Source of the DNA: Microthyrium microscopicum
Taxonomy: Eukaryota > Ascomycota > Dothideomycetes > Microthyriales > Microthyriaceae
Direction of reading: 5' to 3'
Assembly (NCBI GenBank): GCA_010405405.1
Contig: MU004236.1
Span: 1,246,070-1,310,069 of the forward strand
DNA: 64,000 nucleotides
Numbering within the stretch: the first letter of the stretch is position 1; the number at the start of each line of letters is the position of its first letter. Below the pieces are notes generated by a model. The model ran no database searches and was not told the origin of the DNA. It was given only the letters and a program-made list of their open reading frames with translations. Of the stretch, positions 1 through 64,000 are shown piece by piece. Made by a program: the position numbers and the translations under genes.

Positions 1-1117
1 AGCACATAATTGTAGAGAAAGATGACTATTCCTTCAACAACTCTACCGCCTATGCCAGACAAGTCGTTTGGACACGATCTAGAGTACAGAATCTGACCAC
101 TAAAAGCCAGATTCCATACCTTCAAGAAATTTCTACATACAGTCAAAAAGGATGAAAGAGAAAAAAAGCAAAGGATTGAATTTGGATATCATGCATTCAA
201 GCCCCAAGCAAGCAATACAAAGCTAAGCAGACACTAGCAAAAACAAAGGTTTTTGAATCCCTATAAAACCCTATCATCAACCGAATGCCCCAAGCTCCAA
301 GCGCCGCCCATCCAGAGAGAACCATTGAGAATTCTTTTCAAGGAGACGAATCAAGAGAGGTTGTGGCAATGAAGGAGGAGTAATGAGTCGGAAGGAGGTC
401 GTATGTCTTCAACAATGGAGAAATTCCGGAGTAGAGATCCAGCAGCTCGCTAATGTGAAAAGACATGTCATAAAACCACAAAGTCGCCATATCGTCTGAA
501 CAGAGCCAGTTCCTGCCCGGTCTCCGGTTGAGGGGATCGGAAAAGTCGAATGAAGTGAAATCAAGGTTTGTTCTTGGGCATCGATGTTCAGTTGAAAAGG
601 ACCATGTGAGATGATATGCCGAGTGCTGTGTAGAGGAGATTAAAATAATGAAATAGTCCAGACACCAAGTCCTATACGAGACCGTGCAGAAAAGTCATGG
701 AGGTCCTGTAGCAGTAAAAGTATGGATGAAGGATTTTAGGTTGCAGATTGGGACCGAGACCCAGACGGTAAGGAGAGCAGTTCCTGATTTGCAATTGCTC
801 GCAACTTAGGAGGGGGAAGTGGAGTGTATCTGTAGCTGGCGGGTTGAGTGATAGTTGAGGCAGAGTGTTTGTTGAGAAGATCAAGGCAACTGCACCAGAA
901 GCAAATCAATGCAACCACATCGTATGCTGGGATATCTGAACATAAAGTCATGAATCATAAAGCTGATGAATCGTAGTCATGAGGGTGTTTGGTCTTCGGT
1001 CCAATAAGAAACAGCATGAGAAAGAGGAGAAGGACTCGATTGATGGTAAGTGAGTATTAGAGTCCAACAAGAAAGTTGTATGAGAATAGGTATCAGTTGG
1101 TTGAGAGGACGAAACTC
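1..1117. other. gene-free flank, 3' of the KH gene
   Basis: Ordinary base composition and no convincing coding frame on either strand; the short frames on the minus strand around 670-950 have no recognisable motif. The right-hand part probably holds the 3' untranslated region of the KH-domain gene. I see no tRNA or repeat here. Confidence 0.5.
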
Positions 1118-2289
1118 CTATTCCTGAGGGTTTTGCTGGCGACGCATCTTCTCGGCCTCAAGATTCTCATAGAGTAGATATAGGGCCTTTTCGTTGCTTG
1201 CAGCAGTACCGGTAATAGTGAACATTCGCTCGCCAGACTCATCGTGAGGAGCTTTGGCAATGGAGATTCGAGCACCGGAGCTCTTGCGGATTTCGCTAAT
1301 CTTGGTTCCACCACGGCCAATGATGCAGCCGACCATATCGGATGGAATACTGATATTCTGCGTCTGAATTTCTTCACCATCCTCGGTATGAGTTGGTGGA
1401 GGAGGTCGTGGCAAGCCTTCACCGCCCGAGTTGCGATGACGGCTATAGCTCGGGCTGTTGTCGCTGAAATCGGCGCCATGTCCAGTGCGATTGTAGGGAG
1501 TGCGAGGAGGTATGCCTCCACCATTTCCACCGCCATTACCAATGGGACCACTAGCTTGAACGCGTACAGCAGGGTTGTAGAGGACCGTGCCGTAACCACG
1601 CTCTGCGTCATCAACGAGACACTTGCCAATGTCCCACACAGCCTTCTCAATGCCGTCTGGAGTGCCTTGCAGCTCAACAATGCGCTCAGTAGATTGCGGA
1701 AGCATCTCCTTCTGCGCTACCATACGAACACCAGAAGCATCCTGAATTTGCTTGATCTTCAGTCCTTGGCGTCCGATAATCGTGCCCATTTGGTTGTGGG
1801 AAATGAGAAGTCGAACGGCTAAAATGCAATTAGCCAAGTTTGGGACTTTAAAGACAGTCTGGAGTGCTAAAGGAATGTTTTAAACTCACCATGCGAACCA
1901 TTGGCGTTGATCACTCCACCCATGCCCATCTGGGGTACACCTTCAAGTAGTCCCTTAGCTACCATTTTGTAGGCTTTGGAAATTCCAACCAAGGAACCAG
2001 TAACAGTCAAGACACGGTCGTGAACACCGGGAACCACCTTGGAGACTCCAGCGCGAACGCCAGTCTCTTCACGTAGGTCGGCCACATTTTTGCCAGCTTT
2101 GCCAATGATGACACCGGCCTCCTTGGACGAGACAATGGCGCGCAGGGTCAACTGCTCGGCGGCATACTCTTCTTCAGTACGTGGACCGACCTCGCCATCA
2201 GCAGAGTCGGCGGTATTCAAGCGAGAGAATGATTGATTGAGCTCGTTGGTCTCGGAGGGCATCATCATGGTAGCCTCTTCAGCAGCCAT
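1118..2289 (-). CDS. rnc1: KH-domain RNA-binding protein (three KH domains, Rnc1/Pbp2 family)
   Basis: Two exons, 2289-1890 and 1818-1118, joined across a 71 nt intron with GTGAGT donor, GCTAAT branch and TAG acceptor; the phases agree and give 366 aa. Three KH domains are visible, each with its GxxG RNA-binding loop: GKAG (residues 63-66), GRQG (149-152) and GRGG (301-304). A Gly/Pro/Arg-rich linker separates KH2 from KH3. The arrangement matches the poly(rC)-binding/hnRNP K family, including S. pombe Rnc1 and S. cerevisiae Pbp2/Hek2, which bind mRNAs and affect their stability or translation; the symbol is borrowed from S. pombe. The start is the first ATG of the open frame. The 5' leader carries its own likely intron. 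The family call is strong; target mRNAs cannot be inferred. Confidence 0.9.
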
Positions 2290-3389
2290 AATTTTGGATG
2301 ATGGGTTTGAAGTGGATGAAAGATGCGGGAGCGGGATAGTGAGGTTGGAATAACAAGCCGATGATGTTCAAGATAGAACGATCAATTGAGCTTGATGATT
2401 GCCTAAATGTGGAACAGGAATTTGTTAGCAGGTAGAAAACTAGGCGAGAGTCGCCAAAAGACGCAGGTTAAGGCAGGGCGCAAACGTCACAAACATACCT
2501 GTGAGAAGCTAGACGCGGTGAAGAGAGTAAGGTGGGTAGAGGAGGAGGAGATTTCGGATGATAGAGAGTAGAGGATTGGGAGAGGGAAGAAGAAGAGAGG
2601 AGGGCGGTATAAGGGGAGGGACTCGGATAGAAGATTGGTGATGATGGCAGAGAGAGATTTGGTGTGATGAAGAAGAAGAACGAAGAGTTGAAGCAGATGA
2701 AGTGGTGGTGGTGGATGCTCTGGGGGATGTGGGCTGTAATGGCAGGAACGGGCTAGCTCGTGCTGACTACGCCTGCTCAATACTTGAGCTACGTTGAAAT
2801 ATATGGCATTGACGAATCAAAACAAGTCAAGAATTAGCGGGGCGGGGTTGTAAACAATTGATGGGTTACTTGGTCGATTTATTGCAGGAACGCCAAAAGG
2901 CCCCGCCCACACGCCCCACCCACAGCAGCTACCGCCCACATGTTTTTGTTCTTGTTTAGTCCTGCACCATATCCCATGGGTAATTGATGGGTAACAACAA
3001 TATCAATTGTTGCTCAAGCTGCTTTGGATATTACATCCAGTCCTGGCAAGTTTGACCTGATTTGCCTGCTTGCTACTTCATACTAGGTAGAGTAGCATCT
3101 ATTCAGAGCTCTTGTCATGTCTGCCATGTGGTTTGCTATCTGCTATCGATACCTCCCGCATTCTCTATCGCTTGAATGCTGCGCAACACACTACTGAACC
3201 ATTAAGGTCGTATCACTCTAGGTCGCCCTTGAAATCTCGATCATCGTTAGCAATTTACACTACAGAGATACTGTATTGGGCATTGCGTGCATTTCATTTG
3301 CTGCAGCAAGGCTCAACCGTCACATATCTCACCACGTGCTCCCTTGCATCTCATTAAAATACTACTCCTAACTGGCCCAGCAATACATA
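2290..3389. promoter_or_regulatory. promoter/leader of the KH gene and 3' flank of the dehydrogenase
   Basis: Purine-rich on the plus strand from about 2520 to 2720, so pyrimidine-rich on the transcribed strand of the KH gene, as is common in fungal promoters and leaders. The 97-residue minus-strand frame across this tract is low complexity and not a gene. The right half is the 3' flank of the dehydrogenase gene; nothing else is recognised. Confidence 0.45.
2403..2498 (-). other. probable 5'-UTR intron of the KH-domain gene
   Basis: On the minus strand there is a GTATGT donor at 2498, a CTAAC branch site about 20 nt before the 3' end, and a TTTAG acceptor at 2403. All of it lies upstream of the start codon at 2289. 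The signals are good, but no reading frame can confirm an intron in untranslated sequence. Confidence 0.55.
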
Positions 3390-4665
3390 CTACTTCTGCG
3401 CTTCGAAAATGACCTTTTGCACTTTCATACTGTTGAATAGTTCATAGCCCTCAATCGCCTGTGACATTGGCATGATTTTGTCAGTCATGAAGCTGTTTCC
3501 AGGTTAGAATGCTTTAATTCACAGGTTGGAAAACATACCCCAATAAGTGCTGTTTCTTCACCAACATGTCTAACGACTGCGGGAAAATCGACCGTACTGG
3601 ACATCTGCCCATTTGAATTCGAAGGTTCTTGCCATATGCTTGATTGCCAGTCCATGGGATCTGTAAACTGTCAGTGACAACCCCAAGCATTTCATCCACA
3701 TAGACTTCGCCTTGCAGGACACATACCTCAGCATTATGAACGCCCACACTACTAATAACTCCCCAAGGCCTAAGAATCTCAAAGCCCATCTGCAACGCTG
3801 GACTCAAACCAACAACTTCAATCACCAAATCAGCGCCCCTGCCTTCTGTGACCTCCATCACTCTCTTCACGAGTCCCTCTTTATCCGTCATGAAGTTCAA
3901 TGGCTCTGCACCCAGTCCTTTCGCCAGATCCAGTCGACTCTCTACACTGTCTACGGCAAATAGATGCTTCGGCTTATACTCTTCAGCATTTATTACGGCG
4001 CACAGGCCTACTGGTCCACATCCAATGACCACTACAGTCATCTCCGCGATTTGCTCTGGAGAAAAGTCCTTGAAGCCATTCGTTGCTGCGAAGTAACCTG
4101 TTGGCCAGATATCGGCCATCAACACGAGATACTTGTCATCAATACCTGGAGGTGATTTGACGATGGTGGCATCGGCGAGCGGCACAAGCACGTACTCTGC
4201 CTGGCCGCCGTCTAGCGGACCTGAGCCGAAGAGACGGCTTTTGGCACAGCGGGATGTGTAGCCATTCTTGCAATAGAAGCATTCACCACTGAAGCCCAGT
4301 TAGTTAGCGATGAGGGCAAGCGGAGAGACTGCAATTACCAAGAGATGGTGAAGGGGACAACGACTTTGTCGCCTTTCTGCACGGTTTTGACATCGCTGCC
4401 GACTTCTTCTACTATCCCAGTGAATTCGTGGCCCATGATGAAGCCAGTGCCGCTTGGTTGGTGGCCACGGAAAACATGGAGTTCGCTGGGAGACCGTTAG
4501 CTCTGTTGCGATGGGTTTGAACACATCTTACCTTCCACAGAGAGCGGAGTATTCGACTTTCAAGATGACATCTGTAGGATCTGTGATTTTTGGTATAGGT
4601 CTATCTTCGATCTCGACTTTCAATGGGCCTTTGAAGACGACGGCCTTCATGGTGTCTTTTGCCAT
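3390..4665 (-). CDS. zinc-dependent medium-chain alcohol/polyol dehydrogenase
   Basis: Four exons (4665-4532, 4485-4339, 4288-3539, 3492-3390) join in phase to 377 aa, the usual length for the zinc MDR family. Visible residues are catalytic-zinc ligands Cys43 and His64-Glu65 (GHEF), four structural-zinc cysteines 94, 97, 100 and 108 in a GECFYC...C lobe, and a Rossmann GCGPVG at 183-188. These proteins oxidise alcohols, polyols or formaldehyde with NAD(P). The sequence looks most like fungal proteins annotated as glutathione-independent formaldehyde or threonine-type dehydrogenases, but the substrate cannot be told. An in-frame ATG at 4650 is an alternative start. It stands alone, with no obvious partner gene. 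All key residues are present, so it appears functional. Confidence 0.88.
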
Positions 4666-5549
4666 TTTGTATATTCCTAGCTCATAAATCTTATATCACA
4701 GTAGAGTATGCACCTCTCGAAGCAAGTGAATTGAAGGTTCAAAAATGGGTTCAATATGCGTCGCAACGAGTTACTAACGATTTCTCTTCGATGATACAAT
4801 CAAGTCTTCTCCCCCCTCTCCCACTCAACATGACACCACTCGTAATCCTTGCACGCTCGAACCATCCTAAGCCCAGACCAAACCTACCTGGGTTTTGAAC
4901 AGCGGGCCGGTATCGCAGAATGACAGCTTTGGACAAGTTGAGAAAATATGCCGAGATCTGAATTAAGCGTGCCAACACCTTATCCTTGAGCTATCATGGA
5001 AAGCTAAACTCATTAGAGCAGGTGTGCGCGGGGTCCAAGGTGCACGAACTCTTCTTCCAACGAATCAACAGATAAGCATTTGTCCAGTAGATTGCCGGCT
5101 TTGCGCAACTTGGACTTGTGAGTATTGAAGCTGTTGATTTCTCTCCTTGATACCTGTTAAGTTGAAAAATATTTGAGTCGGTATCAAATTCTAGCGACAT
5201 ACATATGCTGCTGTCTTGCGACTGCACTTACATTAAGCCCCTTACTCACTCAAGTGTTATATGAAAGGAGTAAAGCCTTGAAAATAATTGTACCCAGATT
5301 GTCAATCAGACGTGTTTGAAGACTTAGATAGATCCAATGCTCGACGGCCATTACAATAAAATATTCAGCCTAATAGTCCAAAATTTCAGCCTTGTTAGCG
5401 CCAATAGCTTCAACCAAGAGGAGCCAACCAAACGCGGATCCTTGTACCATTTCACGACGCGTATTACACTATTCATCAAATTATCTCCATTCAGCTTCAC
5501 CACAGGATAGGTCACTTCATTTACAATCTTCATTGCATGCTCACATAAA
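4666..5549. other. intergenic region between divergent genes
   Basis: Divergent promoters for the dehydrogenase (left) and the first tandem unknown gene (right). Short frames on both strands lack motifs. The part from about 5360 to 5470 resembles the sequence upstream of the second tandem paralogue. Confidence 0.5.
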
Positions 5550-6689
5550 ATGCCGAGATTACCAGCTGCCAGGCGCCCAAAGTCTCCTGATCTGGCGACT
5601 CTCGAGTTCATAGAGGCTGCACACCTTGAACAATTCGAGAAGGCTCCAGAAGTACTTCAGGCCACTTACCCAGATCTCTTTCTACGGAAGCACTTCCTCA
5701 AGGACTATGAGCTGGACAAAACCATTACACCTAATCCTATTGCAATTCCGAACCTCAACATACTAGCGTGCAAAGAGCTTGAGAAACTCGCTGAGACTAT
5801 TCCTGATCTGAGCACCTACCATGTCCCTTACCAGCGCGAAGGAGTCTTTGCCATCGGATGGGAAAAACAAAAAGTAATTGAGGTTGCAAACGAGGCTGCC
5901 AGACCAGCGAAAGTTGAGCGAAGCGAGAAGGCAAGCGCAGAAGCGGCCGAACTTCGAAAACTCCGGCAGTTCTACAAGGACCATCATGAGCATCACCAAA
6001 GCAATGTCGTAACCAAAGCGAAGACAAGTGCAAAGGATCTCCTCATCATGGCAAAGTCAATAGCCATAGCTCAGACTCTCAACGATCCTGAAGCAATCAA
6101 TTCCTATGTTGGCTCATATGTACTCGAGAGAACAAGTGATAGGCCCTCTGATAAGCCCTCGGGCGAGCTTACACTCGATGTTCACTCCACCGACAGTGCT
6201 GTTCTGACAGGGACCTTCAAGTTTCGTGACGACCAGCTGAGGCCAGTGACGATGTTGATGGCATTCTCAGAATCAGACCTCGAGAAGTACAGAAATCCTC
6301 AGCACCCAGAGTACGACAACCAAGCCCCTGGAGGCACCAAGGACGCTGGACAAGACGAACTAGCTACCAACACCACTGAACGGGAGCTTGAGAATTCTGA
6401 GAGCCGAAAGCGTAAACGGATCCAGAACGGCACTGATTCTCCTAGGAAATGTTGGCGTCAGAACTTCTTCCCTGAACGTCCGAAACGTACACTACTCCAT
6501 ATGATATGGTACCCGCATCCCTTGGGGAAGGATGACATGACTGAAAAACATGGAAGTTTTATCTTTTCCACAGCCACGGCTACTTTCGAAGCCGAAATAG
6601 ATCGTCGCGCAGTCGGAAAGTCAAAAGACTACCTCTTTAAAGGCTGGAGGGTCGATACGCAAGCTGGGGCAACCATATTTGGCACTTGA
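5550..6689 (+). CDS. unknown protein, tandem paralogue A
   Basis: A single-exon gene of 379 aa from the first ATG of the frame. I do not recognise the family. Residues about 75-110 end in an IGWEKQKV block. A charged, Ala/Lys/Glu-rich stretch at about 115-180 is probably helical or coiled coil. It is followed by SYVGSYVLE and GTFKFRDDQ segments that look like a beta-rich domain, a basic ESRKRKR cluster typical of a nuclear signal, and a final segment ending in GWRV. The next gene repeats every one of these blocks in the same order, so the two are tandem duplicates. Unlike paralogue B, this copy lacks the roughly 110-residue first-exon part. It may be nuclear; no function can be assigned. Confidence 0.8.
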   Translation: MPRLPAARRPKSPDLATLEFIEAAHLEQFEKAPEVLQATYPDLFLRKHFLKDYELDKTITPNPIAIPNLNILACKELEKLAETIPDLSTYHVPYQREGVFAIGWEKQKVIEVANEAARPAKVERSEKASAEAAELRKLRQFYKDHHEHHQSNVVTKAKTSAKDLLIMAKSIAIAQTLNDPEAINSYVGSYVLERTSDRPSDKPSGELTLDVHSTDSAVLTGTFKFRDDQLRPVTMLMAFSESDLEKYRNPQHPEYDNQAPGGTKDAGQDELATNTTERELENSESRKRKRIQNGTDSPRKCWRQNFFPERPKRTLLHMIWYPHPLGKDDMTEKHGSFIFSTATATFEAEIDRRAVGKSKDYLFKGWRVDTQAGATIFGT

Positions 6690-7103
6690 AATACCGAATG
6701 TGTAACTCGACCGTTTGATCTCAGCAATAACGACTTGAATAGCAACTCCATTGGATGTTTATTGTAATTGCATTGGTGCGCTCTCTTGCATCACGCAGAT
6801 GTTAGAAACATGGCACTCTTCGTTGCAAAGTGAGGAGGCTCGCTCAACTCCAACAATTTCTTCTCCCACAAATTACAATGATGTTGGATGAAGACTAGAT
6901 TCTCAGCCTGATACTTGTGGACTTTCAGCCTTGTGGCGCCATTAGCCTCCACAAGTTGAGACACTAACGGCTAAAACACACGCGTATCCTAGACACAGGA
7001 TAAGGACGCGTATCAGAGGATCTTATTTCCCATCAATGTCAACTTCTTGTTTTCTACGTTCTATGCTTGCTTGGCTATTTATCTTCGACCCAATACGAGC
7101 AAC
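6690..7103 (+). promoter_or_regulatory. intergenic; promoter of paralogue B resembling that of paralogue A
   Basis: About 180 bp before the start codon lies a stretch with the pattern TTTCAGCCTTGTGGCGCCAT, then AGCCTCC, and further on GGACGCGTAT. Similar strings in the same order lie 165 bp before paralogue A. The duplication therefore seems to have included the promoter. Confidence 0.5.
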
Positions 7104-8656
7104 ATGTCCAAGCCTACCAGGAATCGGCGGAGGACAATAGCTGAGCTAAAAGCAGACGTACCGAAGCCCCCCCAAGCACCCACGGAGAACGAATATCTTT
7201 ATAATGGTAGGCTTCAGCATCAAGGCGTTTACAAAGCCGAGTTCAGTCATATGCTTGTTCTTTTCTCAGGAAGACGGTATTCAATAGACCGGCATTTGAC
7301 CGCAGCATCGAAAGGGGGCTGGAATGCCTACAGTCCCAAGTCATGGTACGAGAAACAACTATGGTTTTATGGTTTCGAATTCGATCCAGCAGCAGAGGCT
7401 GCGGGCCTGAAAACCCAGCTGAAAGGCCTAGTGTTGCTTCACGAAAGGGTCAGTCAGTCATAGTTGCATGCCCCGTTATGTACACACTAACTCATTTCAC
7501 ACAGTCTGGCGGCTTTCAGCCTCGACCGGAGGTTCGCGACGTAGAAGCTCGTCTAAAAGCTATCTGGGAACCATTGGATGCAGCCTATCGAGCAGCTGTA
7601 CAGGCATTCATAGCTGAAGACGAGGCCGAAGACGAGGCCAGAGACCAGGCCCATTTCGAAACGCTTCCACTCCGCGAACAAGTGAAACTAGATTCGAGAT
7701 TTGTTGATAACTACTGTTTGCATGACGATGGGAAGCCGGATAAGACAAAGATTAAACAGCCCTTGTCATTCTCTGATCTCGAACTACATGAGCGCTATAT
7801 GCTTGAAGAGGCCGTGGAAGGAATCCCTGGCCTGACTCTTGTTCACTCTCCATATAATGAGGCCGGTATTGTTACCATTGGTTGGGGCAAACAAAAGGTC
7901 GCCAACTCTGCAGCAAGGGCCATTGAGCTAGCAAGAGAGAAGCAACTTCAAGAAGAATGTAAGAGGAGTGTTGCGAAGCGTAAAGTCATGAAAGAAAAGG
8001 CCGAGAGTCAGCTTGCATTTGCGAAGGCAGTGGCAGAAGCACACGAACTCAAGGATCATGAGAACTTAGAGTCATATGTTGGCTCATATATAGTTGAGTT
8101 CACCAATTCTAGGTCGGTTTATACAGATGGTCCGCTGCATCCCATTGGCGAATTCAATTTCGAAGTAGACTTGAAAGATTCAAGCAGTCTCAGGGGCACA
8201 TTCAAAGACGAATTTCAAACAGGCGCTGTCCAGCTGTCTTTCTCACCTGCGTCGCTCGAGAATGATCAGGCAACACCACAGAGCACCAAGTCGGTCCTGG
8301 GGATGGATAGTGGCGTCCATGGTGGTGCTGAACACGACAAGGAAAACAACGCGGAAGCGAGCAGTACTCGAACAGGTCTCAACAAACGCAAACGCGAGAC
8401 CGCAGAATTCGACGATATTCAGCCAAGCAAACAGATTCGACTTGACTGCCCGCCAGGCCATACAGACTTGTACTTTGTTTTGAGCGAGAAATATCCAAAC
8501 GGTACCTATGGGAAATGCAGCACTGACGGACGATTGAGGTTTTCCAACAACACTGCCACATTTGAGGGCGAGTTCAGACGGTACGGGCCCAGTCCACGTA
8601 CTGTCCGAGGCTGGAGAGTCAACAAGCAGGCAGAGCACATTGATCTTGGGTTGTAA
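7104..8656 (+). CDS. unknown protein, tandem paralogue B
   Basis: Two exons, 7104-7448 and 7505-8656, with GTCAGT donor, a CACTAACTC branch and CACAG acceptor. The phase is zero and the product is 498 aa. The ATG at 7104 is the first in frame. The C-terminal two-thirds align block by block with paralogue A: IGWGKQKV, SYVGSYIVE, GTFKDEFQ, a basic LNKRKRE cluster, and TATFEGEF followed by GWRV. Exon 1 encodes about 115 residues with no counterpart in A (aromatic, with NEYLYNGRLQHQGVY). The IGW/GSY/GTF pattern resembles unannotated, expanded protein families of Leotiomycete and Dothideomycete genomes, but that is from memory only. It may be nuclear; function unknown. Confidence 0.82.
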
Positions 8657-9039
8657 CATTTAGTGCTCGAAGGTTTTTGCACGCTGCCCATAAATTGAGG
8701 ATTGGTTGACATCATGATCTTAGTCCTTACTTTGCACGCTCACGGAGCAAAGGTTAGACTCATTCAGATGACTTGTAGTAATCTCAACCAACAGGCATCT
8801 TATGATACCCAATACAAACGTGTCTTTTGGCTACCGCTCAAGCATTCATAAACGGTTGAACAGGGCCTCGACCTTGTACTGCCAAGTAGAATGTGAGGTA
8901 AGCTTGGTGGGGAGCTGATGAAGTGTCACCGCATCCGAATGTAAGACCACCTTTGCTCTATCGCTCACTTAAATATGAACGCACAGAAGTCCTCCCTAGA
9001 ACTATAGGCCTTATTCCTCACTTGAAAAAGCATACCAAG
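8657..9039 (+). promoter_or_regulatory. promoter region of the dioxygenase gene
   Basis: A 383 bp gap with no coding frame. By eye I found no exact copy of the QutA/Qa-1F palindrome (GGRTAARYRYTTATCC). An in-frame upstream ATG around 8922 is preceded by no supporting signal, so I kept the start at 9040. Confidence 0.4.
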
Positions 9040-10102
9040 ATGAATCTATCAGCAGGAGACATACCTCCAGTAAAGGACCTCACCATCGAAAACATCACAG
9101 AGAATGTTCTCGCCATCAACTCCAGGTGCCCCAATCCACGCATGAAATATCTTTTCGAGCGTTTGACCACCCATTTACACGATTTTGCCCGCGAGACCAG
9201 GCTCAGCACGAGCGAATGGGAGCAATCCATCAAATTTCTTACCAAGGTGGGCCAAATCTGCACCGATGTGCGACAGGAATTTATCCTGCTTTCTGATATA
9301 TTGGGGTTGTCTTTACTTGTGGACTCCATTGATCATCCTAAACCACCAGCTTCGACTGAGGGAACAGTTCTCGGGCCATTCCATACTCATGAGGCTGAGC
9401 TACTTCATCATGGCGATTCGATATCACAAGATCCAGATGGTGAGCCATGCCTTGTCATATGCACAGTCAAAGACACATCAGCCAAGCCCGTTCCTGGAGT
9501 GAAGATAGATGTCTGGGAAGCGGATTCAAAAGGCCTCTATGATGTTCAACGAGCAGATCACAAGGTTTCTGATGGTCGAGCGGTATTGGAGAGTGACGAG
9601 AAAGGTCATTTCCACTTCAAAGCCACTGTACCTGTACCCTATCCTATTCCAAGTGATGGACCGGTCGGAGACTTGCTAAGAAAGCTATATCGTCATCCAT
9701 ATCGACCGAGTCATATGCATTTCATGTTCGAAAAGACTGGATACGATCATCTCATCACGTAAGTCTGCTTCATACAAAAGAGGGCAAAATGAATCACTTG
9801 AATAGATACTAACTTTTCGTAACAGTGCATTGTATCTTCGTGGCGATCCGTACGAGTCTTCGGATGCTGTTTTTGGTGTGAAAGAGTCCCTAGTCGTTGA
9901 TCTTAAAACTGTTTCGGACGTCGAAGGTTTATCAGCAAAATATGGCGTATCGCCATCTACGCGATTACTGAGGTATGACTTCGTCCTCGTGTCAGATCAC
10001 GAAACAGCTGTACTCCGGCAGAAGGAGGCTGAAAAGGAGATCGCCAAACAGAACCGGCACATGAAAATTGTCAATGGCTTGCCCATTCCTGACGTCGATT
10101 AG
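9040..10102 (+). CDS. intradiol ring-cleavage dioxygenase (hydroxyquinol/catechol 1,2-dioxygenase type)
   Basis: Exons 9040-9758 and 9826-10102 (GTAAGT donor, ACTAAC branch, ACAG acceptor) give 331 aa. The four Fe(III) ligands are in place: Tyr167 (KGLYD), Tyr201 (PYPIPSDGP), His225 and His227 (RPSHMHF), with the substrate-orienting Arg just before. This spacing nearly equals that of the well-studied bacterial catechol 1,2-dioxygenase. An N-terminal helical dimerisation domain occupies about residues 15-105. The enzyme opens an aromatic ring between two vicinal hydroxyls using O2, giving a muconate or maleylacetate. The RHPxRPxH context favours hydroxyquinol or catechol over protocatechuate. 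It converges on the activator gene with a gap of about 155 bp and is a plausible target of that regulator pair. The exact substrate is an inference. Confidence 0.9.
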
Positions 10103-10257
10103 ATCAGTTCTGATAAATAATAAAGCTATTGCTCCAAGTCTTCGAGGCTTAATGCGCGCCGTACCATCTACTAAGCACTATATGATATAACAAGAATATG
10201 ATGTTCAGGTAGTCATCCTGAGCAATCCGACTCTTTGCATCGGCTCAACTAATGGTA

Positions 10258-12703
10258 TCATTGGTTGAAATATGACTGGTAGTCGGCTTGGTTGAAATCG
10301 GGCATGAATCCGAGATGCTCCATAAATTCGGGTTGATTAGCCGTCCTGTACTCGGTTGATGTTATTATCGTTTCAAATCTATCTCAAGGTTCTATTCTTG
10401 CCCAGAAGAGAAACTTACCAGTCAACAGGATCTAACATGGCCAAGCTGTTGAACAACGTATCTTCCTCCGACTCATTCGTAAGAGAGTTGGTCAACGGAT
10501 TTTCTGTCCCTTGATCGTATAATGATGGTAAAATTACACCTTGCTCAACGTTGCTGCTATGGCTGAGTTGGGAATGCTGCTCAAGTTGGTATAGATATGA
10601 GGAGGTGGGTGTTTGATAAGACTTTAAGCCTGCATCAGAAAGCCGAGCAGCTGCTGGGAACGTTGTTTCTCTTACTGTTGAAGCGTTTCCAGCAATAGGA
10701 TCCTGAATAGAATTTGCAGCATGTAAAGAGATTTCAGGCACCGGATGCGGCTCGCGCCAGGTTGCTCCAATCTGACTGATCAGCTCTTTGATTTCGTATA
10801 TCAGATCGTCAACTTCAGGCTGAGTTGGCATACTCCTTGGTAAAGCCATGAACTGATTACAAAATAAAAGGTATATTTCGAATGTTGGTGGTAGTGAGAA
10901 TTGTTTCAAAATATGAATGTGCTGTACGATAACAGATATCAATTGACGTGTTTCGCTCAACAATGTTGCCGGTATTGAACCCCCACTGGAATGTAATAGA
11001 GCCTGTCGTTTAATACTCAGAGCCCCGTCCACCGCTGTATAAGCAAGGTTGAGGTTTAGGATTTGTTGTGATACCACTGTCCCTCTGTTGGTCGATTGAT
11101 TTGCGCTTATCTGACAATGAGAGGGCAGTTGTTCTTTCCAGTTCTTGAGGTTATCAGAGACTTTCCATACCTCATTCTCCACTGATAATGTATCTGAATA
11201 TTGAACAAGGTCGTTTAATATAGCCATGAGGGTCAAAAACTGATTGAAAATGCTCAACATCCTTCCAGGGCCAATGCTGAGATTTGGAAATTCTATAACA
11301 CTATTCGAGTCGACGGGCTGCCATGCCTCCCATTCTTCATTGCCGTTGACTTGCACCAGTCCAATGGATGTAAACTCCGTCCGGCTAAGGTATGGACGCC
11401 TTCTTAAATGGGCTGATATGAGAGTGTCGAGGGCGAAGCAACCGAGTACAGCGCGCCTATCACTGTCATCAATAGAGGTAGTCCTGCTATGAGGCCGTTC
11501 AAGATCTACTGGCGGAATGATAGTCAAATCAACAGCGAGATAAACCGCTTGGCCCACAAGAAGCCAAGCTGACGTCCATGATGCACGCCTTATATTGTGT
11601 AGCGCGAGAACAAGGACAGCTCTGATGTGACCAGCATCGTAAGAAGGCTGATCATGACTAACCAGACTTAGCGCGAGCGCCTCAAGTCTTGAAGGCGAAA
11701 AGGGATCCTGTTCGTTATGATCGGTAGCATCGGCTTTCCTATTCGACTGGGGGCAGGGATAGGATGAATAGGTAAACACAGCCCAAAGAAACGCATAATC
11801 TCCAGATGCCAAATGGATATGCTGATCTCGGCTGGAATTGGCTAACTCATACGCAGGTCGCAGTAGGTCGTGCTTCTGTGATATAGGAAACCAGCAGTGA
11901 GTGTTGGCGAAGTAAATATCAAGAAGTTGGCGCCAATTAGGAGGTAATTGTAGATTTTCCTTAGTTCCAGAAATTTGGTTTACTTCATGTTGCATGTCAA
12001 GGGATGGACTGAGATCAGTTATTTGATCAAGAGACATTGCCAGAGTTTGTGGCTCCGAGTTGTCCATAGTTACTGGGCCCTCGTCGTCGTAGTCAGTCAT
12101 GTCTGGTACAATATGATCGATATGAGCGGTTAGTCTGCCAGACGTGACTGACAGAGCATGAATGAGTCTATCCTCAAATCTTTTTAATAGCAAGTCGTCA
12201 TCCTCGGCAGATTCAGCAATTGCTGAAAGCCTTTCCATTTGTTTCACAACCTGGCTTTTTCTCCAAACATCAAGCAAAGACCGCGTCGATGCATTGTGTG
12301 GCTCCAGTGATGTTGTTTCTATCAGGTCCTCTTCTGCATCCAGGAGAGTTGATATCAGATCTTCGCTCCCGTTGATATGTGAGAAGACAATGCCCAGCAG
12401 TAACTCCATCGCTCGAACATATCCCGCAGGAAGCCCACGTTTCTTCGAGGATGCGTTATAAGTGCAAGAGCGTTTGGCATTAACACATTGCCGGCAAGCA
12501 GGTTGTTCGCCATCGCATCGATCTCTCCTTTTTCGGCATTGATCGCAAGCACGCGATACCCTCAAGCGCTTTTTCTGGTGCGGAAGCTCTTCGTCGGTAT
12601 TCTGTGCGCGAGCTCGGGACTTCGAGCTTTGGATGTCAACCTGAGATGCTTTGGACGGTTTTGAGGCAGAACCGGCGCCATCTCCATTGCCGCGTTGAAC
12701 CAT
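10258..12703 (-). CDS. Zn2Cys6 transcriptional activator, QutA/GaaR/TanR type
   Basis: Exon 1 is 12703-10419. A GTAAGT donor, TAAC branch and TACAG acceptor lead to a short exon 2 at 10345-10258, replacing the apparent stop and giving 790 aa. The zinc cluster has Cys53, 56, 63, 70, 73 and 80 (CX2CX6CX6CX2CX6C), followed by a KKRGLPAGY block that is characteristic of the quinate, galacturonate and tannate/gallate activators. A fungal-specific middle homology region spans about 250-600. The short last exon adds an aromatic/acidic tail (EFMEHLGFMPDF...). In this family the activator is held inactive by an AROM-derived repressor until an inducer appears. That repressor is the divergent neighbour, which makes the assignment firm at module level. 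Which of the three known systems it matches, or whether it is a fourth, cannot be settled here. Confidence 0.88.
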
Positions 12704-13678
12704 AGCCAGAGAAGTAGGCTAGCTTGAAAGAAGAATTCATGTGCAAGATAGGCTTCTCAATCAAAGCCTGGCAAAAAAACAAATTGAAAAGGTAGACTCG
12801 AAATGCAACAACCCCTTATGGCTTAGTTGTGAGAATCGGGGTCATGTTGTTACTGTTCCCGTATTGAGCAATCTAACACGCTCATCGAGGGAGAGAGGGA
12901 AATACCAGCTCAACCATGTAAAGAAAATCCGGAGCGTCCACTTATCATATCACAGTCTGCGAAGTAGTCAACTAACGCAGAGCATGGCAAGAAGAAAGAA
13001 GTTGAAGCTCTCGCGTTGCAAAGTGGATACCAAAATGAACGAGTGGGGTAACGGATCGTGATTCGTGACAGAGATCCTCCACAGTTGCAACAATGGAAGT
13101 CAAAACTACATGCCTAAGCCACTTACATCCTCGAGCCGATATCATACCCAGAATCGATCAGGGCCTTGTGTACTTACCGAGCGAGATGTGCCTTGATACC
13201 AGGCTGTAAGTAAACTACAATACCTCTTATCTTATAAAAGGGTACATGCCGTACTCGTCGGTGGTATTCTTGACCAGTATACTCTTGCGGGTCATTTTAA
13301 CATAGCCAGGGCGCAGTGAAGGTGAACACTGAGGTTGCCGCTGGGCCATCCAACCAATCTGGCCCGGAAAGACTACTTCCTTTCTTGCCCACTGCTCTCT
13401 CATTTCCTGATAGCCACCAACACTTGTGCTTAACCTCTAAGCAAGGCCCAGAAGGAAAGACTATACTCCATATCAGCAATAACTACCTGGGCTCTTGTGG
13501 ATCCGATACAATTGCGCTTGAAAACTGCCATTCTCCTCGGGGATCAAATGCTGGTCTACCTGGAGAACAGTTACTTGCTACTCCGTAGTCAATACCTCAA
13601 CAAATGCACAAGCCTGGCTAACAAGTCTCTCGTCAGAACTTCTTGACGAATCTACAAACACTTGGTTCCAATTCCCCT
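12704..13678. promoter_or_regulatory. shared divergent promoter of activator and repressor
   Basis: 975 bp separates the two start codons. A TATA-like CTTATAAAAGG lies near 13230-13242, facing the repressor gene. Short frames here (for example 12741-13061 and 13316-13588) start at no good ATG or have no motif. I found no exact 16 bp QutA/Qa-1F palindrome by eye. The head-to-head arrangement resembles qa-1F/qa-1S in Neurospora. Confidence 0.55.
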
Positions 13679-16339
13679 ATGGCTATGGCTACAAAGCGAG
13701 GTCTTGAAGACGAGCTTCCATTTCCACGTCAAGGTAGCTCTGAGACTAGGACTGCCTCGAAATCAAATATTTCACCTTCTTCTCGCAGTCGGGCCAATAG
13801 CCAAGGCATCCTATCGCAGAACGATTCCAAATTTCCACGTCCAGGAAATAACGGCAACTTGGGGCCCACATGTACAAATTCGAGCTCCTTTGCGCCAGAT
13901 GCTTCCATCGTTTTGATTGGCATTCGCGGGACAGGCAAGTCAAGTCTTGCCATCATTGCATCGTCAGCACTTGGATTTCGAGTAATTGATGCGGATCGAC
14001 ATTTCTTCCAAATTACGGGACTGTCAAGAGCTGCTTTCAACGCTAGGCATGGGGTTCGAGAATACAGGCGACGTGAATTACAGATCATGCGTTCAGTGCT
14101 ACTGGACAACCAAATAAGATGTGTCATAACCTGCGGACCGGGCTCTGTACAAGGAGAGGGTCAAAATTTGCTCGTGGAATATTCAAAAACACATCCTGTC
14201 ATTAATATATTACGAGATACAGATGAGATTCAGCGCTATCTGAGTTCATGGGATAAGAAGACTATTTCTGACTTGGTTGAGCTGACGGCTCCATCGTACA
14301 GAGCCTCGTCTGGCTTTGAATTTTACAACATTTCCGAGTCACCCTCATACGGACTGGAAGAACTCGCAGTATCCAAATATCCTCCAACTCTCACCTTGAA
14401 GAACTTACAACAAGACTTCCTCCAGTTCGTCTACAAGGTTATCAAACAGCCATCATGTAATTATGAAATTGAAGCAGGAGACCCTATCTCCTCGATTGCG
14501 CCCGAGTCCAAACAATATACCTACGCTTTAGAGATTCAGTTCTCGGCTCTGATGTCATTTGGTACCGAATTACGAGACCTGAAGTCGACAGCCGATGCCA
14601 TTGAGTTTGTGGTAGATTTGCCACTTTTTTCTCACGGCAAAAGCACATTTTGCAGCTCTGTAGCCAACAATATCAGCAGACAATTCTATCTCATTCGACG
14701 CTATACACAAATCCCCATCATCTTCCACGTCCCACCAATCAAGTCACACTTACACATAACGTCCAGAGTCATTGATGCAGACCAAATCGAGGCCGCCTAT
14801 CTAGAACTACTCCGTTTTGGGCTTCGTCTCTCCCCAGAATACCTTTCCATTGATATCACATGTAATGACCAAAGGATAAGAGATGTAATAGCTACCAGAT
14901 GCTCAACAAAGGTTATCGGACATTTCTGTGATACTGAACCCGGACCTGATGGTTGGGTTTCTCATGACCGCAAGCAAAAGCTTCGGCTGGCCGAGGAGTT
15001 GGGTTGTGATCTAGTCCGGATATGTCAGGAGGCTGCTTCCATGCTGGACAATATATCATTACAACGTTTCGTTCATGAGATCAAAACTTCAAAATTGGCC
15101 ACTCAACCCTTGATCGCATACAACACAGGCCCTTTAGGTCGCATGTCATGTTGGCAAAATCCCACACTTACTCCAGTCACGAATTCCTTACTTCGGTCAC
15201 TTGACCCAAGAGGCTCTTCGAACTGGCTACTCACCATTCAAGAAGCCCAGAACGCCCTATATGCGTCTTTCACTCTAGATAAGATGTACTTCGGCGTTCT
15301 TGGTGCAAATGTCAGCTCAAGTCTTTCCCCTGCTATGCACAACGCTGCATATCGATTCTGTGGAATGCCCCATGAATACAAGATCTTTCAGTATTCTTCA
15401 CTAAAAGAAATGGAGCACGTTTTTCGGGATCCCTATTTCGGAGGTGCAAGCATCACTGCTCCTTTCAAAAGGGAAATGACTCTGTTCGTCGACTACATGA
15501 GTGCAGAGGCACGGGTGATTGGTGCTGTGAATACATTAGTGCCTTTGAGGGCCAAGACACTTGCCTCTTTGCTGGACAGATCTCAAGCAGGGCCAATCGT
15601 TGCCTTTTACGGCGAGTGTACAGACTGGATTGGAATCCATACCTGCGCTTCTCGCAACCTCTCTCCAGTCAATACCGTCAATGAGCGCACTACTGCATTG
15701 GTGCTTGGAGCTGGGGGTATGGCTCGTGCTGCAGTGTATGCTTTGATCAGACTTGGAGTTCGAAATATCTTGATTCACAACAGAACTTTGAAGAAAGCAC
15801 AAGAAGTTGCAAATCACTTCACAGATTGGTCCTCTCGGGATGCCACGACCGGTTCAATTTCAGACTGGGATGCTTTTGTAAAGACAGTGGCGAATGGAGC
15901 CAGTCATTTTGAGCGTAGACCTGATATCGAAGTTGTCAAGTCTTTGAATGATACACCTCAATTCTCTACTTCACCAACAATTATAATATCTACACTCCCA
16001 GGGCACAATGCCGGACAATCTATCCCAATTAACAACACTATTCCTTCAAGTTGGATCTCAAGTCAGACTGGTGGAGTCGTACTTGAAGTGAGTACATCCA
16101 TAAATTGCCGTATTCTAGACTGGCTAACCGCAATTTAGCTTGCCTACACTCCTCTTCAAACACCGCTTCTGCAACAGTTTAGCGCTGAGAGTCACCGAGG
16201 CTGGATAGTTGTGAACGGTTTACAGGTTTTACCAGAGTACGGCGCTCCTCAATTCGAGCTTTTTACTGGAAGGAAGGCACCACGACAACTAATGAGTGCT
16301 GCTGCAATGTCCGGGTATGAAGAACAGCAAAATCACTGA
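13679..16339 (+). CDS. quinate-repressor-like transcriptional repressor (AROM-derived, QutR/GaaX/TanX type)
   Basis: Exons 13679-16087 and 16139-16339, with a 51 nt intron (GTGAGT donor, GCTAACC branch), give 869 aa, close to QutR and Qa-1S. The start is the first ATG. Domains in order: a Ser-rich leader; a shikimate-kinase-like domain with P-loop GIRGTGKS at 81-88; a type I dehydroquinase-like domain; and a shikimate-dehydrogenase-like domain with NAD(P)-type GAGGMA and a C-terminal QFELFTGRKAPRQLM block. By eye the dehydroquinase His is Cys417 and the Schiff-base Lys is Arg447, so that step should be dead. The dehydrogenase Lys597 and Asp649 are kept. Such proteins bind pathway intermediates and inhibit the partner activator. 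The divergent neighbour is that activator. Confidence 0.92.
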
Positions 16340-16602
16340 ATCTAGAGACTGCCCGTTCAGTCATTGCTCTAATCTGAGTCTCAAAGCCATGTTGAAGCAG
16401 CGCTAAAAAAACTGTATCTGTCTGAAAGTGCTCTAACGCGGTTAGCACATTTTCCGCTGAAAGTTAGTCCCTGTTAGAGATAAATTGTTTGATAATCAGT
16501 CATGTGAGTACTAATCTATAAATTCAAGGTTACTGCGACTATTGTATTACTCGTCATTCGAGGCAACAACTGCGCTGGATTATCAAAGAAAACAATACTG
16601 TG

Positions 16603-17363
16603 ATGATGATTGACTTACACTCACTGCCGGAAGGTTGGAGGCCTGCAGAAGACAAAGCGGTTCGAAATAACGGGCCAGATCACTTGGTCCTGGAGAGATT
16701 GAAGCTTCGCGAATTGGCTGAAGGATGGCCATGTTATCGGTAAGATTCTTATCATCTTTTTAACCTCTAATGTTAATCCGTGAAACTAGTGATGCGTGCG
16801 AATGGGAAAATTTCGCTTCTATATTTCATCCTGATGCTCATGTTTACACCACTTGGTCCGGTCGAGTTTCTTACGAAGATTTTATCAAAGTGTCTAAGAC
16901 GGGAATGGATGCTGGCGCATTCATAATGCACAGATGTCATGGCACAACGACCGACATAAACCTATCCGCGAGTCGTGCTGTAACGAAGATGAAAGCAACA
17001 ATCACTCAAAGATTTGTCATTGATGGTTGTGAAGTCGATGCTGAATGCGACTGTCGGTTTTGCTTCTTCTTTGAGAAAAGAAATGATCGATGGGGTGCAG
17101 TACTGGTTCGGCATTGGTATGAAAAGGATAAATTGATTCCAACTAATCCAGGCAAAGTACCAAAGCTGGATGAGGAGAAACTGCTCACTTATCCACCGTC
17201 ATACAAGTTTCTGGCTTATTGCCAGGAAGCCACGATGGAGGTCAAAGTTCTGAAGGATATGCCAGGTCATAGACGAAATACTGGAACAAGGAATGGAGAA
17301 AAGCACGATCTATTGTATGATATGAGCAGACGCTGGGTGGAGGGAGAGGATATTGAAGTATAA
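16603..17363 (+). CDS. SnoaL-like (NTF2-fold) protein
   Basis: Exons 16603-16739 and 16790-17363 (GTAAGA donor, CTAATG-like branch, CTAG acceptor) join in phase to 236 aa; a second ATG follows the first directly. Residues about 25-160 look like a SnoaL_4-type alpha/beta barrel: the [15 protein letters not shown] block, then YTTWSG, and a later [11 protein letters not shown] strand pair. Family members include polyketide cyclases and small-molecule isomerases or dehydratases, and many are of unknown activity. It starts 263 bp after the repressor on the same strand, so it may belong to the same aromatic module. No secretion signal is seen. The fold call is fair; the reaction is unknown. Confidence 0.8.
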
Positions 17364-17829
17364 GCTATCATGGTGAAGCAAATACAACAAAAAGAATGTC
17401 TTGCCATGTTGTTTCAAAATCAACATGAACATCTGTCTCGACATAATGGTCAGCATCTACAAGCCTAGATCACTTTCTTGATTATTGTCAAAGGTCGACT
17501 CGTAACAGTGAGTTATATGATACTTGTAAACACCACTCGTTTTGACAAGATGATTTTTCGCAATATTTTGAATAAGACTATGCAGGAGAATAGTTCTTAT
17601 ACCTTGATGTAGTTCATCATGGATATCAGGTGCATGATTGATAATAAACCCTACAATGCAATTTATGTGACATATAATTCTTCCTTTTGATTTGCGGGAG
17701 GCATATCTAATTTCCGCGCTTCTACAACGTGAGAGGTTGTCGCTTCTGTTCAACATGTTGCACAACTCCAAAAAAATTACAGAAATCGGCTAGTTGGGAC
17801 GGATTGTCTAGTATTTGATCGTAGTGAAG
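17364..17829. other. intergenic region
   Basis: A 466 bp gap holding the 3' end of the SnoaL-like gene and the promoter of the esterase. The minus-strand frame at 17457-17771 has no motif or good start context and I treat it as chance. Confidence 0.45.
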
Positions 17830-18621
17830 ATGAGAGCATCCTGGCTCTTCGGCCTTTTGGTGGCCTCAGCAAGTAAGTTGGAGAGTCCAAGGCAATATAG
17901 GGTACATGATTCATTATAGGCAGGTAACACCTTTGCTATACCAACGCAGGAAGATGTTCAAGGCTTACCAAAGGATCTCACGCTCCGAATACTGCCATTG
18001 GGAGATAGCATAACTAATGGCATGGGAAGCTCTAAAGGCGACAGCTATCGCAAAGACCTCTTCGACAAACTGACCGCTGCGGGGGCTAAAGTGGAATATC
18101 TTGGATCTCAAAAGTCTGGATCATTCTCACAAAACAGTCATGAAGGCTGGATCGGTTTCGAGATCGACAAGATATCGCAAAAAGCAGATGACCCAAAGGC
18201 ACTTGGCGCAAAACCAAACCTGGTTTTGCTACTCGCTGGTACAAATGATATTGCACATAGTCAACGAAACGGTGCACCACAGCGTCTCCAGAAACTGGCG
18301 GAGAAGATCACTACTCGGGTGCCAGGAGTTGTCTTGATCGTTGGGACCCTGCCTCCATTCGCAGCCAAATACATGCCGTCCGGCCAAGGAGGAGATTCTG
18401 CACCATGGATAAATGAGTTCAATACCGCTGCGTCAAAGATTGCGAAGAGTATGGCAGAAAAAGGGGCAAAGGTCGCCATGGCAGATTTGAGCGCAGTAAA
18501 GCTTGGAGACTTACAAGATGGCATTCACCCAAATGATGGAGGGTACAGGAAGATGTCTGCTGGCTGGTTCAAAGCTATCGAAGAAGTCGCCGCCAAGGGT
18601 TGGCTGAAAGGCTCCAGTTGA
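17830..18621 (+). CDS. secreted SGNH-hydrolase esterase, carbohydrate esterase family 3-like
   Basis: A 43 nt first exon (17830-17872) joins 17924-18621 across a 51 nt intron with GTAAGT donor and CAG acceptor; the product is 246 aa. The first exon supplies most of a signal peptide (MRASWLFGLLVASAS) with likely cleavage after the Ala near residue 19. SGNH blocks are complete: nucleophile Ser43 in LPLGDSITNG, GTND in block III, and Asp213/His216 in DGIHPND. The GYR/SYRxxL spacing and the DHEG/SHEG-like segment resemble CE3 acetylxylan esterases, which remove acetyl groups from plant-wall xylan outside the cell. It is the last gene before the RIP block. All catalytic residues are present. The substrate is an inference. 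Confidence 0.88.
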
Positions 18622-18816
18622 TACAGTCCATTTCGCGTGCAGAGCAGACCTTCTGAGAGGCTGACATCTTGTGAGACTTTAACTATAACCCAAGTCGTCA
18701 ATATCATGGATGGAACCTCAGGTAGCCAATATCAGTGCATAACACGGTTTGGGAGGTAGACATGAAACCCGATGGAGGAAATGTCTCCATTGTGCTTCGA
18801 GCTATTGTTCTCGATC

Positions 18817-18839
18817 GATGATGATGATGATGATGATGA
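18817..18839. repeat. (GAT)n microsatellite
   Basis: Seven and a half GAT units stand exactly where normal composition changes to A/T-saturated sequence. Confidence 0.85.
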
Positions 18840-20067
18840 AATTAGCTATCTAACCCAATTAGGTTTTGGCACGTATATGCTAATACGTCTAACCACATAT
18901 TACTATTTTATATAACAAATTCAAAGAAGAACTCTAGCCCCTAATACGCCCTTATCCTAAATTAATAATTCCTAATTAATAACTCCTAAGAACTTATTAA
19001 AAACTAAATAATAAAAATAATATTATAAAGATATAAATATATATGCTACTTATACTTAGCATAAGCTAATATAGGCTAAAGACTATTATACTACTAGTAT
19101 CTAATATAAGAGTTAATACTAGCTAGAATATATTTATTAATAATACTAAGATATAAGAGTCTAATACTACTAAAGTTATATTATAATACTAATATAAAAG
19201 TTAGCTATCTATTAGTTTATAAGTATTTATGCCTTAATTAATTCCTATAATTAATTTATAAATCTTCTATTCCTTTAGTTCTCTTTATTAATTATAAAGA
19301 TATAACTATCTTTATTTATAATACTACTATAACCTCTTAATTATCTATACCTATTTAAAGACTTTTATCTATCTACTAGTTCTTATCTTTATTACTATAA
19401 AGGAAGGATAAGTAAGTCCTAGATAGAGATACCTAAGTATATAGTTTATTAAGTACTACCTATCTATATAGTATTTACTATAGGAATAGTTCCTAGTACT
19501 AGATTATAAGAAAGTTATCCTCTTCTTATAACCTATAGTTATCTACTTAAGAGGAAATATCTCCCTAATTATATAGTTTACTTCCTTAGTTAAATAATAA
19601 TTAGTATATACTTAAGGTTAAATTATACTACCTTCTTCTTACGCTAAGCTTAAAGATTTACTTTCTTAGTCTAATATTCTTTAAAGGCGGCCTAATTTGT
19701 CTTATTACATTATTCTTCTTAATATATCTAAGTAGCATCTATATATCTAAGATCTTATATACTTAAAGTATCTAAAAAAAATAAAGTAGTAAGCTTAGCT
19801 AGTATAGGACTCTTTATTATTTTCTTATAACTTTTTACTCTACCTATACTTATCTATATTTTATAGCGCTATTCTAAGAAAGTAGAATAAGTATAAAGTA
19901 TATAATATAGAGTCTAATTTAAGAAACTATTATAATATTAGTAGGCTAGGCTATTAATCTTACCTATATTCTAGAAATTATAGTAAAGACTTATTTTATT
20001 AGTATAAAGCTAGACTAGGATAGTAGATAGTAAACGCTTATAGTTTTAATATAGGTTAGGTACCTAC
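18840..20067. repeat. unidentified decayed repeat left of the LTR element
   Basis: 1.2 kb of RIP-like sequence outside the LTR retrotransposon. I could not assign it to a family and found no inverted or direct counterpart on the other side of the block. Confidence 0.5.
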
Positions 20068-20072
20068 CTACT

Positions 20073-20391
20073 TATAAAGGATAGTTTAAAGCAAGGAAAA
20101 TAGATTCTAAGAACTAGTATTAAGATAAGACTAATACTTAATCTTCTAAGAGATTAAGTTTATCTCTTTACTTATACTCCTCTCTATCTTTTCTTTAGTA
20201 AGGCTATCTCTCCTTTTTATTCTTAGCTTTATTTTAGCTTCGTCTTATTATAGTAGAGAATAGATATTATCTACATTAACCTAGTAGTTTATTAATAAAA
20301 AGCCTTTCTATAATATACTATAAGAATAAAGCAAGTAAAGAAGTAGTAAAATACTTATATCTCTATAGCAAGTTTATAAAAGTCTATAATA
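20073..20391 (-). repeat. 3' LTR of the 8.77 kb element
   Basis: 319 bp direct repeat of 28524-28842, preceded by the CTACT target duplication; the differences seen are mostly transitions. Confidence 0.9.
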
Positions 20392-23300
20392 AAGCCTTCT
20401 TTCCTAAAGAAAGTTACCTTTAACGACTTAGCTATTATACCTTCCTCTTTTAGTAGGTATAGTCTTAATCTATAGTATTCTTACCTTTAGAGTTACTATA
20501 GTACCTACTATATAGGTAATAATAACTCTATTTATTATAATAGTATTGCGTATATATATAATACTAAAATATTTTAGAACTATAATATTTTATCTTCTTA
20601 ATATTATAACCTTTTCTTCTTATAAGTAATTTATAAGTATATTACCTACTTAAAATCTTAAAAGTTTTTAAAACTATATCTCTTTAGAGTCCTTAATTTA
20701 ACTTATACCCTTTTCGTACTTTATTTATACTTTCTTTACCTATCTTTAATATTTTTAGCTTTTTAATATACGTTCTAATAGCGTTTTAATTATTCTTTTA
20801 TAATATCTTCTTATTATTATTTTAGTAGTTCATATAGTAGTAATTTATCTTATTAAGACCCTATTAATATTAATTCCTTTAATAATAATGACTTTATTAA
20901 TAATAATAATTTATAGAAGAGTAAGTAATTAGTTAACCTTAACCTAGATAATTATTCTCTAAGAATATATTACGCTTTTTAGGAGTTTTAATAATCTTAA
21001 TAATATAGTAGCTAACCTTCTAAGCGTATAACTTATTAACGTTTTACTACTTCTTATACTCTATAGAGTCTTTAACGCGTCCTTAAGGAGCTTAAGTTAC
21101 GTAATTATAACTTAATCTAACTTACTAACTAGGTAGCCCTCTTAAAGCCTTAGGAAGGCTTATTAACCCTTTATATCTTATTATCCTTAAGCTATATTAT
21201 TATTAGTACTAATTTACTATTTATTTCTTATTTAGCCTAATGTAGTATTAATAGCTTTTATTACCTACTTTAAGTACCTTTTAGTACTACTATAATTAAC
21301 TTAATTATTAATTTTACTCTATAGCTAACTTATATTCTATGCATTTCTTAAGCTAATAGAAAACGTTATTATAAAGATACTTTATTACTAAAGTTTTTAT
21401 AGCTACTTATTACTTATTCTATAATTAAGAAGTAAACTACTTACTAAGGTACTCTTACGCTATCTTATATATTATTCCTAAATAATAAAAAGTCTAAGTT
21501 AGATAACTTACCTAATAAGCTAGGAGATATAAACCTAGGTCCTATAGCCTAGACTACTTAGTAGTAGGCCTTTATAGTAAGTATATTATAAGTAACTTAC
21601 CTAATTCTTTTACTAACTTATACCTTTATAGAATATTACTTAGATTATATTTTGCTTTTAAGCTATACCTACTCTACTTCTTTTTCTATATTACCTTTAA
21701 TATTTATAGAATATTATTAATAATATAATCTACTATTATCTTAATAGTAGCTATATTTTATAAAGTACTATATATAGTTATAAAGATAACTTTACTAAAT
21801 ACTATTATTATATTTACTAGAAGTACTATTATAATATTATAAATATTTTATTAGTAACTTAGATATAGCTTACGTACTAACTTTTATTTAGGTATTTATA
21901 GTCTTTAATAAGATTATAAATAACCTAATCTACTTACGTATTTACCTTATGTCTCTTAACTTTATAAGTTCTATTATAGTTATTACGTCTTTAAGTTCCT
22001 TTATTAAGTTTTATTAGCGTAGTAATATATACTATATTTATAATAAGAAGTTAATATATTATTAATAAGCCTATAATACTTTCATTATAGCTTAGCGTTA
22101 TATAAAGAGTTACTTAGAAGGCTATAGCTATCTTATAGCCTTAAATATAATATTCTATATTTACGCTATACTTAGTTATATTAGAGATACGCTAAAGTAG
22201 GCTAATAATATTTAGTATCTTAATATAGGTTCTTTTACGTTTTATTTATAAGTTATACTTCTACTAACTATTATTTCTAGAATTATTTTCTATTTATATC
22301 TTATATTTAGTTATAGGTTTAAGTATTTATTTAGCCTATAGTAATCTACCTAGAAGGCTTTAAACTACTTAATCCTTACTAGGAGCTAGGTCTTATTACT
22401 AATAACCCTTTATTATCTCTACTTATTAGTAATCTACCTATATAAAGCAATTGTCCTTATATTTACTTCTTATCTCCTTTAGTCTAAAATAAGAAGAATA
22501 TTACTATATTTAGGGCTTATATACCTCCTAAATTTATCTTAGACGTTAGTACTTTATACTTTATAGTATATTTGCCTACTATAGAGAAGGTTAAGAATAA
22601 GAAGGTAAGTAGTATATAGACTAAGTAGTCTAATAAAGAGACTATACTACCCTTCTATAGCTCTTCTTTAGCTACCTAGGTTTAGGCTTAATATACTAAT
22701 AAAATAGCTTACTTTCTTTACTAATTTTAGTAGCATTATACTACTAGTAGAGTAACTACTTATTATAACCTAGATAGTAGTATTAATTCTATTAGTACTA
22801 ATCCTAGCTATTTTTATCCTTCTCTTATATTTATAATACCTATAACTTATAATATTTCTTTACTTACTTACCTATTTATTAATAATACGTTAATTACCTT
22901 AGCTATATCTATTACGTACTCCTTTCTTAGTAGTCCTAAAGTAACTAATAGTATCTAATACTTACTTTTAAAGTTATAGCGTCCTAATATATAGAGTTAG
23001 AGTTTAGTAATTAGGTTACGTTTTAGTTATATAAATATTATATTTATTTATTTCTTTAGGTATAAGTTATTAGTCTTAATATCTTTTAGGACTAGCCTTT
23101 TTATTAACTTACTATTTATAGTTATAACGTTTAGGAAAAATTCTTATTTTTTATTATATTTACTAATAGTTTACTCTTTCTATCTCTATAAAAGAAAATC
23201 TTTTTTTTATAGTACTAGTCTACTAGTTTCTTATAAGACCTCTTAATTTTATTTAGGTTTTATTTACGTCTTGCTAGTAATTTACCTAGCTATAATTTTT

Positions 23301-26300
23301 ACTATTTCTATTTTTAGTTTTCTATTTTTTATTCTACTAGTTAGTTACTTTTCTATAGTAAATAAAAAGTATATAAAAATCTCTTCTCTCTTATAACGCT
23401 TTTCTTTATAGTTTTATTCTTCTCTTTTTCTTTTCTTTATAATAGTAAGCTTAAATTTATTAGCTTCTTTAAAAATCTTAATTAAGTTTTATGCGTTTTT
23501 ATAGTCTTCTTCTTATTCTTAAGAGTTATAAGTTAAAGGATAGCTTTATTAATAGATAAAGTATTTAACTTTTTCTTTCTATTTTCTTTTATCTAAAATA
23601 GCTCTTATCTTCTATTCCTCTTTATCTTCTAGCTTAATAGCTATAGAAAGCTTTAGTTTTTCTTAATCTTTTCTTTAATAATATAGCTTAAGTTTAGATA
23701 TATAAAAGACGTTATAGATTTAGTAGCTTATTAAAAGGTTTAGTTAGTAGGCTTATTCTTTAACTATATCTTAAATACTAAATAATTCTATATAGTAAGG
23801 AGCTAGCTTCTTACTTAGTAGTTTAAGTTTAATATTCTCTATTAATAGTAAGATCTTATCTTCTATATAAAATAATATTAAAGTATACTTCTTATTATAG
23901 AACTTAACTTAATATTCTACTACTTTTTCTTAGCGTTTTACTATCTTTTCTTAGTTTTATTTTATTTTTACTACTCTTTACTTTACTATTATTACCTTAC
24001 TTTCCTCTTCTTTAAGCTTATCTTTAGAGTCTATAAGAAAGTTTATTAAGAAAGTTAATTTATATCCTATTTTAGCTATATTTAGAGTATAGTTAAGTAT
24101 TTTATTATAAGACGTATTTATTACCTATTATATTATAAGTAGAAAGCTTAACTAGTTTATCTAGTTTTTAATAGTAAAAGCTTATAAGTAATATCTTAGT
24201 ACTAAGTTTTACTACTTAGTTTAGCTATTAATTTATAGATACTAGGCTATAGATAGCTTATATTTTACCTTTCTTACTTAGTATAGTTTAGTCTAAAATT
24301 TACTTATAAAGATAGATCCTCTATCTAATATAATACCTACTAGTAAGCCTTTTTCTAAAAAAACTCTTCTTTTTATAAGTTTTACTAACTCTTTAGTAGT
24401 TATATCTTTTATAGTTTTAATATACCTTATTTATTTAGTATATTAATTTATAATTATTAGTATAGTATTAAATATTATAAGTTTATATTTATAAGGTAAT
24501 AAACTTATAATAAAGTCTATAGTAATTTCTTACTATAATTAGGTTAGTTAAAGTAAAGACTTTAACTTACTATAAGATTAATGCTATTTTACTTTTATTC
24601 TTTAGTAAACTAAGTAAGTCTTTATATATACCTATATGTTCTTTTTTATCTTTAGCTAGTAAAACTATTTATAAAGTAGTTTTATAGTGCTTTAAACTTC
24701 TAAGTATCTTACTAGTAGGTTATTATAATATATTACTAAGAGTTTATTTCTTAAGATAAGTTTATAGAGTATATATAGTTAGCTCTTATAATAAAGGTAG
24801 TCTCTTTAGACTAACTAAGTATTCTTTAACTATTAAGTCTCTTTAAACTCTAGCTATATATTAAGTACTTTTTAGATATACTTAAGTTCTTTATTATTAT
24901 CTTAAGTAACTTAGACTAAGGTAATTAGTACGTCTAAAGCTTTTCTATTTATAATATATAAGTCTTATATTACTTTTTTTACTATAGTTCTTAAAATATA
25001 GATATAGTCTAAAGTAGTAACTATTTTTTAAAAGCTAAAGGAGTCTTTACTCTTCTTACTTATAGTATCTTAGCTACTTATTTACTTATAAGGCATCTTA
25101 TTTATTCTTAATACGTTTAGTACTAAGTAATACTTAATATTAAATATTTTATCTATAAGGTTATACTTATTTATTATTAGTATCTTACTAGTAAGTTACT
25201 TTATTAGCTTAAGACTATTTATAAAGACTAGCTTTTTCTATTTCTTTTTTAAGAAGAGTTCTAGCTTTTTTTAAAAAGTAGGTAGTAAGTTATTTATAGC
25301 TTATTCTATAGTAGTATAGTTAAGTTATTTTAATAATATATCTATAAAATTTATCTTTTTGCTTTAATACCTAATATAGAAGTTATACTTTATTAATATA
25401 ATTATTTAGTATACTTAGTACTTATTTAAGTTCTTCTATTTTATAAACCTTACTAAGTTATTATAGTTAGTTAGAATCTTAATAGAGTAATAACTACCCT
25501 TAAGGTAATATTACTAATATTTTATAGTCTTAATAATAGTAAGAAGCTCCTAATTATAAATTTAATAGTTAATCTTAGCCTCTATTAATTTCCTTAACTA
25601 GAAAGCAATAGAGTACTATTAGCTATTTTTCTATAGCTAAGAAAGAATACTTATAATAGTATACTAGGACGTATTAGTCTTAAGGTAGATCCTTTTCTTT
25701 AAGTTAAAATATATAAAGATAAGAGCTTTATTAAAAGCTACGTAAAATATATAAAACGCTTATACTACTTCCTTTATTTAGATAAAAGGTTTATATTTTT
25801 TTTTAAGTTATATACCCTTAAATAAATTAGTTAAGGGTTTTATTACCTTTAAGTAGCCTTTAATAAACCTATAGTAGAAATTTATAAAGCTAATAAATAC
25901 TTATATATTATTATAGCTCCTAAGTTCTAGCTACTTTATAATAGACTTAACTTAACTAAGATTTATTTTTACTTCTTTTATAAAGACTATAAAACTAAGG
26001 AATTCTACTTTATTAATAAAGAATTAGTACTTTTTAAGATTAGTATAAAGCTTAGTAGCTAGTAAATATTTTAATATAGTATATACGTTATAAATATAAT
26101 TCTTATACGTTTTAAAGAAGATAAAGATATTATTAAGGTAGATAATATAGATAATATCTAAGAGTCTTATTAATACTTTATAAATATAAACTTAAAACGT
26201 AGCTAAGGTATTAGTAAGTCTAAAAAGTATAACTTAGTATTTATAGTATCTATACTAGGTATAAAATACTATTTTCTATTAATCTTATTCTTTAATAAGT

Positions 26301-28523
26301 ATTTAGGTATAAGTATTCTTAAAGTCTATCTTAGTATAGTATATTACTCTATTAAGTTAATCTAATATCTTACTTATTAAAGAAAGTAGGTAATAGTTCT
26401 TAATAGTAATTACGTTAAGTAGGTAGTAATCTATATAAAGTTATAATTCTCTATCTTTTTTAAGTATAAAGAATATAAGTACTTTAGCTAAGCTAGTTAA
26501 TTCCTAAATTTAGCCTTTTATAAAGGCTAACTTAAGGTATTCTTATAGTACCTTAAGTTTTATTATTAATAAGTTATAAATAAGTCTAAAAGAAGAGTCT
26601 ATAATTATCTTAATAGTATATTTAATACCTTTAAGAATAAGTTTATTCTTATTCTTAGCCTTAACTTAAGAGGCTAAATTCTATAGCTCTTATAGTAGTC
26701 TATTCTCTAAATTAATATTTGCCTATAAGCTTAGCTTAAAGCTAATATTAGAAATCTTTACCTTTTTGCTATTTAAGTATAGGTACTTATTAAATTTTAT
26801 AGTTAGTTTAAATACCTTACTATATTCTTATAACCCTTCCTTAAATATACTTTAGTCTATAATCTTATATTTTAGCTTCTCTTTCTTAAATAGCTACTTC
26901 TTCTATCTTAAGTAGATAGAAATATTATATTTCTCTTATAAGAAGATTCTTTATACTATAGAATAAGTATATTTAGTTTAATTAAAAAAGAAGAAATAGT
27001 ATTTAATATCCTTATAGATATTAAAAAAGTCCTTATAATAAAAACGTAGCTAATACGTACTATAATATTTACTTTTTATTATATTATTAGTAAAACTTAT
27101 AGCTTAGATGCTTTCTATAGTTACTTTTTTAAGGCTATAGCGTTATATAAGTTATTTATTAATAATATTAATTTAATTACTAGTATCTAAGAAGACGTTT
27201 ATAGATTAATCTTTTATAGTAAAAAAAAGGTTAGCTATTATCTAAATCTATATTTCTATAGTCTAATCTAGTATTATAAAAATAAAGTATTTAACCTTTA
27301 TAATACTTACTCTTTTTTTAGGTTAGTTCTAGATTCTAATAAGAAAAGAATAATATTTAGGTTCCTTCTCTAGTCTCTATATTCTAAAAATTCTCCTTAT
27401 CTTTAGGTAGCCTAAGAGTCTCTTAGAGGCTTATTATACTTATTTACATAATATCTAAATAGATTATAATTATAATAAGTAATTTCTTTATATATTTTAT
27501 TATCTTTTCTAAGCTTTATACTTACTAGCAAGTAAGTTAATAATATATACTTTATATAATCTTTACGCCCTTATTATTTACTTTAGCTACCTTACGGATT
27601 ATAATTTAATTAGGGGGGTTAAGGATTAATATTATTTAATAAGTTTTCTTATAAATACTTATAAATAATTTACTAAAAGTATTTAGTAGTATTAACTATA
27701 TTAGGTCTAGTAGTTAAAATATACTCTATTAATTTAATCTATTTCTATAGTTCTAAGGTTAGCTTAGTAAAGAATTTTAAGTATTATTTATCTCTTTTAT
27801 AAGTTATATTAATACTAAGTTAAGTCTCTAGTAAGTTTAAGTAGGCGTTAAACTTTATAGGAGTCTAGGTAGAACGCTACTTAGCTTCTTTAAGTTTCTT
27901 AATAACTAAAAGTTTAGCTATAGCAAAATAAGTATATTAATATTAGAGCTATTTTATAAACTTCTCTTAAGTCTAAGTTAGTAGCTTAATCTTCTTCTTC
28001 TTTAGGTTCTATTAAGTTTATAGATTAGGACTTATAAATTAGCTAGCTTATTTAATATAGCTCTCTTATATAGTAAATTAAGAAAGTACTAAATAGAAAG
28101 CATTTTCTATACTTATAGTCTAATTAATAAGTTTTTATTAAGTTTTGCGTTAAAGGACTATAAGGTTAGTAGGTTTTAGTTCTCTTAGTTAAGAAGAAAG
28201 AGGAGAATTCTATTATAAGGCCTATAATAAGGCTATAATCTTATTATAAAGTTATTACGTCTTAGCTATATATACCTATTCTTATTTATTAATTTAAGCT
28301 ATTACTATATAAAGGGTAGCTAAAGTAGCTTCTAAGTCTATTAATAGTAGTAGGCTATTATATTAACTTAAGTTATTATCTAAGTTATTATTTAAGTTAT
28401 TATTTAAGTCTTTATCTTTGTCTTTACCTCTATTTTAGCCTTTATTAAAGTTTCTTATGCCCTTTATTATTATAAGGATCTATTAGGTTTGCTACTATAT
28501 AGTACGTTAAGAAGTATTAGAAT

Positions 28524-28842
28524 TATAAAGAATAGTTTAAAGTAAGGAAAATAGATTCTAAGAATTAGTATTAAGATAAGACTAATACTTAATCTTTTAA
28601 GAGATTAAGTCTACCTCTTTACTTATACTCCTCTCTATCTTCTCTTTAGTAAGGCTACTTCTCCTTCTTATCTTTAGCTTTATTTTAGCTTTATCTTATT
28701 ATAATAAAGGATAAGTACTATCTACGTTAACTTAGTAGTTCGCTAGTAAAGAGCCTTCCTATAGCGTATTATAAGAGTAAAGCGAGTAAGAAGGTAGCAA
28801 GATACCTACGCCTCTATAGCAAGTCCGTAGAGGTCCATAACA
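28524..28842 (-). repeat. 5' LTR of the 8.77 kb element
   Basis: 319 bp direct repeat of 20073-20391, followed directly by the CTACT target duplication. It keeps more CA/TG at its right end than its partner. Confidence 0.9.
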
Positions 28843-28847
28843 CTACT

Positions 28848-30160
28848 AATAGTATTATTAATCTTAAAAAGCTCCCTTCCTTAGATCTCCCTTTTCTAGA
28901 TATACTACTAAACGCAAAATAAGCTTTATTAGATAAAGTTCTAGAAGCTAATACTAATTCTAAAGTCTATAGTATAGCTAGTTCTTTTTATATTAAGAGC
29001 TTTTATAAAAGCTTCTTTTACTAGCTTATCTATAATATTATTACTCTTAATATTAATATAGAAAAAAATCTAGTATATATATACTAACCTAAGTACTTTC
29101 TACCTAGCCTTATAAAAGGCTTTAAGGTATAGTTAGGTATTTTAGGTATTTAGATTAGTAAGAGTATAGTATACGCCTAAGTTATTAATCTAGAGGTATA
29201 TTAGTATATAATTATAAGGATTATTAAGATTAGTAGCTTAATCTTTTATTATCTTAGTAGCTATAAAGACTTCTACGTTATATATAGTATTAGCCCTAAG
29301 TAAGCCTAGATAAAATTTAGCTTAATTAAGGGTCCTAAGCTAGTAATAATTATATAATAGACCCTAGGGGTTAATTTAGTAGAAGATAGCCCTAATTTTA
29401 TTTTTAAATCTAGACTTATTAGTAAAGTAATATAAGTAATTAGTATTATTCTAAGTTACGAAGAGATAGTTAAGTTTAGCTTAGGTATATATTCTCTTAA
29501 AGGTAAAGCATAGTATACTTTCCTAAGGTTTATAAATAAAAGTATTAAGCTTTAGAAGCTTATTAAGTCTAATATCTTTATATACTCTTTAAAGTTATTA
29601 TATAAGAATTTAGAAGAGTAACTTATATATTAGTACCCTCTAATTATTTTTACATTAGAGTAGTAGTAGTGTCTTAACTAACTATAGAAGTAAAGAAGAT
29701 AAATAGCGTTTTTAAAGAATACGTAGTATTATAAGCTATAAGGTTTTAGCTAGCTATTATTTTACTAAAAAAAGGCTAAGTTTAATATTTAGAGCTAGGC
29801 TAAAGGTATTAGTCTATACGTTACTAATAATCATTATAGCGTCTCTCTATATACTCTTAAGAATAGATACTACTTTTAGATAGTATTCCTAGACTAAGTA
29901 GCTATAAATAAAGATAAGTATTACTATAGCTTTATATATTTATCTAAGGATATTAATTTTTGCACTATACTTATTAGATCCTATAAATTACTTAAGTATA
30001 GTAAGAGCGCCATAGGCTCTACCCTTTTTAATTTTAATATACATAGCAAAGATAAGTCGCTCGTTAAGATATAGGCCTAGGATCTTTACAGTCTTTAAGA
30101 CCTATTTATCTTTAGGGAGGCTAAATTAGTTAACTAGCAAAATCTCTACCTTATCGTTAT
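28848..30160. repeat. unidentified decayed repeat right of the LTR element
   Basis: 1.3 kb of RIP-like sequence. The plus-strand frames between about 29.1 and 30.1 kb look as if they were once coding, but I recognise no family. It could be the other half of whatever the LTR element jumped into. Confidence 0.45.
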
Positions 30161-30317
30161 ACATTAGGGAGAACTCTTCGTTCTCAACCCTTGTGTCGTG
30201 AGTGCTAGGTCGGTGTAGATGGAGCAGGGAAAACTTGTCTGGCGCGAAGCGAGATCCGTGCATGCGGCTCCAACGGTGGTTGTCATCAAGGCATCTTGTT
30301 CTCGATCGATTTCAAAC

Positions 30318-31438
30318 TCATAGCTTACTGCTGTTTTCGTTGATTTGTACAACCAACTTCCCAAATTGGCTTCCCTTTTTCATATCTTCAAATAATCCAT
30401 CAATACCATGAAGATCTAATCCTTTCACAGCCCTAGACACGATTGGCTTTAGCTTCTTTTCTCTGACAAACTGGACCATATCTCCGAATTCTTTTCTTGA
30501 CCCCATTGTGGATCCTCGGACCTCCACGTTCTTTAAGACAGCCTGCATCAGGAAGTCTGCCTTTGGACCTAAAGTCATACCATAGCTCACGATCACACCT
30601 CCTTGCTACGAGCAGGTAAGACGATGTCATCTGACACTAAAAGTTACAATCATACCTTGAGTAAACCATTTCCCACCTTGATAATATCACCTCCCGCGCC
30701 ATCAATGATGGTATCCAGGAACGGCCGCTTCTCTGGCAGCAATGACTCTAGTTTTGATGCCCAATCCTTCTCCCTATAATTTACTCCACCTTTGGCGCCA
30801 AGCTCTTGCGCTTTCTTCAACTTCTCTGGGCTGCTGCTCGTCACATAGACATTACATCCTGCAGCTGCCCCAAACAGCAATACCATAATAGCCACTCCAC
30901 CACCAATGCCTGTCACCAGCACGTTATGCCCCGGCTTTGCGTTGCCGCTCTTCGTCATCAGCGCTCGCCAGCCCGTTAAGCCTGCTAACGGCAGTGCCGC
31001 TGCCTCCACGTCGCTGAGATGTTCTGGTGCCTCTTCACATTCGCCGGCATCGAACAGCATGCTCTCTGCCAGCGTACCGGCCGGATTGAATTTGGTTCCA
31101 CCAACGATAGCGTACTGTCCTTCCTCTGGACCTTCGGGGCTATCTTTCCAGCCGGTGCCTGGGTTTAGAACTACACGCTTGCCGATCCATTGCTTAGCAT
31201 TTGCGCCGGCTGCACTGACAACACCGCAGCCATCGGCTAGCATGGGCGTGGAGAAGGAGATACCAGGATACAAGTGCTGACGAATAAACAGATCGCGATG
31301 GTTCAGAGCGGCGGCGGACATGCGTATCACCACTTGGTCGGCCGTTGGTGTTTGTGGCGGCAGAGAGACTTTGTGTAGAGGATAGTAGACCTTGCCAGGC
31401 TTCCCGTCCGTCTTCTTTACAATGATGGCCGAAGGCAT
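30318..31438 (-). CDS. MDR-family NAD(P)-dependent reductase (quinone-oxidoreductase/YogA-like)
   Basis: Exons 31438-30656 and 30605-30318 join in phase (GTATGA donor, GTAG acceptor) to 356 aa. The ATG at 31438 is the first in frame; the frame extends upstream without a further ATG. The N-terminal GroES-like fold includes ALNHRDLFIRQ and GVV, and a Rossmann segment has VTGIGGGVA near residue 170. The cysteine ligands for structural zinc are absent, so this is the zinc-free quinone-reductase/enoyl-reductase branch of MDR. It probably reduces small quinones or enones with NADPH; the substrate is unknown. The 3' end lies only about 150 bp from the RIP block, yet the frame is intact. No evident partner genes. 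Confidence 0.88.
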
Positions 31439-32154
31439 GGTTGAGATATAAATCAAGCTCTTTCTAGAGGTGTCCTTGAATAGGGGTGCTTGTTGGTGGC
31501 TGTGTGATCTCACAAATTTTTAGATTCGAGGAAAATGCTCGAAGTTTTCTGATTTAAGTTTCCAGCAGTAACATATGTTTCGTAAAAGTAACAATTGATC
31601 AGATGAAATAGTCAATATCCTTCCAAAAACCAGCAGTGTTCTTGTTGTGAATGACGTTAATGGTCGTCGGGTCGATGGATAAAGTTGCCCGCCCGAGGTT
31701 CAGGACATGACTCGTAGATATCTCGGGTTTCAGCCTCATGTTCAGCCTGATGCTACCTTCTACAACTACCATCATATTAAAGTATCTCAAACCATGCAAT
31801 ACGATGATTTTGCTTGCTACTATAGTTACTTCACTTTCTCTGGAGAGAAAGTCAGAGAGTCGCAAAATACAGCCCAAAGCTGATGTTTCTAAGCATAACT
31901 CCAGCATGAGGTATGATATCTGTACGATTGTTCAATCGCTACGACAGGCAAATTTGGGAATATTTCAAGTCAGTATTCATCGGAAAGAAGAATGCCTCGA
32001 TATTACTTTGAAGGATCCGATTGCAAATAATAGTCTGCGATGATAGGTCGGTTCTTGCGGCGAGACTAGGGCCTGGAAACAGGGGGCTCAACGTGAGGTC
32101 AGAACACGAGTCTGAAATGACATTAAACTTTGCGGTTGGGAGAAGGTATTCTTC
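31439..32154. promoter_or_regulatory. divergent intergenic region, MDR gene and glucosidase I
   Basis: 716 bp between divergent starts. Overlapping short frames on both strands (31.6-32.2 kb) have no motifs and are taken as chance. Confidence 0.45.
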
Positions 32155-34661
32155 ATGAACGTATCTGTTCTGGGATGCACAATGCTTTATCGTTTCTCGT
32201 TCATTGCTGTCTCCCACTTGTTTAGTTATATCACCGTCTTCGTCACAGCTTCAGAGTTGAGTGACGACTCGCTTCTATGGGGGCCATATCGACCCAACTT
32301 ATATTTTGGCATCCGGCCTCGAATATCCAAAAGTCTCTCTCTGGGATTAATGTGGATCAAAAATGTTGATAGCAAGCCAGATTTCGAGAAGCTTCGTCAT
32401 ACATGCGAACAATCTGATGGTATGGCGGAGTACGGCTGGTCAATGTATGATCCACGAACCGGTGGAGTGCAGACGATATCTGATCCAGGAAACAATATTG
32501 ACCTGACGACCGAATTTGTCAAGATCACCGACGGCAGTCAAAAAGGCAGTTGGGGTACTCGGGTTCGTGGTTCTTTCAGAGACGCCTCCCATTCAAGCAA
32601 CGTCAGCCTCATCTGGTACATTTTCATGGAGAGTGATGACACCAAATCAAAACCGAATACGCTGGAATGCCAAAAAGGTGCTGGACCCGCTGGTGTAGAA
32701 TGCCACGGCTATAGTCATGGACTCGACTCATTTACGATCCAGTCCCCTCCAGTAAGGACCGGCGACGCAGCATTCTTGAACGTCCAAGGGCTCCGAATTC
32801 CTGATAATCAATTATGGATGGCAAAGGAGAATTTTGTGAAGATTCACAAGGCTTCAAGGCCTAATTCACTGGCAAGTCACCAGACAGAGAACAACGTTTA
32901 CTATGTGGAGCATATGTTCAGCCGCGATTTCGAATTCGACATCTTGTTCACCCCAAGTCAATCACAGAAGACAATGTCCGCTAATGCTTTGACGGAAGCA
33001 TTGAAGCAGGCAAATTCCACATCCTTAGCTCGATTTGATGCTGCATTTCGGCCAAAGAGCCCTTTCGATGGGGCACAGTATTCAAAGTTTTCACAATCAC
33101 TCCTGTCAAACTTACTGGGAGGCATCGGCTTTTTCTCTGGATCCAGTCTTATCGACACCTCGGATCAATCAAAGTACGAAGAAGAGGCCATCAAAACCTC
33201 AACTCACTCCGTCAACGAGCACACAAAACCCGAGTTGGGAAAGCCGGTGGAGTTATTCTCAAGCGTTCCTTCAAGACCTGTCTTCCCTCGCGGCTTTCTC
33301 TGGGACGAAGGATTCCACCAGCTTCTAATCCTGGAATGGGACTTGGACCTGTCCATTGAGATGCTGCAAAGCTGGCTCTCCGTTATGGATGAGCGCGGCT
33401 GGATTGCGAGGGAGTTCATCCTAGGACCGGAAGCGCGCAGCAAAGTTCCTTATGAGTTCCAGATTATGTATCCAAACCACGCTAACCCTCCGACGTTGTT
33501 TCTTGCGGCTCAAGCTATCACACAGATATTCTCTAAGGAGCGACCTTATCACGGACGCGCATCCAAATATCTGAAAAACAAGAACCTCGCAGACCAGGTA
33601 CTAGATGAGATATTCTTCAAACTCAATAAACAATACTCCTGGTTCAGAGATTCGCAAAAAGGCAACGCAAGCTCTGCACAATCGGCAGATGTATATCGCT
33701 GGCGAGGACGAACCTCTCAACATATCCTTGCGAGCGGATTAGACGACTATCCTCGTCCTCAACCTCCGTCTTTGTTGGAGCTTCATGTCGATGCAGCCAG
33801 CTGGGTTGATTTAATGGCGACAGTTCTCAGAGACATGGCAAGATCTCTAGGCCGTACGGATTCAAGAGTGTTTGAAGACCAGAGAGTTACTATCAAAGCT
33901 AGCCTGGACAGTATCCACTGGTCACCAGAGTCTCGAGCGTATTGTGACGCTGTACCCAGCGGGACTGGCTTTTCGCAAGTTTGCCATCTTGGCTATGTCT
34001 CGTTGATGCCGTTTCTTCTAGGTTTACTGGATCATGATGATCCAAAAGTGGGTGATATGCTGGACCTCATTCGAGACGAAAAGAAGTTATGGAGCCCTCA
34101 TGGGCTTCAAAGCTTGAGTAAGTCGGATGAGTTCTATGGGAAAGATGAGAACTATTGGCGAGGTCCGATATGGATCAACATCAATTTTCTTGCCATACAA
34201 CGACTTTTGGTACGTAAAAGCATCTTGCCTTAGCAGAAGCAGAGGCTCCAGATCTAACATAGTCACTGCAGGACATATCGCAGAAGGAAGGTCCATATCA
34301 GGCCAGAGCGCGAATGATCTATAGTGAACTGCGACGCAATGTAGTATCGACCGTGTATGAGTCCTGGAAGATTACTGGATACGCGTGGGAGCAATACAAC
34401 CAAGACACCGGTGCTGGCCAGAGAACGCAGCACTTCACAGGCTGGACAGCGCTGGTTGTGAAGATCATGGCCTTTCCGGACTTGGAAGATACCACACCGC
34501 TGGTTCCATTCTACAGAAGCCCAACGGAATCGACAAGAGGATTCCTCTTTCTGAATTTCTCCATTTTCGTCTGTCTACTGGTGCTTGCCCATCTCAACCG
34601 GGCACGAATACTACGCGTTGTGTCTTGGGTGCACGGAAATGTCTCCAGAAGGATGTTTTGA
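32155..34661 (+). CDS. mannosyl-oligosaccharide glucosidase (ER glucosidase I, GH63)
   Basis: Exons 32155-34209 and 34272-34661 with a 62 nt intron (GTACGT donor, TCTAACAT branch, GCAG acceptor) give 814 aa, close to yeast Cwh41 (833). An N-terminal hydrophobic segment (about residues 12-32) targets the ER. The beta-sandwich domain starts with LLWGPYRPNLYFGIRPR. The (alpha/alpha)6 domain carries FPRGFLWDEGFHQLL, LHVDAASW (Asp546, likely general acid) and GYAWEQYN (Glu725, likely general base). The enzyme trims the outermost glucose from Glc3Man9GlcNAc2 on new N-glycoproteins. A hydrophobic segment at about 775-793 followed by a basic tail suggests an extra C-terminal membrane anchor, beyond the usual type II layout. 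Catalytic assignments are by alignment from memory. Confidence 0.93.
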
Positions 34662-35814
34662 TGCTTGACGACATATGCTCATGTTCGAGTAGAAATGATT
34701 CACATTTCATTTTCGACACTCATGCTCTCATCGAAAGAGATTGGTGGCAGCGGATCTCCACAATCGATGGGAAACGTGCATTGAAATCAAACAGCTTGAA
34801 TGGTCGAAGTATGCGATACCGAAATTGCTGCAGCATGCATTATCAGTGAGAGTAGGAGCGATGGCAGTTGCATATTACTTCTGCACGATGTCTAAAGCTA
34901 TCACAAGATAAGCACCAAAGCACGGCAGTCCTCATTGCCCAATCTGTCCCCGGTAAGGAAACGACACTTCGACTCGTCCATAGAAGTTAAAAAGCGCTGA
35001 AATGAATGGCATGAACGTCTGAGTTATTCGAAATGACGCTGCCTTCATTGTTGCCCAGTCCAAGCTCATGATCCAATCATTTCACAAAGAATGAACTGAA
35101 ACACAATTACCATCATTTACCAGGATCCTTACGACCAAGATTATTCTAGAATATGTTAAATGGGTTTAAGCATAAACAGTTCGGAGAGAAAATCAGGGGA
35201 GCCGGTTGGGGTGGTTGGCCAATAGCAAGCTAGATGAGGCTGGGGAGAGCTGCAAGGCTGAGAGGCCCGAGCTCTGATGGTGCTTTTTCCGGCTTCGCTT
35301 TTGACCTTTGAGTATTAGGAATAGACCTCACGTATTTGTTTCTTCTGGAGACAAGTATGGACAAGTAAGCTGAAGATTACGGAACAGCTCCAACTTCAGT
35401 AAATTTTGTTGTCTCAGGGGCTCGAAATGAGCAAGCAGCAAAGGAAGGCGCAAAGGGTTCCCAAAGCTCCTTCCCAACCACCAAAAAGCACGGACCAGTT
35501 CCCAGCCTTGCATGGCAAGAACGACCTTCTTTTCTGCTTCACGCTTGCCTTGTATCCGAATCGTTCCTGCCATCTATTGGCAAGTCCACTTCAAAGGTTA
35601 AATTAACCCCTCGTCCTCATCTTCGCACTTCTTCTTCTTTTCTCCTCACCACTACTTCGGTAAATCTTGCAAATTCTGCTGCTATCATCAAACTCAATCA
35701 ATCAATCAATCAATCCACTTTCGCTATCAGCTCCAAATCAAGCACAGCCAGACACTTCTGTCACCACCCCATTATTCAACAAACCATCCACACTCAACCA
35801 ATCCATTCCTCAAA
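34662..35814. promoter_or_regulatory. intergenic; pyrimidine-rich promoter of the GPI protein gene
   Basis: Nothing coding is supported. From about 35610 to 35810 the plus strand is rich in C/T, includes an (AATC)n run near 35697-35715, and ends in a CTCAAA context directly before the ATG, as in highly expressed fungal genes. Confidence 0.5.
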
Positions 35815-36498
35815 ATGAAGTCATCCACCATTATTGCTGCCTTCACTGGCATGGCCAACGCCCAAACCCTCATCACTCTCACGGTGCCCGCCATCACGAC
35901 TGTTGTGACAGTCGAAAGCTATTCAGGCCAAGTCCTCAGCCTGACAGTTCCCGTCCTCTCGAACGGCGTGCCCGTTGCCAGTGTGGCCGGAGCGGCTTCT
36001 GGCGCCTTTGGCACCGCTGAATCTGCCTATTCTGCCTCTGAAGCTACTGCTCTCGCCTCCATCAGCGCTGCTCAATCAGCTGCCTCTGCCAACGGAGCAG
36101 CTGGAACTACGAGTGTCGTAGTTGGAACAAATACCTACGCGGTACCAATTCCATCAACATCAGGCCAAGCCACGCCTGCTTCCACTACTGTGGCTCCATC
36201 CTCTCCCGAAACCACCACCTCTGGAGCCGCCGAGACCACCTCATCAGCCGTCTCTTCAGCTGCAGCTGGTGCCACCACCTCGACTGGTGCGTCGACGACT
36301 GCCACTGCTTCCAGCTCTGTCACCACAATCACCACCAACGGAAGCACCTTGACCAGCACCACTCGTCCATCCACCACCACATCGTCAACTTCCGGTGCCT
36401 CTACAACTCCATCGGTGCCACCCAAGGGCGGATCTGGCAAAACTACAGTCAACTACTTCGTTCTCATCACCCTTGTCGTCATGGTCATGCTATCGTGA
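35815..36498 (+). CDS. GPI-anchored Ser/Thr/Ala-rich cell-surface protein
   Basis: A single exon of 227 aa. Residues 1-17 (MKSSTIIAAFTGMANAQ) form a signal peptide. The first third is a small hydrophobic/Ala-Ser domain with TVPAITTVVTVES. The middle (about 115-205) is a Ser/Thr/Ala/Pro run, expected to be heavily O-mannosylated. Small residues (GGSGK) and then a hydrophobic tail (about 212-227) form a GPI-attachment signal. Such proteins sit in the plasma membrane or wall as structural mannoproteins. There is no enzymatic domain. A proline-rich frame read off the same bases (36122-36352) is a shadow. The product class is clear; its role is not. Confidence 0.82.
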   Translation: MKSSTIIAAFTGMANAQTLITLTVPAITTVVTVESYSGQVLSLTVPVLSNGVPVASVAGAASGAFGTAESAYSASEATALASISAAQSAASANGAAGTTSVVVGTNTYAVPIPSTSGQATPASTTVAPSSPETTTSGAAETTSSAVSSAAAGATTSTGASTTATASSSVTTITTNGSTLTSTTRPSTTTSSTSGASTTPSVPPKGGSGKTTVNYFVLITLVVMVMLS

Positions 36499-36960
36499 GC
36501 AACCTAGCGAACTCTCTTGTCTTTCTATCCTGTACCATACCTTTGCCAAGGCATGATTAATACTATGATACCCATGATGCAGATGTACAGCGAATCCGGA
36601 ATGCGGCCATTACTGCCTGGCATACATTTGTCTTTCACTACCGGAGTTTTTGTTTTTTCTTCGTTCCACGATGGGACGGTAATGGTGTCTGAGTCGAATT
36701 GATAGACTCTCCTGCTGGTTTCACAAGCAGATATACGGGAACAGGGATTATGTGTTGATATGATGAATGTGCCACGTATATAGATAAACACAAAATCAAA
36801 CAGAATCTTCTAACTCGTCGTCCCGTTCTGTGACACGTTTAATGCCTGAAATATGGTTTGCTCCTAGATCACCCTGCAACATGCAATGTAGATAAGAGCG
36901 CTTAAGGTTCGTACTCAGACATCAGCACGTCAACGTGAATCAATTATCAACCATAGTCGA
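36499..36960. other. convergent 3' flanks
   Basis: 462 bp between the stop codons of the GPI protein and the ABC transporter. Only untranslated 3' sequence is expected; I see nothing further. Confidence 0.5.
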
Positions 36961-39187
36961 CTATGCAGTCAGCTCAGCTATCCGCTTCTCAATGTCGGGC
37001 ACAGCGCGAAGCTGCATATCAAGCTCATCTTTCTCACTGCAGACATATTAGCACAACTCCATCAATAATATGGGGACAGTTACTCTTCAAGTTGGAACCG
37101 CCTCTCGGCATCCAGCCGCGTAAACACATAATGACCCATGCCATCAAACTGCAGTATCATCTTGTGATATTTCCACAAGCTACGTCGATGTGACACCGTC
37201 ATCAGCGTAATGCCCAATCGCTTCGCCTCCTCATACATGACGCGCTCCACCTCCAGCGTCACACTGCTCGTGCACTCATCCAGAATCGCATACTGCGGCG
37301 CATGGTAGAACAGCCGTGCCATCGCAACTCGCTGCTGTAGCCCGCCAGACAGCACATCTGCCCACGTCTCTTCTGCATCCCAGCCATCTGGTCTGTCCAC
37401 GATACTGCTGATATCTAGCACTTTTAGGATGCGTAGAAGGTCTGCGTCTGTGGTTCCGCGGGCGCGCATTTCGCGTAGGTTGTCGGGGTAGATGATTTGT
37501 TGGCGCAGACTTCCGCGGCTCAAGTATGGGCGTTGCGGGAGGTAGAAGATTGCTTCAAAGGGGGGTTTTGTTACGGAGCCGCCGTACACGGGCCAGAGAC
37601 CGCCGAGGATGCGGAAGAGGGAGGATTTGCCGCAGCCATTTGGGCCGACGATTAGGAGATGGTCGCCGCGTTTGACGCTGAATGAGAGGGCGCGGACTAG
37701 GACGTCGCCGTTGGGGGAGACGATGGGCACGTTTTTGAATTCAATGTCTGGGCCTTCGTGGATTGTGCCGCGGCCGGCGAGGACGGCGGCGTTGGATTCG
37801 ATGGATACGGAGCTGACGAGGTTCTTTTCAAAGTGGCCGGCTTGAATGTCGGCGATGACGTCGAGGAGGGTGGAGACGCGGGCGGTGTAGCCGGCGAGTT
37901 CGGTGATTTCTTTGTAGCTGAACATTAGGCGGCCAAAGGCGTCGGAGGAGGATGCTAGTAGGCGGCGGCTGGTGATGAACGATTCGCTGCGGTCGCCCAT
38001 GGAGCCTACAGTGTCGCTGGCGACGCCTGGGACTTTGATGAAGACGGGGACGGAACAGAGGAGAAGGCCAAGAGCGCCCCAGAAGTACTTGATGACAAAG
38101 TCTTCCATGATGCCGTGGTAAAAGCGCCGCCGGAGGATGCGGTTGACGTGTTTGATGAGTGTAAAGTAGCCCTTGTCGAGGGTATCCTTCTCAGCTTCGT
38201 GGCCAGAGTATAGGGCGACTTCTTCGCTGTAGTCGATGAGTCTGCTGTGTTGGAAGCGGAATTCTCCCTCTAAGCGGGCTTCTTCTGCGACGTATTTGCC
38301 GAATGGTGGTGTGAGTGCTCGCATTAAGCTAGCTGTGACCTGGACTACAAGAGACATTATGAAAAGACCTTCTCCACCGACGCTTCGAGAGAGCGACCAG
38401 TTATATATGATCATGTCGAGAATAGGTTTAGATAAGCTGGAGTATAGCTCGGAAAGGGAGTTTGAGAATTTCGTTACGTCAACGGTGATAAGTTGATCGG
38501 CGTTTTTGATTCTATCGTCCAGTGATGATAATGTGTAGAATGTCATATTTGACAGATATTTGTTGTGTATGTAGTTGGTAAGACGAGTGCGGTATCGAAG
38601 TGCTAGTTTTGCTTGGTGATATGAGAGCTATAGAGCTATTAGACGTGTATGATGATATTGTTTGACGACCTTACCATTGAGTTCGTAAATGTAGCGGGAA
38701 CAGCTACCATCATCCACCAGACTAACCCCCATAAAAAGTCTTTCCCCTTCCCTCGCACTAGATTACTGACTAGTTTGCCGTCCAGCTCTGCGACGTATAA
38801 ACTCAGAAGGGTACGTAAAACCAAGAATATGCTATGGCTGATCAACAGCCGAAACTCTTTACTCTTCCATCCTGGTATGACAATCTTCAGTAATCTAAAG
38901 AGATTTTTGAAGAACTCGCGATCAAGCTCGACTTTCTTTCGCTTATGAGGATCTTGCACTGATCCTGAACCAAGCGCGGTCCTGCTCTTTGTAGGTCGAA
39001 CCGCCGCGCGTTGTTCAGATATGGCTGATCGGATGCGTTGTAGAACCGCGACGATGAGAGTAAGGAACACGGCGCGAGATATTGTTGAGCGATTTCGAAG
39101 GTATAAAGACACGAGTTGCTTGACCATGCGCTTGATGGAGGATTCGGAGACAGCTGGCGGCAAATGCAGCTTGGATTGAGCCGCCAT
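36961..39187 (-). CDS. peroxisomal ABC half-transporter (ABCD family, PXA1/PXA2-like)
   Basis: Three exons, 39187-38675, 38627-37084 and 37036-36961, join in phase to 710 aa. The first intron (GTAAGG donor, CTAAT branch) restores the family block NSML...[13 protein letters not shown]. Half-transporter layout: N-terminal membrane domain with the [13 protein letters not shown]-like motif, then one nucleotide-binding domain with Walker [10 protein letters not shown] (about 498), signature LSGGLQQR (about 596), Walker [10 protein letters not shown] (about 617) and the SHR H-loop. ABCD proteins dimerise and import very-long-chain fatty acids or acyl-CoAs into peroxisomes for beta-oxidation. I cannot tell whether this is the PXA1 or PXA2 partner. 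All ATPase motifs are intact. Confidence 0.93.
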
Positions 39188-40338
39188 TGCGGGGAAGTAG
39201 AGAAGATACCGTTGAAGCTGTATTTGATGGAAATGAAGTGGACTAGAATGGATCCATTTGAGATGTTAAATTCGGGCTTTTGGGGGTGGCTAGCACATGT
39301 AAAAGAGGTGAGGAGAGATTGACGTGTGTGTATGATCTGGGTATGGTACTTGGAATGATGCGTGACTTCCATGATCTTTCTTCGCATGTGATCCCCTCGG
39401 CCACACCAAGTTATCAACTACTAGCTTTCCCCACCACGTGGCATTTCATTTTCAACGGACTTTTCCACTTTCAAATCCGCAATGTTTATCCATTTCAAAC
39501 TGTAAATTTATCCATTCTATATCATCTAACAAATTGCCTCATGCATTTCTGGTGTGGCCGGCCTTGCTCTCTTAACAGCAATTGGAAACGTCTACGCGCC
39601 TACTTTGGGTAGAGTTGTAGCTGAACACTTTCACGATCCCACGTCCTACCATTTCAACTCTCCGTTGCCTCAAGTTGTTTCAGCAATATATCTTGCTTGT
39701 CTCAGGAGATACTCTAGAGTATATCTTCAATGTCAGAGCTGCCTCTTTTCTGTCTTCGACGCCCTATTCTTTAGTCTAGAACCACCAGAGGCCTTCATTG
39801 ACTGTGGCTCTGAATTTCATTATGGTACCATCCAGATCTGCAACATTCAGAGTCGTGAACTGAGTGGAACCAAAGTTTTCAAAATCGTGTCAATCTTATC
39901 TTGGCTGTTTGATCATGTAAAGTCAGGTAAATTATACACCATGGTGAAAGATCATTCTTCTTCCATCTCATAATCAAGGGTCCAAAGTTCGCTGAAGAAG
40001 ATAATGATGAAACTCATCTAGTACTGCGTCTCCTCGTCATGGATGCAATTTGGCTTTGCTTTTTGAATCGAGCTAAGTTGGTGGCCGACTCAAGTCATCT
40101 TTTTGCTTCGAACCTACCTACTTCTCGAGAAATGTTGTAAGAAGAAGATTGTTTTTAATTCAAAGATTAGGAAGCTGATCGATCTCACTAATCTGAAAAG
40201 AGCTAGCTTGGATCAAACCACGCTTTGCCTGTTACGGTCGTGCCAAGCAACCCCAGCATCTCGATATTTTTTTCTGTGCTTCAGTCAAGCTTTTCCTTCC
40301 CACTTCCTTCGAACTTTTTCCTAGCGAGACTTTGCTCC
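39188..40338. other. divergent intergenic region, ABC transporter and histidine phosphatase
   Basis: 1.15 kb. The longest plus-strand frame (39554-39973, 139 codons) starts without an ATG and shows no motif, signal or splice support. The region is probably promoters and leaders only. Confidence 0.45.
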
Positions 40339-41259
40339 ATGCAACTTCGCTTCTTCTTAGTAAGACACGGAGAAACTGTTGATAATGTAGCTAATATCAT
40401 GTAAGCATTTGATGTTCTGCTACCGTCATGACGATTTTTGCTTACCATTCACAGTGCTGGAGTGCGAGACTCTCAACTCACCAACCATGGCTTTCAGCAA
40501 GCAACGCGACTGGGCCAGTACCTCAACGCAAGTGGAATAGATATCACGCATGTATTTGCTTCGCCTCTCCAACGCGCAACCATAACTGCCCAACAAATCA
40601 TTTTGGGCCAGCCGGAGAAGAATCGAGAGAGCATTCCTCTGATCCCTGCACCTTCGCTTCGCGAACAAGATTACGGTCTCTTGGAAGGAGCTCGGTACGA
40701 TGAATACCGTCGTGGAGGATCGGGCATGGCCAGTGTTGAGACTAACGAGATGATGACTGCTCGCGCCGCACAGTTCATTGACGAGTTTCTGGAACCGGTG
40801 GCCAACAACCTAGCATCAGCCACAGTGGTGATTGTGTCACACGGCAGATTTCTTTGCAGCCTCTGGCCGCAGTTGCTCTCCAGATTCAATCCAGAAACGA
40901 TTATCTGTGACCAACAGCTGATGGTTGCTAGCAACACCATCACTTTGCAGCGCATTGGTGCTTGGTCCAACACTGGCTACCTAGAGGCCATGTTCGAGAG
41001 AGATGTACCTGAGGATGTATCAAACAACGTATTGGCCCCTCCTGCGATTGTACTTTCTCAAACAGTTCGCCCTGAACTGGACGAAATATCCAACTTGCGA
41101 ATTCTCTCAAGCCGCTGGAATTTGCGTGTATCTGCTATCAACAGCCTGGTTCATCTTCAAGGCTTTAAGAAAACTCGCGGCATCGGTAGTGCTCGATACG
41201 ACTCTCGTCAAAGCACATTGGACAAGTTCTTTCCAGGGCAACGAAGTTCGCCAAGCTGA
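40339..41259 (+). CDS. histidine phosphatase (phosphoglycerate-mutase-like) with C-terminal PIP-box-like motif
   Basis: Exons 40339-40400 and 40455-41259 (GTAAGC donor, CTTACC/CAG acceptor side) join in phase to 288 aa. The active-site LVRHGET places the phosphorylated His at residue 10; FASPLQRA supplies the second Arg; VSHGR carries the second catalytic His. The fold is the branch-1 histidine phosphatase used for small phosphorylated metabolites or protein phosphates. After the domain, about 90 residues lead to QSTLDKFF (273-280), which fits the PCNA-interacting consensus QxxLxxFF exactly, followed by a Gln-Arg-Ser tail. The substrate is unknown. A further spliced 3' exon is conceivable but not required. 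Confidence 0.88.
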
Positions 41260-43785
41260 TACGAACCACTGTATGATGCGGTCTACTCTCAGGCCGCGCA
41301 TAATCAGCTTGCGTGGGTAGGTTGAGCTGACCGACTTGTCATCAGTCACTCTTACGAGCGGTCACAATACTTCGCAGAGCCTCCCGAGCTCCCCGGCTCA
41401 GGTATCTTGTACTGCCAGATCACAGCCTAGCTCTGTTGACAAATCTGATATTCAATTTGCGATCTTGGATAAACAAAGTAAGTACCTTCACCATTCCTTT
41501 CTGTCAACATCATATGATGATACATACTATTCACAGACCTGTTCTGAATATTCAATGTGGACCACGATAAAATCCAACTGCTGTCTGATATGATGCCTAC
41601 CAACCCCTCTCTGTCATAAATGAGCTATTCTGAACCAAGACTAATTCCTTCAGGTTGCTGTCCACATTCGACGCCTTGCTGTAAAACGGAACTAGTGATC
41701 TGCCATTTTCGACCAACCAAGAGCAATGATGCAGGTTTTCAGGTTGCTGTTAAAGCTGGCATGCAAATTTAGGAATTAAAGAACGTTGCACCAGATCAGC
41801 CCCGCACTGCTTCTCGCATGGGTATCCATATCTGTCAATGTCAACTTGTATGTACAAGCACGACTCAAGTAGTTCTTTTTAGTGGTAGCATCGAATCCAA
41901 TCATGCTTCTGTTTACCCGGCCGGCAACCGTCCGTATCTAAATCTTACGTATCAATTGAGTTGTTTACTTGTCCTGTCTGATCAAGATAGGTAAGTTGAA
42001 AAGAAAATAAGCCTCAAGGACCTTTTTTCACATGCCCCACAATGCTTCATCCAGGTGCCAATGGTATCGTGGTACTAGCCGCATCACTTTCTTTCGCCCT
42101 GCCGGAAGGATTTGATCTAATGCCAGTTACAAGACCCACTTTGGTTTTTGGCCGGCGAATTACACATCGTTTACGACTGGTTCGTCAAACTTGTCGAACT
42201 TTTTTGTTCTTGGAGTTTGAGCTGTCCTCCGCCGTCCGACAGTTTTCGCTACGGTGTCAAAGACACGGTTCTGACCTTTCTAGGTGCGGAAGCTTGCGAA
42301 ACATGAACGCTACTTTCGCGATCCCGTTCTCCGCTCCCGCAACATTCCGCCTTCCCCGAAGGCTAGGTACAATGCTAACGTGATTATGCGAAAGCGAAGC
42401 GGGAAGACATTTAATCTTCAATGGCGGAATCGGCTAGGTGCGCACAGTAAGAATGGCGCATAAGAACACGCACACTGGCAAAACGCTGAAAGTGATATTG
42501 CCAGCACGAGTGGGGTGGATCAACTGAATATTTGAAAATATCCACGCGAAGTAGCATGATATCGAATTGATACTGAACAGAAAAAAAAGTAACTTGCTTC
42601 ATAATGCAGAGAGAGAGAAAAATCAATTACTACTGGGACCAACGAGCGACCGTTGACCGCTGTTATTTTGTCCTTTGGCTGTAATATCAGGCCTATCGGC
42701 AGGCGTGAATGCAGCATTTATGCTGGTTGCTCTGTAAAAAGCCGAGCTTTGCCCAAGTTCATGCAGTGTGCTTCCCTTGAGCTGGCTTCGCTGGATGAAA
42801 GCAATGTACCTAGCTCGTAGAAAATGGCTGGTAGGTACATGGAGTGGGCCTGTTTGAAATGGATGATAATGCTATTGGCCATGGGGAGCTGGTTACTGTT
42901 GGGCAGAACTGGTGCAGGATTAACAAGATCTTCGGATGATGCTTGGCCATGCGAATGCAGGTTGGTACCAGAGACATGTTGATAATTCAGTAATTCTCAG
43001 GTTGGAAATGCTGTAAAAATGTGCGGCAATCGAGATTATAAAAACTAGTGTCGTGAGCGGGAGCCGGAAACAGCTCCGCGATATTGGTTCTAACTTCTAA
43101 ATGAAAGGGGTGTAGATATTACTGGAACGATGGAAAAGCAGGAGCAAATGGAAGACAAGGAACTGGGATGAGGGAGTTCAGAATCAAGCTGTTTCTTTAG
43201 AGGTTTTCCTGCACAAGAGCTGCAGGTTTCGCAGCAAGCATGCATGTTTAAGCGTCATGCACGGCGTTGAAATGCAGACAGAATCTCCAAGGTGGTTGAG
43301 TGGAGTGACTTATTCTTTTGGTGGTGAGATTAAGCTTTCATTCTCAATTTTGGGGTTTAAGCCTTGACAAAGATGTCAATCAATAATTCAACGCGGTGTC
43401 AGTCAGGTGGAAAGAATTCGTACGTTTTGTGAGGCGATATTGAGGTGTTGAGAGTACTACTAGTATGATAGGTATGATCTCCTTCCGTTGTATGATTAGC
43501 GAGGCGGTGTTTTATGCTGCGATTATTGTATGAAAAGAAGCTTCGATGAAGCGGTCCTTGGTCGACGATCTGGGGTTCACATCATTCCATTTATCACAAT
43601 CTGAAGTTACATCTGGTACGGATTGCATGTGCTGCAAACTTGGCGAATCGTTACTAATTGCATTGATACAAGCTCTCTCAAAAGACCGGCTATTGAGTGA
43701 CCAACAACATTATCGATTGCCGCCCGTTAACCTGCAGTTAACAATGGCAATCCTAGAGGATGTGATGCCGGCATGCAGCATAATA
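41260..43785. other. long gene-free stretch before the transposon nest
   Basis: 2.5 kb of normal composition. Frames at 41336-41593, 42042-42383, 42411-42717 and 43546-43851 are short, mostly lack a good ATG, and carry no motif; the last runs into the transposon end. I saw no tRNA, inverted repeat or RIP signature. It may hold promoter or non-coding RNA sequence, but nothing shows it. Confidence 0.5.
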
Positions 43786-43861
43786 CCTCTGCTGCGCGTT
43801 CTGTGGTTATACAGGGCAAAATCTGGCCTATTGATTCAGCTGCAGATCTAGGATCTGATTA
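43786..43861 (+). repeat. left terminal inverted repeat of the DNA transposon
   Basis: Inverted copy of 62312-62388, preceded by TA at 43784-43785. The five or so mismatches are C/T or G/A, plus one single-base gap. Confidence 0.9.
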
Positions 43862-44349
43862 AATCGCACAATAGGATCAAGGAGTACGTTAGTATATAGA
43901 TTTATATATAATTAGACTATTAGTAGCTATAAAGTAATGCTAGTTTTATAGTACTCCCTAGTAATCTAAAGATAGGCTAAAAATACAGATTTTAGAGTAA
44001 GAATTCCTCGCTAAGGACACATTATAATTAATTAATCTTTATATCGTTCAAAAGCCTAAAAGAGCTATATTCCTATCAAATTATTAGCAAATACCCTTAT
44101 CGTTATTATTCCTTATAATTATATTAAATAAACGTCCTACATTAGTAAAGATTAATCCTAACGCTACTTAATGCCCTACCTATAAGAAGAAAACTAGAAT
44201 ATCAACACCTAAGATAATAGCAGACATACCTACCTAAATTATAAGTAAAATAAGCTAAAATAATGCTATTCTTCTAGGAATAGCTCCTATAGCATCTTAA
44301 GATCTCTATACCTTCTAAATACCTATAGAGAGCTAAACACAAAGCCAAA

Positions 44350-44410
44350 ATCCTAGCTCTTTAATAATAATTCCTAGCTCTTTAACGATAATTCCTAGCT
44401 CTTTAATTAG
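44350..44410. repeat. three tandem 20-21 bp units
   Basis: Three consecutive copies of a unit reading ATTCCTAGCTCTTTAA plus a few variable bases. They lie inside the left arm of the DNA transposon, ahead of the plus-strand fossil frame. Multiple copies near a transposon end could be transposase binding sites; that is only a suggestion. Confidence 0.7.
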
Positions 44411-44559
44411 CTACATAGAAGAGACAGATAATAGGGCAAACGCTAGCTAGAGATCTTAATAGCCTAGATTTAATAAGTTAATAGAATCTTAGATCCTAGC
44501 GCTGTCATCATAACTAGAGGATAGTTTAAACAAGCCTATTTAAATTGATAACAAGCTAC

Positions 44560-45820
44560 TACTAATTATCTACTACAAGATAATAAAATATAATATTAAG
44601 AAGAGAGGAAATAAAGTATAACTAAATAAAACTACCTTAGAAGTATATACTACCCTTACTAATAGTTAGAAAGAAGCTCTTTAATAGAAAGCTACTTAAG
44701 CTAGAGAACGACGTTATCTAATAGGCTCTACAACGTTAATTTAGACCTATTTTTAGCTTCCTATTAATAGAACTACCAAAGATCCTATAATACTATTTGC
44801 GTTTAAGGAAGAGGGGCTAGATATTAAACACTAACTAGTAAAGATTAAGAAACGCTTTAACATCTTTTTAGAGATGTCTTCTAAAATAGTTAAACGAGTA
44901 ACGCTAGAGTAGGAGATATTATAGTTAATAAACAAAGCTAAAGAGGGCCCTAAATCGTTAGTAATAGCAAAAGAACTTTAGGAACAATAAAAGGATATAG
45001 ATATTACTCTAATTAATACTATTATTAAAGAGAATTAAATCTATAATTATGCTAATACTTATATTACTCTTTCTAATAAATATAGCTACTATAAAGAGTT
45101 ATATCCCTCTTTAAAGGTTTAAGAGTATTATTATATCCTTAGAATAAGTAAGAAATACATAGTAATTTAACCTTTAGTACTACGCCACTAGAGCAAGATT
45201 ATTAGACCTATAGCCCTTTACAAAGCCTTTAATCTATAGCCTCTAGATAAGATTCTAATAGATATCTTTAGCTCTACTACTAGTAAATAGTTTAATAAGA
45301 ATGCTTATTCTAGGGATAAGCATAGTAGTAGAGATAAGAATAATTCTAATAATTTAGGGCACTTTAATAGTAATAACCTATATTTTAGCTTCACGCTAGT
45401 AGATATTTAGGCTACTATAGCTACTAGTAGTAGAGTGCTAGTAGTAGACACTATAGCGACCTTAAACGTTAAAATTCCTACTAGTAGCCCTCTACTACTA
45501 GCAGCCTTAGATTTAATTATTTTCAATCTAAATAAAGAGCTAGTAATATTTAAGGAGTAGTTATCTAGTTATCTAGATGTTAAAACATCTTAGTTTAAGT
45601 AGGTAAAGTTAATTTTAGGTATTTATTAAAGTAAGTACATAAGAATTAGTTAAGCAGCTATAGAGGAAGATATTAGGGTCTTTACTATTATTAACCCTAA
45701 TATCAAAATTAACGCTATAAAGTATTTTATTATTTAGGTTAAGGAATAGTACGATAAGGCTAAAAAGAATAGTAAAAAACGTATAGAAGAAAGTTAAATT
45801 AAATAAGATAGATATCTATA
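44560..45820 (+). pseudogene. unrecognised plus-strand coding fossil inside the DNA transposon
   Basis: One plus-strand frame stays protein-like over several hundred bases here, with Lys/Glu/Ile/Leu-rich stretches such as FAFKEEGLDIK and IKKRFNIFLEMS. It is interrupted almost only by TAA and TAG codons, as expected from RIP acting on Gln codons. The other frames are much poorer. It points toward the minus-strand transposase remnant, so the transposon would carry two convergent genes. I do not recognise the family. It could be a second transposon protein or a captured or inserted gene. The start and end are approximate, and the gene is dead in this copy. Confidence 0.45.
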
Positions 45821-45849
45821 AGTACTATAAAGTATTAAATATTAAATTT

Positions 45850-46211
45850 GCTTTTACGAAAGTATTTTATCGCGCGCCAGCTAGTATTAAGCTCTCTTAG
45901 GCCTAAACATAGATATTCCTTAAATAGCTATTCTTCTTATCGTCCTTCTTTATAATGCCTATTATTTAATCTAATTTACTTCTTCAAATTACTAAATAGT
46001 TGCTTAATAAGATTAAAATTAGGGCTATAGAGTAGTAGGAACTCTAATTAAATACTATAACTCTTAAAAAGAGGCTTTAGATCTATAGCCTAATAGAACC
46101 ACGCGTTATTTATTATAATAATAGAATTCCTTAGGGTAGGAAACGTAGAACACTTTAGAATTAGGTTATATTTATACTAGTAGGTAAATTCCTTGCTATC
46201 TATATTATATT
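45850..46211 (-). pseudogene. C-terminal part of a DDE_3 (Tc1/mariner) transposase
   Basis: On the minus strand at about 46050-45975 the reading LLYSPNFNLIKQLFSNLKK is a decayed form of the PPYSPDFNPIE...F..LK block that marks the last catalytic region of Tc1/mariner and IS630 transposases. Mismatches to that block fit C-to-T decay. The outer LTR retrotransposon cuts the gene at its ATATT target. The N-terminal part continues beyond 61462. It is broken by many stops and cannot be active. Confidence 0.75.
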
Positions 46212-46373
46212 TATTATAAGTTAGATAACAAAGAGACAAGTTATATTATAAGCCTACTAAACAGGAAGGTAACTTAGGGAGAAAGAAGAGTTAAGAGACT
46301 CTTTAATTAAGGTATTTATATACAATAAGGGTAGCCTAAATAGGCATAGCTTTAGAAGGTTTAACTCCTAACA
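46212..46373 (-). repeat. 3' LTR of the outer retrotransposon
   Basis: 162 bp direct repeat of 61296-61457. The ends are weakly inverted (TATTA.../...TAACA) as in LTRs. Confidence 0.9.
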
Positions 46374-46864
46374 TTACTTCCCCTATCTAAAAAATTTTAG
46401 CTAAAACACTAAGTTAATTATAAGATCTTAATCTTATCTAGCTATATCTAACGCTTATTATTCTTATAGTTTGCAATAGAGCTTCCATTTACAACGCACA
46501 AATCTATACGTTCACTTTTAGGTATAAAATATAAAGCTTAGGTTATTAACCATTAATTCTATACTAGTATTTTGCCTATTTTAGACTAAATTCTAGGTAT
46601 AAGGCCCCTTTCTTAGTATATAATATTAGTTCTTTTTAGTCGTAATCCCATAAAGGCTACTTAATTAGTAGGTTGTCTTATTTATACTTAGTTAGAGCTC
46701 TATTATAATATTAAGGAATAAGATTAGAAGAACGTAACTATAGTTAAGTTACTATACTTTTACCTATACGTTTAGAGGGTATAAAGTAATATCGTTCTAT
46801 AAAGTTAACTATTCTTTCTTTATTATACTTTAAATAAGCTTCTTCTCTTCTAATTAGTCCTTAT

Positions 46865-47091
46865 TGTAATAATTCCTCTTTATAGGCTTTACAGCGGTGT
46901 TATAAGAGAGATCTTATTACAAGATTACGCGCTAGACCTAAGGGGGTTAGCGCGCCTAAGGATCTACTAAGTAAACTTACTTCCCTCGCAGATCTATAGC
47001 TCTTCTAGATCTTCTTCTCTCTCTCTCTTATTCATAGATTCTAGAATATAATCTAATTATCTACTTGCTCTAAGTTCTATAACTTATTATA
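46865..47091 (+). repeat. 5' LTR of the inner retrotransposon
   Basis: 227 bp direct repeat of 54292-54518. By rough eye alignment 25-30 differences, essentially all transitions. Confidence 0.92.
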
Positions 47092-50000
47092 TAATCTATA
47101 AACTATTTAACCACCCGCGCGCTTACACCGCGCACCCTAGAATTTACTTTTAAAGAAGCGCCTATATAGATTAACATCCTACACGTATAGTCTTAGACCC
47201 TATTAAAGATCCTTTATAGATTTACTAAATCTATTAGCCCTACTAACCCCTTATTTAATTAGAGCGTTAGGATTCCCTAACACTCTTTAACCTATTAATG
47301 GTCTAAGCGTTAATTGCCCCTCATTCTTAGTTCTATAGAATACCAAAGTTTATCTTCTGTACTACTACTAAATATCTATAATTATACTTAATACACTTAC
47401 TATTAAAACGCGCCAAATAAATAAGCGTTCCCTCCTAGTACCCTTCTTTATTATTTATAACTATAGCTAATAAGGCTTCTAATTAATAGACCTAAGTTAA
47501 TAGCTATATAGCCTATTTGCTATTCCTAATTACTTACACTTAGCCTAATAATTAACGCCTATCTTTATCTCTTATACGCTCGCGTTACTTATCTCTATCG
47601 CGTTGCCCCTCTGCTATACGTACTAAGTATTAAAGTAAACCTAACACCTAAGATATAGTACAGCTAAATACTATTTAAAAAGTAGTAGATTTAATAGAGA
47701 GCGCATTAAGACCATTAAAACCGCTAGAACTAGACTTAAGAGCGTTATTAAAAGATAAAGACAAGTTAGAAGATAATTGTCTACTAAAACGAGGTTATAA
47801 AAGTAAAGAAACCAAAGCGTCAGAAAACGCCCCTTAAAATACTAGTTAAATAACTTCACTAAACTAAATGAATATAGAAAATAACCAACTATTAGCTTCT
47901 TTTTAACCTAACAATAACACTAGACTTTCTCCTAAAATATATAAATAGCTAATAGAACTATACTAATAAGCTAAAGGCCTTAGAGTGCCGCCTATATTAA
48001 TATCTTACTATCCTATAGTAGCAAACCTTAATCAACTAGTTACTCTAACTATTAATAAGAACCTTCTAATCTTTTAAGCTACTTAAGTATAAAAGATGCC
48101 TAGCGAAGAAGGCGACGAGCTAAAGGACGTAGGAGTATACCTCTATCGTAAAGAAAAGCAATTAAACCTCTATTACTACTCTTACTACTTAATTAAATTA
48201 AGTATAGACCTAAAACGTCTATTAAAAGGAGAGTTTACGCTAGACGACTTAATTATATAGCTTTACGCCTCTTTATTAGCCTCTTAAACCGTGGCCTACC
48301 TCTTCAAAATTAAGCGGAATATAAACGCTCGTAATATAAACTTAATCTACACTCTCTAAGAAGAAGCTTTAGAAGCTTAAAGAGAGATATAGAACTTAGC
48401 CAAAACTAATAATAAACGCGCAAAGCAAATTACTTACCTTAAAGCGTAAATCTAAAATAATGCCATTACCCTTAAGGAAGTAGCAACCGTTTGCTAGAAG
48501 GTATAAGAACTATAATATGATAATAATCTGCTTAAGGAAGTACTCGCTACCCACGTTAACAAGATTAGCAAATATCGTAAGGCTTTATAAAAGAAGGTAG
48601 ACAAAGCTACTATCCTTTAAGCCCAAGTTAACGCCCTCTAAAAGAAACCCTTAGCTACTAAAGTGACTAATCCCTATCTTAATTGCGACGAGTTAGTAAA
48701 CAACGATCTATTTTGCTAGACCTCCTTAGCTTAAGACATAGACTAATCTAACTCAAATATGCCTTTAGAGGTACTAGACTTGCGTCGAACTACTCCCTTC
48801 TCTAATCTTAACTTAGTTAGCAGCGCCTCTCTCCTTAAAGTATGGAGTGATAAGCCTTTACTCTTTTTAAGAAAGAATAAGCAGAAGTATTGCGCTTAAA
48901 AAGGTAAGGTGCTAGATTACCTAAATAATAACGCTTAAGTCTACCTTACCAAAGCCTCTAAGATCTAAGTTATCTAAGAAGCAATGAAGGACTAGGCGTT
49001 TAGTACTATTAATAAGTAGAGTAACTATGAGTTAACTAACCTATATTTATCTATCGTAGAAATATAGTCTAATTTAAATTATAAATATGGTATTAAAGAT
49101 AGCTATATTACTACTAAAACCTAGCTTAAGAGTTAAGAAGCTATAATAAAGCTTACTAAGAAACTTAAAGAGTTCCTAACCCGCTTCTTAGAAAATTCAC
49201 GCGAGGCTAAGCTAAGTGATTAAGATAAGATTATTAAAATATAACCTCTCTTACTTCTAAAGTTCGTAGAGAGAGTACTCTTCATAGAATTAAAGACCTT
49301 TACTAACTTCTTAAAAAGCCTATACACTATAGCTTGTTATATTAAATACGTCCCCTTTATAAATCCGCGTAGTTACGATAATAACAATCGTTTAGCAGCT
49401 AAAGGTAGAGAACGGAAACTTAAATATAATTATCCTTTAGAAATTTATAATGCGTTAAAGGCAGATAACTACTATATAAAATATAGCGAAAAGGGTTATA
49501 GTTACTAGCAAAACAAAGTACTATGTAAAGATAGAGACGCTTTATTAGACGCTAAGATACGACTAAAGGTTATAGCCATTATTACGAAGTTCGCTATTAT
49601 CTACGATTAAATTGCCACTTAATTTTTTTAGTCCCCAATTGTAGAGGATAATTATAATAAGTATGATTATAATAACGATACGAAAAACTAAAAGCTCCTT
49701 TATAGAGACGCGCGAAGGAGCTAAATAAGTAAGAAGCGTATAATTAGCAATAGAAGAAAGATAAACCCAACCCTAAGCTAGTTCTCTCTAAAGAACAAAT
49801 CCAATATAAGGTTAATAAAACTATCTAACGCCTAAAAGGTAATCTTTAACGAGCATTGTCCCTAAAGTCTATTATATTTAACGATACTAAGCTAGCTATT
49901 ATTAAGATATCCCTCACCTCTATAGTATACAATTTTCGCCCTTAAGAAGTAGTTACTATACCCGTAGTAAGCAATTAGTAAATTACTTACAATACCGTAT

Positions 50001-53000
50001 TCTCTCTAAAGTAAGGCTACTACTCAAAAATCAACATCTTTATAGACACTAGGAGTAGAGCAATAAGAATCGTCTACCCCAACTTTATTAAATAATATAA
50101 GATTCTTACTATTAATCTCTTTGCCCCTTAAATCATATAATTAGCTAACGGTAAGGCTATTATAAAGGTTAATAAAGCCGCTATAATTAACGTTCGTTTA
50201 GGAGAGCATATTAAACAAATCTACTACTTCGTTATAAACGTTATTAGCTATGACCTCATTCTTAGCAACCTATAGATTAACCTCTACGAGGTTACTCTTA
50301 AAAAAGGAAAGAAGCAAATCCTTTTTAATTTAGACTACTGCCTAGTATACTGCTTACTAATTAATTGTCCAATCTTAGTAGATTATAAAGGCCACTTAGT
50401 TAACCTAACTAATCCTTACTTTAAGAACGTTACTATAGTTAGCGCTACCGCCTTCGTTAAGTTACTCAAACGAGGTTAGCAATTTAGCGAAATCTAGCCT
50501 AACGACTTTAAAGATAAGAAGGATAAGAAACCTCTAGACCTAGACCTTATGCTAAAAGAAGATGTTACTATTAACTTAAATAAAATCTTATCTAAGGACT
50601 TTAAGAAGTAGCGAGAGAAATACGATAAGCCTCCCCTCTTATAAGAAGAGATTCTTAAACGTCTATTAAAAGAATATCATCGTTATATAGACGTCTTTAA
50701 CCTAAAGTTGAGCAACAAACTTACACTGTACTATAGCGAATAGAATCACTTTATTAATATCATCCTAGACGCTACTATTCCTAAACGCCGCTATAATAGC
50801 TTAGGTTATTAGGAATCCCTTATAGTTAAACAATACGTTAATTAGATACTTAGCTAAGACTAAGTTTAAGCTAGTAAATCGCATTACGCCGCACTAATGT
50901 TATACGCACATAAGCTAGGAAGAGGAATTTAAGTTTGTATTAACTACTATAGACTTAATAAGATTACGCAAAAGAATTACAACGTTTTTTTATAACTATT
51001 AGAAACACTTACCTATATCTATTACGCAAAATACTTCTCTAAATTTAACGTTATTACTACCTTTATATATATCCGTATTAAACCTAGCAATAAATATAAA
51101 ACCGCATTCCTAACTCATTACAAGTTATATAAATTTAAAGTTATACCCTTTAGCCTTATCAAAGCCTTAAGGACCTTTTAAGCTTATCTTAACTATATTC
51201 TAATTAATTACCTAGACGACTTCGTCATAAGCTACATAAATAATCTATTAGTCTTTAGTAATACTAAAGCTGACTACACCGCTTATATTTATCTAGTCCT
51301 AGAAGCAATAGGCAAAGCAGGATTGTACTTAAATATCTAGAAGTATAAATTCAATACTTAATGAGTTAAATACCTTAGCCTAATCATCACTACTAAAGGC
51401 ATCAAGATAGACCTAAAGAAGGTTTAAAGCATAGTTAACTAGTAACGTCCCTCTTTAGTAAAAGACGTTTAAGCTTTCTTTAGCTTTACCAACTTCTACT
51501 GCTAATTCATTCTTAAATATTTAAAGACTATAGCACCGCTAATAGCACTTATAAAGAAGGACGCTATAGCAATCTTTCCTTAAGACCCTAATAAGCTAGA
51601 GGAACGTGCATTCAAGAAGCTAAAGTAAGACTTCACGTCCGCTAAGATGTTATATTACTTCAACCACACAAAAGAAACATAGCTAGAGATAGACGCCTTA
51701 AATTAGGTTTATGCTGTAGTTCTCTCTCAAAAAGGTAACAATAGGAAGCTTTACTTAGTCACGTACCTCTTAAAGAAGATAACCTTAGCAGAATATAATT
51801 ATAATATTTATAATAAAAAGCTTCTAGCTATTATCTACGCATTTAAAGAGTAGAAACTAGAGCTATTTAGCTTTATTAACCCTATTTAAGTGTTCTCTAA
51901 TTACCACAACCTTCAAACGTTCATAATAATAAAACGTCTCTCTTAATAATAAGTTAGATAGGCTGAGTTCTTCTCCTAGTTTTACTTTAAGATAAAGTAC
52001 TACCCAAGTACGACTAATAGAAAAGCAGATGTCCTTACTTGTTAGTTATAAGATATTCCGTAAAGTAACAACGACCCTCGCGTCTCTTAATAAGTCTAAC
52101 CTTTGCTATTCCTACACTAATTTGATATAGAATACGTAGTAAAGCTAGTTATATTACTTATTAAACTTACCTACCTCTTAATACTATACTTAGCTACCAT
52201 CACTCAGGATAAGTTAGATATTTCTAATCCTATAGGTAAGCTACTTAATTCTATAGGAGAGTCTCTTAGTAATAATAAGACGCCTAAGGGTGAGCTACTT
52301 AATCCCTTAAGAGATAATCTATTTCTAGATTTTAATAGTGACTAGTTCCTATAAGATATTATAGACGTAGTAAAGCACAACAAAATAATAATCGCCATTT
52401 GCCACGCTAAAGCTAATCACTAGCTCTTCTTACTCTTTAATACTCTAAAATAAGAGCAGATTAAGCTTAGAGACTGCGTAGTAACTACTAATAAAATAAT
52501 CCTCTATTATAACTAAATCTTTATCCCTTAAGGCAAACTTTAGCGTTACGCCATGTAGAGCGCGTATAGCCATAAAGCTATAAGCTATAGCGGAGTAGCA
52601 ACAACTTATTATTGCCTATAGAAAGATTACTAGTAGCCTAAGATATTACAAGACGTCAAAAGCTTTGTTAAAGGCTATAAATATATATTTGCTAAACTTA
52701 TTTACCAAAAGAAGTAAGGCTTCCTATATTAATTCCTTCTCTCTAAGCACGCGTAGTCTAATATCTTTATTGACTTCACTATCTTACTACCTTGCTATTT
52801 ATACCAAGGTATAATCTACCAACACGTTATAATAGTCATTAATTAATATATATAGACCTAACGTTTCATCCCACTGCTTAACCTATCTATAGACTTAATA
52901 GTACTAGCCTTTATTAACTACGTATAAAAGCTCGTTAGCTAGTTATTAATAATTCTTTTAGATTACGGTAGCTAATTTACCTCTACGTTTTAGAAACGCT

Positions 53001-54170
53001 TATATAAACGCGTAGGCACAATACTTCATCTTAGTATAGTATTTTACCCTAAAACTAACAATATAATAAAAATCTTAGTTACCGCACTTAAGCAGTTCTT
53101 ACGCGCGTTTATTAACTAGGATTAAGATAACTAAGTAGCTCTTCTACCCTTTACTAAATTTATAATTAATTTTATTATAAACGCTACTATAGGAGTTATA
53201 CCTTTTAAAGCTTAAAACAGATTTAACCCTTATTTAGGCCTTAAGTCCTTACATCGCCTCTTAAAACCTATAAATACCTTTATAGCTACTAATAAGGAAG
53301 CTATTAATATGGACACGATATAGAAAGATCGCGTTAAGATGTATAATTACTTAATAAAGCAATTAATCTAAGCATAAGCTTAATAGGCAGAATACGCTAA
53401 CCGCCATTGCTATATAGCTTTAGACCTAGTACTAGGTAACTAAGTTCACTTAGATACACGAAACTATCCTACTTCACGTCCTTTAAAGACTCTAGACGAT
53501 AAAAACACGGGCCCCTTCCGCATAATTAAAAAGATTAATGCTATTACCTACAAACTTAATCTCCCCTCTTTTATAAAAATATACAATATCTTCTACGCCT
53601 AGGTCCTTTATTACATTATAGACGACGCTAAGCTACTTAAGCACACTAATCTACTACCAGCGGTTATTAAAGAAACTATGAACGATAACGAATAGTCTAT
53701 TAACATCATCGTTAATAGCTACTTCATTAGTTGATATAAGAAGCTATAATACGAAATTAAGTACACTAGTTACGACAAAGCTAAATAGTATAATTAAATA
53801 GCCGCTAAGAACGCGCCAAAGCTTATTACTAAGTTTTACGCTTAGTACCTTAGTAAGCTAGGCCTATATCTTACTTAGATACCACTAACACCAGAGCCTA
53901 CTAGCGACGGTATTAATTATGACTCTAATAGCGTTCCTACTAATTAGGAGGAGTAAATAATTATACTACTAATTCTCCTATATTAATAGGATTACTAACT
54001 ACTAGACTACTAGGACTTAAGAATTAGAGTATTTTAAGGACATCTTAGGGTTCGTTAATACTTCTTAATAGTTGCCTTAGCAAGCTAAAGGTTAAGATGC
54101 TCCAAACGACCAGTAAGGTTAGTATTGCATTATAAAAGAATCAAAATATCGTTTATTACTAAAAGTTTAT

Positions 54171-54231
54171 TAGACTAGACTAGACTAGACTAGACTAGAC
54201 TAAACTAAACTAGATTAGAATAGAATAGATT
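54171..54231. repeat. (TAGAC)n minisatellite
   Basis: About ten 5 bp units, the first part perfect and the later ones degraded toward TAAAC/TAGAA. It lies in the untranslated region near the 3' end of the inner retrotransposon. Confidence 0.85.
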
Positions 54232-54277
54232 AAGAAAGTAGATACAATTAGCAATCTATAGCTTAAAGAGCTATACT

Positions 54278-54291
54278 AAAGGGGGGGGTCA
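54278..54291 (+). other. polypurine tract of the inner retrotransposon
   Basis: AAAGGGGGGGG then TCA immediately before the 3' LTR. This is the usual second-strand priming site and fixes the element's direction. Confidence 0.8.
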
Positions 54292-54518
54292 TATAATAAT
54301 TCCTCTTTATAGGCTTCATAGTGGTATTATAAGAGAAATCTTATTATAAAATTACGCGCTAGACCCAAAGGGGTTAGCGCGCCTAAGAATCTACTAAGCA
54401 GACTTACTTCCCTCGCAGATCTACAGCTCTTCTAGATCTTCTTCTCTCTCTCTCCCGTTCGTAGATTCTAGAATATAATCTAATTATCTACTCACTCTAA
54501 GTTCCGCAGCTCGTTATA
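54292..54518 (+). repeat. 3' LTR of the inner retrotransposon
   Basis: 227 bp direct repeat of 46865-47091, directly followed by the CTTAT duplication. Confidence 0.92.
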
Positions 54519-54542
54519 CTTATTAAGTTTCTTCTTCCTTGC

Positions 54543-54606
54543 CTAATTAATTAATTAATTAATTAATTAATTAATTAATTAATTTATTAATTAATTAATT
54601 AATTAG
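54543..54606. repeat. (AATT)n self-complementary microsatellite
   Basis: About 64 bp of TTAA/AATT units with one slip, flanked by CCTAATT on the left and AATTAGG on the right, so that the whole is nearly palindromic. It lies in the outer retrotransposon just after the inner one's target duplication. Confidence 0.85.
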
Positions 54607-57600
54607 GTAAGTTATTCGTCATAATAGCTATAGCCTTACTAACTATATAGAGATAGCTATCCTAATTATTAACGCTTTTAATAATACTATTAGCTTTAAT
54701 AATTATATTCTTATTACTATTACTCCTCTTTATATACGCGTTACTAACTATAATGCTCCTTAACCTTATCTACCTACTATATATAAGGTAGCTATACGTA
54801 AAGCTTACTAGAATAACATAAATAAGGGCTTTTATACTTTTACCTAAGTCCTACTTTATTACTAGAATAATATTATTTATAACCTAAGTCCTTATTTACT
54901 AACTACTCTTATCTACTAAAAGATATATATAGTTATTAACTACTATAATCTACAAAACTATACTTTATTTAAGACACTTTATATTAACTAGACTATATAT
55001 ATTTCCTTTATTTTTCTTAGTTCATGCTAACGTATTTATAGAATAAAGCTATTTATACTATAGCTAACTATTCTCCTAATTCCTCTAACAACTATCTTAA
55101 CTTATTAAATGCCTTCTCTAAGGAGTTTACTAATAATTTATAGCCTAACGTTCGTAGCATTATAATTTATTAGGGTACCCTTACTATAATTTAGTTAATT
55201 AGTAGCTAGGCTAGTTATCTTAAGGCCTTAAGTATTTATTATATAAGTATTCTATAACTTAAAGGAACTAAAGTTCGTAAGGAGTAGCGTTATACTTACT
55301 ACGTTAGCTATTCTAATTCTAAGAATTAGCTATAGTATATTAGTTATATTTAGCTTCTAAGATTTTATAACAATATATATTTAAACTATATTTATAATAA
55401 TAATATTAGCTTAAGTAAGAAGTATTCTTATAATAATAAGAAGAAGGTTATTAAGGAGAATAAGAATCCTCTACTATTAACTATCTACTTTAGTCCTCCT
55501 ATATCCTAAGGCACTACTTAAGTTTATCTTCCTTAGTAGTAGAGGTTTATTAGGTATATCTTATTTCTTTAGTTTTCTTATATTTTATAATTTTTTTAGT
55601 TTTATTTAGTAGAAAAGAAAGTCTTAGTATAGATAAAAGAAAAGTATTTCTATATATAAATTATAGATAGCACCTTTAATTATATCTTTATAGAGTTAAT
55701 TATTATAATAGAAAAGCTAGTTTTTAATCTTAGTTATACTTAAAGAATAGACTAGTTTAGTACTAATCTTCTATAATTATCTTATATATATTTTATCTTC
55801 TCTATCTACTTTACGTAGGCTTCTAACTATTTAATAAAGTTAATTAGTTTTTTCGTTATATCTAGATAACCTACCTATTTAATAACATAGACTATATAGA
55901 GTTTACTCTTTATTATTTTCTTATATTTTTTAGCTATAATCTTCTCTACTAGCTACTTTTCTTATTCCTCTTTATCTAAGTCCTTAACTAAGATTAGTAG
56001 TAGATAAGAATTATTAGCGTCTTAACTTAGAAATAGGTTATCTATTACTAGTCTAAGTAGGTTAATATAGAATTTCTTAGTTCTTTATAGCGTATTTAGT
56101 ATAATTATATATAAGCTTACTACCTTTATAACTTAAAACTTAGAGTAATAATAATTAAACTTCTTCTTTATTTATTTAGTCTTAGTATTCTTTAAATCTA
56201 GCTAGACCTAATTACTAACTTCGTACTTAGGTATTTAGATCCTTATTTAGTTAGCTTATTTCTATATTCTTTCTTAAATAAGGGTTATAGTATCTTAAGC
56301 CTATTTCGTAGCTTTTAAAATTATATAAGTAACTTTTTTTTTCCTCTCTTTTAGAGTATTCTTTTATTTAGATAAGGGAGCTTACTTAGAGAAGTCTAGA
56401 AAGGTAAAGTTTTTAAAGCTATAGAATAGAAAGAAGAGTAAGAGTTTTATTATAGATAAGCATTACGAGTTAAGTATAAGTTAAAGTATTAGTATTAGTA
56501 AGAACTAGTTTAATTATATATAATTCGTATATATTTATACTTTAGCTTTAATATCTAAGTTCTATTATTCTATAAAGCTATTTATCTAGGAGTAAAATAT
56601 AGTTAATAGTTATAGCTCTATCTATAGTAGTATATAGAACTTTATTTAGAAGTCTCCTATAAATGCTAGGTTATAATTATAGATAATTACATTAGGAATA
56701 CTATAAAGGAAATAGACGCATTATAAGAAAATAGCTATAACGTCTTTAGCTTCTCTTTAAGTAAGAAGGATTAGGATTACTCCTTTACTTAGCTAATTAG
56801 TAATAACTATTAAGATTATATATCTATTTAATAGAGAGAAGTCTATTATAAAATCTATAGATAGTTCTTACTATTATTAGCTTAGAATAGGTAAAGGCTT
56901 TAGAAAGCCTCTTTTCTACTTATAACTAACCTTTAATTAGCTATATATACTATAATTTTTTATAAAACGCCTTATATTAGCTATAATTCTAGGCTAGAAA
57001 AAGTATAGCTATAGAGCTTAGTAAGTACCTTTACGACTAAGATAGCCTTAAGTTAAGAACGTATAAGCTACTTATAGTATTACTATCTATAAAGGTTCTA
57101 GATTTAGGATTTATAGTTATCTTCTCTAGTAAAGGTAATCCTTATTATTAATTAAGTAGTTAGGAATAGAGATCTTAATGCTTATAATTAATAAAGGAAA
57201 CTTTCGTCTACTAGCTTTAATCATCTAATAGGCTACTTAATAGGTATTATTAGCCTATACTACCTTATTCTACTAGGTTACTAATAGTTTAGAAACGTTT
57301 AGTATTAGTAGTAGTAAGCTAAGGATTAAAGCTTTATTAGCTAGTAGAGTCTCTATTAATTTATCTTTAACTACTATAAAAAGGGTAGTAATATAAATAA
57401 GTAAGACTTATAGTAGTTTAAGTAATTAATCTTCTTAGGTATAAAGTAGTTAAAAAGTTCTAGCCTAGATCCTCTTATTAGCTATATCTTAAAGTATATC
57501 TTATTTATAATAAGAGAGACTATCTACTACGCTATTCTATAAGCCTAGTTAATACTTAATTATTATATTATACTTTACAAGTTTAATAGACTATTAAACA

Positions 57601-60600
57601 TACCTTTTTATAAGCTTCTATAATTTTATAAAATGCTTTAGGTTCTTATAATTAGATATTACTTTAAACTTCTTTACTACTTATAGCTCTAAGTCTTATT
57701 CTTTTAGAGTAAGTATAATTATAAGTATCTCTTTATTATAGATTAGGTAATTACTTTAAGCAAAGTTATACTTTTTAAAGAAATAAGCTACTAGTTAAAA
57801 CTTGCCTATCTTATCCTTTTATACTAGTATAGCTCCTAAAAAGTAATTAAAAGAGTTAGTATAGATAAGAGTCTCTCTATTATAGTTAAATAGGGCTAGT
57901 ATTTAGTTAGTAGTAAAAAGCTATTTTAGCTCCTTAAATATAGCTCTCTTTAAGTCTTTAAATAAGAAAGGAACATCCTTCTAGATAAGTTAAATAAGAG
58001 GTTCTATAATTATTTAAAAGTTTAGTATAAATCTATAATAGAAGTTAGTAAAGCTAAGAAAAGCTTAAACTCTACGAACGTTCTTAGGAGCCTCCTATTC
58101 TTAGATTACTTTAACTTTAGCTAGGTCTATTAAGATTCCTTATCTAGCCTTAATAATATAGCCTAGGTATATTATTTAAGTAGTTACAAATTTATACTTC
58201 TAGATATTAAAATAGAGTCTTATTTTTTATAGCTACTTAAGGATTTTATAAACGTAGGCTTTATATTACTTTCTAGTACTTAAGCTAAAGATTAAAACGT
58301 TATCTAAGTATATAGAAATATAGTTATCTAAGATATCTTAAAGGGCAGAGTTAATAAACCTTTAAAAAATACTTAGAGTATTTAATAACTTAAATAGTAT
58401 TACTATCTATTTAAATAAGCTATATTATATCTAAAAGGCTATTTTCTACTTATTACTCTTATATATTTAAATCTTATAGAATACTTAAAATACATTTAGC
58501 TTAGTAAACTATTATGCCTTTTTTAAGGCATTTAGTATCTTATAGACAAGTAGTAAAGAGTAATAGTCCTTTATAGTTAACTTATTTAACGCGTAATAGT
58601 TATAACAAAACTAAATTAATCTATCTACTTTATAAATAAAGAGAACTAGTGCTCTAGTAGGCAAGTTACTTACTTAAATAAACTTACTTTCTAGTAAATT
58701 ATTAAGGATTCTTCTAAGGGCTAGTAATTCGTCTTAATTCATAGAGTATAATACTTACTAAGGTAACTAAGGTTCCTTTCTATTAGCGTCTAGGATTAGG
58801 TTAATCTTATAGTTTATAAAAGAGCCTTAGATAAGTAGCTATTTATTAGCTAGCTCTCTTTAAAAGAAGTTAAAGTAATCTAAATACTATTTAGGAAGCT
58901 TTTTACAAGGATTAATATACTTCTTTAGAGTAAAGGCTTTTTATAAGTTATAAAGACTTATAGTAAAGACTTATGCGATTAGTATTAAGCCTTCTTAAGA
59001 CTATCTTATCTACTTTCTAGCTTATTAGGTAAGTATCTTAAATACTATAGCTCTAATTGCTATATAGTTATATTTCTTCTAAGGAGTCTTTAGACTTATA
59101 ACTATATAACCTATTTTATTAAAAACTAGCTTCTTAGGTTTTATATAGAGAATAATATTTCGTTTCTTTATCTAAGGTAGGCTAAGGATTATATTATAGC
59201 TTAGGGTCTCTTTTACTATAAAGGCTTAAATAGTTTCTTTATAACCTTTAATATTAATCTTTATAATCGCTATTTTATAGATTTCTTTAGCCTTACTATT
59301 TATCTCTTTAATAGGAATTACCTAAGGTAGTAGTATATATTTAAGTTTACGTCTTTAGGTAAAGTAGAGACTTATAAAGGAATAGGTTAAGTAGCTACTA
59401 TTAATAAAGCCTATATATAAAGAAAGTTAATTTATTATTAAAGGTATTAAAAAGGGCTCTATAATTATATCTTAAGTAAAGAACTTCTAACGCTATCTTA
59501 AAATAATATTTTTATAATTTTCTAGCTTAGTATTACGTCTTTAATCTAAGCTTACTAGTTTTCTAATTCTATATTAGTAACATTATATAGATTGTTATAA
59601 GGATTATTATTTCTTAGCTAAGTAATAATAGCCTTTACTAGCTAGCTACTCTAAAAGACGTCTAGAGCGTTAGTAGTACTAGCCTAGAATCTACTAGTAT
59701 TATTCTATAGGCATCCACCTCTAGTAGTACCTTCTCTACCTCATCCTTATCTATAGCTAGCCTAGCTATAAAAGGAATTCTAACTTCTAAATAACGCTTA
59801 AGGCGCCTATTTATAATCCTAAATTCTATAATTAGCTAAGCTATAGCAAAAATAAAGGTTATTTTACTTATAATAGTCGCGCTAGGCTTAGCTAGCTCTA
59901 ACCTAGACGCCTTTTATTACGTCTAGGTCCTAATTCCTAAATAGTTAACTCTACTAAGTACTTATTTTAGCGCTTAGGCCTCTTAGGCTATAATAGCTTA
60001 TACAAGCTTAAACTATTTAATTCTAAGTCTCTAAAGCTTCTTAGATAAAGGCATCTAAATTATTAGGCTAGGAATAAGTAATTAGGGCTATTCTAAGACT
60101 AGAATCTATAACATTTTCTAAGAACTACATCTAAATAGGAGTAGCCCAAAATTATACTTTAGCATAGATAAGATACTACTAAAACTTAGCCTAAAAAATT
60201 CTTTATTCTCTACTTCCTTACTAGATTCCTTAGAAGTTTACTAAAGCTCTTATTTCTTTATATAGGTTATAAAAGAGAAAGTCTATCTATTCTATAAACT
60301 TACTAAAACTTATAATACTATAGCTAGTAGGATTCTAGATTTAAAGAAAGACTTATTAGGCAGCGTCTCTTATAAGCTAGCTAAATATATAGTAGATTTA
60401 GGCGTAGTTATTTATATAAATCTATTTATTAATATATAATTTTACTTTAATTATTTAGTAAAAACTAGGATAAAGGATTAAGTCTTTATATAAATATTAT
60501 TCTAAGTTTAGGAGAGCTAGTTAAAGGTTTTATAGTAGTAGTTAAAGTAGCTTATATTAAGTAGTTAGAGAATTTATTAAAGAAAATAGAGGAGAGGCTA

Positions 60601-61295
60601 CTAGTCTAGCTATTATAATTAGAGTTTAAGAAGAATTAGCTTATAGAATTAGAGGAGGGTAGTAGCTATAGTTAAAAGTTTCTTTAGTAAAAAATATAGC
60701 TAGTATTAAAAAAAGAGTTATACTAGGCGTTATAGATTCCCTCTAGAGTTATTTCTATTCTTACTACTACTACTAGGTTAGCGTCTTATAGGTAGTATTA
60801 TTTACTTATTATATAAGGATCTTATTACTAGTATAGATATTAGTAAGCTATTTATTCTAGCTATTAATTTAGGTCTAGAGTTTAGTACAGACTACTATAA
60901 TTTATTATATATTCTTATTTAATTATATATAAATTTTGCTAGTTAACTTATTTAGTTATTATAAAGCTTATTCATAACTAGTAGTAGTTATACATAATTA
61001 CGAGATAGATAAATTAAGTATATTATTAAGTAGTAAAATACTATCTATTACTTATTATAAGCTATTATTAGTTACTTCTTAGGATGTATCTAAGTAGTTC
61101 TATAGCTCTATCTATTATTAGTTAATATATATAAAGTACACTTCTACATTCTTATAAGTAAAGCTCTTAGAAGACGTTTCTCTATCCTATTTAGCAGTTA
61201 TTAAGTAAGAAAGATCTTAGTCTACTATTCTAGCTATTTATTAACAAACAAAGAGGAAGTAGGTAAAAAGAAAGGTTAGTTTTAAAGTTACCTAA

Positions 61296-61457
61296 TATTA
61301 TAAGTTAGATAATAAAGAGATAAGTTATATTATAAGCCTACTAAACAAGAAGGTAACTTAGGAAGAAAGAAGAGTTAAGAGACTCTTTAATTAAGGTATT
61401 TATATATAATAGAGGTAGCCCAAACGGGCATAGCTTTAGGGGGTTCAACCCCTAATA
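61296..61457 (-). repeat. 5' LTR of the outer retrotransposon
   Basis: 162 bp direct repeat of 46212-46373. It contains a small GGGGGTTCAACCCC inverted element near its right end. Confidence 0.9.
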
Positions 61458-61462
61458 ATATT

Positions 61463-62100
61463 AATATAGATTCACTACCAAAATCCTTTATATAGTATAT
61501 GCTAGCAGTATATTCTACTTCTTAGAGCTCTAAAGTAGTAAAAATATAGTATATTCTATACCCTTTAGGCTCTATCCTATTCTATAGGCTAATAAGCTTA
61601 TCCCTACGCCGTATTTATTAATATAAACGATCTAATCTAAATAGTAATTATTTATTTTTATACGAAATTCTTAACGAAGGTATAAGAACTATTAAAAAGT
61701 AATATTACGATACTATTTTAAAGTTAATATAATAAGAATTAATTAAGTAAAGCTATAGTAATAATAGTAACTTCTTACCCTCTTTTTAGTCCATTTTATA
61801 CGCTTTAGCGCGTAGTAGACCTAATCTTAGCTAACCTCTATATTAAATAGGTCCATTAAGTAATTAGCTATTTCGAATTATATAGAATTAGGTTTAGATA
61901 GAAGATATTCTACTAAAGCGATAGTTTTTAATAAATCAATTAAGGGACGTCGTTAAACAATACTAATAATATTAAATAAAGTAGTTATTTTAAGCTTCTT
62001 ACGCTAATATTACATAATAGTTTAAGAATATTTAAGGGCTTTAGTAATCTCGTAGAGAGAGTATTCTTATAATATTATATCCTATACCTGCTAGCGTTTA
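61463..62100 (-). pseudogene. N-terminal part of the same Tc1/mariner transposase
   Basis: A minus-strand reading around 61816-61775 gives ALKRIKWTKKRVRS, which matches the helix-turn-helix to catalytic-domain junction (ALKRxGWTRK...) of Tc1/mariner transposases. About 300 bp of leader separates this part from the right inverted end. Together the two parts would be of usual transposase size (roughly 300 residues). Limits are approximate. Confidence 0.68.
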
Positions 62101-62311
62101 AATTTAGTAAGGTACTTACCTAAATTCATTATAAGAAGAGACGAGATAATAAGATTAGTTAAAATAAGTAAGATCTAAAGATTTAAACAACACTAAGAAT
62201 ATTATAAAGTTAGATATTAAGATATATTATCTATAGTAATATATAGAACCGCTAAGCACGCTACTATATAAATTTATACTATAGTATACTCCTTTAGTCT
62301 AGGGTCTCTCC

Positions 62312-62388
62312 TAATCAAGATCCTAGATCTATAGCTAAATCAACAGGCCAGATTTTGCCCTATATAACCACAGAACGCGCAGCAGAGG
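62312..62388 (-). repeat. right terminal inverted repeat of the DNA transposon
   Basis: Inverted copy of 43786-43861, followed by TA at 62389-62390. The composition returns to normal inside this repeat. Confidence 0.9.
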
Positions 62389-63497
62389 TATGAGCGGCAC
62401 AGAGCCTGCAACAAGTGATCATATAGCAAGGTAACGACATGTTCCATAATGCTCGTAGAGACGCTGTAAAAGTACAGGACACTTCGATTGGTGTGATATG
62501 TGATGGAACACTTGGATGTCTAGGAGCGCTGACTGGCTTTTGAGCTGCATCAGTTCAGTTCAAAGCACAAGAAGAATGTCGCTGCGGTGATTCTTGTCAC
62601 TTGAGGGATGTTGATGGATATTAATGGATAACAGGCGTTGATGGCGTTGAACTGCACAATCTGTTGGCTGCCGCGGCCCTGCCCCGACTCTCCTTTTAGC
62701 TGCCCAGATTGTCCCAACACCAAGACACCCACCCTTTGGATTCCCGGCTGTTTGGGACATGGTGATACATTTGCCGTCCTCCATTGTGTTCACTTGCGAT
62801 ATTCTATTTTTCTGTCTTGTTCCGGCTAAAAAGAAGCAGTGACGGGACAGGACCCTTGGTACCACGGCTGTAGAGATAGCACTCGTTCTCATTTTCATGA
62901 TCCTTACGCGGATTCCTGTGCCATCATCTAGCTTCCGTGACCCGCATCAGTGCCAGCCCAGCTCGTAGTCCAAGTCTGGTCGGTGAAATTGGTGACAGGT
63001 ACGCGGCGCTCTTTTGACACTGCAGTCTCGTCTCGTAAACTCCCAAGACTCCACATCAATCCATCCCACTACTCCATCCTCTTCTCCCTTTCTTCCCTTG
63101 CTCCACCACCTCTTGTATACTTACCTACGCATTGCATCCTGTCTTCTCTTTTTCAATCTTTAGTTGCCTCTTTTCCCTCTTCATTGTACTGTTTTATGCC
63201 AATGTCTGCTGCTATTCTGGGTTGGACTCTTGTTAGAGGTGTCCTCCACGAGGATACAAAGCCACACGACACCAACCCAGCTTTCTGGTAACGCTGTCGT
63301 ACAAATCTGCTGCTTGTCCTCCGTCACTATCGACAACACTTTCGCCATGCCGGGGCACTCGCACTCCTCATCTGGATCTTCAGGTCACTCTCTCAAGCCC
63401 CAGCAATTGCTTTATACCCATATCATAAACTAACCCGTTCAAAGATCGCGACCCGAATCGTACCAATGGCCATTCCCGAACGAAATCGAAAAGCTCT
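62389..63497 (+). promoter_or_regulatory. promoter and long leader of the right-edge gene, with upstream ORFs
   Basis: After the transposon end the sequence returns to normal composition. From about 63050 to 63190 it is strongly C/T-rich, as in fungal promoters. Two ATG-initiated upstream frames lie before the main start: 63347-63433 (28 codons) and 63466-63570 (34 codons), the latter overlapping the main start in another frame. The longer frames on both strands around 62.6-63.3 kb have no motif. Confidence 0.5.
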
Positions 63498-63917
63498 ATG
63501 GCTCGTCCACGGGGTCAATCTGGTAGAGCCGAACATTCCTCCAAGCCGTCCGCAATCGATACCAGTGTAACCAACGCACACCGACCGCCCCTGAAGTCTC
63601 GCGCCCTCTCTGCCCCATTAGTCCCGAAAGGCACGTTGCCATCGCCCTTGCAAGAACGCGGCAATGGCTTCGGACCCGTGGCCGCCACAAACCCCGGAGA
63701 TGTGGTCGACGAAGAAATCGCAAACGACCCCTTTTTCCAGCGCTACAGTCTGCCACACAACGGCGATGATAGTGACGAGGACGATGAGGCGCCTTCGTCC
63801 GAGGGTCGCATCGATAGTGTACTGTCGCCCACGAGTTCCACGGCCTCGTTGTTACGACCAGAATCGACAACGGGTGAGCCATTACTCTCGCCCTCGAGTC
63901 CTAGGTCTCCTCGATAT
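63498..63917 (+). CDS. first coding exon of an unrecognised gene, cut by the window end
   Basis: From the ATG at 63498 a frame of 140 codons ends at a good donor (TAT then GTAAGA, phase 0); the rest of the gene lies beyond the window or in its last 80 bases. The encoded N-terminus is basic, then disordered, with a DEEIANDPFFQRY segment, an acidic run (DDSDEDDE) and a Ser/Pro-rich region (LSPTSS, SPSSPRSPR) that suggests proline-directed phosphorylation. This kind of N-terminal extension occurs on fungal regulatory proteins, including some small GTPases, but I cannot name it. The continuation downstream would decide. Confidence 0.7.
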
Positions 63918-64000
63918 GTAAGACTAGCGATTTCATATTCCCCCCTAGACTCATCGTGACGTGTCGAAAATAGAATTGGGAGGAAATGAGGCTGACTGGG

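What the first reader, a model, noticed from the sequence alone, without database searches (positions are those of the whole stretch)
9040..17363. Activator/AROM-type repressor module next to a ring-cleavage dioxygenase, without quinate enzymes
A QutA/GaaR/TanR-type activator and a QutR/GaaX/TanX-type repressor are head-to-head, with an intradiol dioxygenase on one side and a SnoaL-like protein on the other. Known modules of this design control quinate (QutA/QutR, Qa-1F/Qa-1S), galacturonate (GaaR/GaaX) and tannic/gallic acid (TanR/TanX). Here none of the quinate or galacturonate enzymes is nearby. The local targets may be hydroxyquinol/catechol-type catabolism, possibly a further, undescribed inducer specificity.
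Basis: partly seen in the sequence, partly recalled or inferred. Interest (0 to 1): 0.75.

Follow-up and report, generated by a model that had tools for sequence, protein, structure and literature searches.

The report
Regulator pair beside aromatic-acid breakdown genes
A fungal on/off switch of the kind that controls quinate or tannin use sits here between an enzyme likely to strip carbon dioxide from plant phenolic acids and one that opens the resulting ring, which suggests a job for a related Aspergillus switch whose function is unknown.

Summary
In detail: a Zn2Cys6 activator and an AROM-like repressor stand head-to-head, with an intradiol dioxygenase on one side and a SnoaL-fold gene on the other. 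The locus reads as a two-step route: hydroxybenzoic acid to catechol/pyrogallol-type phenol to ring cleavage. The repressor has lost its dehydroquinase site (1 of 9 residues kept) but keeps its shikimate-dehydrogenase site (13 of 15), which I take as the inducer pocket. A. niger has a fourth such module of unknown function; an AGDC1 homologue lies within three locus tags of it. Against: no shared promoter motif was found; the decarboxylase lacks the potassium-site glutamate that AGDC1 needs; the fourth-module repressor differs in detectable domains. The genome's quinate genes lie on another contig with no regulator beside them and no other QutA/QutR-type pair was found, so 'this is QutA/QutR' is not excluded. 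New variant of a known kind.

The parts
9040..10102 (+). Intradiol ring-cleavage dioxygenase, hydroxyquinol type; exons 9040-9758 and 9826-10102, 331 aa
   Evidence: motifs GLYDVQ, YPIPSDGPVG and RPSHMHF carry the expected Tyr-Tyr-His-His iron ligands (ligand assignment recalled)
10415..12703 (-). Zn2Cys6 activator of QutA/GaaR/TanR kind, 762 aa, one exon
   Evidence: Zn_clus E 2e-7, Fungal_trans E 1.4e-17
12704..13678 (.). Divergent intergenic region (975 bp), presumed shared promoter of activator and repressor
   Evidence: Coordinates; no motif established
13679..16339 (+). AROM-like repressor, 869 aa; exons 13679-16087 and 16139-16339; shikimate kinase-, dehydroquinase- and shikimate dehydrogenase-like domains
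16603..17363 (+). AGDC1/PPP2-like hydroxybenzoate decarboxylase (SnoaL_4 fold), 236 aa; exons 16603-16739 and 16790-17363
17830..18621 (+). Possible member: GDSL-type esterase with a signal-like N-terminus, 466 bp downstream on the same strand
   Evidence: first exon and signal read by eye; no evidence of co-regulation

Best explanation
The locus is a compact inducible catabolic module for hydroxybenzoic acids. The SnoaL-fold enzyme removes CO2 from a protocatechuate- or gallate-type acid, and the dioxygenase opens the resulting catechol/pyrogallol-type ring. The divergent activator drives these genes (inferred). The AROM-like repressor holds the activator inactive (proposed for the family in print, inferred here) until a shikimate-shaped hydroxy-acid binds its retained shikimate-dehydrogenase-like pocket (inferred from residue conservation). 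It works like QutA/QutR and TanR/TanX; by neighbouring genes it most resembles the A. niger 4th module NRRL3_07604/07605, but orthology was not tested. Shown: gene content, order, families, site residues. Inferred: substrate, regulation, inducer site, physiological role.
For: Decarboxylase family and eight conserved substrate/catalytic residues W35, R39, D40, T60, W61, H86, Y150, Q192 (roles from PMC7862292). In Blastobotrys the same two enzyme classes act in series, Agdc1p then Acdo1p, on gallate and protocatechuate. Only one AGDC1-like gene was found in the genome and it lies beside the pair. Repressor: dehydrogenase-like site 13 of 15 kept, dehydroquinase site 1 of 9. A. niger 4th module: AGDC1 homologue NRRL3_07601 and dehydroshikimate dehydratase paralogue NRRL3_07603 have neighbouring tags, and NRRL3_07601 is not induced more than 2-fold in the tanX deletion.
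Against: No 7-mer is common to the three local promoters; shared 4-mer dyads are 2 against a mean of 2.97 in 30 shuffles. E88, essential in AGDC1 (E88A is dead), is Cys; Y146, which docking links to gallate, is Val as in PPP2; V148 is His; D124 is Glu; E49 (cobalt site) is Ser. The 4th-module repressor lacks a detectable PF01487 domain while this one has it. The window has no dehydroshikimate dehydratase beside the pair; it is on C2. In A. niger the TanR-controlled AGDC1 homologue is dispensable for growth on gallate and so are 17 ring-cleavage genes together, so family membership does not prove a role in gallate use. A likely protocatechuate 3,4-dioxygenase branch exists elsewhere in this genome, so the route may be redundant for protocatechuate.
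Confidence: 0.5

Rival explanations
1. The pair is this genome's QutA/QutR, separated from its quinate enzymes and controlling them in trans. The local decarboxylase and dioxygenase are then a further branch for the protocatechuate that quinate yields, or bystanders.
For: A five-gene quinate cluster at about C2:623.3-631.8 kb has no zinc-cluster gene and no AROM-like gene within C2:609.0-648.7 kb. The searches found no other AROM-like repressor except a GaaX-like one. A. niger qdhA is also unlinked to its regulators. In Ceratocystidaceae a catechol dioxygenase gene (CDO4) is flanked by quinate enzymes and a GAL4-type factor. The domain set found here also suits QutR.
Against: The pair is not linked to quinate enzymes. 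A QA-1F-like palindrome (consensus recalled) with 2 mismatches lies upstream of the C2 dehydroshikimate dehydratase, and none with 3 or fewer lies in the three window promoters; a looser form has one 3-mismatch match there, out of 34 in the window. The dehydroquinase site, proposed in print as the QutR inducer site, is lost here; whether QutR keeps it was not tested.
Confidence: 0.24
2. The pair is the TanR/TanX orthologue controlling tannin and gallate use, here physically linked to a gallate decarboxylase and a pyrogallol-cleaving dioxygenase.
For: In A. niger TanR/TanX controls an AGDC1 homologue, NRRL3_06002, with 95.8-fold induction in the tanX deletion. The genome has tannase-family (PF07519) matches at four places. 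tanR/tanX also share a bidirectional promoter.
Against: The residue linked to gallate (Y146) is Val, as in PPP2 on which gallate is a poor substrate. NRRL3_06002 is not linked to tanR/tanX by locus tag. Tannase/feruloyl esterase genes are common and unspecific evidence.
Confidence: 0.16
3. The neighbours are not targets of the pair, or the decarboxylase is no longer active: the linkage is accidental or a relic.
For: No shared promoter motif; E88 replaced by Cys and V148 by His; the module stands next to an AT-rich block with RIP-like dinucleotide bias.
Against: Eight other named active-site residues are intact, all frames are open, and random placement this close is unlikely (post hoc).
Confidence: 0.2

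Closest known systems
A. niger 4th activator/repressor module NRRL3_07604/NRRL3_07605 (function unknown)
   Same: Zn2Cys6 gene and AROM-like gene sharing a divergent promoter; an AGDC1 homologue, NRRL3_07601, within three locus tags
   Different: Its repressor lacks detectable PF01487, this one has it; NRRL3_07603 beside it is a dehydroshikimate dehydratase paralogue, absent here; a dioxygenase beside it is not reported in the passages read; sequences not compared
TanR/TanX of A. niger (tannic and gallic acid)
   Same: Divergent pair; controls an AGDC1 homologue
   Different: Targets not linked to the pair in A. niger; sequences not compared
QutA/QutR and Qa-1F/Qa-1S (quinate)
   Same: Domain set of the repressor and divergent promoter
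   Different: Quinate enzymes not linked here; sequences not compared
GaaR/GaaX (galacturonate)
   Same: Activator with AROM-like repressor
   Different: GaaX shows only PF01487 and gaaR/gaaX are head-to-tail; the C11 gene of this genome fits that pattern better
AGDC1 - Acdo1 pathway of Blastobotrys
   Same: Same two enzyme classes in series
   Different: No AROM-type regulator pair appears in the passages read; the window decarboxylase lacks the E88 and Y146 equivalents
ZCF10 and ZCF25 hydroxybenzene clusters of Candida albicans; dioxygenase clusters of Ceratocystidaceae
   Same: Zinc-cluster factor beside ring-cleavage genes
   Different: No AROM-like repressor is mentioned in the passages read

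Membership tests
AROM-type activator/repressor module | Zn2Cys6 gene adjacent to a gene with SKI, dehydroquinase and shikimate dehydrogenase domains | tested here: met
AROM-type activator/repressor module | Repressor binds and silences the activator until an inducer binds | not testable with these tools
   Proposed in print
QutA/QutR | Linkage to quinate enzymes | tested here: not met
   Quinate genes on C2; linkage is not strict in the family
QutA/QutR | Regulators inside the Qut clade | not testable with these tools
   No fungal reference sequences reachable; no other QutA/QutR-type pair found in this genome
TanR/TanX | Regulators inside the Tan clade; control of tannases | not testable with these tools
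   Tannase-family matches at four places only leave it open
GaaR/GaaX | Repressor with only PF01487 recognisable; genes head-to-tail | tested here: not met
A. niger 4th module NRRL3_07604/07605 | AGDC1 homologue close by | tested here: met
   for A. niger from locus tags
A. niger 4th module NRRL3_07604/07605 | PF01487 not detectable in the repressor | tested here: not met
   PF01487 E 1.7e-29 against the report
A. niger 4th module NRRL3_07604/07605 | Sequence orthology | not testable with these tools
   Sequences not held
AGDC1/PPP2 decarboxylases | Sequence similarity over the whole chain | tested here: met
   E 1.4e-47 and 8.7e-45
AGDC1/PPP2 decarboxylases | His-Asp dyad (H86, D40), Trp clamp (W35, W61), R39, T60, Y150, Q192 | tested here: met
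AGDC1/PPP2 decarboxylases | Potassium-site glutamate E88 | tested here: not met
   Cys in the window protein; so it is called AGDC1/PPP2-like, not filed as a potassium-dependent AGDC1
AGDC1/PPP2 decarboxylases | Decarboxylation of gallate or protocatechuate | not testable with these tools
   Needs an enzyme assay
Intradiol dioxygenases of hydroxyquinol type | Dioxygenase_N plus Dioxygenase_C, Tyr2His2 iron ligands, closest to hydroxyquinol enzymes | tested here: met
   ligand assignment recalled; the substrate is not testable here

The most novel reading that the evidence does not exclude
This is a further physiological class of AROM-type regulator: a dedicated switch for non-oxidative decarboxylation of hydroxybenzoates. 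Its repressor has turned the shikimate-dehydrogenase fold into the sensor while the dehydroquinase site is dead, the mirror image of the GaaX-like protein, which keeps the dehydroquinase site and has lost the rest. The A. niger 4th module would be the same system, and the decarboxylase a Cys-for-Glu variant that does not use the AGDC1 potassium site.
Probability: 0.33. Interest if true: 0.75.

Novelty: new variant of a known kind. Interest (0 to 1): 0.57.

Why it matters
It gives a testable substrate prediction for an A. niger module that papers of 2021 and 2025 still list as of unknown function. It suggests a rule for this repressor family: the enzyme pocket that stays intact marks the inducer site. 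It also raises a structural question, since a metal-site glutamate that AGDC1 needs is replaced in a natural relative.

Tried and rejected
Shared regulatory motif. Exact words, 6-base palindromes, 4-mer dyads against 30 dinucleotide shuffles, CGG dyads and the recalled QA-1F consensus were tried on the three window promoters and, in part, on three C2 quinate promoters; no motif common to the window promoters beyond chance. One 9-mer (CAACCAATC) is shared by the dioxygenase and divergent promoters only. The looser palindrome has one 3-mismatch match in the decarboxylase promoter, of 34 in the window.

Relatives elsewhere. Decarboxylase against genome contigs (11 pattern matches, none confirmed) and repressor against viral contigs (1 match, none confirmed). 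The metagenome collection allowed no scan. No fungal phylogeny was possible, and I did not use QutR or QutA sequences recalled from memory as data.

Considered and set aside. Galacturonate identity (domain pattern and orientation). A hydroxyquinol-only pathway: two Fe-ADH matches exist but were not resolved into maleylacetate reductase. 'Only QutA-type activator': the other 15 matches of the activator lie in its N-terminal zinc-cluster region, but two of them, L010 and L012, have a loosely similar segment behind the cluster, so I claim only that no other AROM-linked pair was found. Loci L039-L041 were fetched and not examined. In one search the position labelled SKI E61 is one residue short; at the right place (R58+3) AROM and window both have Glu.

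Papers, what I saw. PMC10512348: abstract, section 10, section 16 part 1, passages. PMC7862292: abstract, section 9, section 13 part 1. PMC6528562: section 17 and passages. PMC9204233: abstract and passages. PMC12610400, PMC12388069, PMC8896014, PMC10735191, PMC5605622, PMC10406623, PMC6769594 and PMC12625712: passages. Niu et al. 2017 is not held and is known only through other papers.
Full report
Observation. All four genes are present in the order and orientation reported: dioxygenase (+), activator (-), repressor (+), SnoaL gene (+). Dioxygenase and activator converge, 312 bp apart; activator and repressor diverge from 975 bp; 263 bp separate repressor and SnoaL gene (coordinates).

The SnoaL gene. 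Its only solved relatives at E <= 0.001 are AGDC1 gallate decarboxylase (6w54/7kd9, E 1.4e-47) and PPP2 (7jmr/7jmv, E 8.7e-45), at 45.1% (82 of 182) and 42.7% (76 of 178) identity over the stretches aligned. An upstream exon, missed by simple ORF reading, supplies the clamp Trp and most of the codon for the substrate-anchoring Arg. Of nine substrate-site or catalytic residues named in PMC7862292, eight are conserved (W35, R39, D40, T60, W61, H86, Y150, Q192). The ninth, Y146, which docking links to gallate, is Val, as in PPP2, on which gallate is a poor substrate. Further differences: E88 to Cys (potassium site; E88A is dead in AGDC1), V148 to His, D124 to Glu, and E49 (cobalt site) to Ser. 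I therefore call it AGDC1/PPP2-like in chemistry by inference and do not file it as a potassium-dependent AGDC1. One such gene was found in the genome.

The dioxygenase. Five solved sequences match with E below 1e-60: two named hydroxyquinol 1,2-dioxygenase, one 6-chlorohydroxyquinol-1,2-dioxygenase, PnpC, and an unnamed intradiol enzyme; the best catechol 1,2-dioxygenase reaches 1.2e-29. Blastobotrys Acdo1p accepts catechol, hydroxyquinol and pyrogallol, so this does not fix the substrate. Two Dioxygenase_N genes were found in the genome; the other, on C2, sits with a lactonase-type gene and a 524-aa hydrolase and looks like the protocatechuate 3,4-dioxygenase branch. Protocatechuate thus probably has a standard route elsewhere, and the window route would be additional.

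The regulators. In six-frame searches three genes have DHquinase_I: AROM (C4), the window repressor and a C11 gene. The C11 gene shows only DHquinase_I, as reported for GaaX, and a Fungal_trans gene follows it on the same strand, though no unbroken zinc cluster was found there; I call it GaaX-like. The window activator has 16 matches in the genome including itself; the other 15 lie in its N-terminal zinc-cluster region, best E 1.9e-9. A five-gene quinate cluster lies at about C2:623.3-631.8 kb (permease by eye), with no zinc cluster or AROM-like gene found between 609.0 and 648.7 kb. So either the window pair serves quinate in trans, or this fungus has lost QutA/QutR or has a form too diverged to be found.

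Repressor as sensor. Residue labels follow the bacterial enzymes and are recalled. Against the genome's own AROM, the window repressor keeps 1 of 9 dehydroquinase-site residues (catalytic His to Cys, Schiff-base Lys to Arg), 13 of 15 shikimate-dehydrogenase positions including the catalytic Lys and Asp (lost: N100, Q244), and 8 of 11 shikimate-kinase positions plus one Thr/Ser swap. The C11 protein is the reverse: 9 of 9, 3 of 15 and 1 of 11. A tenth dehydroquinase position was set aside because AROM itself does not have the expected residue there; one kinase position was mis-indexed, and at the right place AROM and window agree while C11 does not. Overall identity of the window repressor to AROM is 24.2, 25.7 and 34.5% in the three domains. 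PMC6528562 already proposes that GaaX binds its keto-acid inducer in the dehydroquinase domain, and cites non-inducible qa-1S mutations in the dehydrogenase-like domain, but also a proposal that QutR binds dehydroquinate in the dehydroquinase-like domain. My inference is that in the window repressor the inducer sits in the dehydrogenase-like pocket, which would suit protocatechuate, gallate or dehydroshikimate.

Relation to known modules. A. niger has four modules; the fourth, NRRL3_07604/07605, has unknown function. NRRL3_07601, an AGDC1 homologue not induced more than 2-fold in the tanX deletion, and NRRL3_07603, a dehydroshikimate dehydratase paralogue, have neighbouring tags. Together they would make dehydroshikimate to protocatechuate to catechol. 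A search for these tags found two papers; in the passages read neither links NRRL3_07601 to that module. Searches, of whose hits I read only the papers listed, showed no paper describing such a module with AGDC1-type and dioxygenase genes. Tag proximity is taken as chromosomal proximity; I did not see A. niger sequence.

Against. No promoter motif supports co-regulation. The 4th-module repressor lacks detectable PF01487, this one has it. E88 is absent. In A. niger neither the TanR-controlled AGDC1 homologue nor any of 17 ring-cleavage genes is needed for growth on gallate. In Ceratocystidaceae a catechol dioxygenase is linked to quinate genes and a GAL4-type factor, which favours the Qut rival. 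Without a phylogeny the choice between 4th-module-like, Qut and Tan stays open; my weights are about 0.5, 0.25 and 0.15, the rest an unlisted class.

Changes made on re-reading: the wording on the five dioxygenase matches, the ninth substrate residue, the activator claim and the Ceratocystidaceae evidence were mended, and confidence was set slightly lower for the Ceratocystidaceae result.

Verdict.

Noticed in passing
L007:832-3003 (C11): GaaX-like repressor keeps 9 of 9 tested dehydroquinase-site residues including the Schiff-base Lys but lost the kinase and dehydrogenase sites; fits the printed idea that its keto-acid inducer binds the dehydroquinase domain.
   Followed up: partly
L027:4337-9901 and L030:1-2918 (C2): Quinate cluster (type II dehydroquinase, inositol-phosphatase-like gene, quinate dehydrogenase, permease by eye, dehydroshikimate dehydratase-like gene) with no regulator found beside it; a QA-1F-like palindrome at L030:1208.
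   Followed up: partly
window 18851-30200 and 44001-62000: AT-rich blocks (GC 22.6% and 28.4%) with RIP-like dinucleotide bias (composite index 1.70 and 1.49, against -0.73 in the module); the module ends next to the first.
   Followed up: partly
window 5550-6689 and 7343-8656: Two neighbouring ORFs that look like tandem paralogues by eye and match no Pfam family at E <= 0.001.
   Followed up: no
window 17830-18621: GDSL-type esterase with a signal-like N-terminus (by eye) just downstream of the decarboxylase; best solved match 2vpt, lipolytic enzyme, E 6.4e-17. Could release phenolic acids from esters; untested.
   Followed up: partly
[quoted passage not shown]
   Followed up: partly
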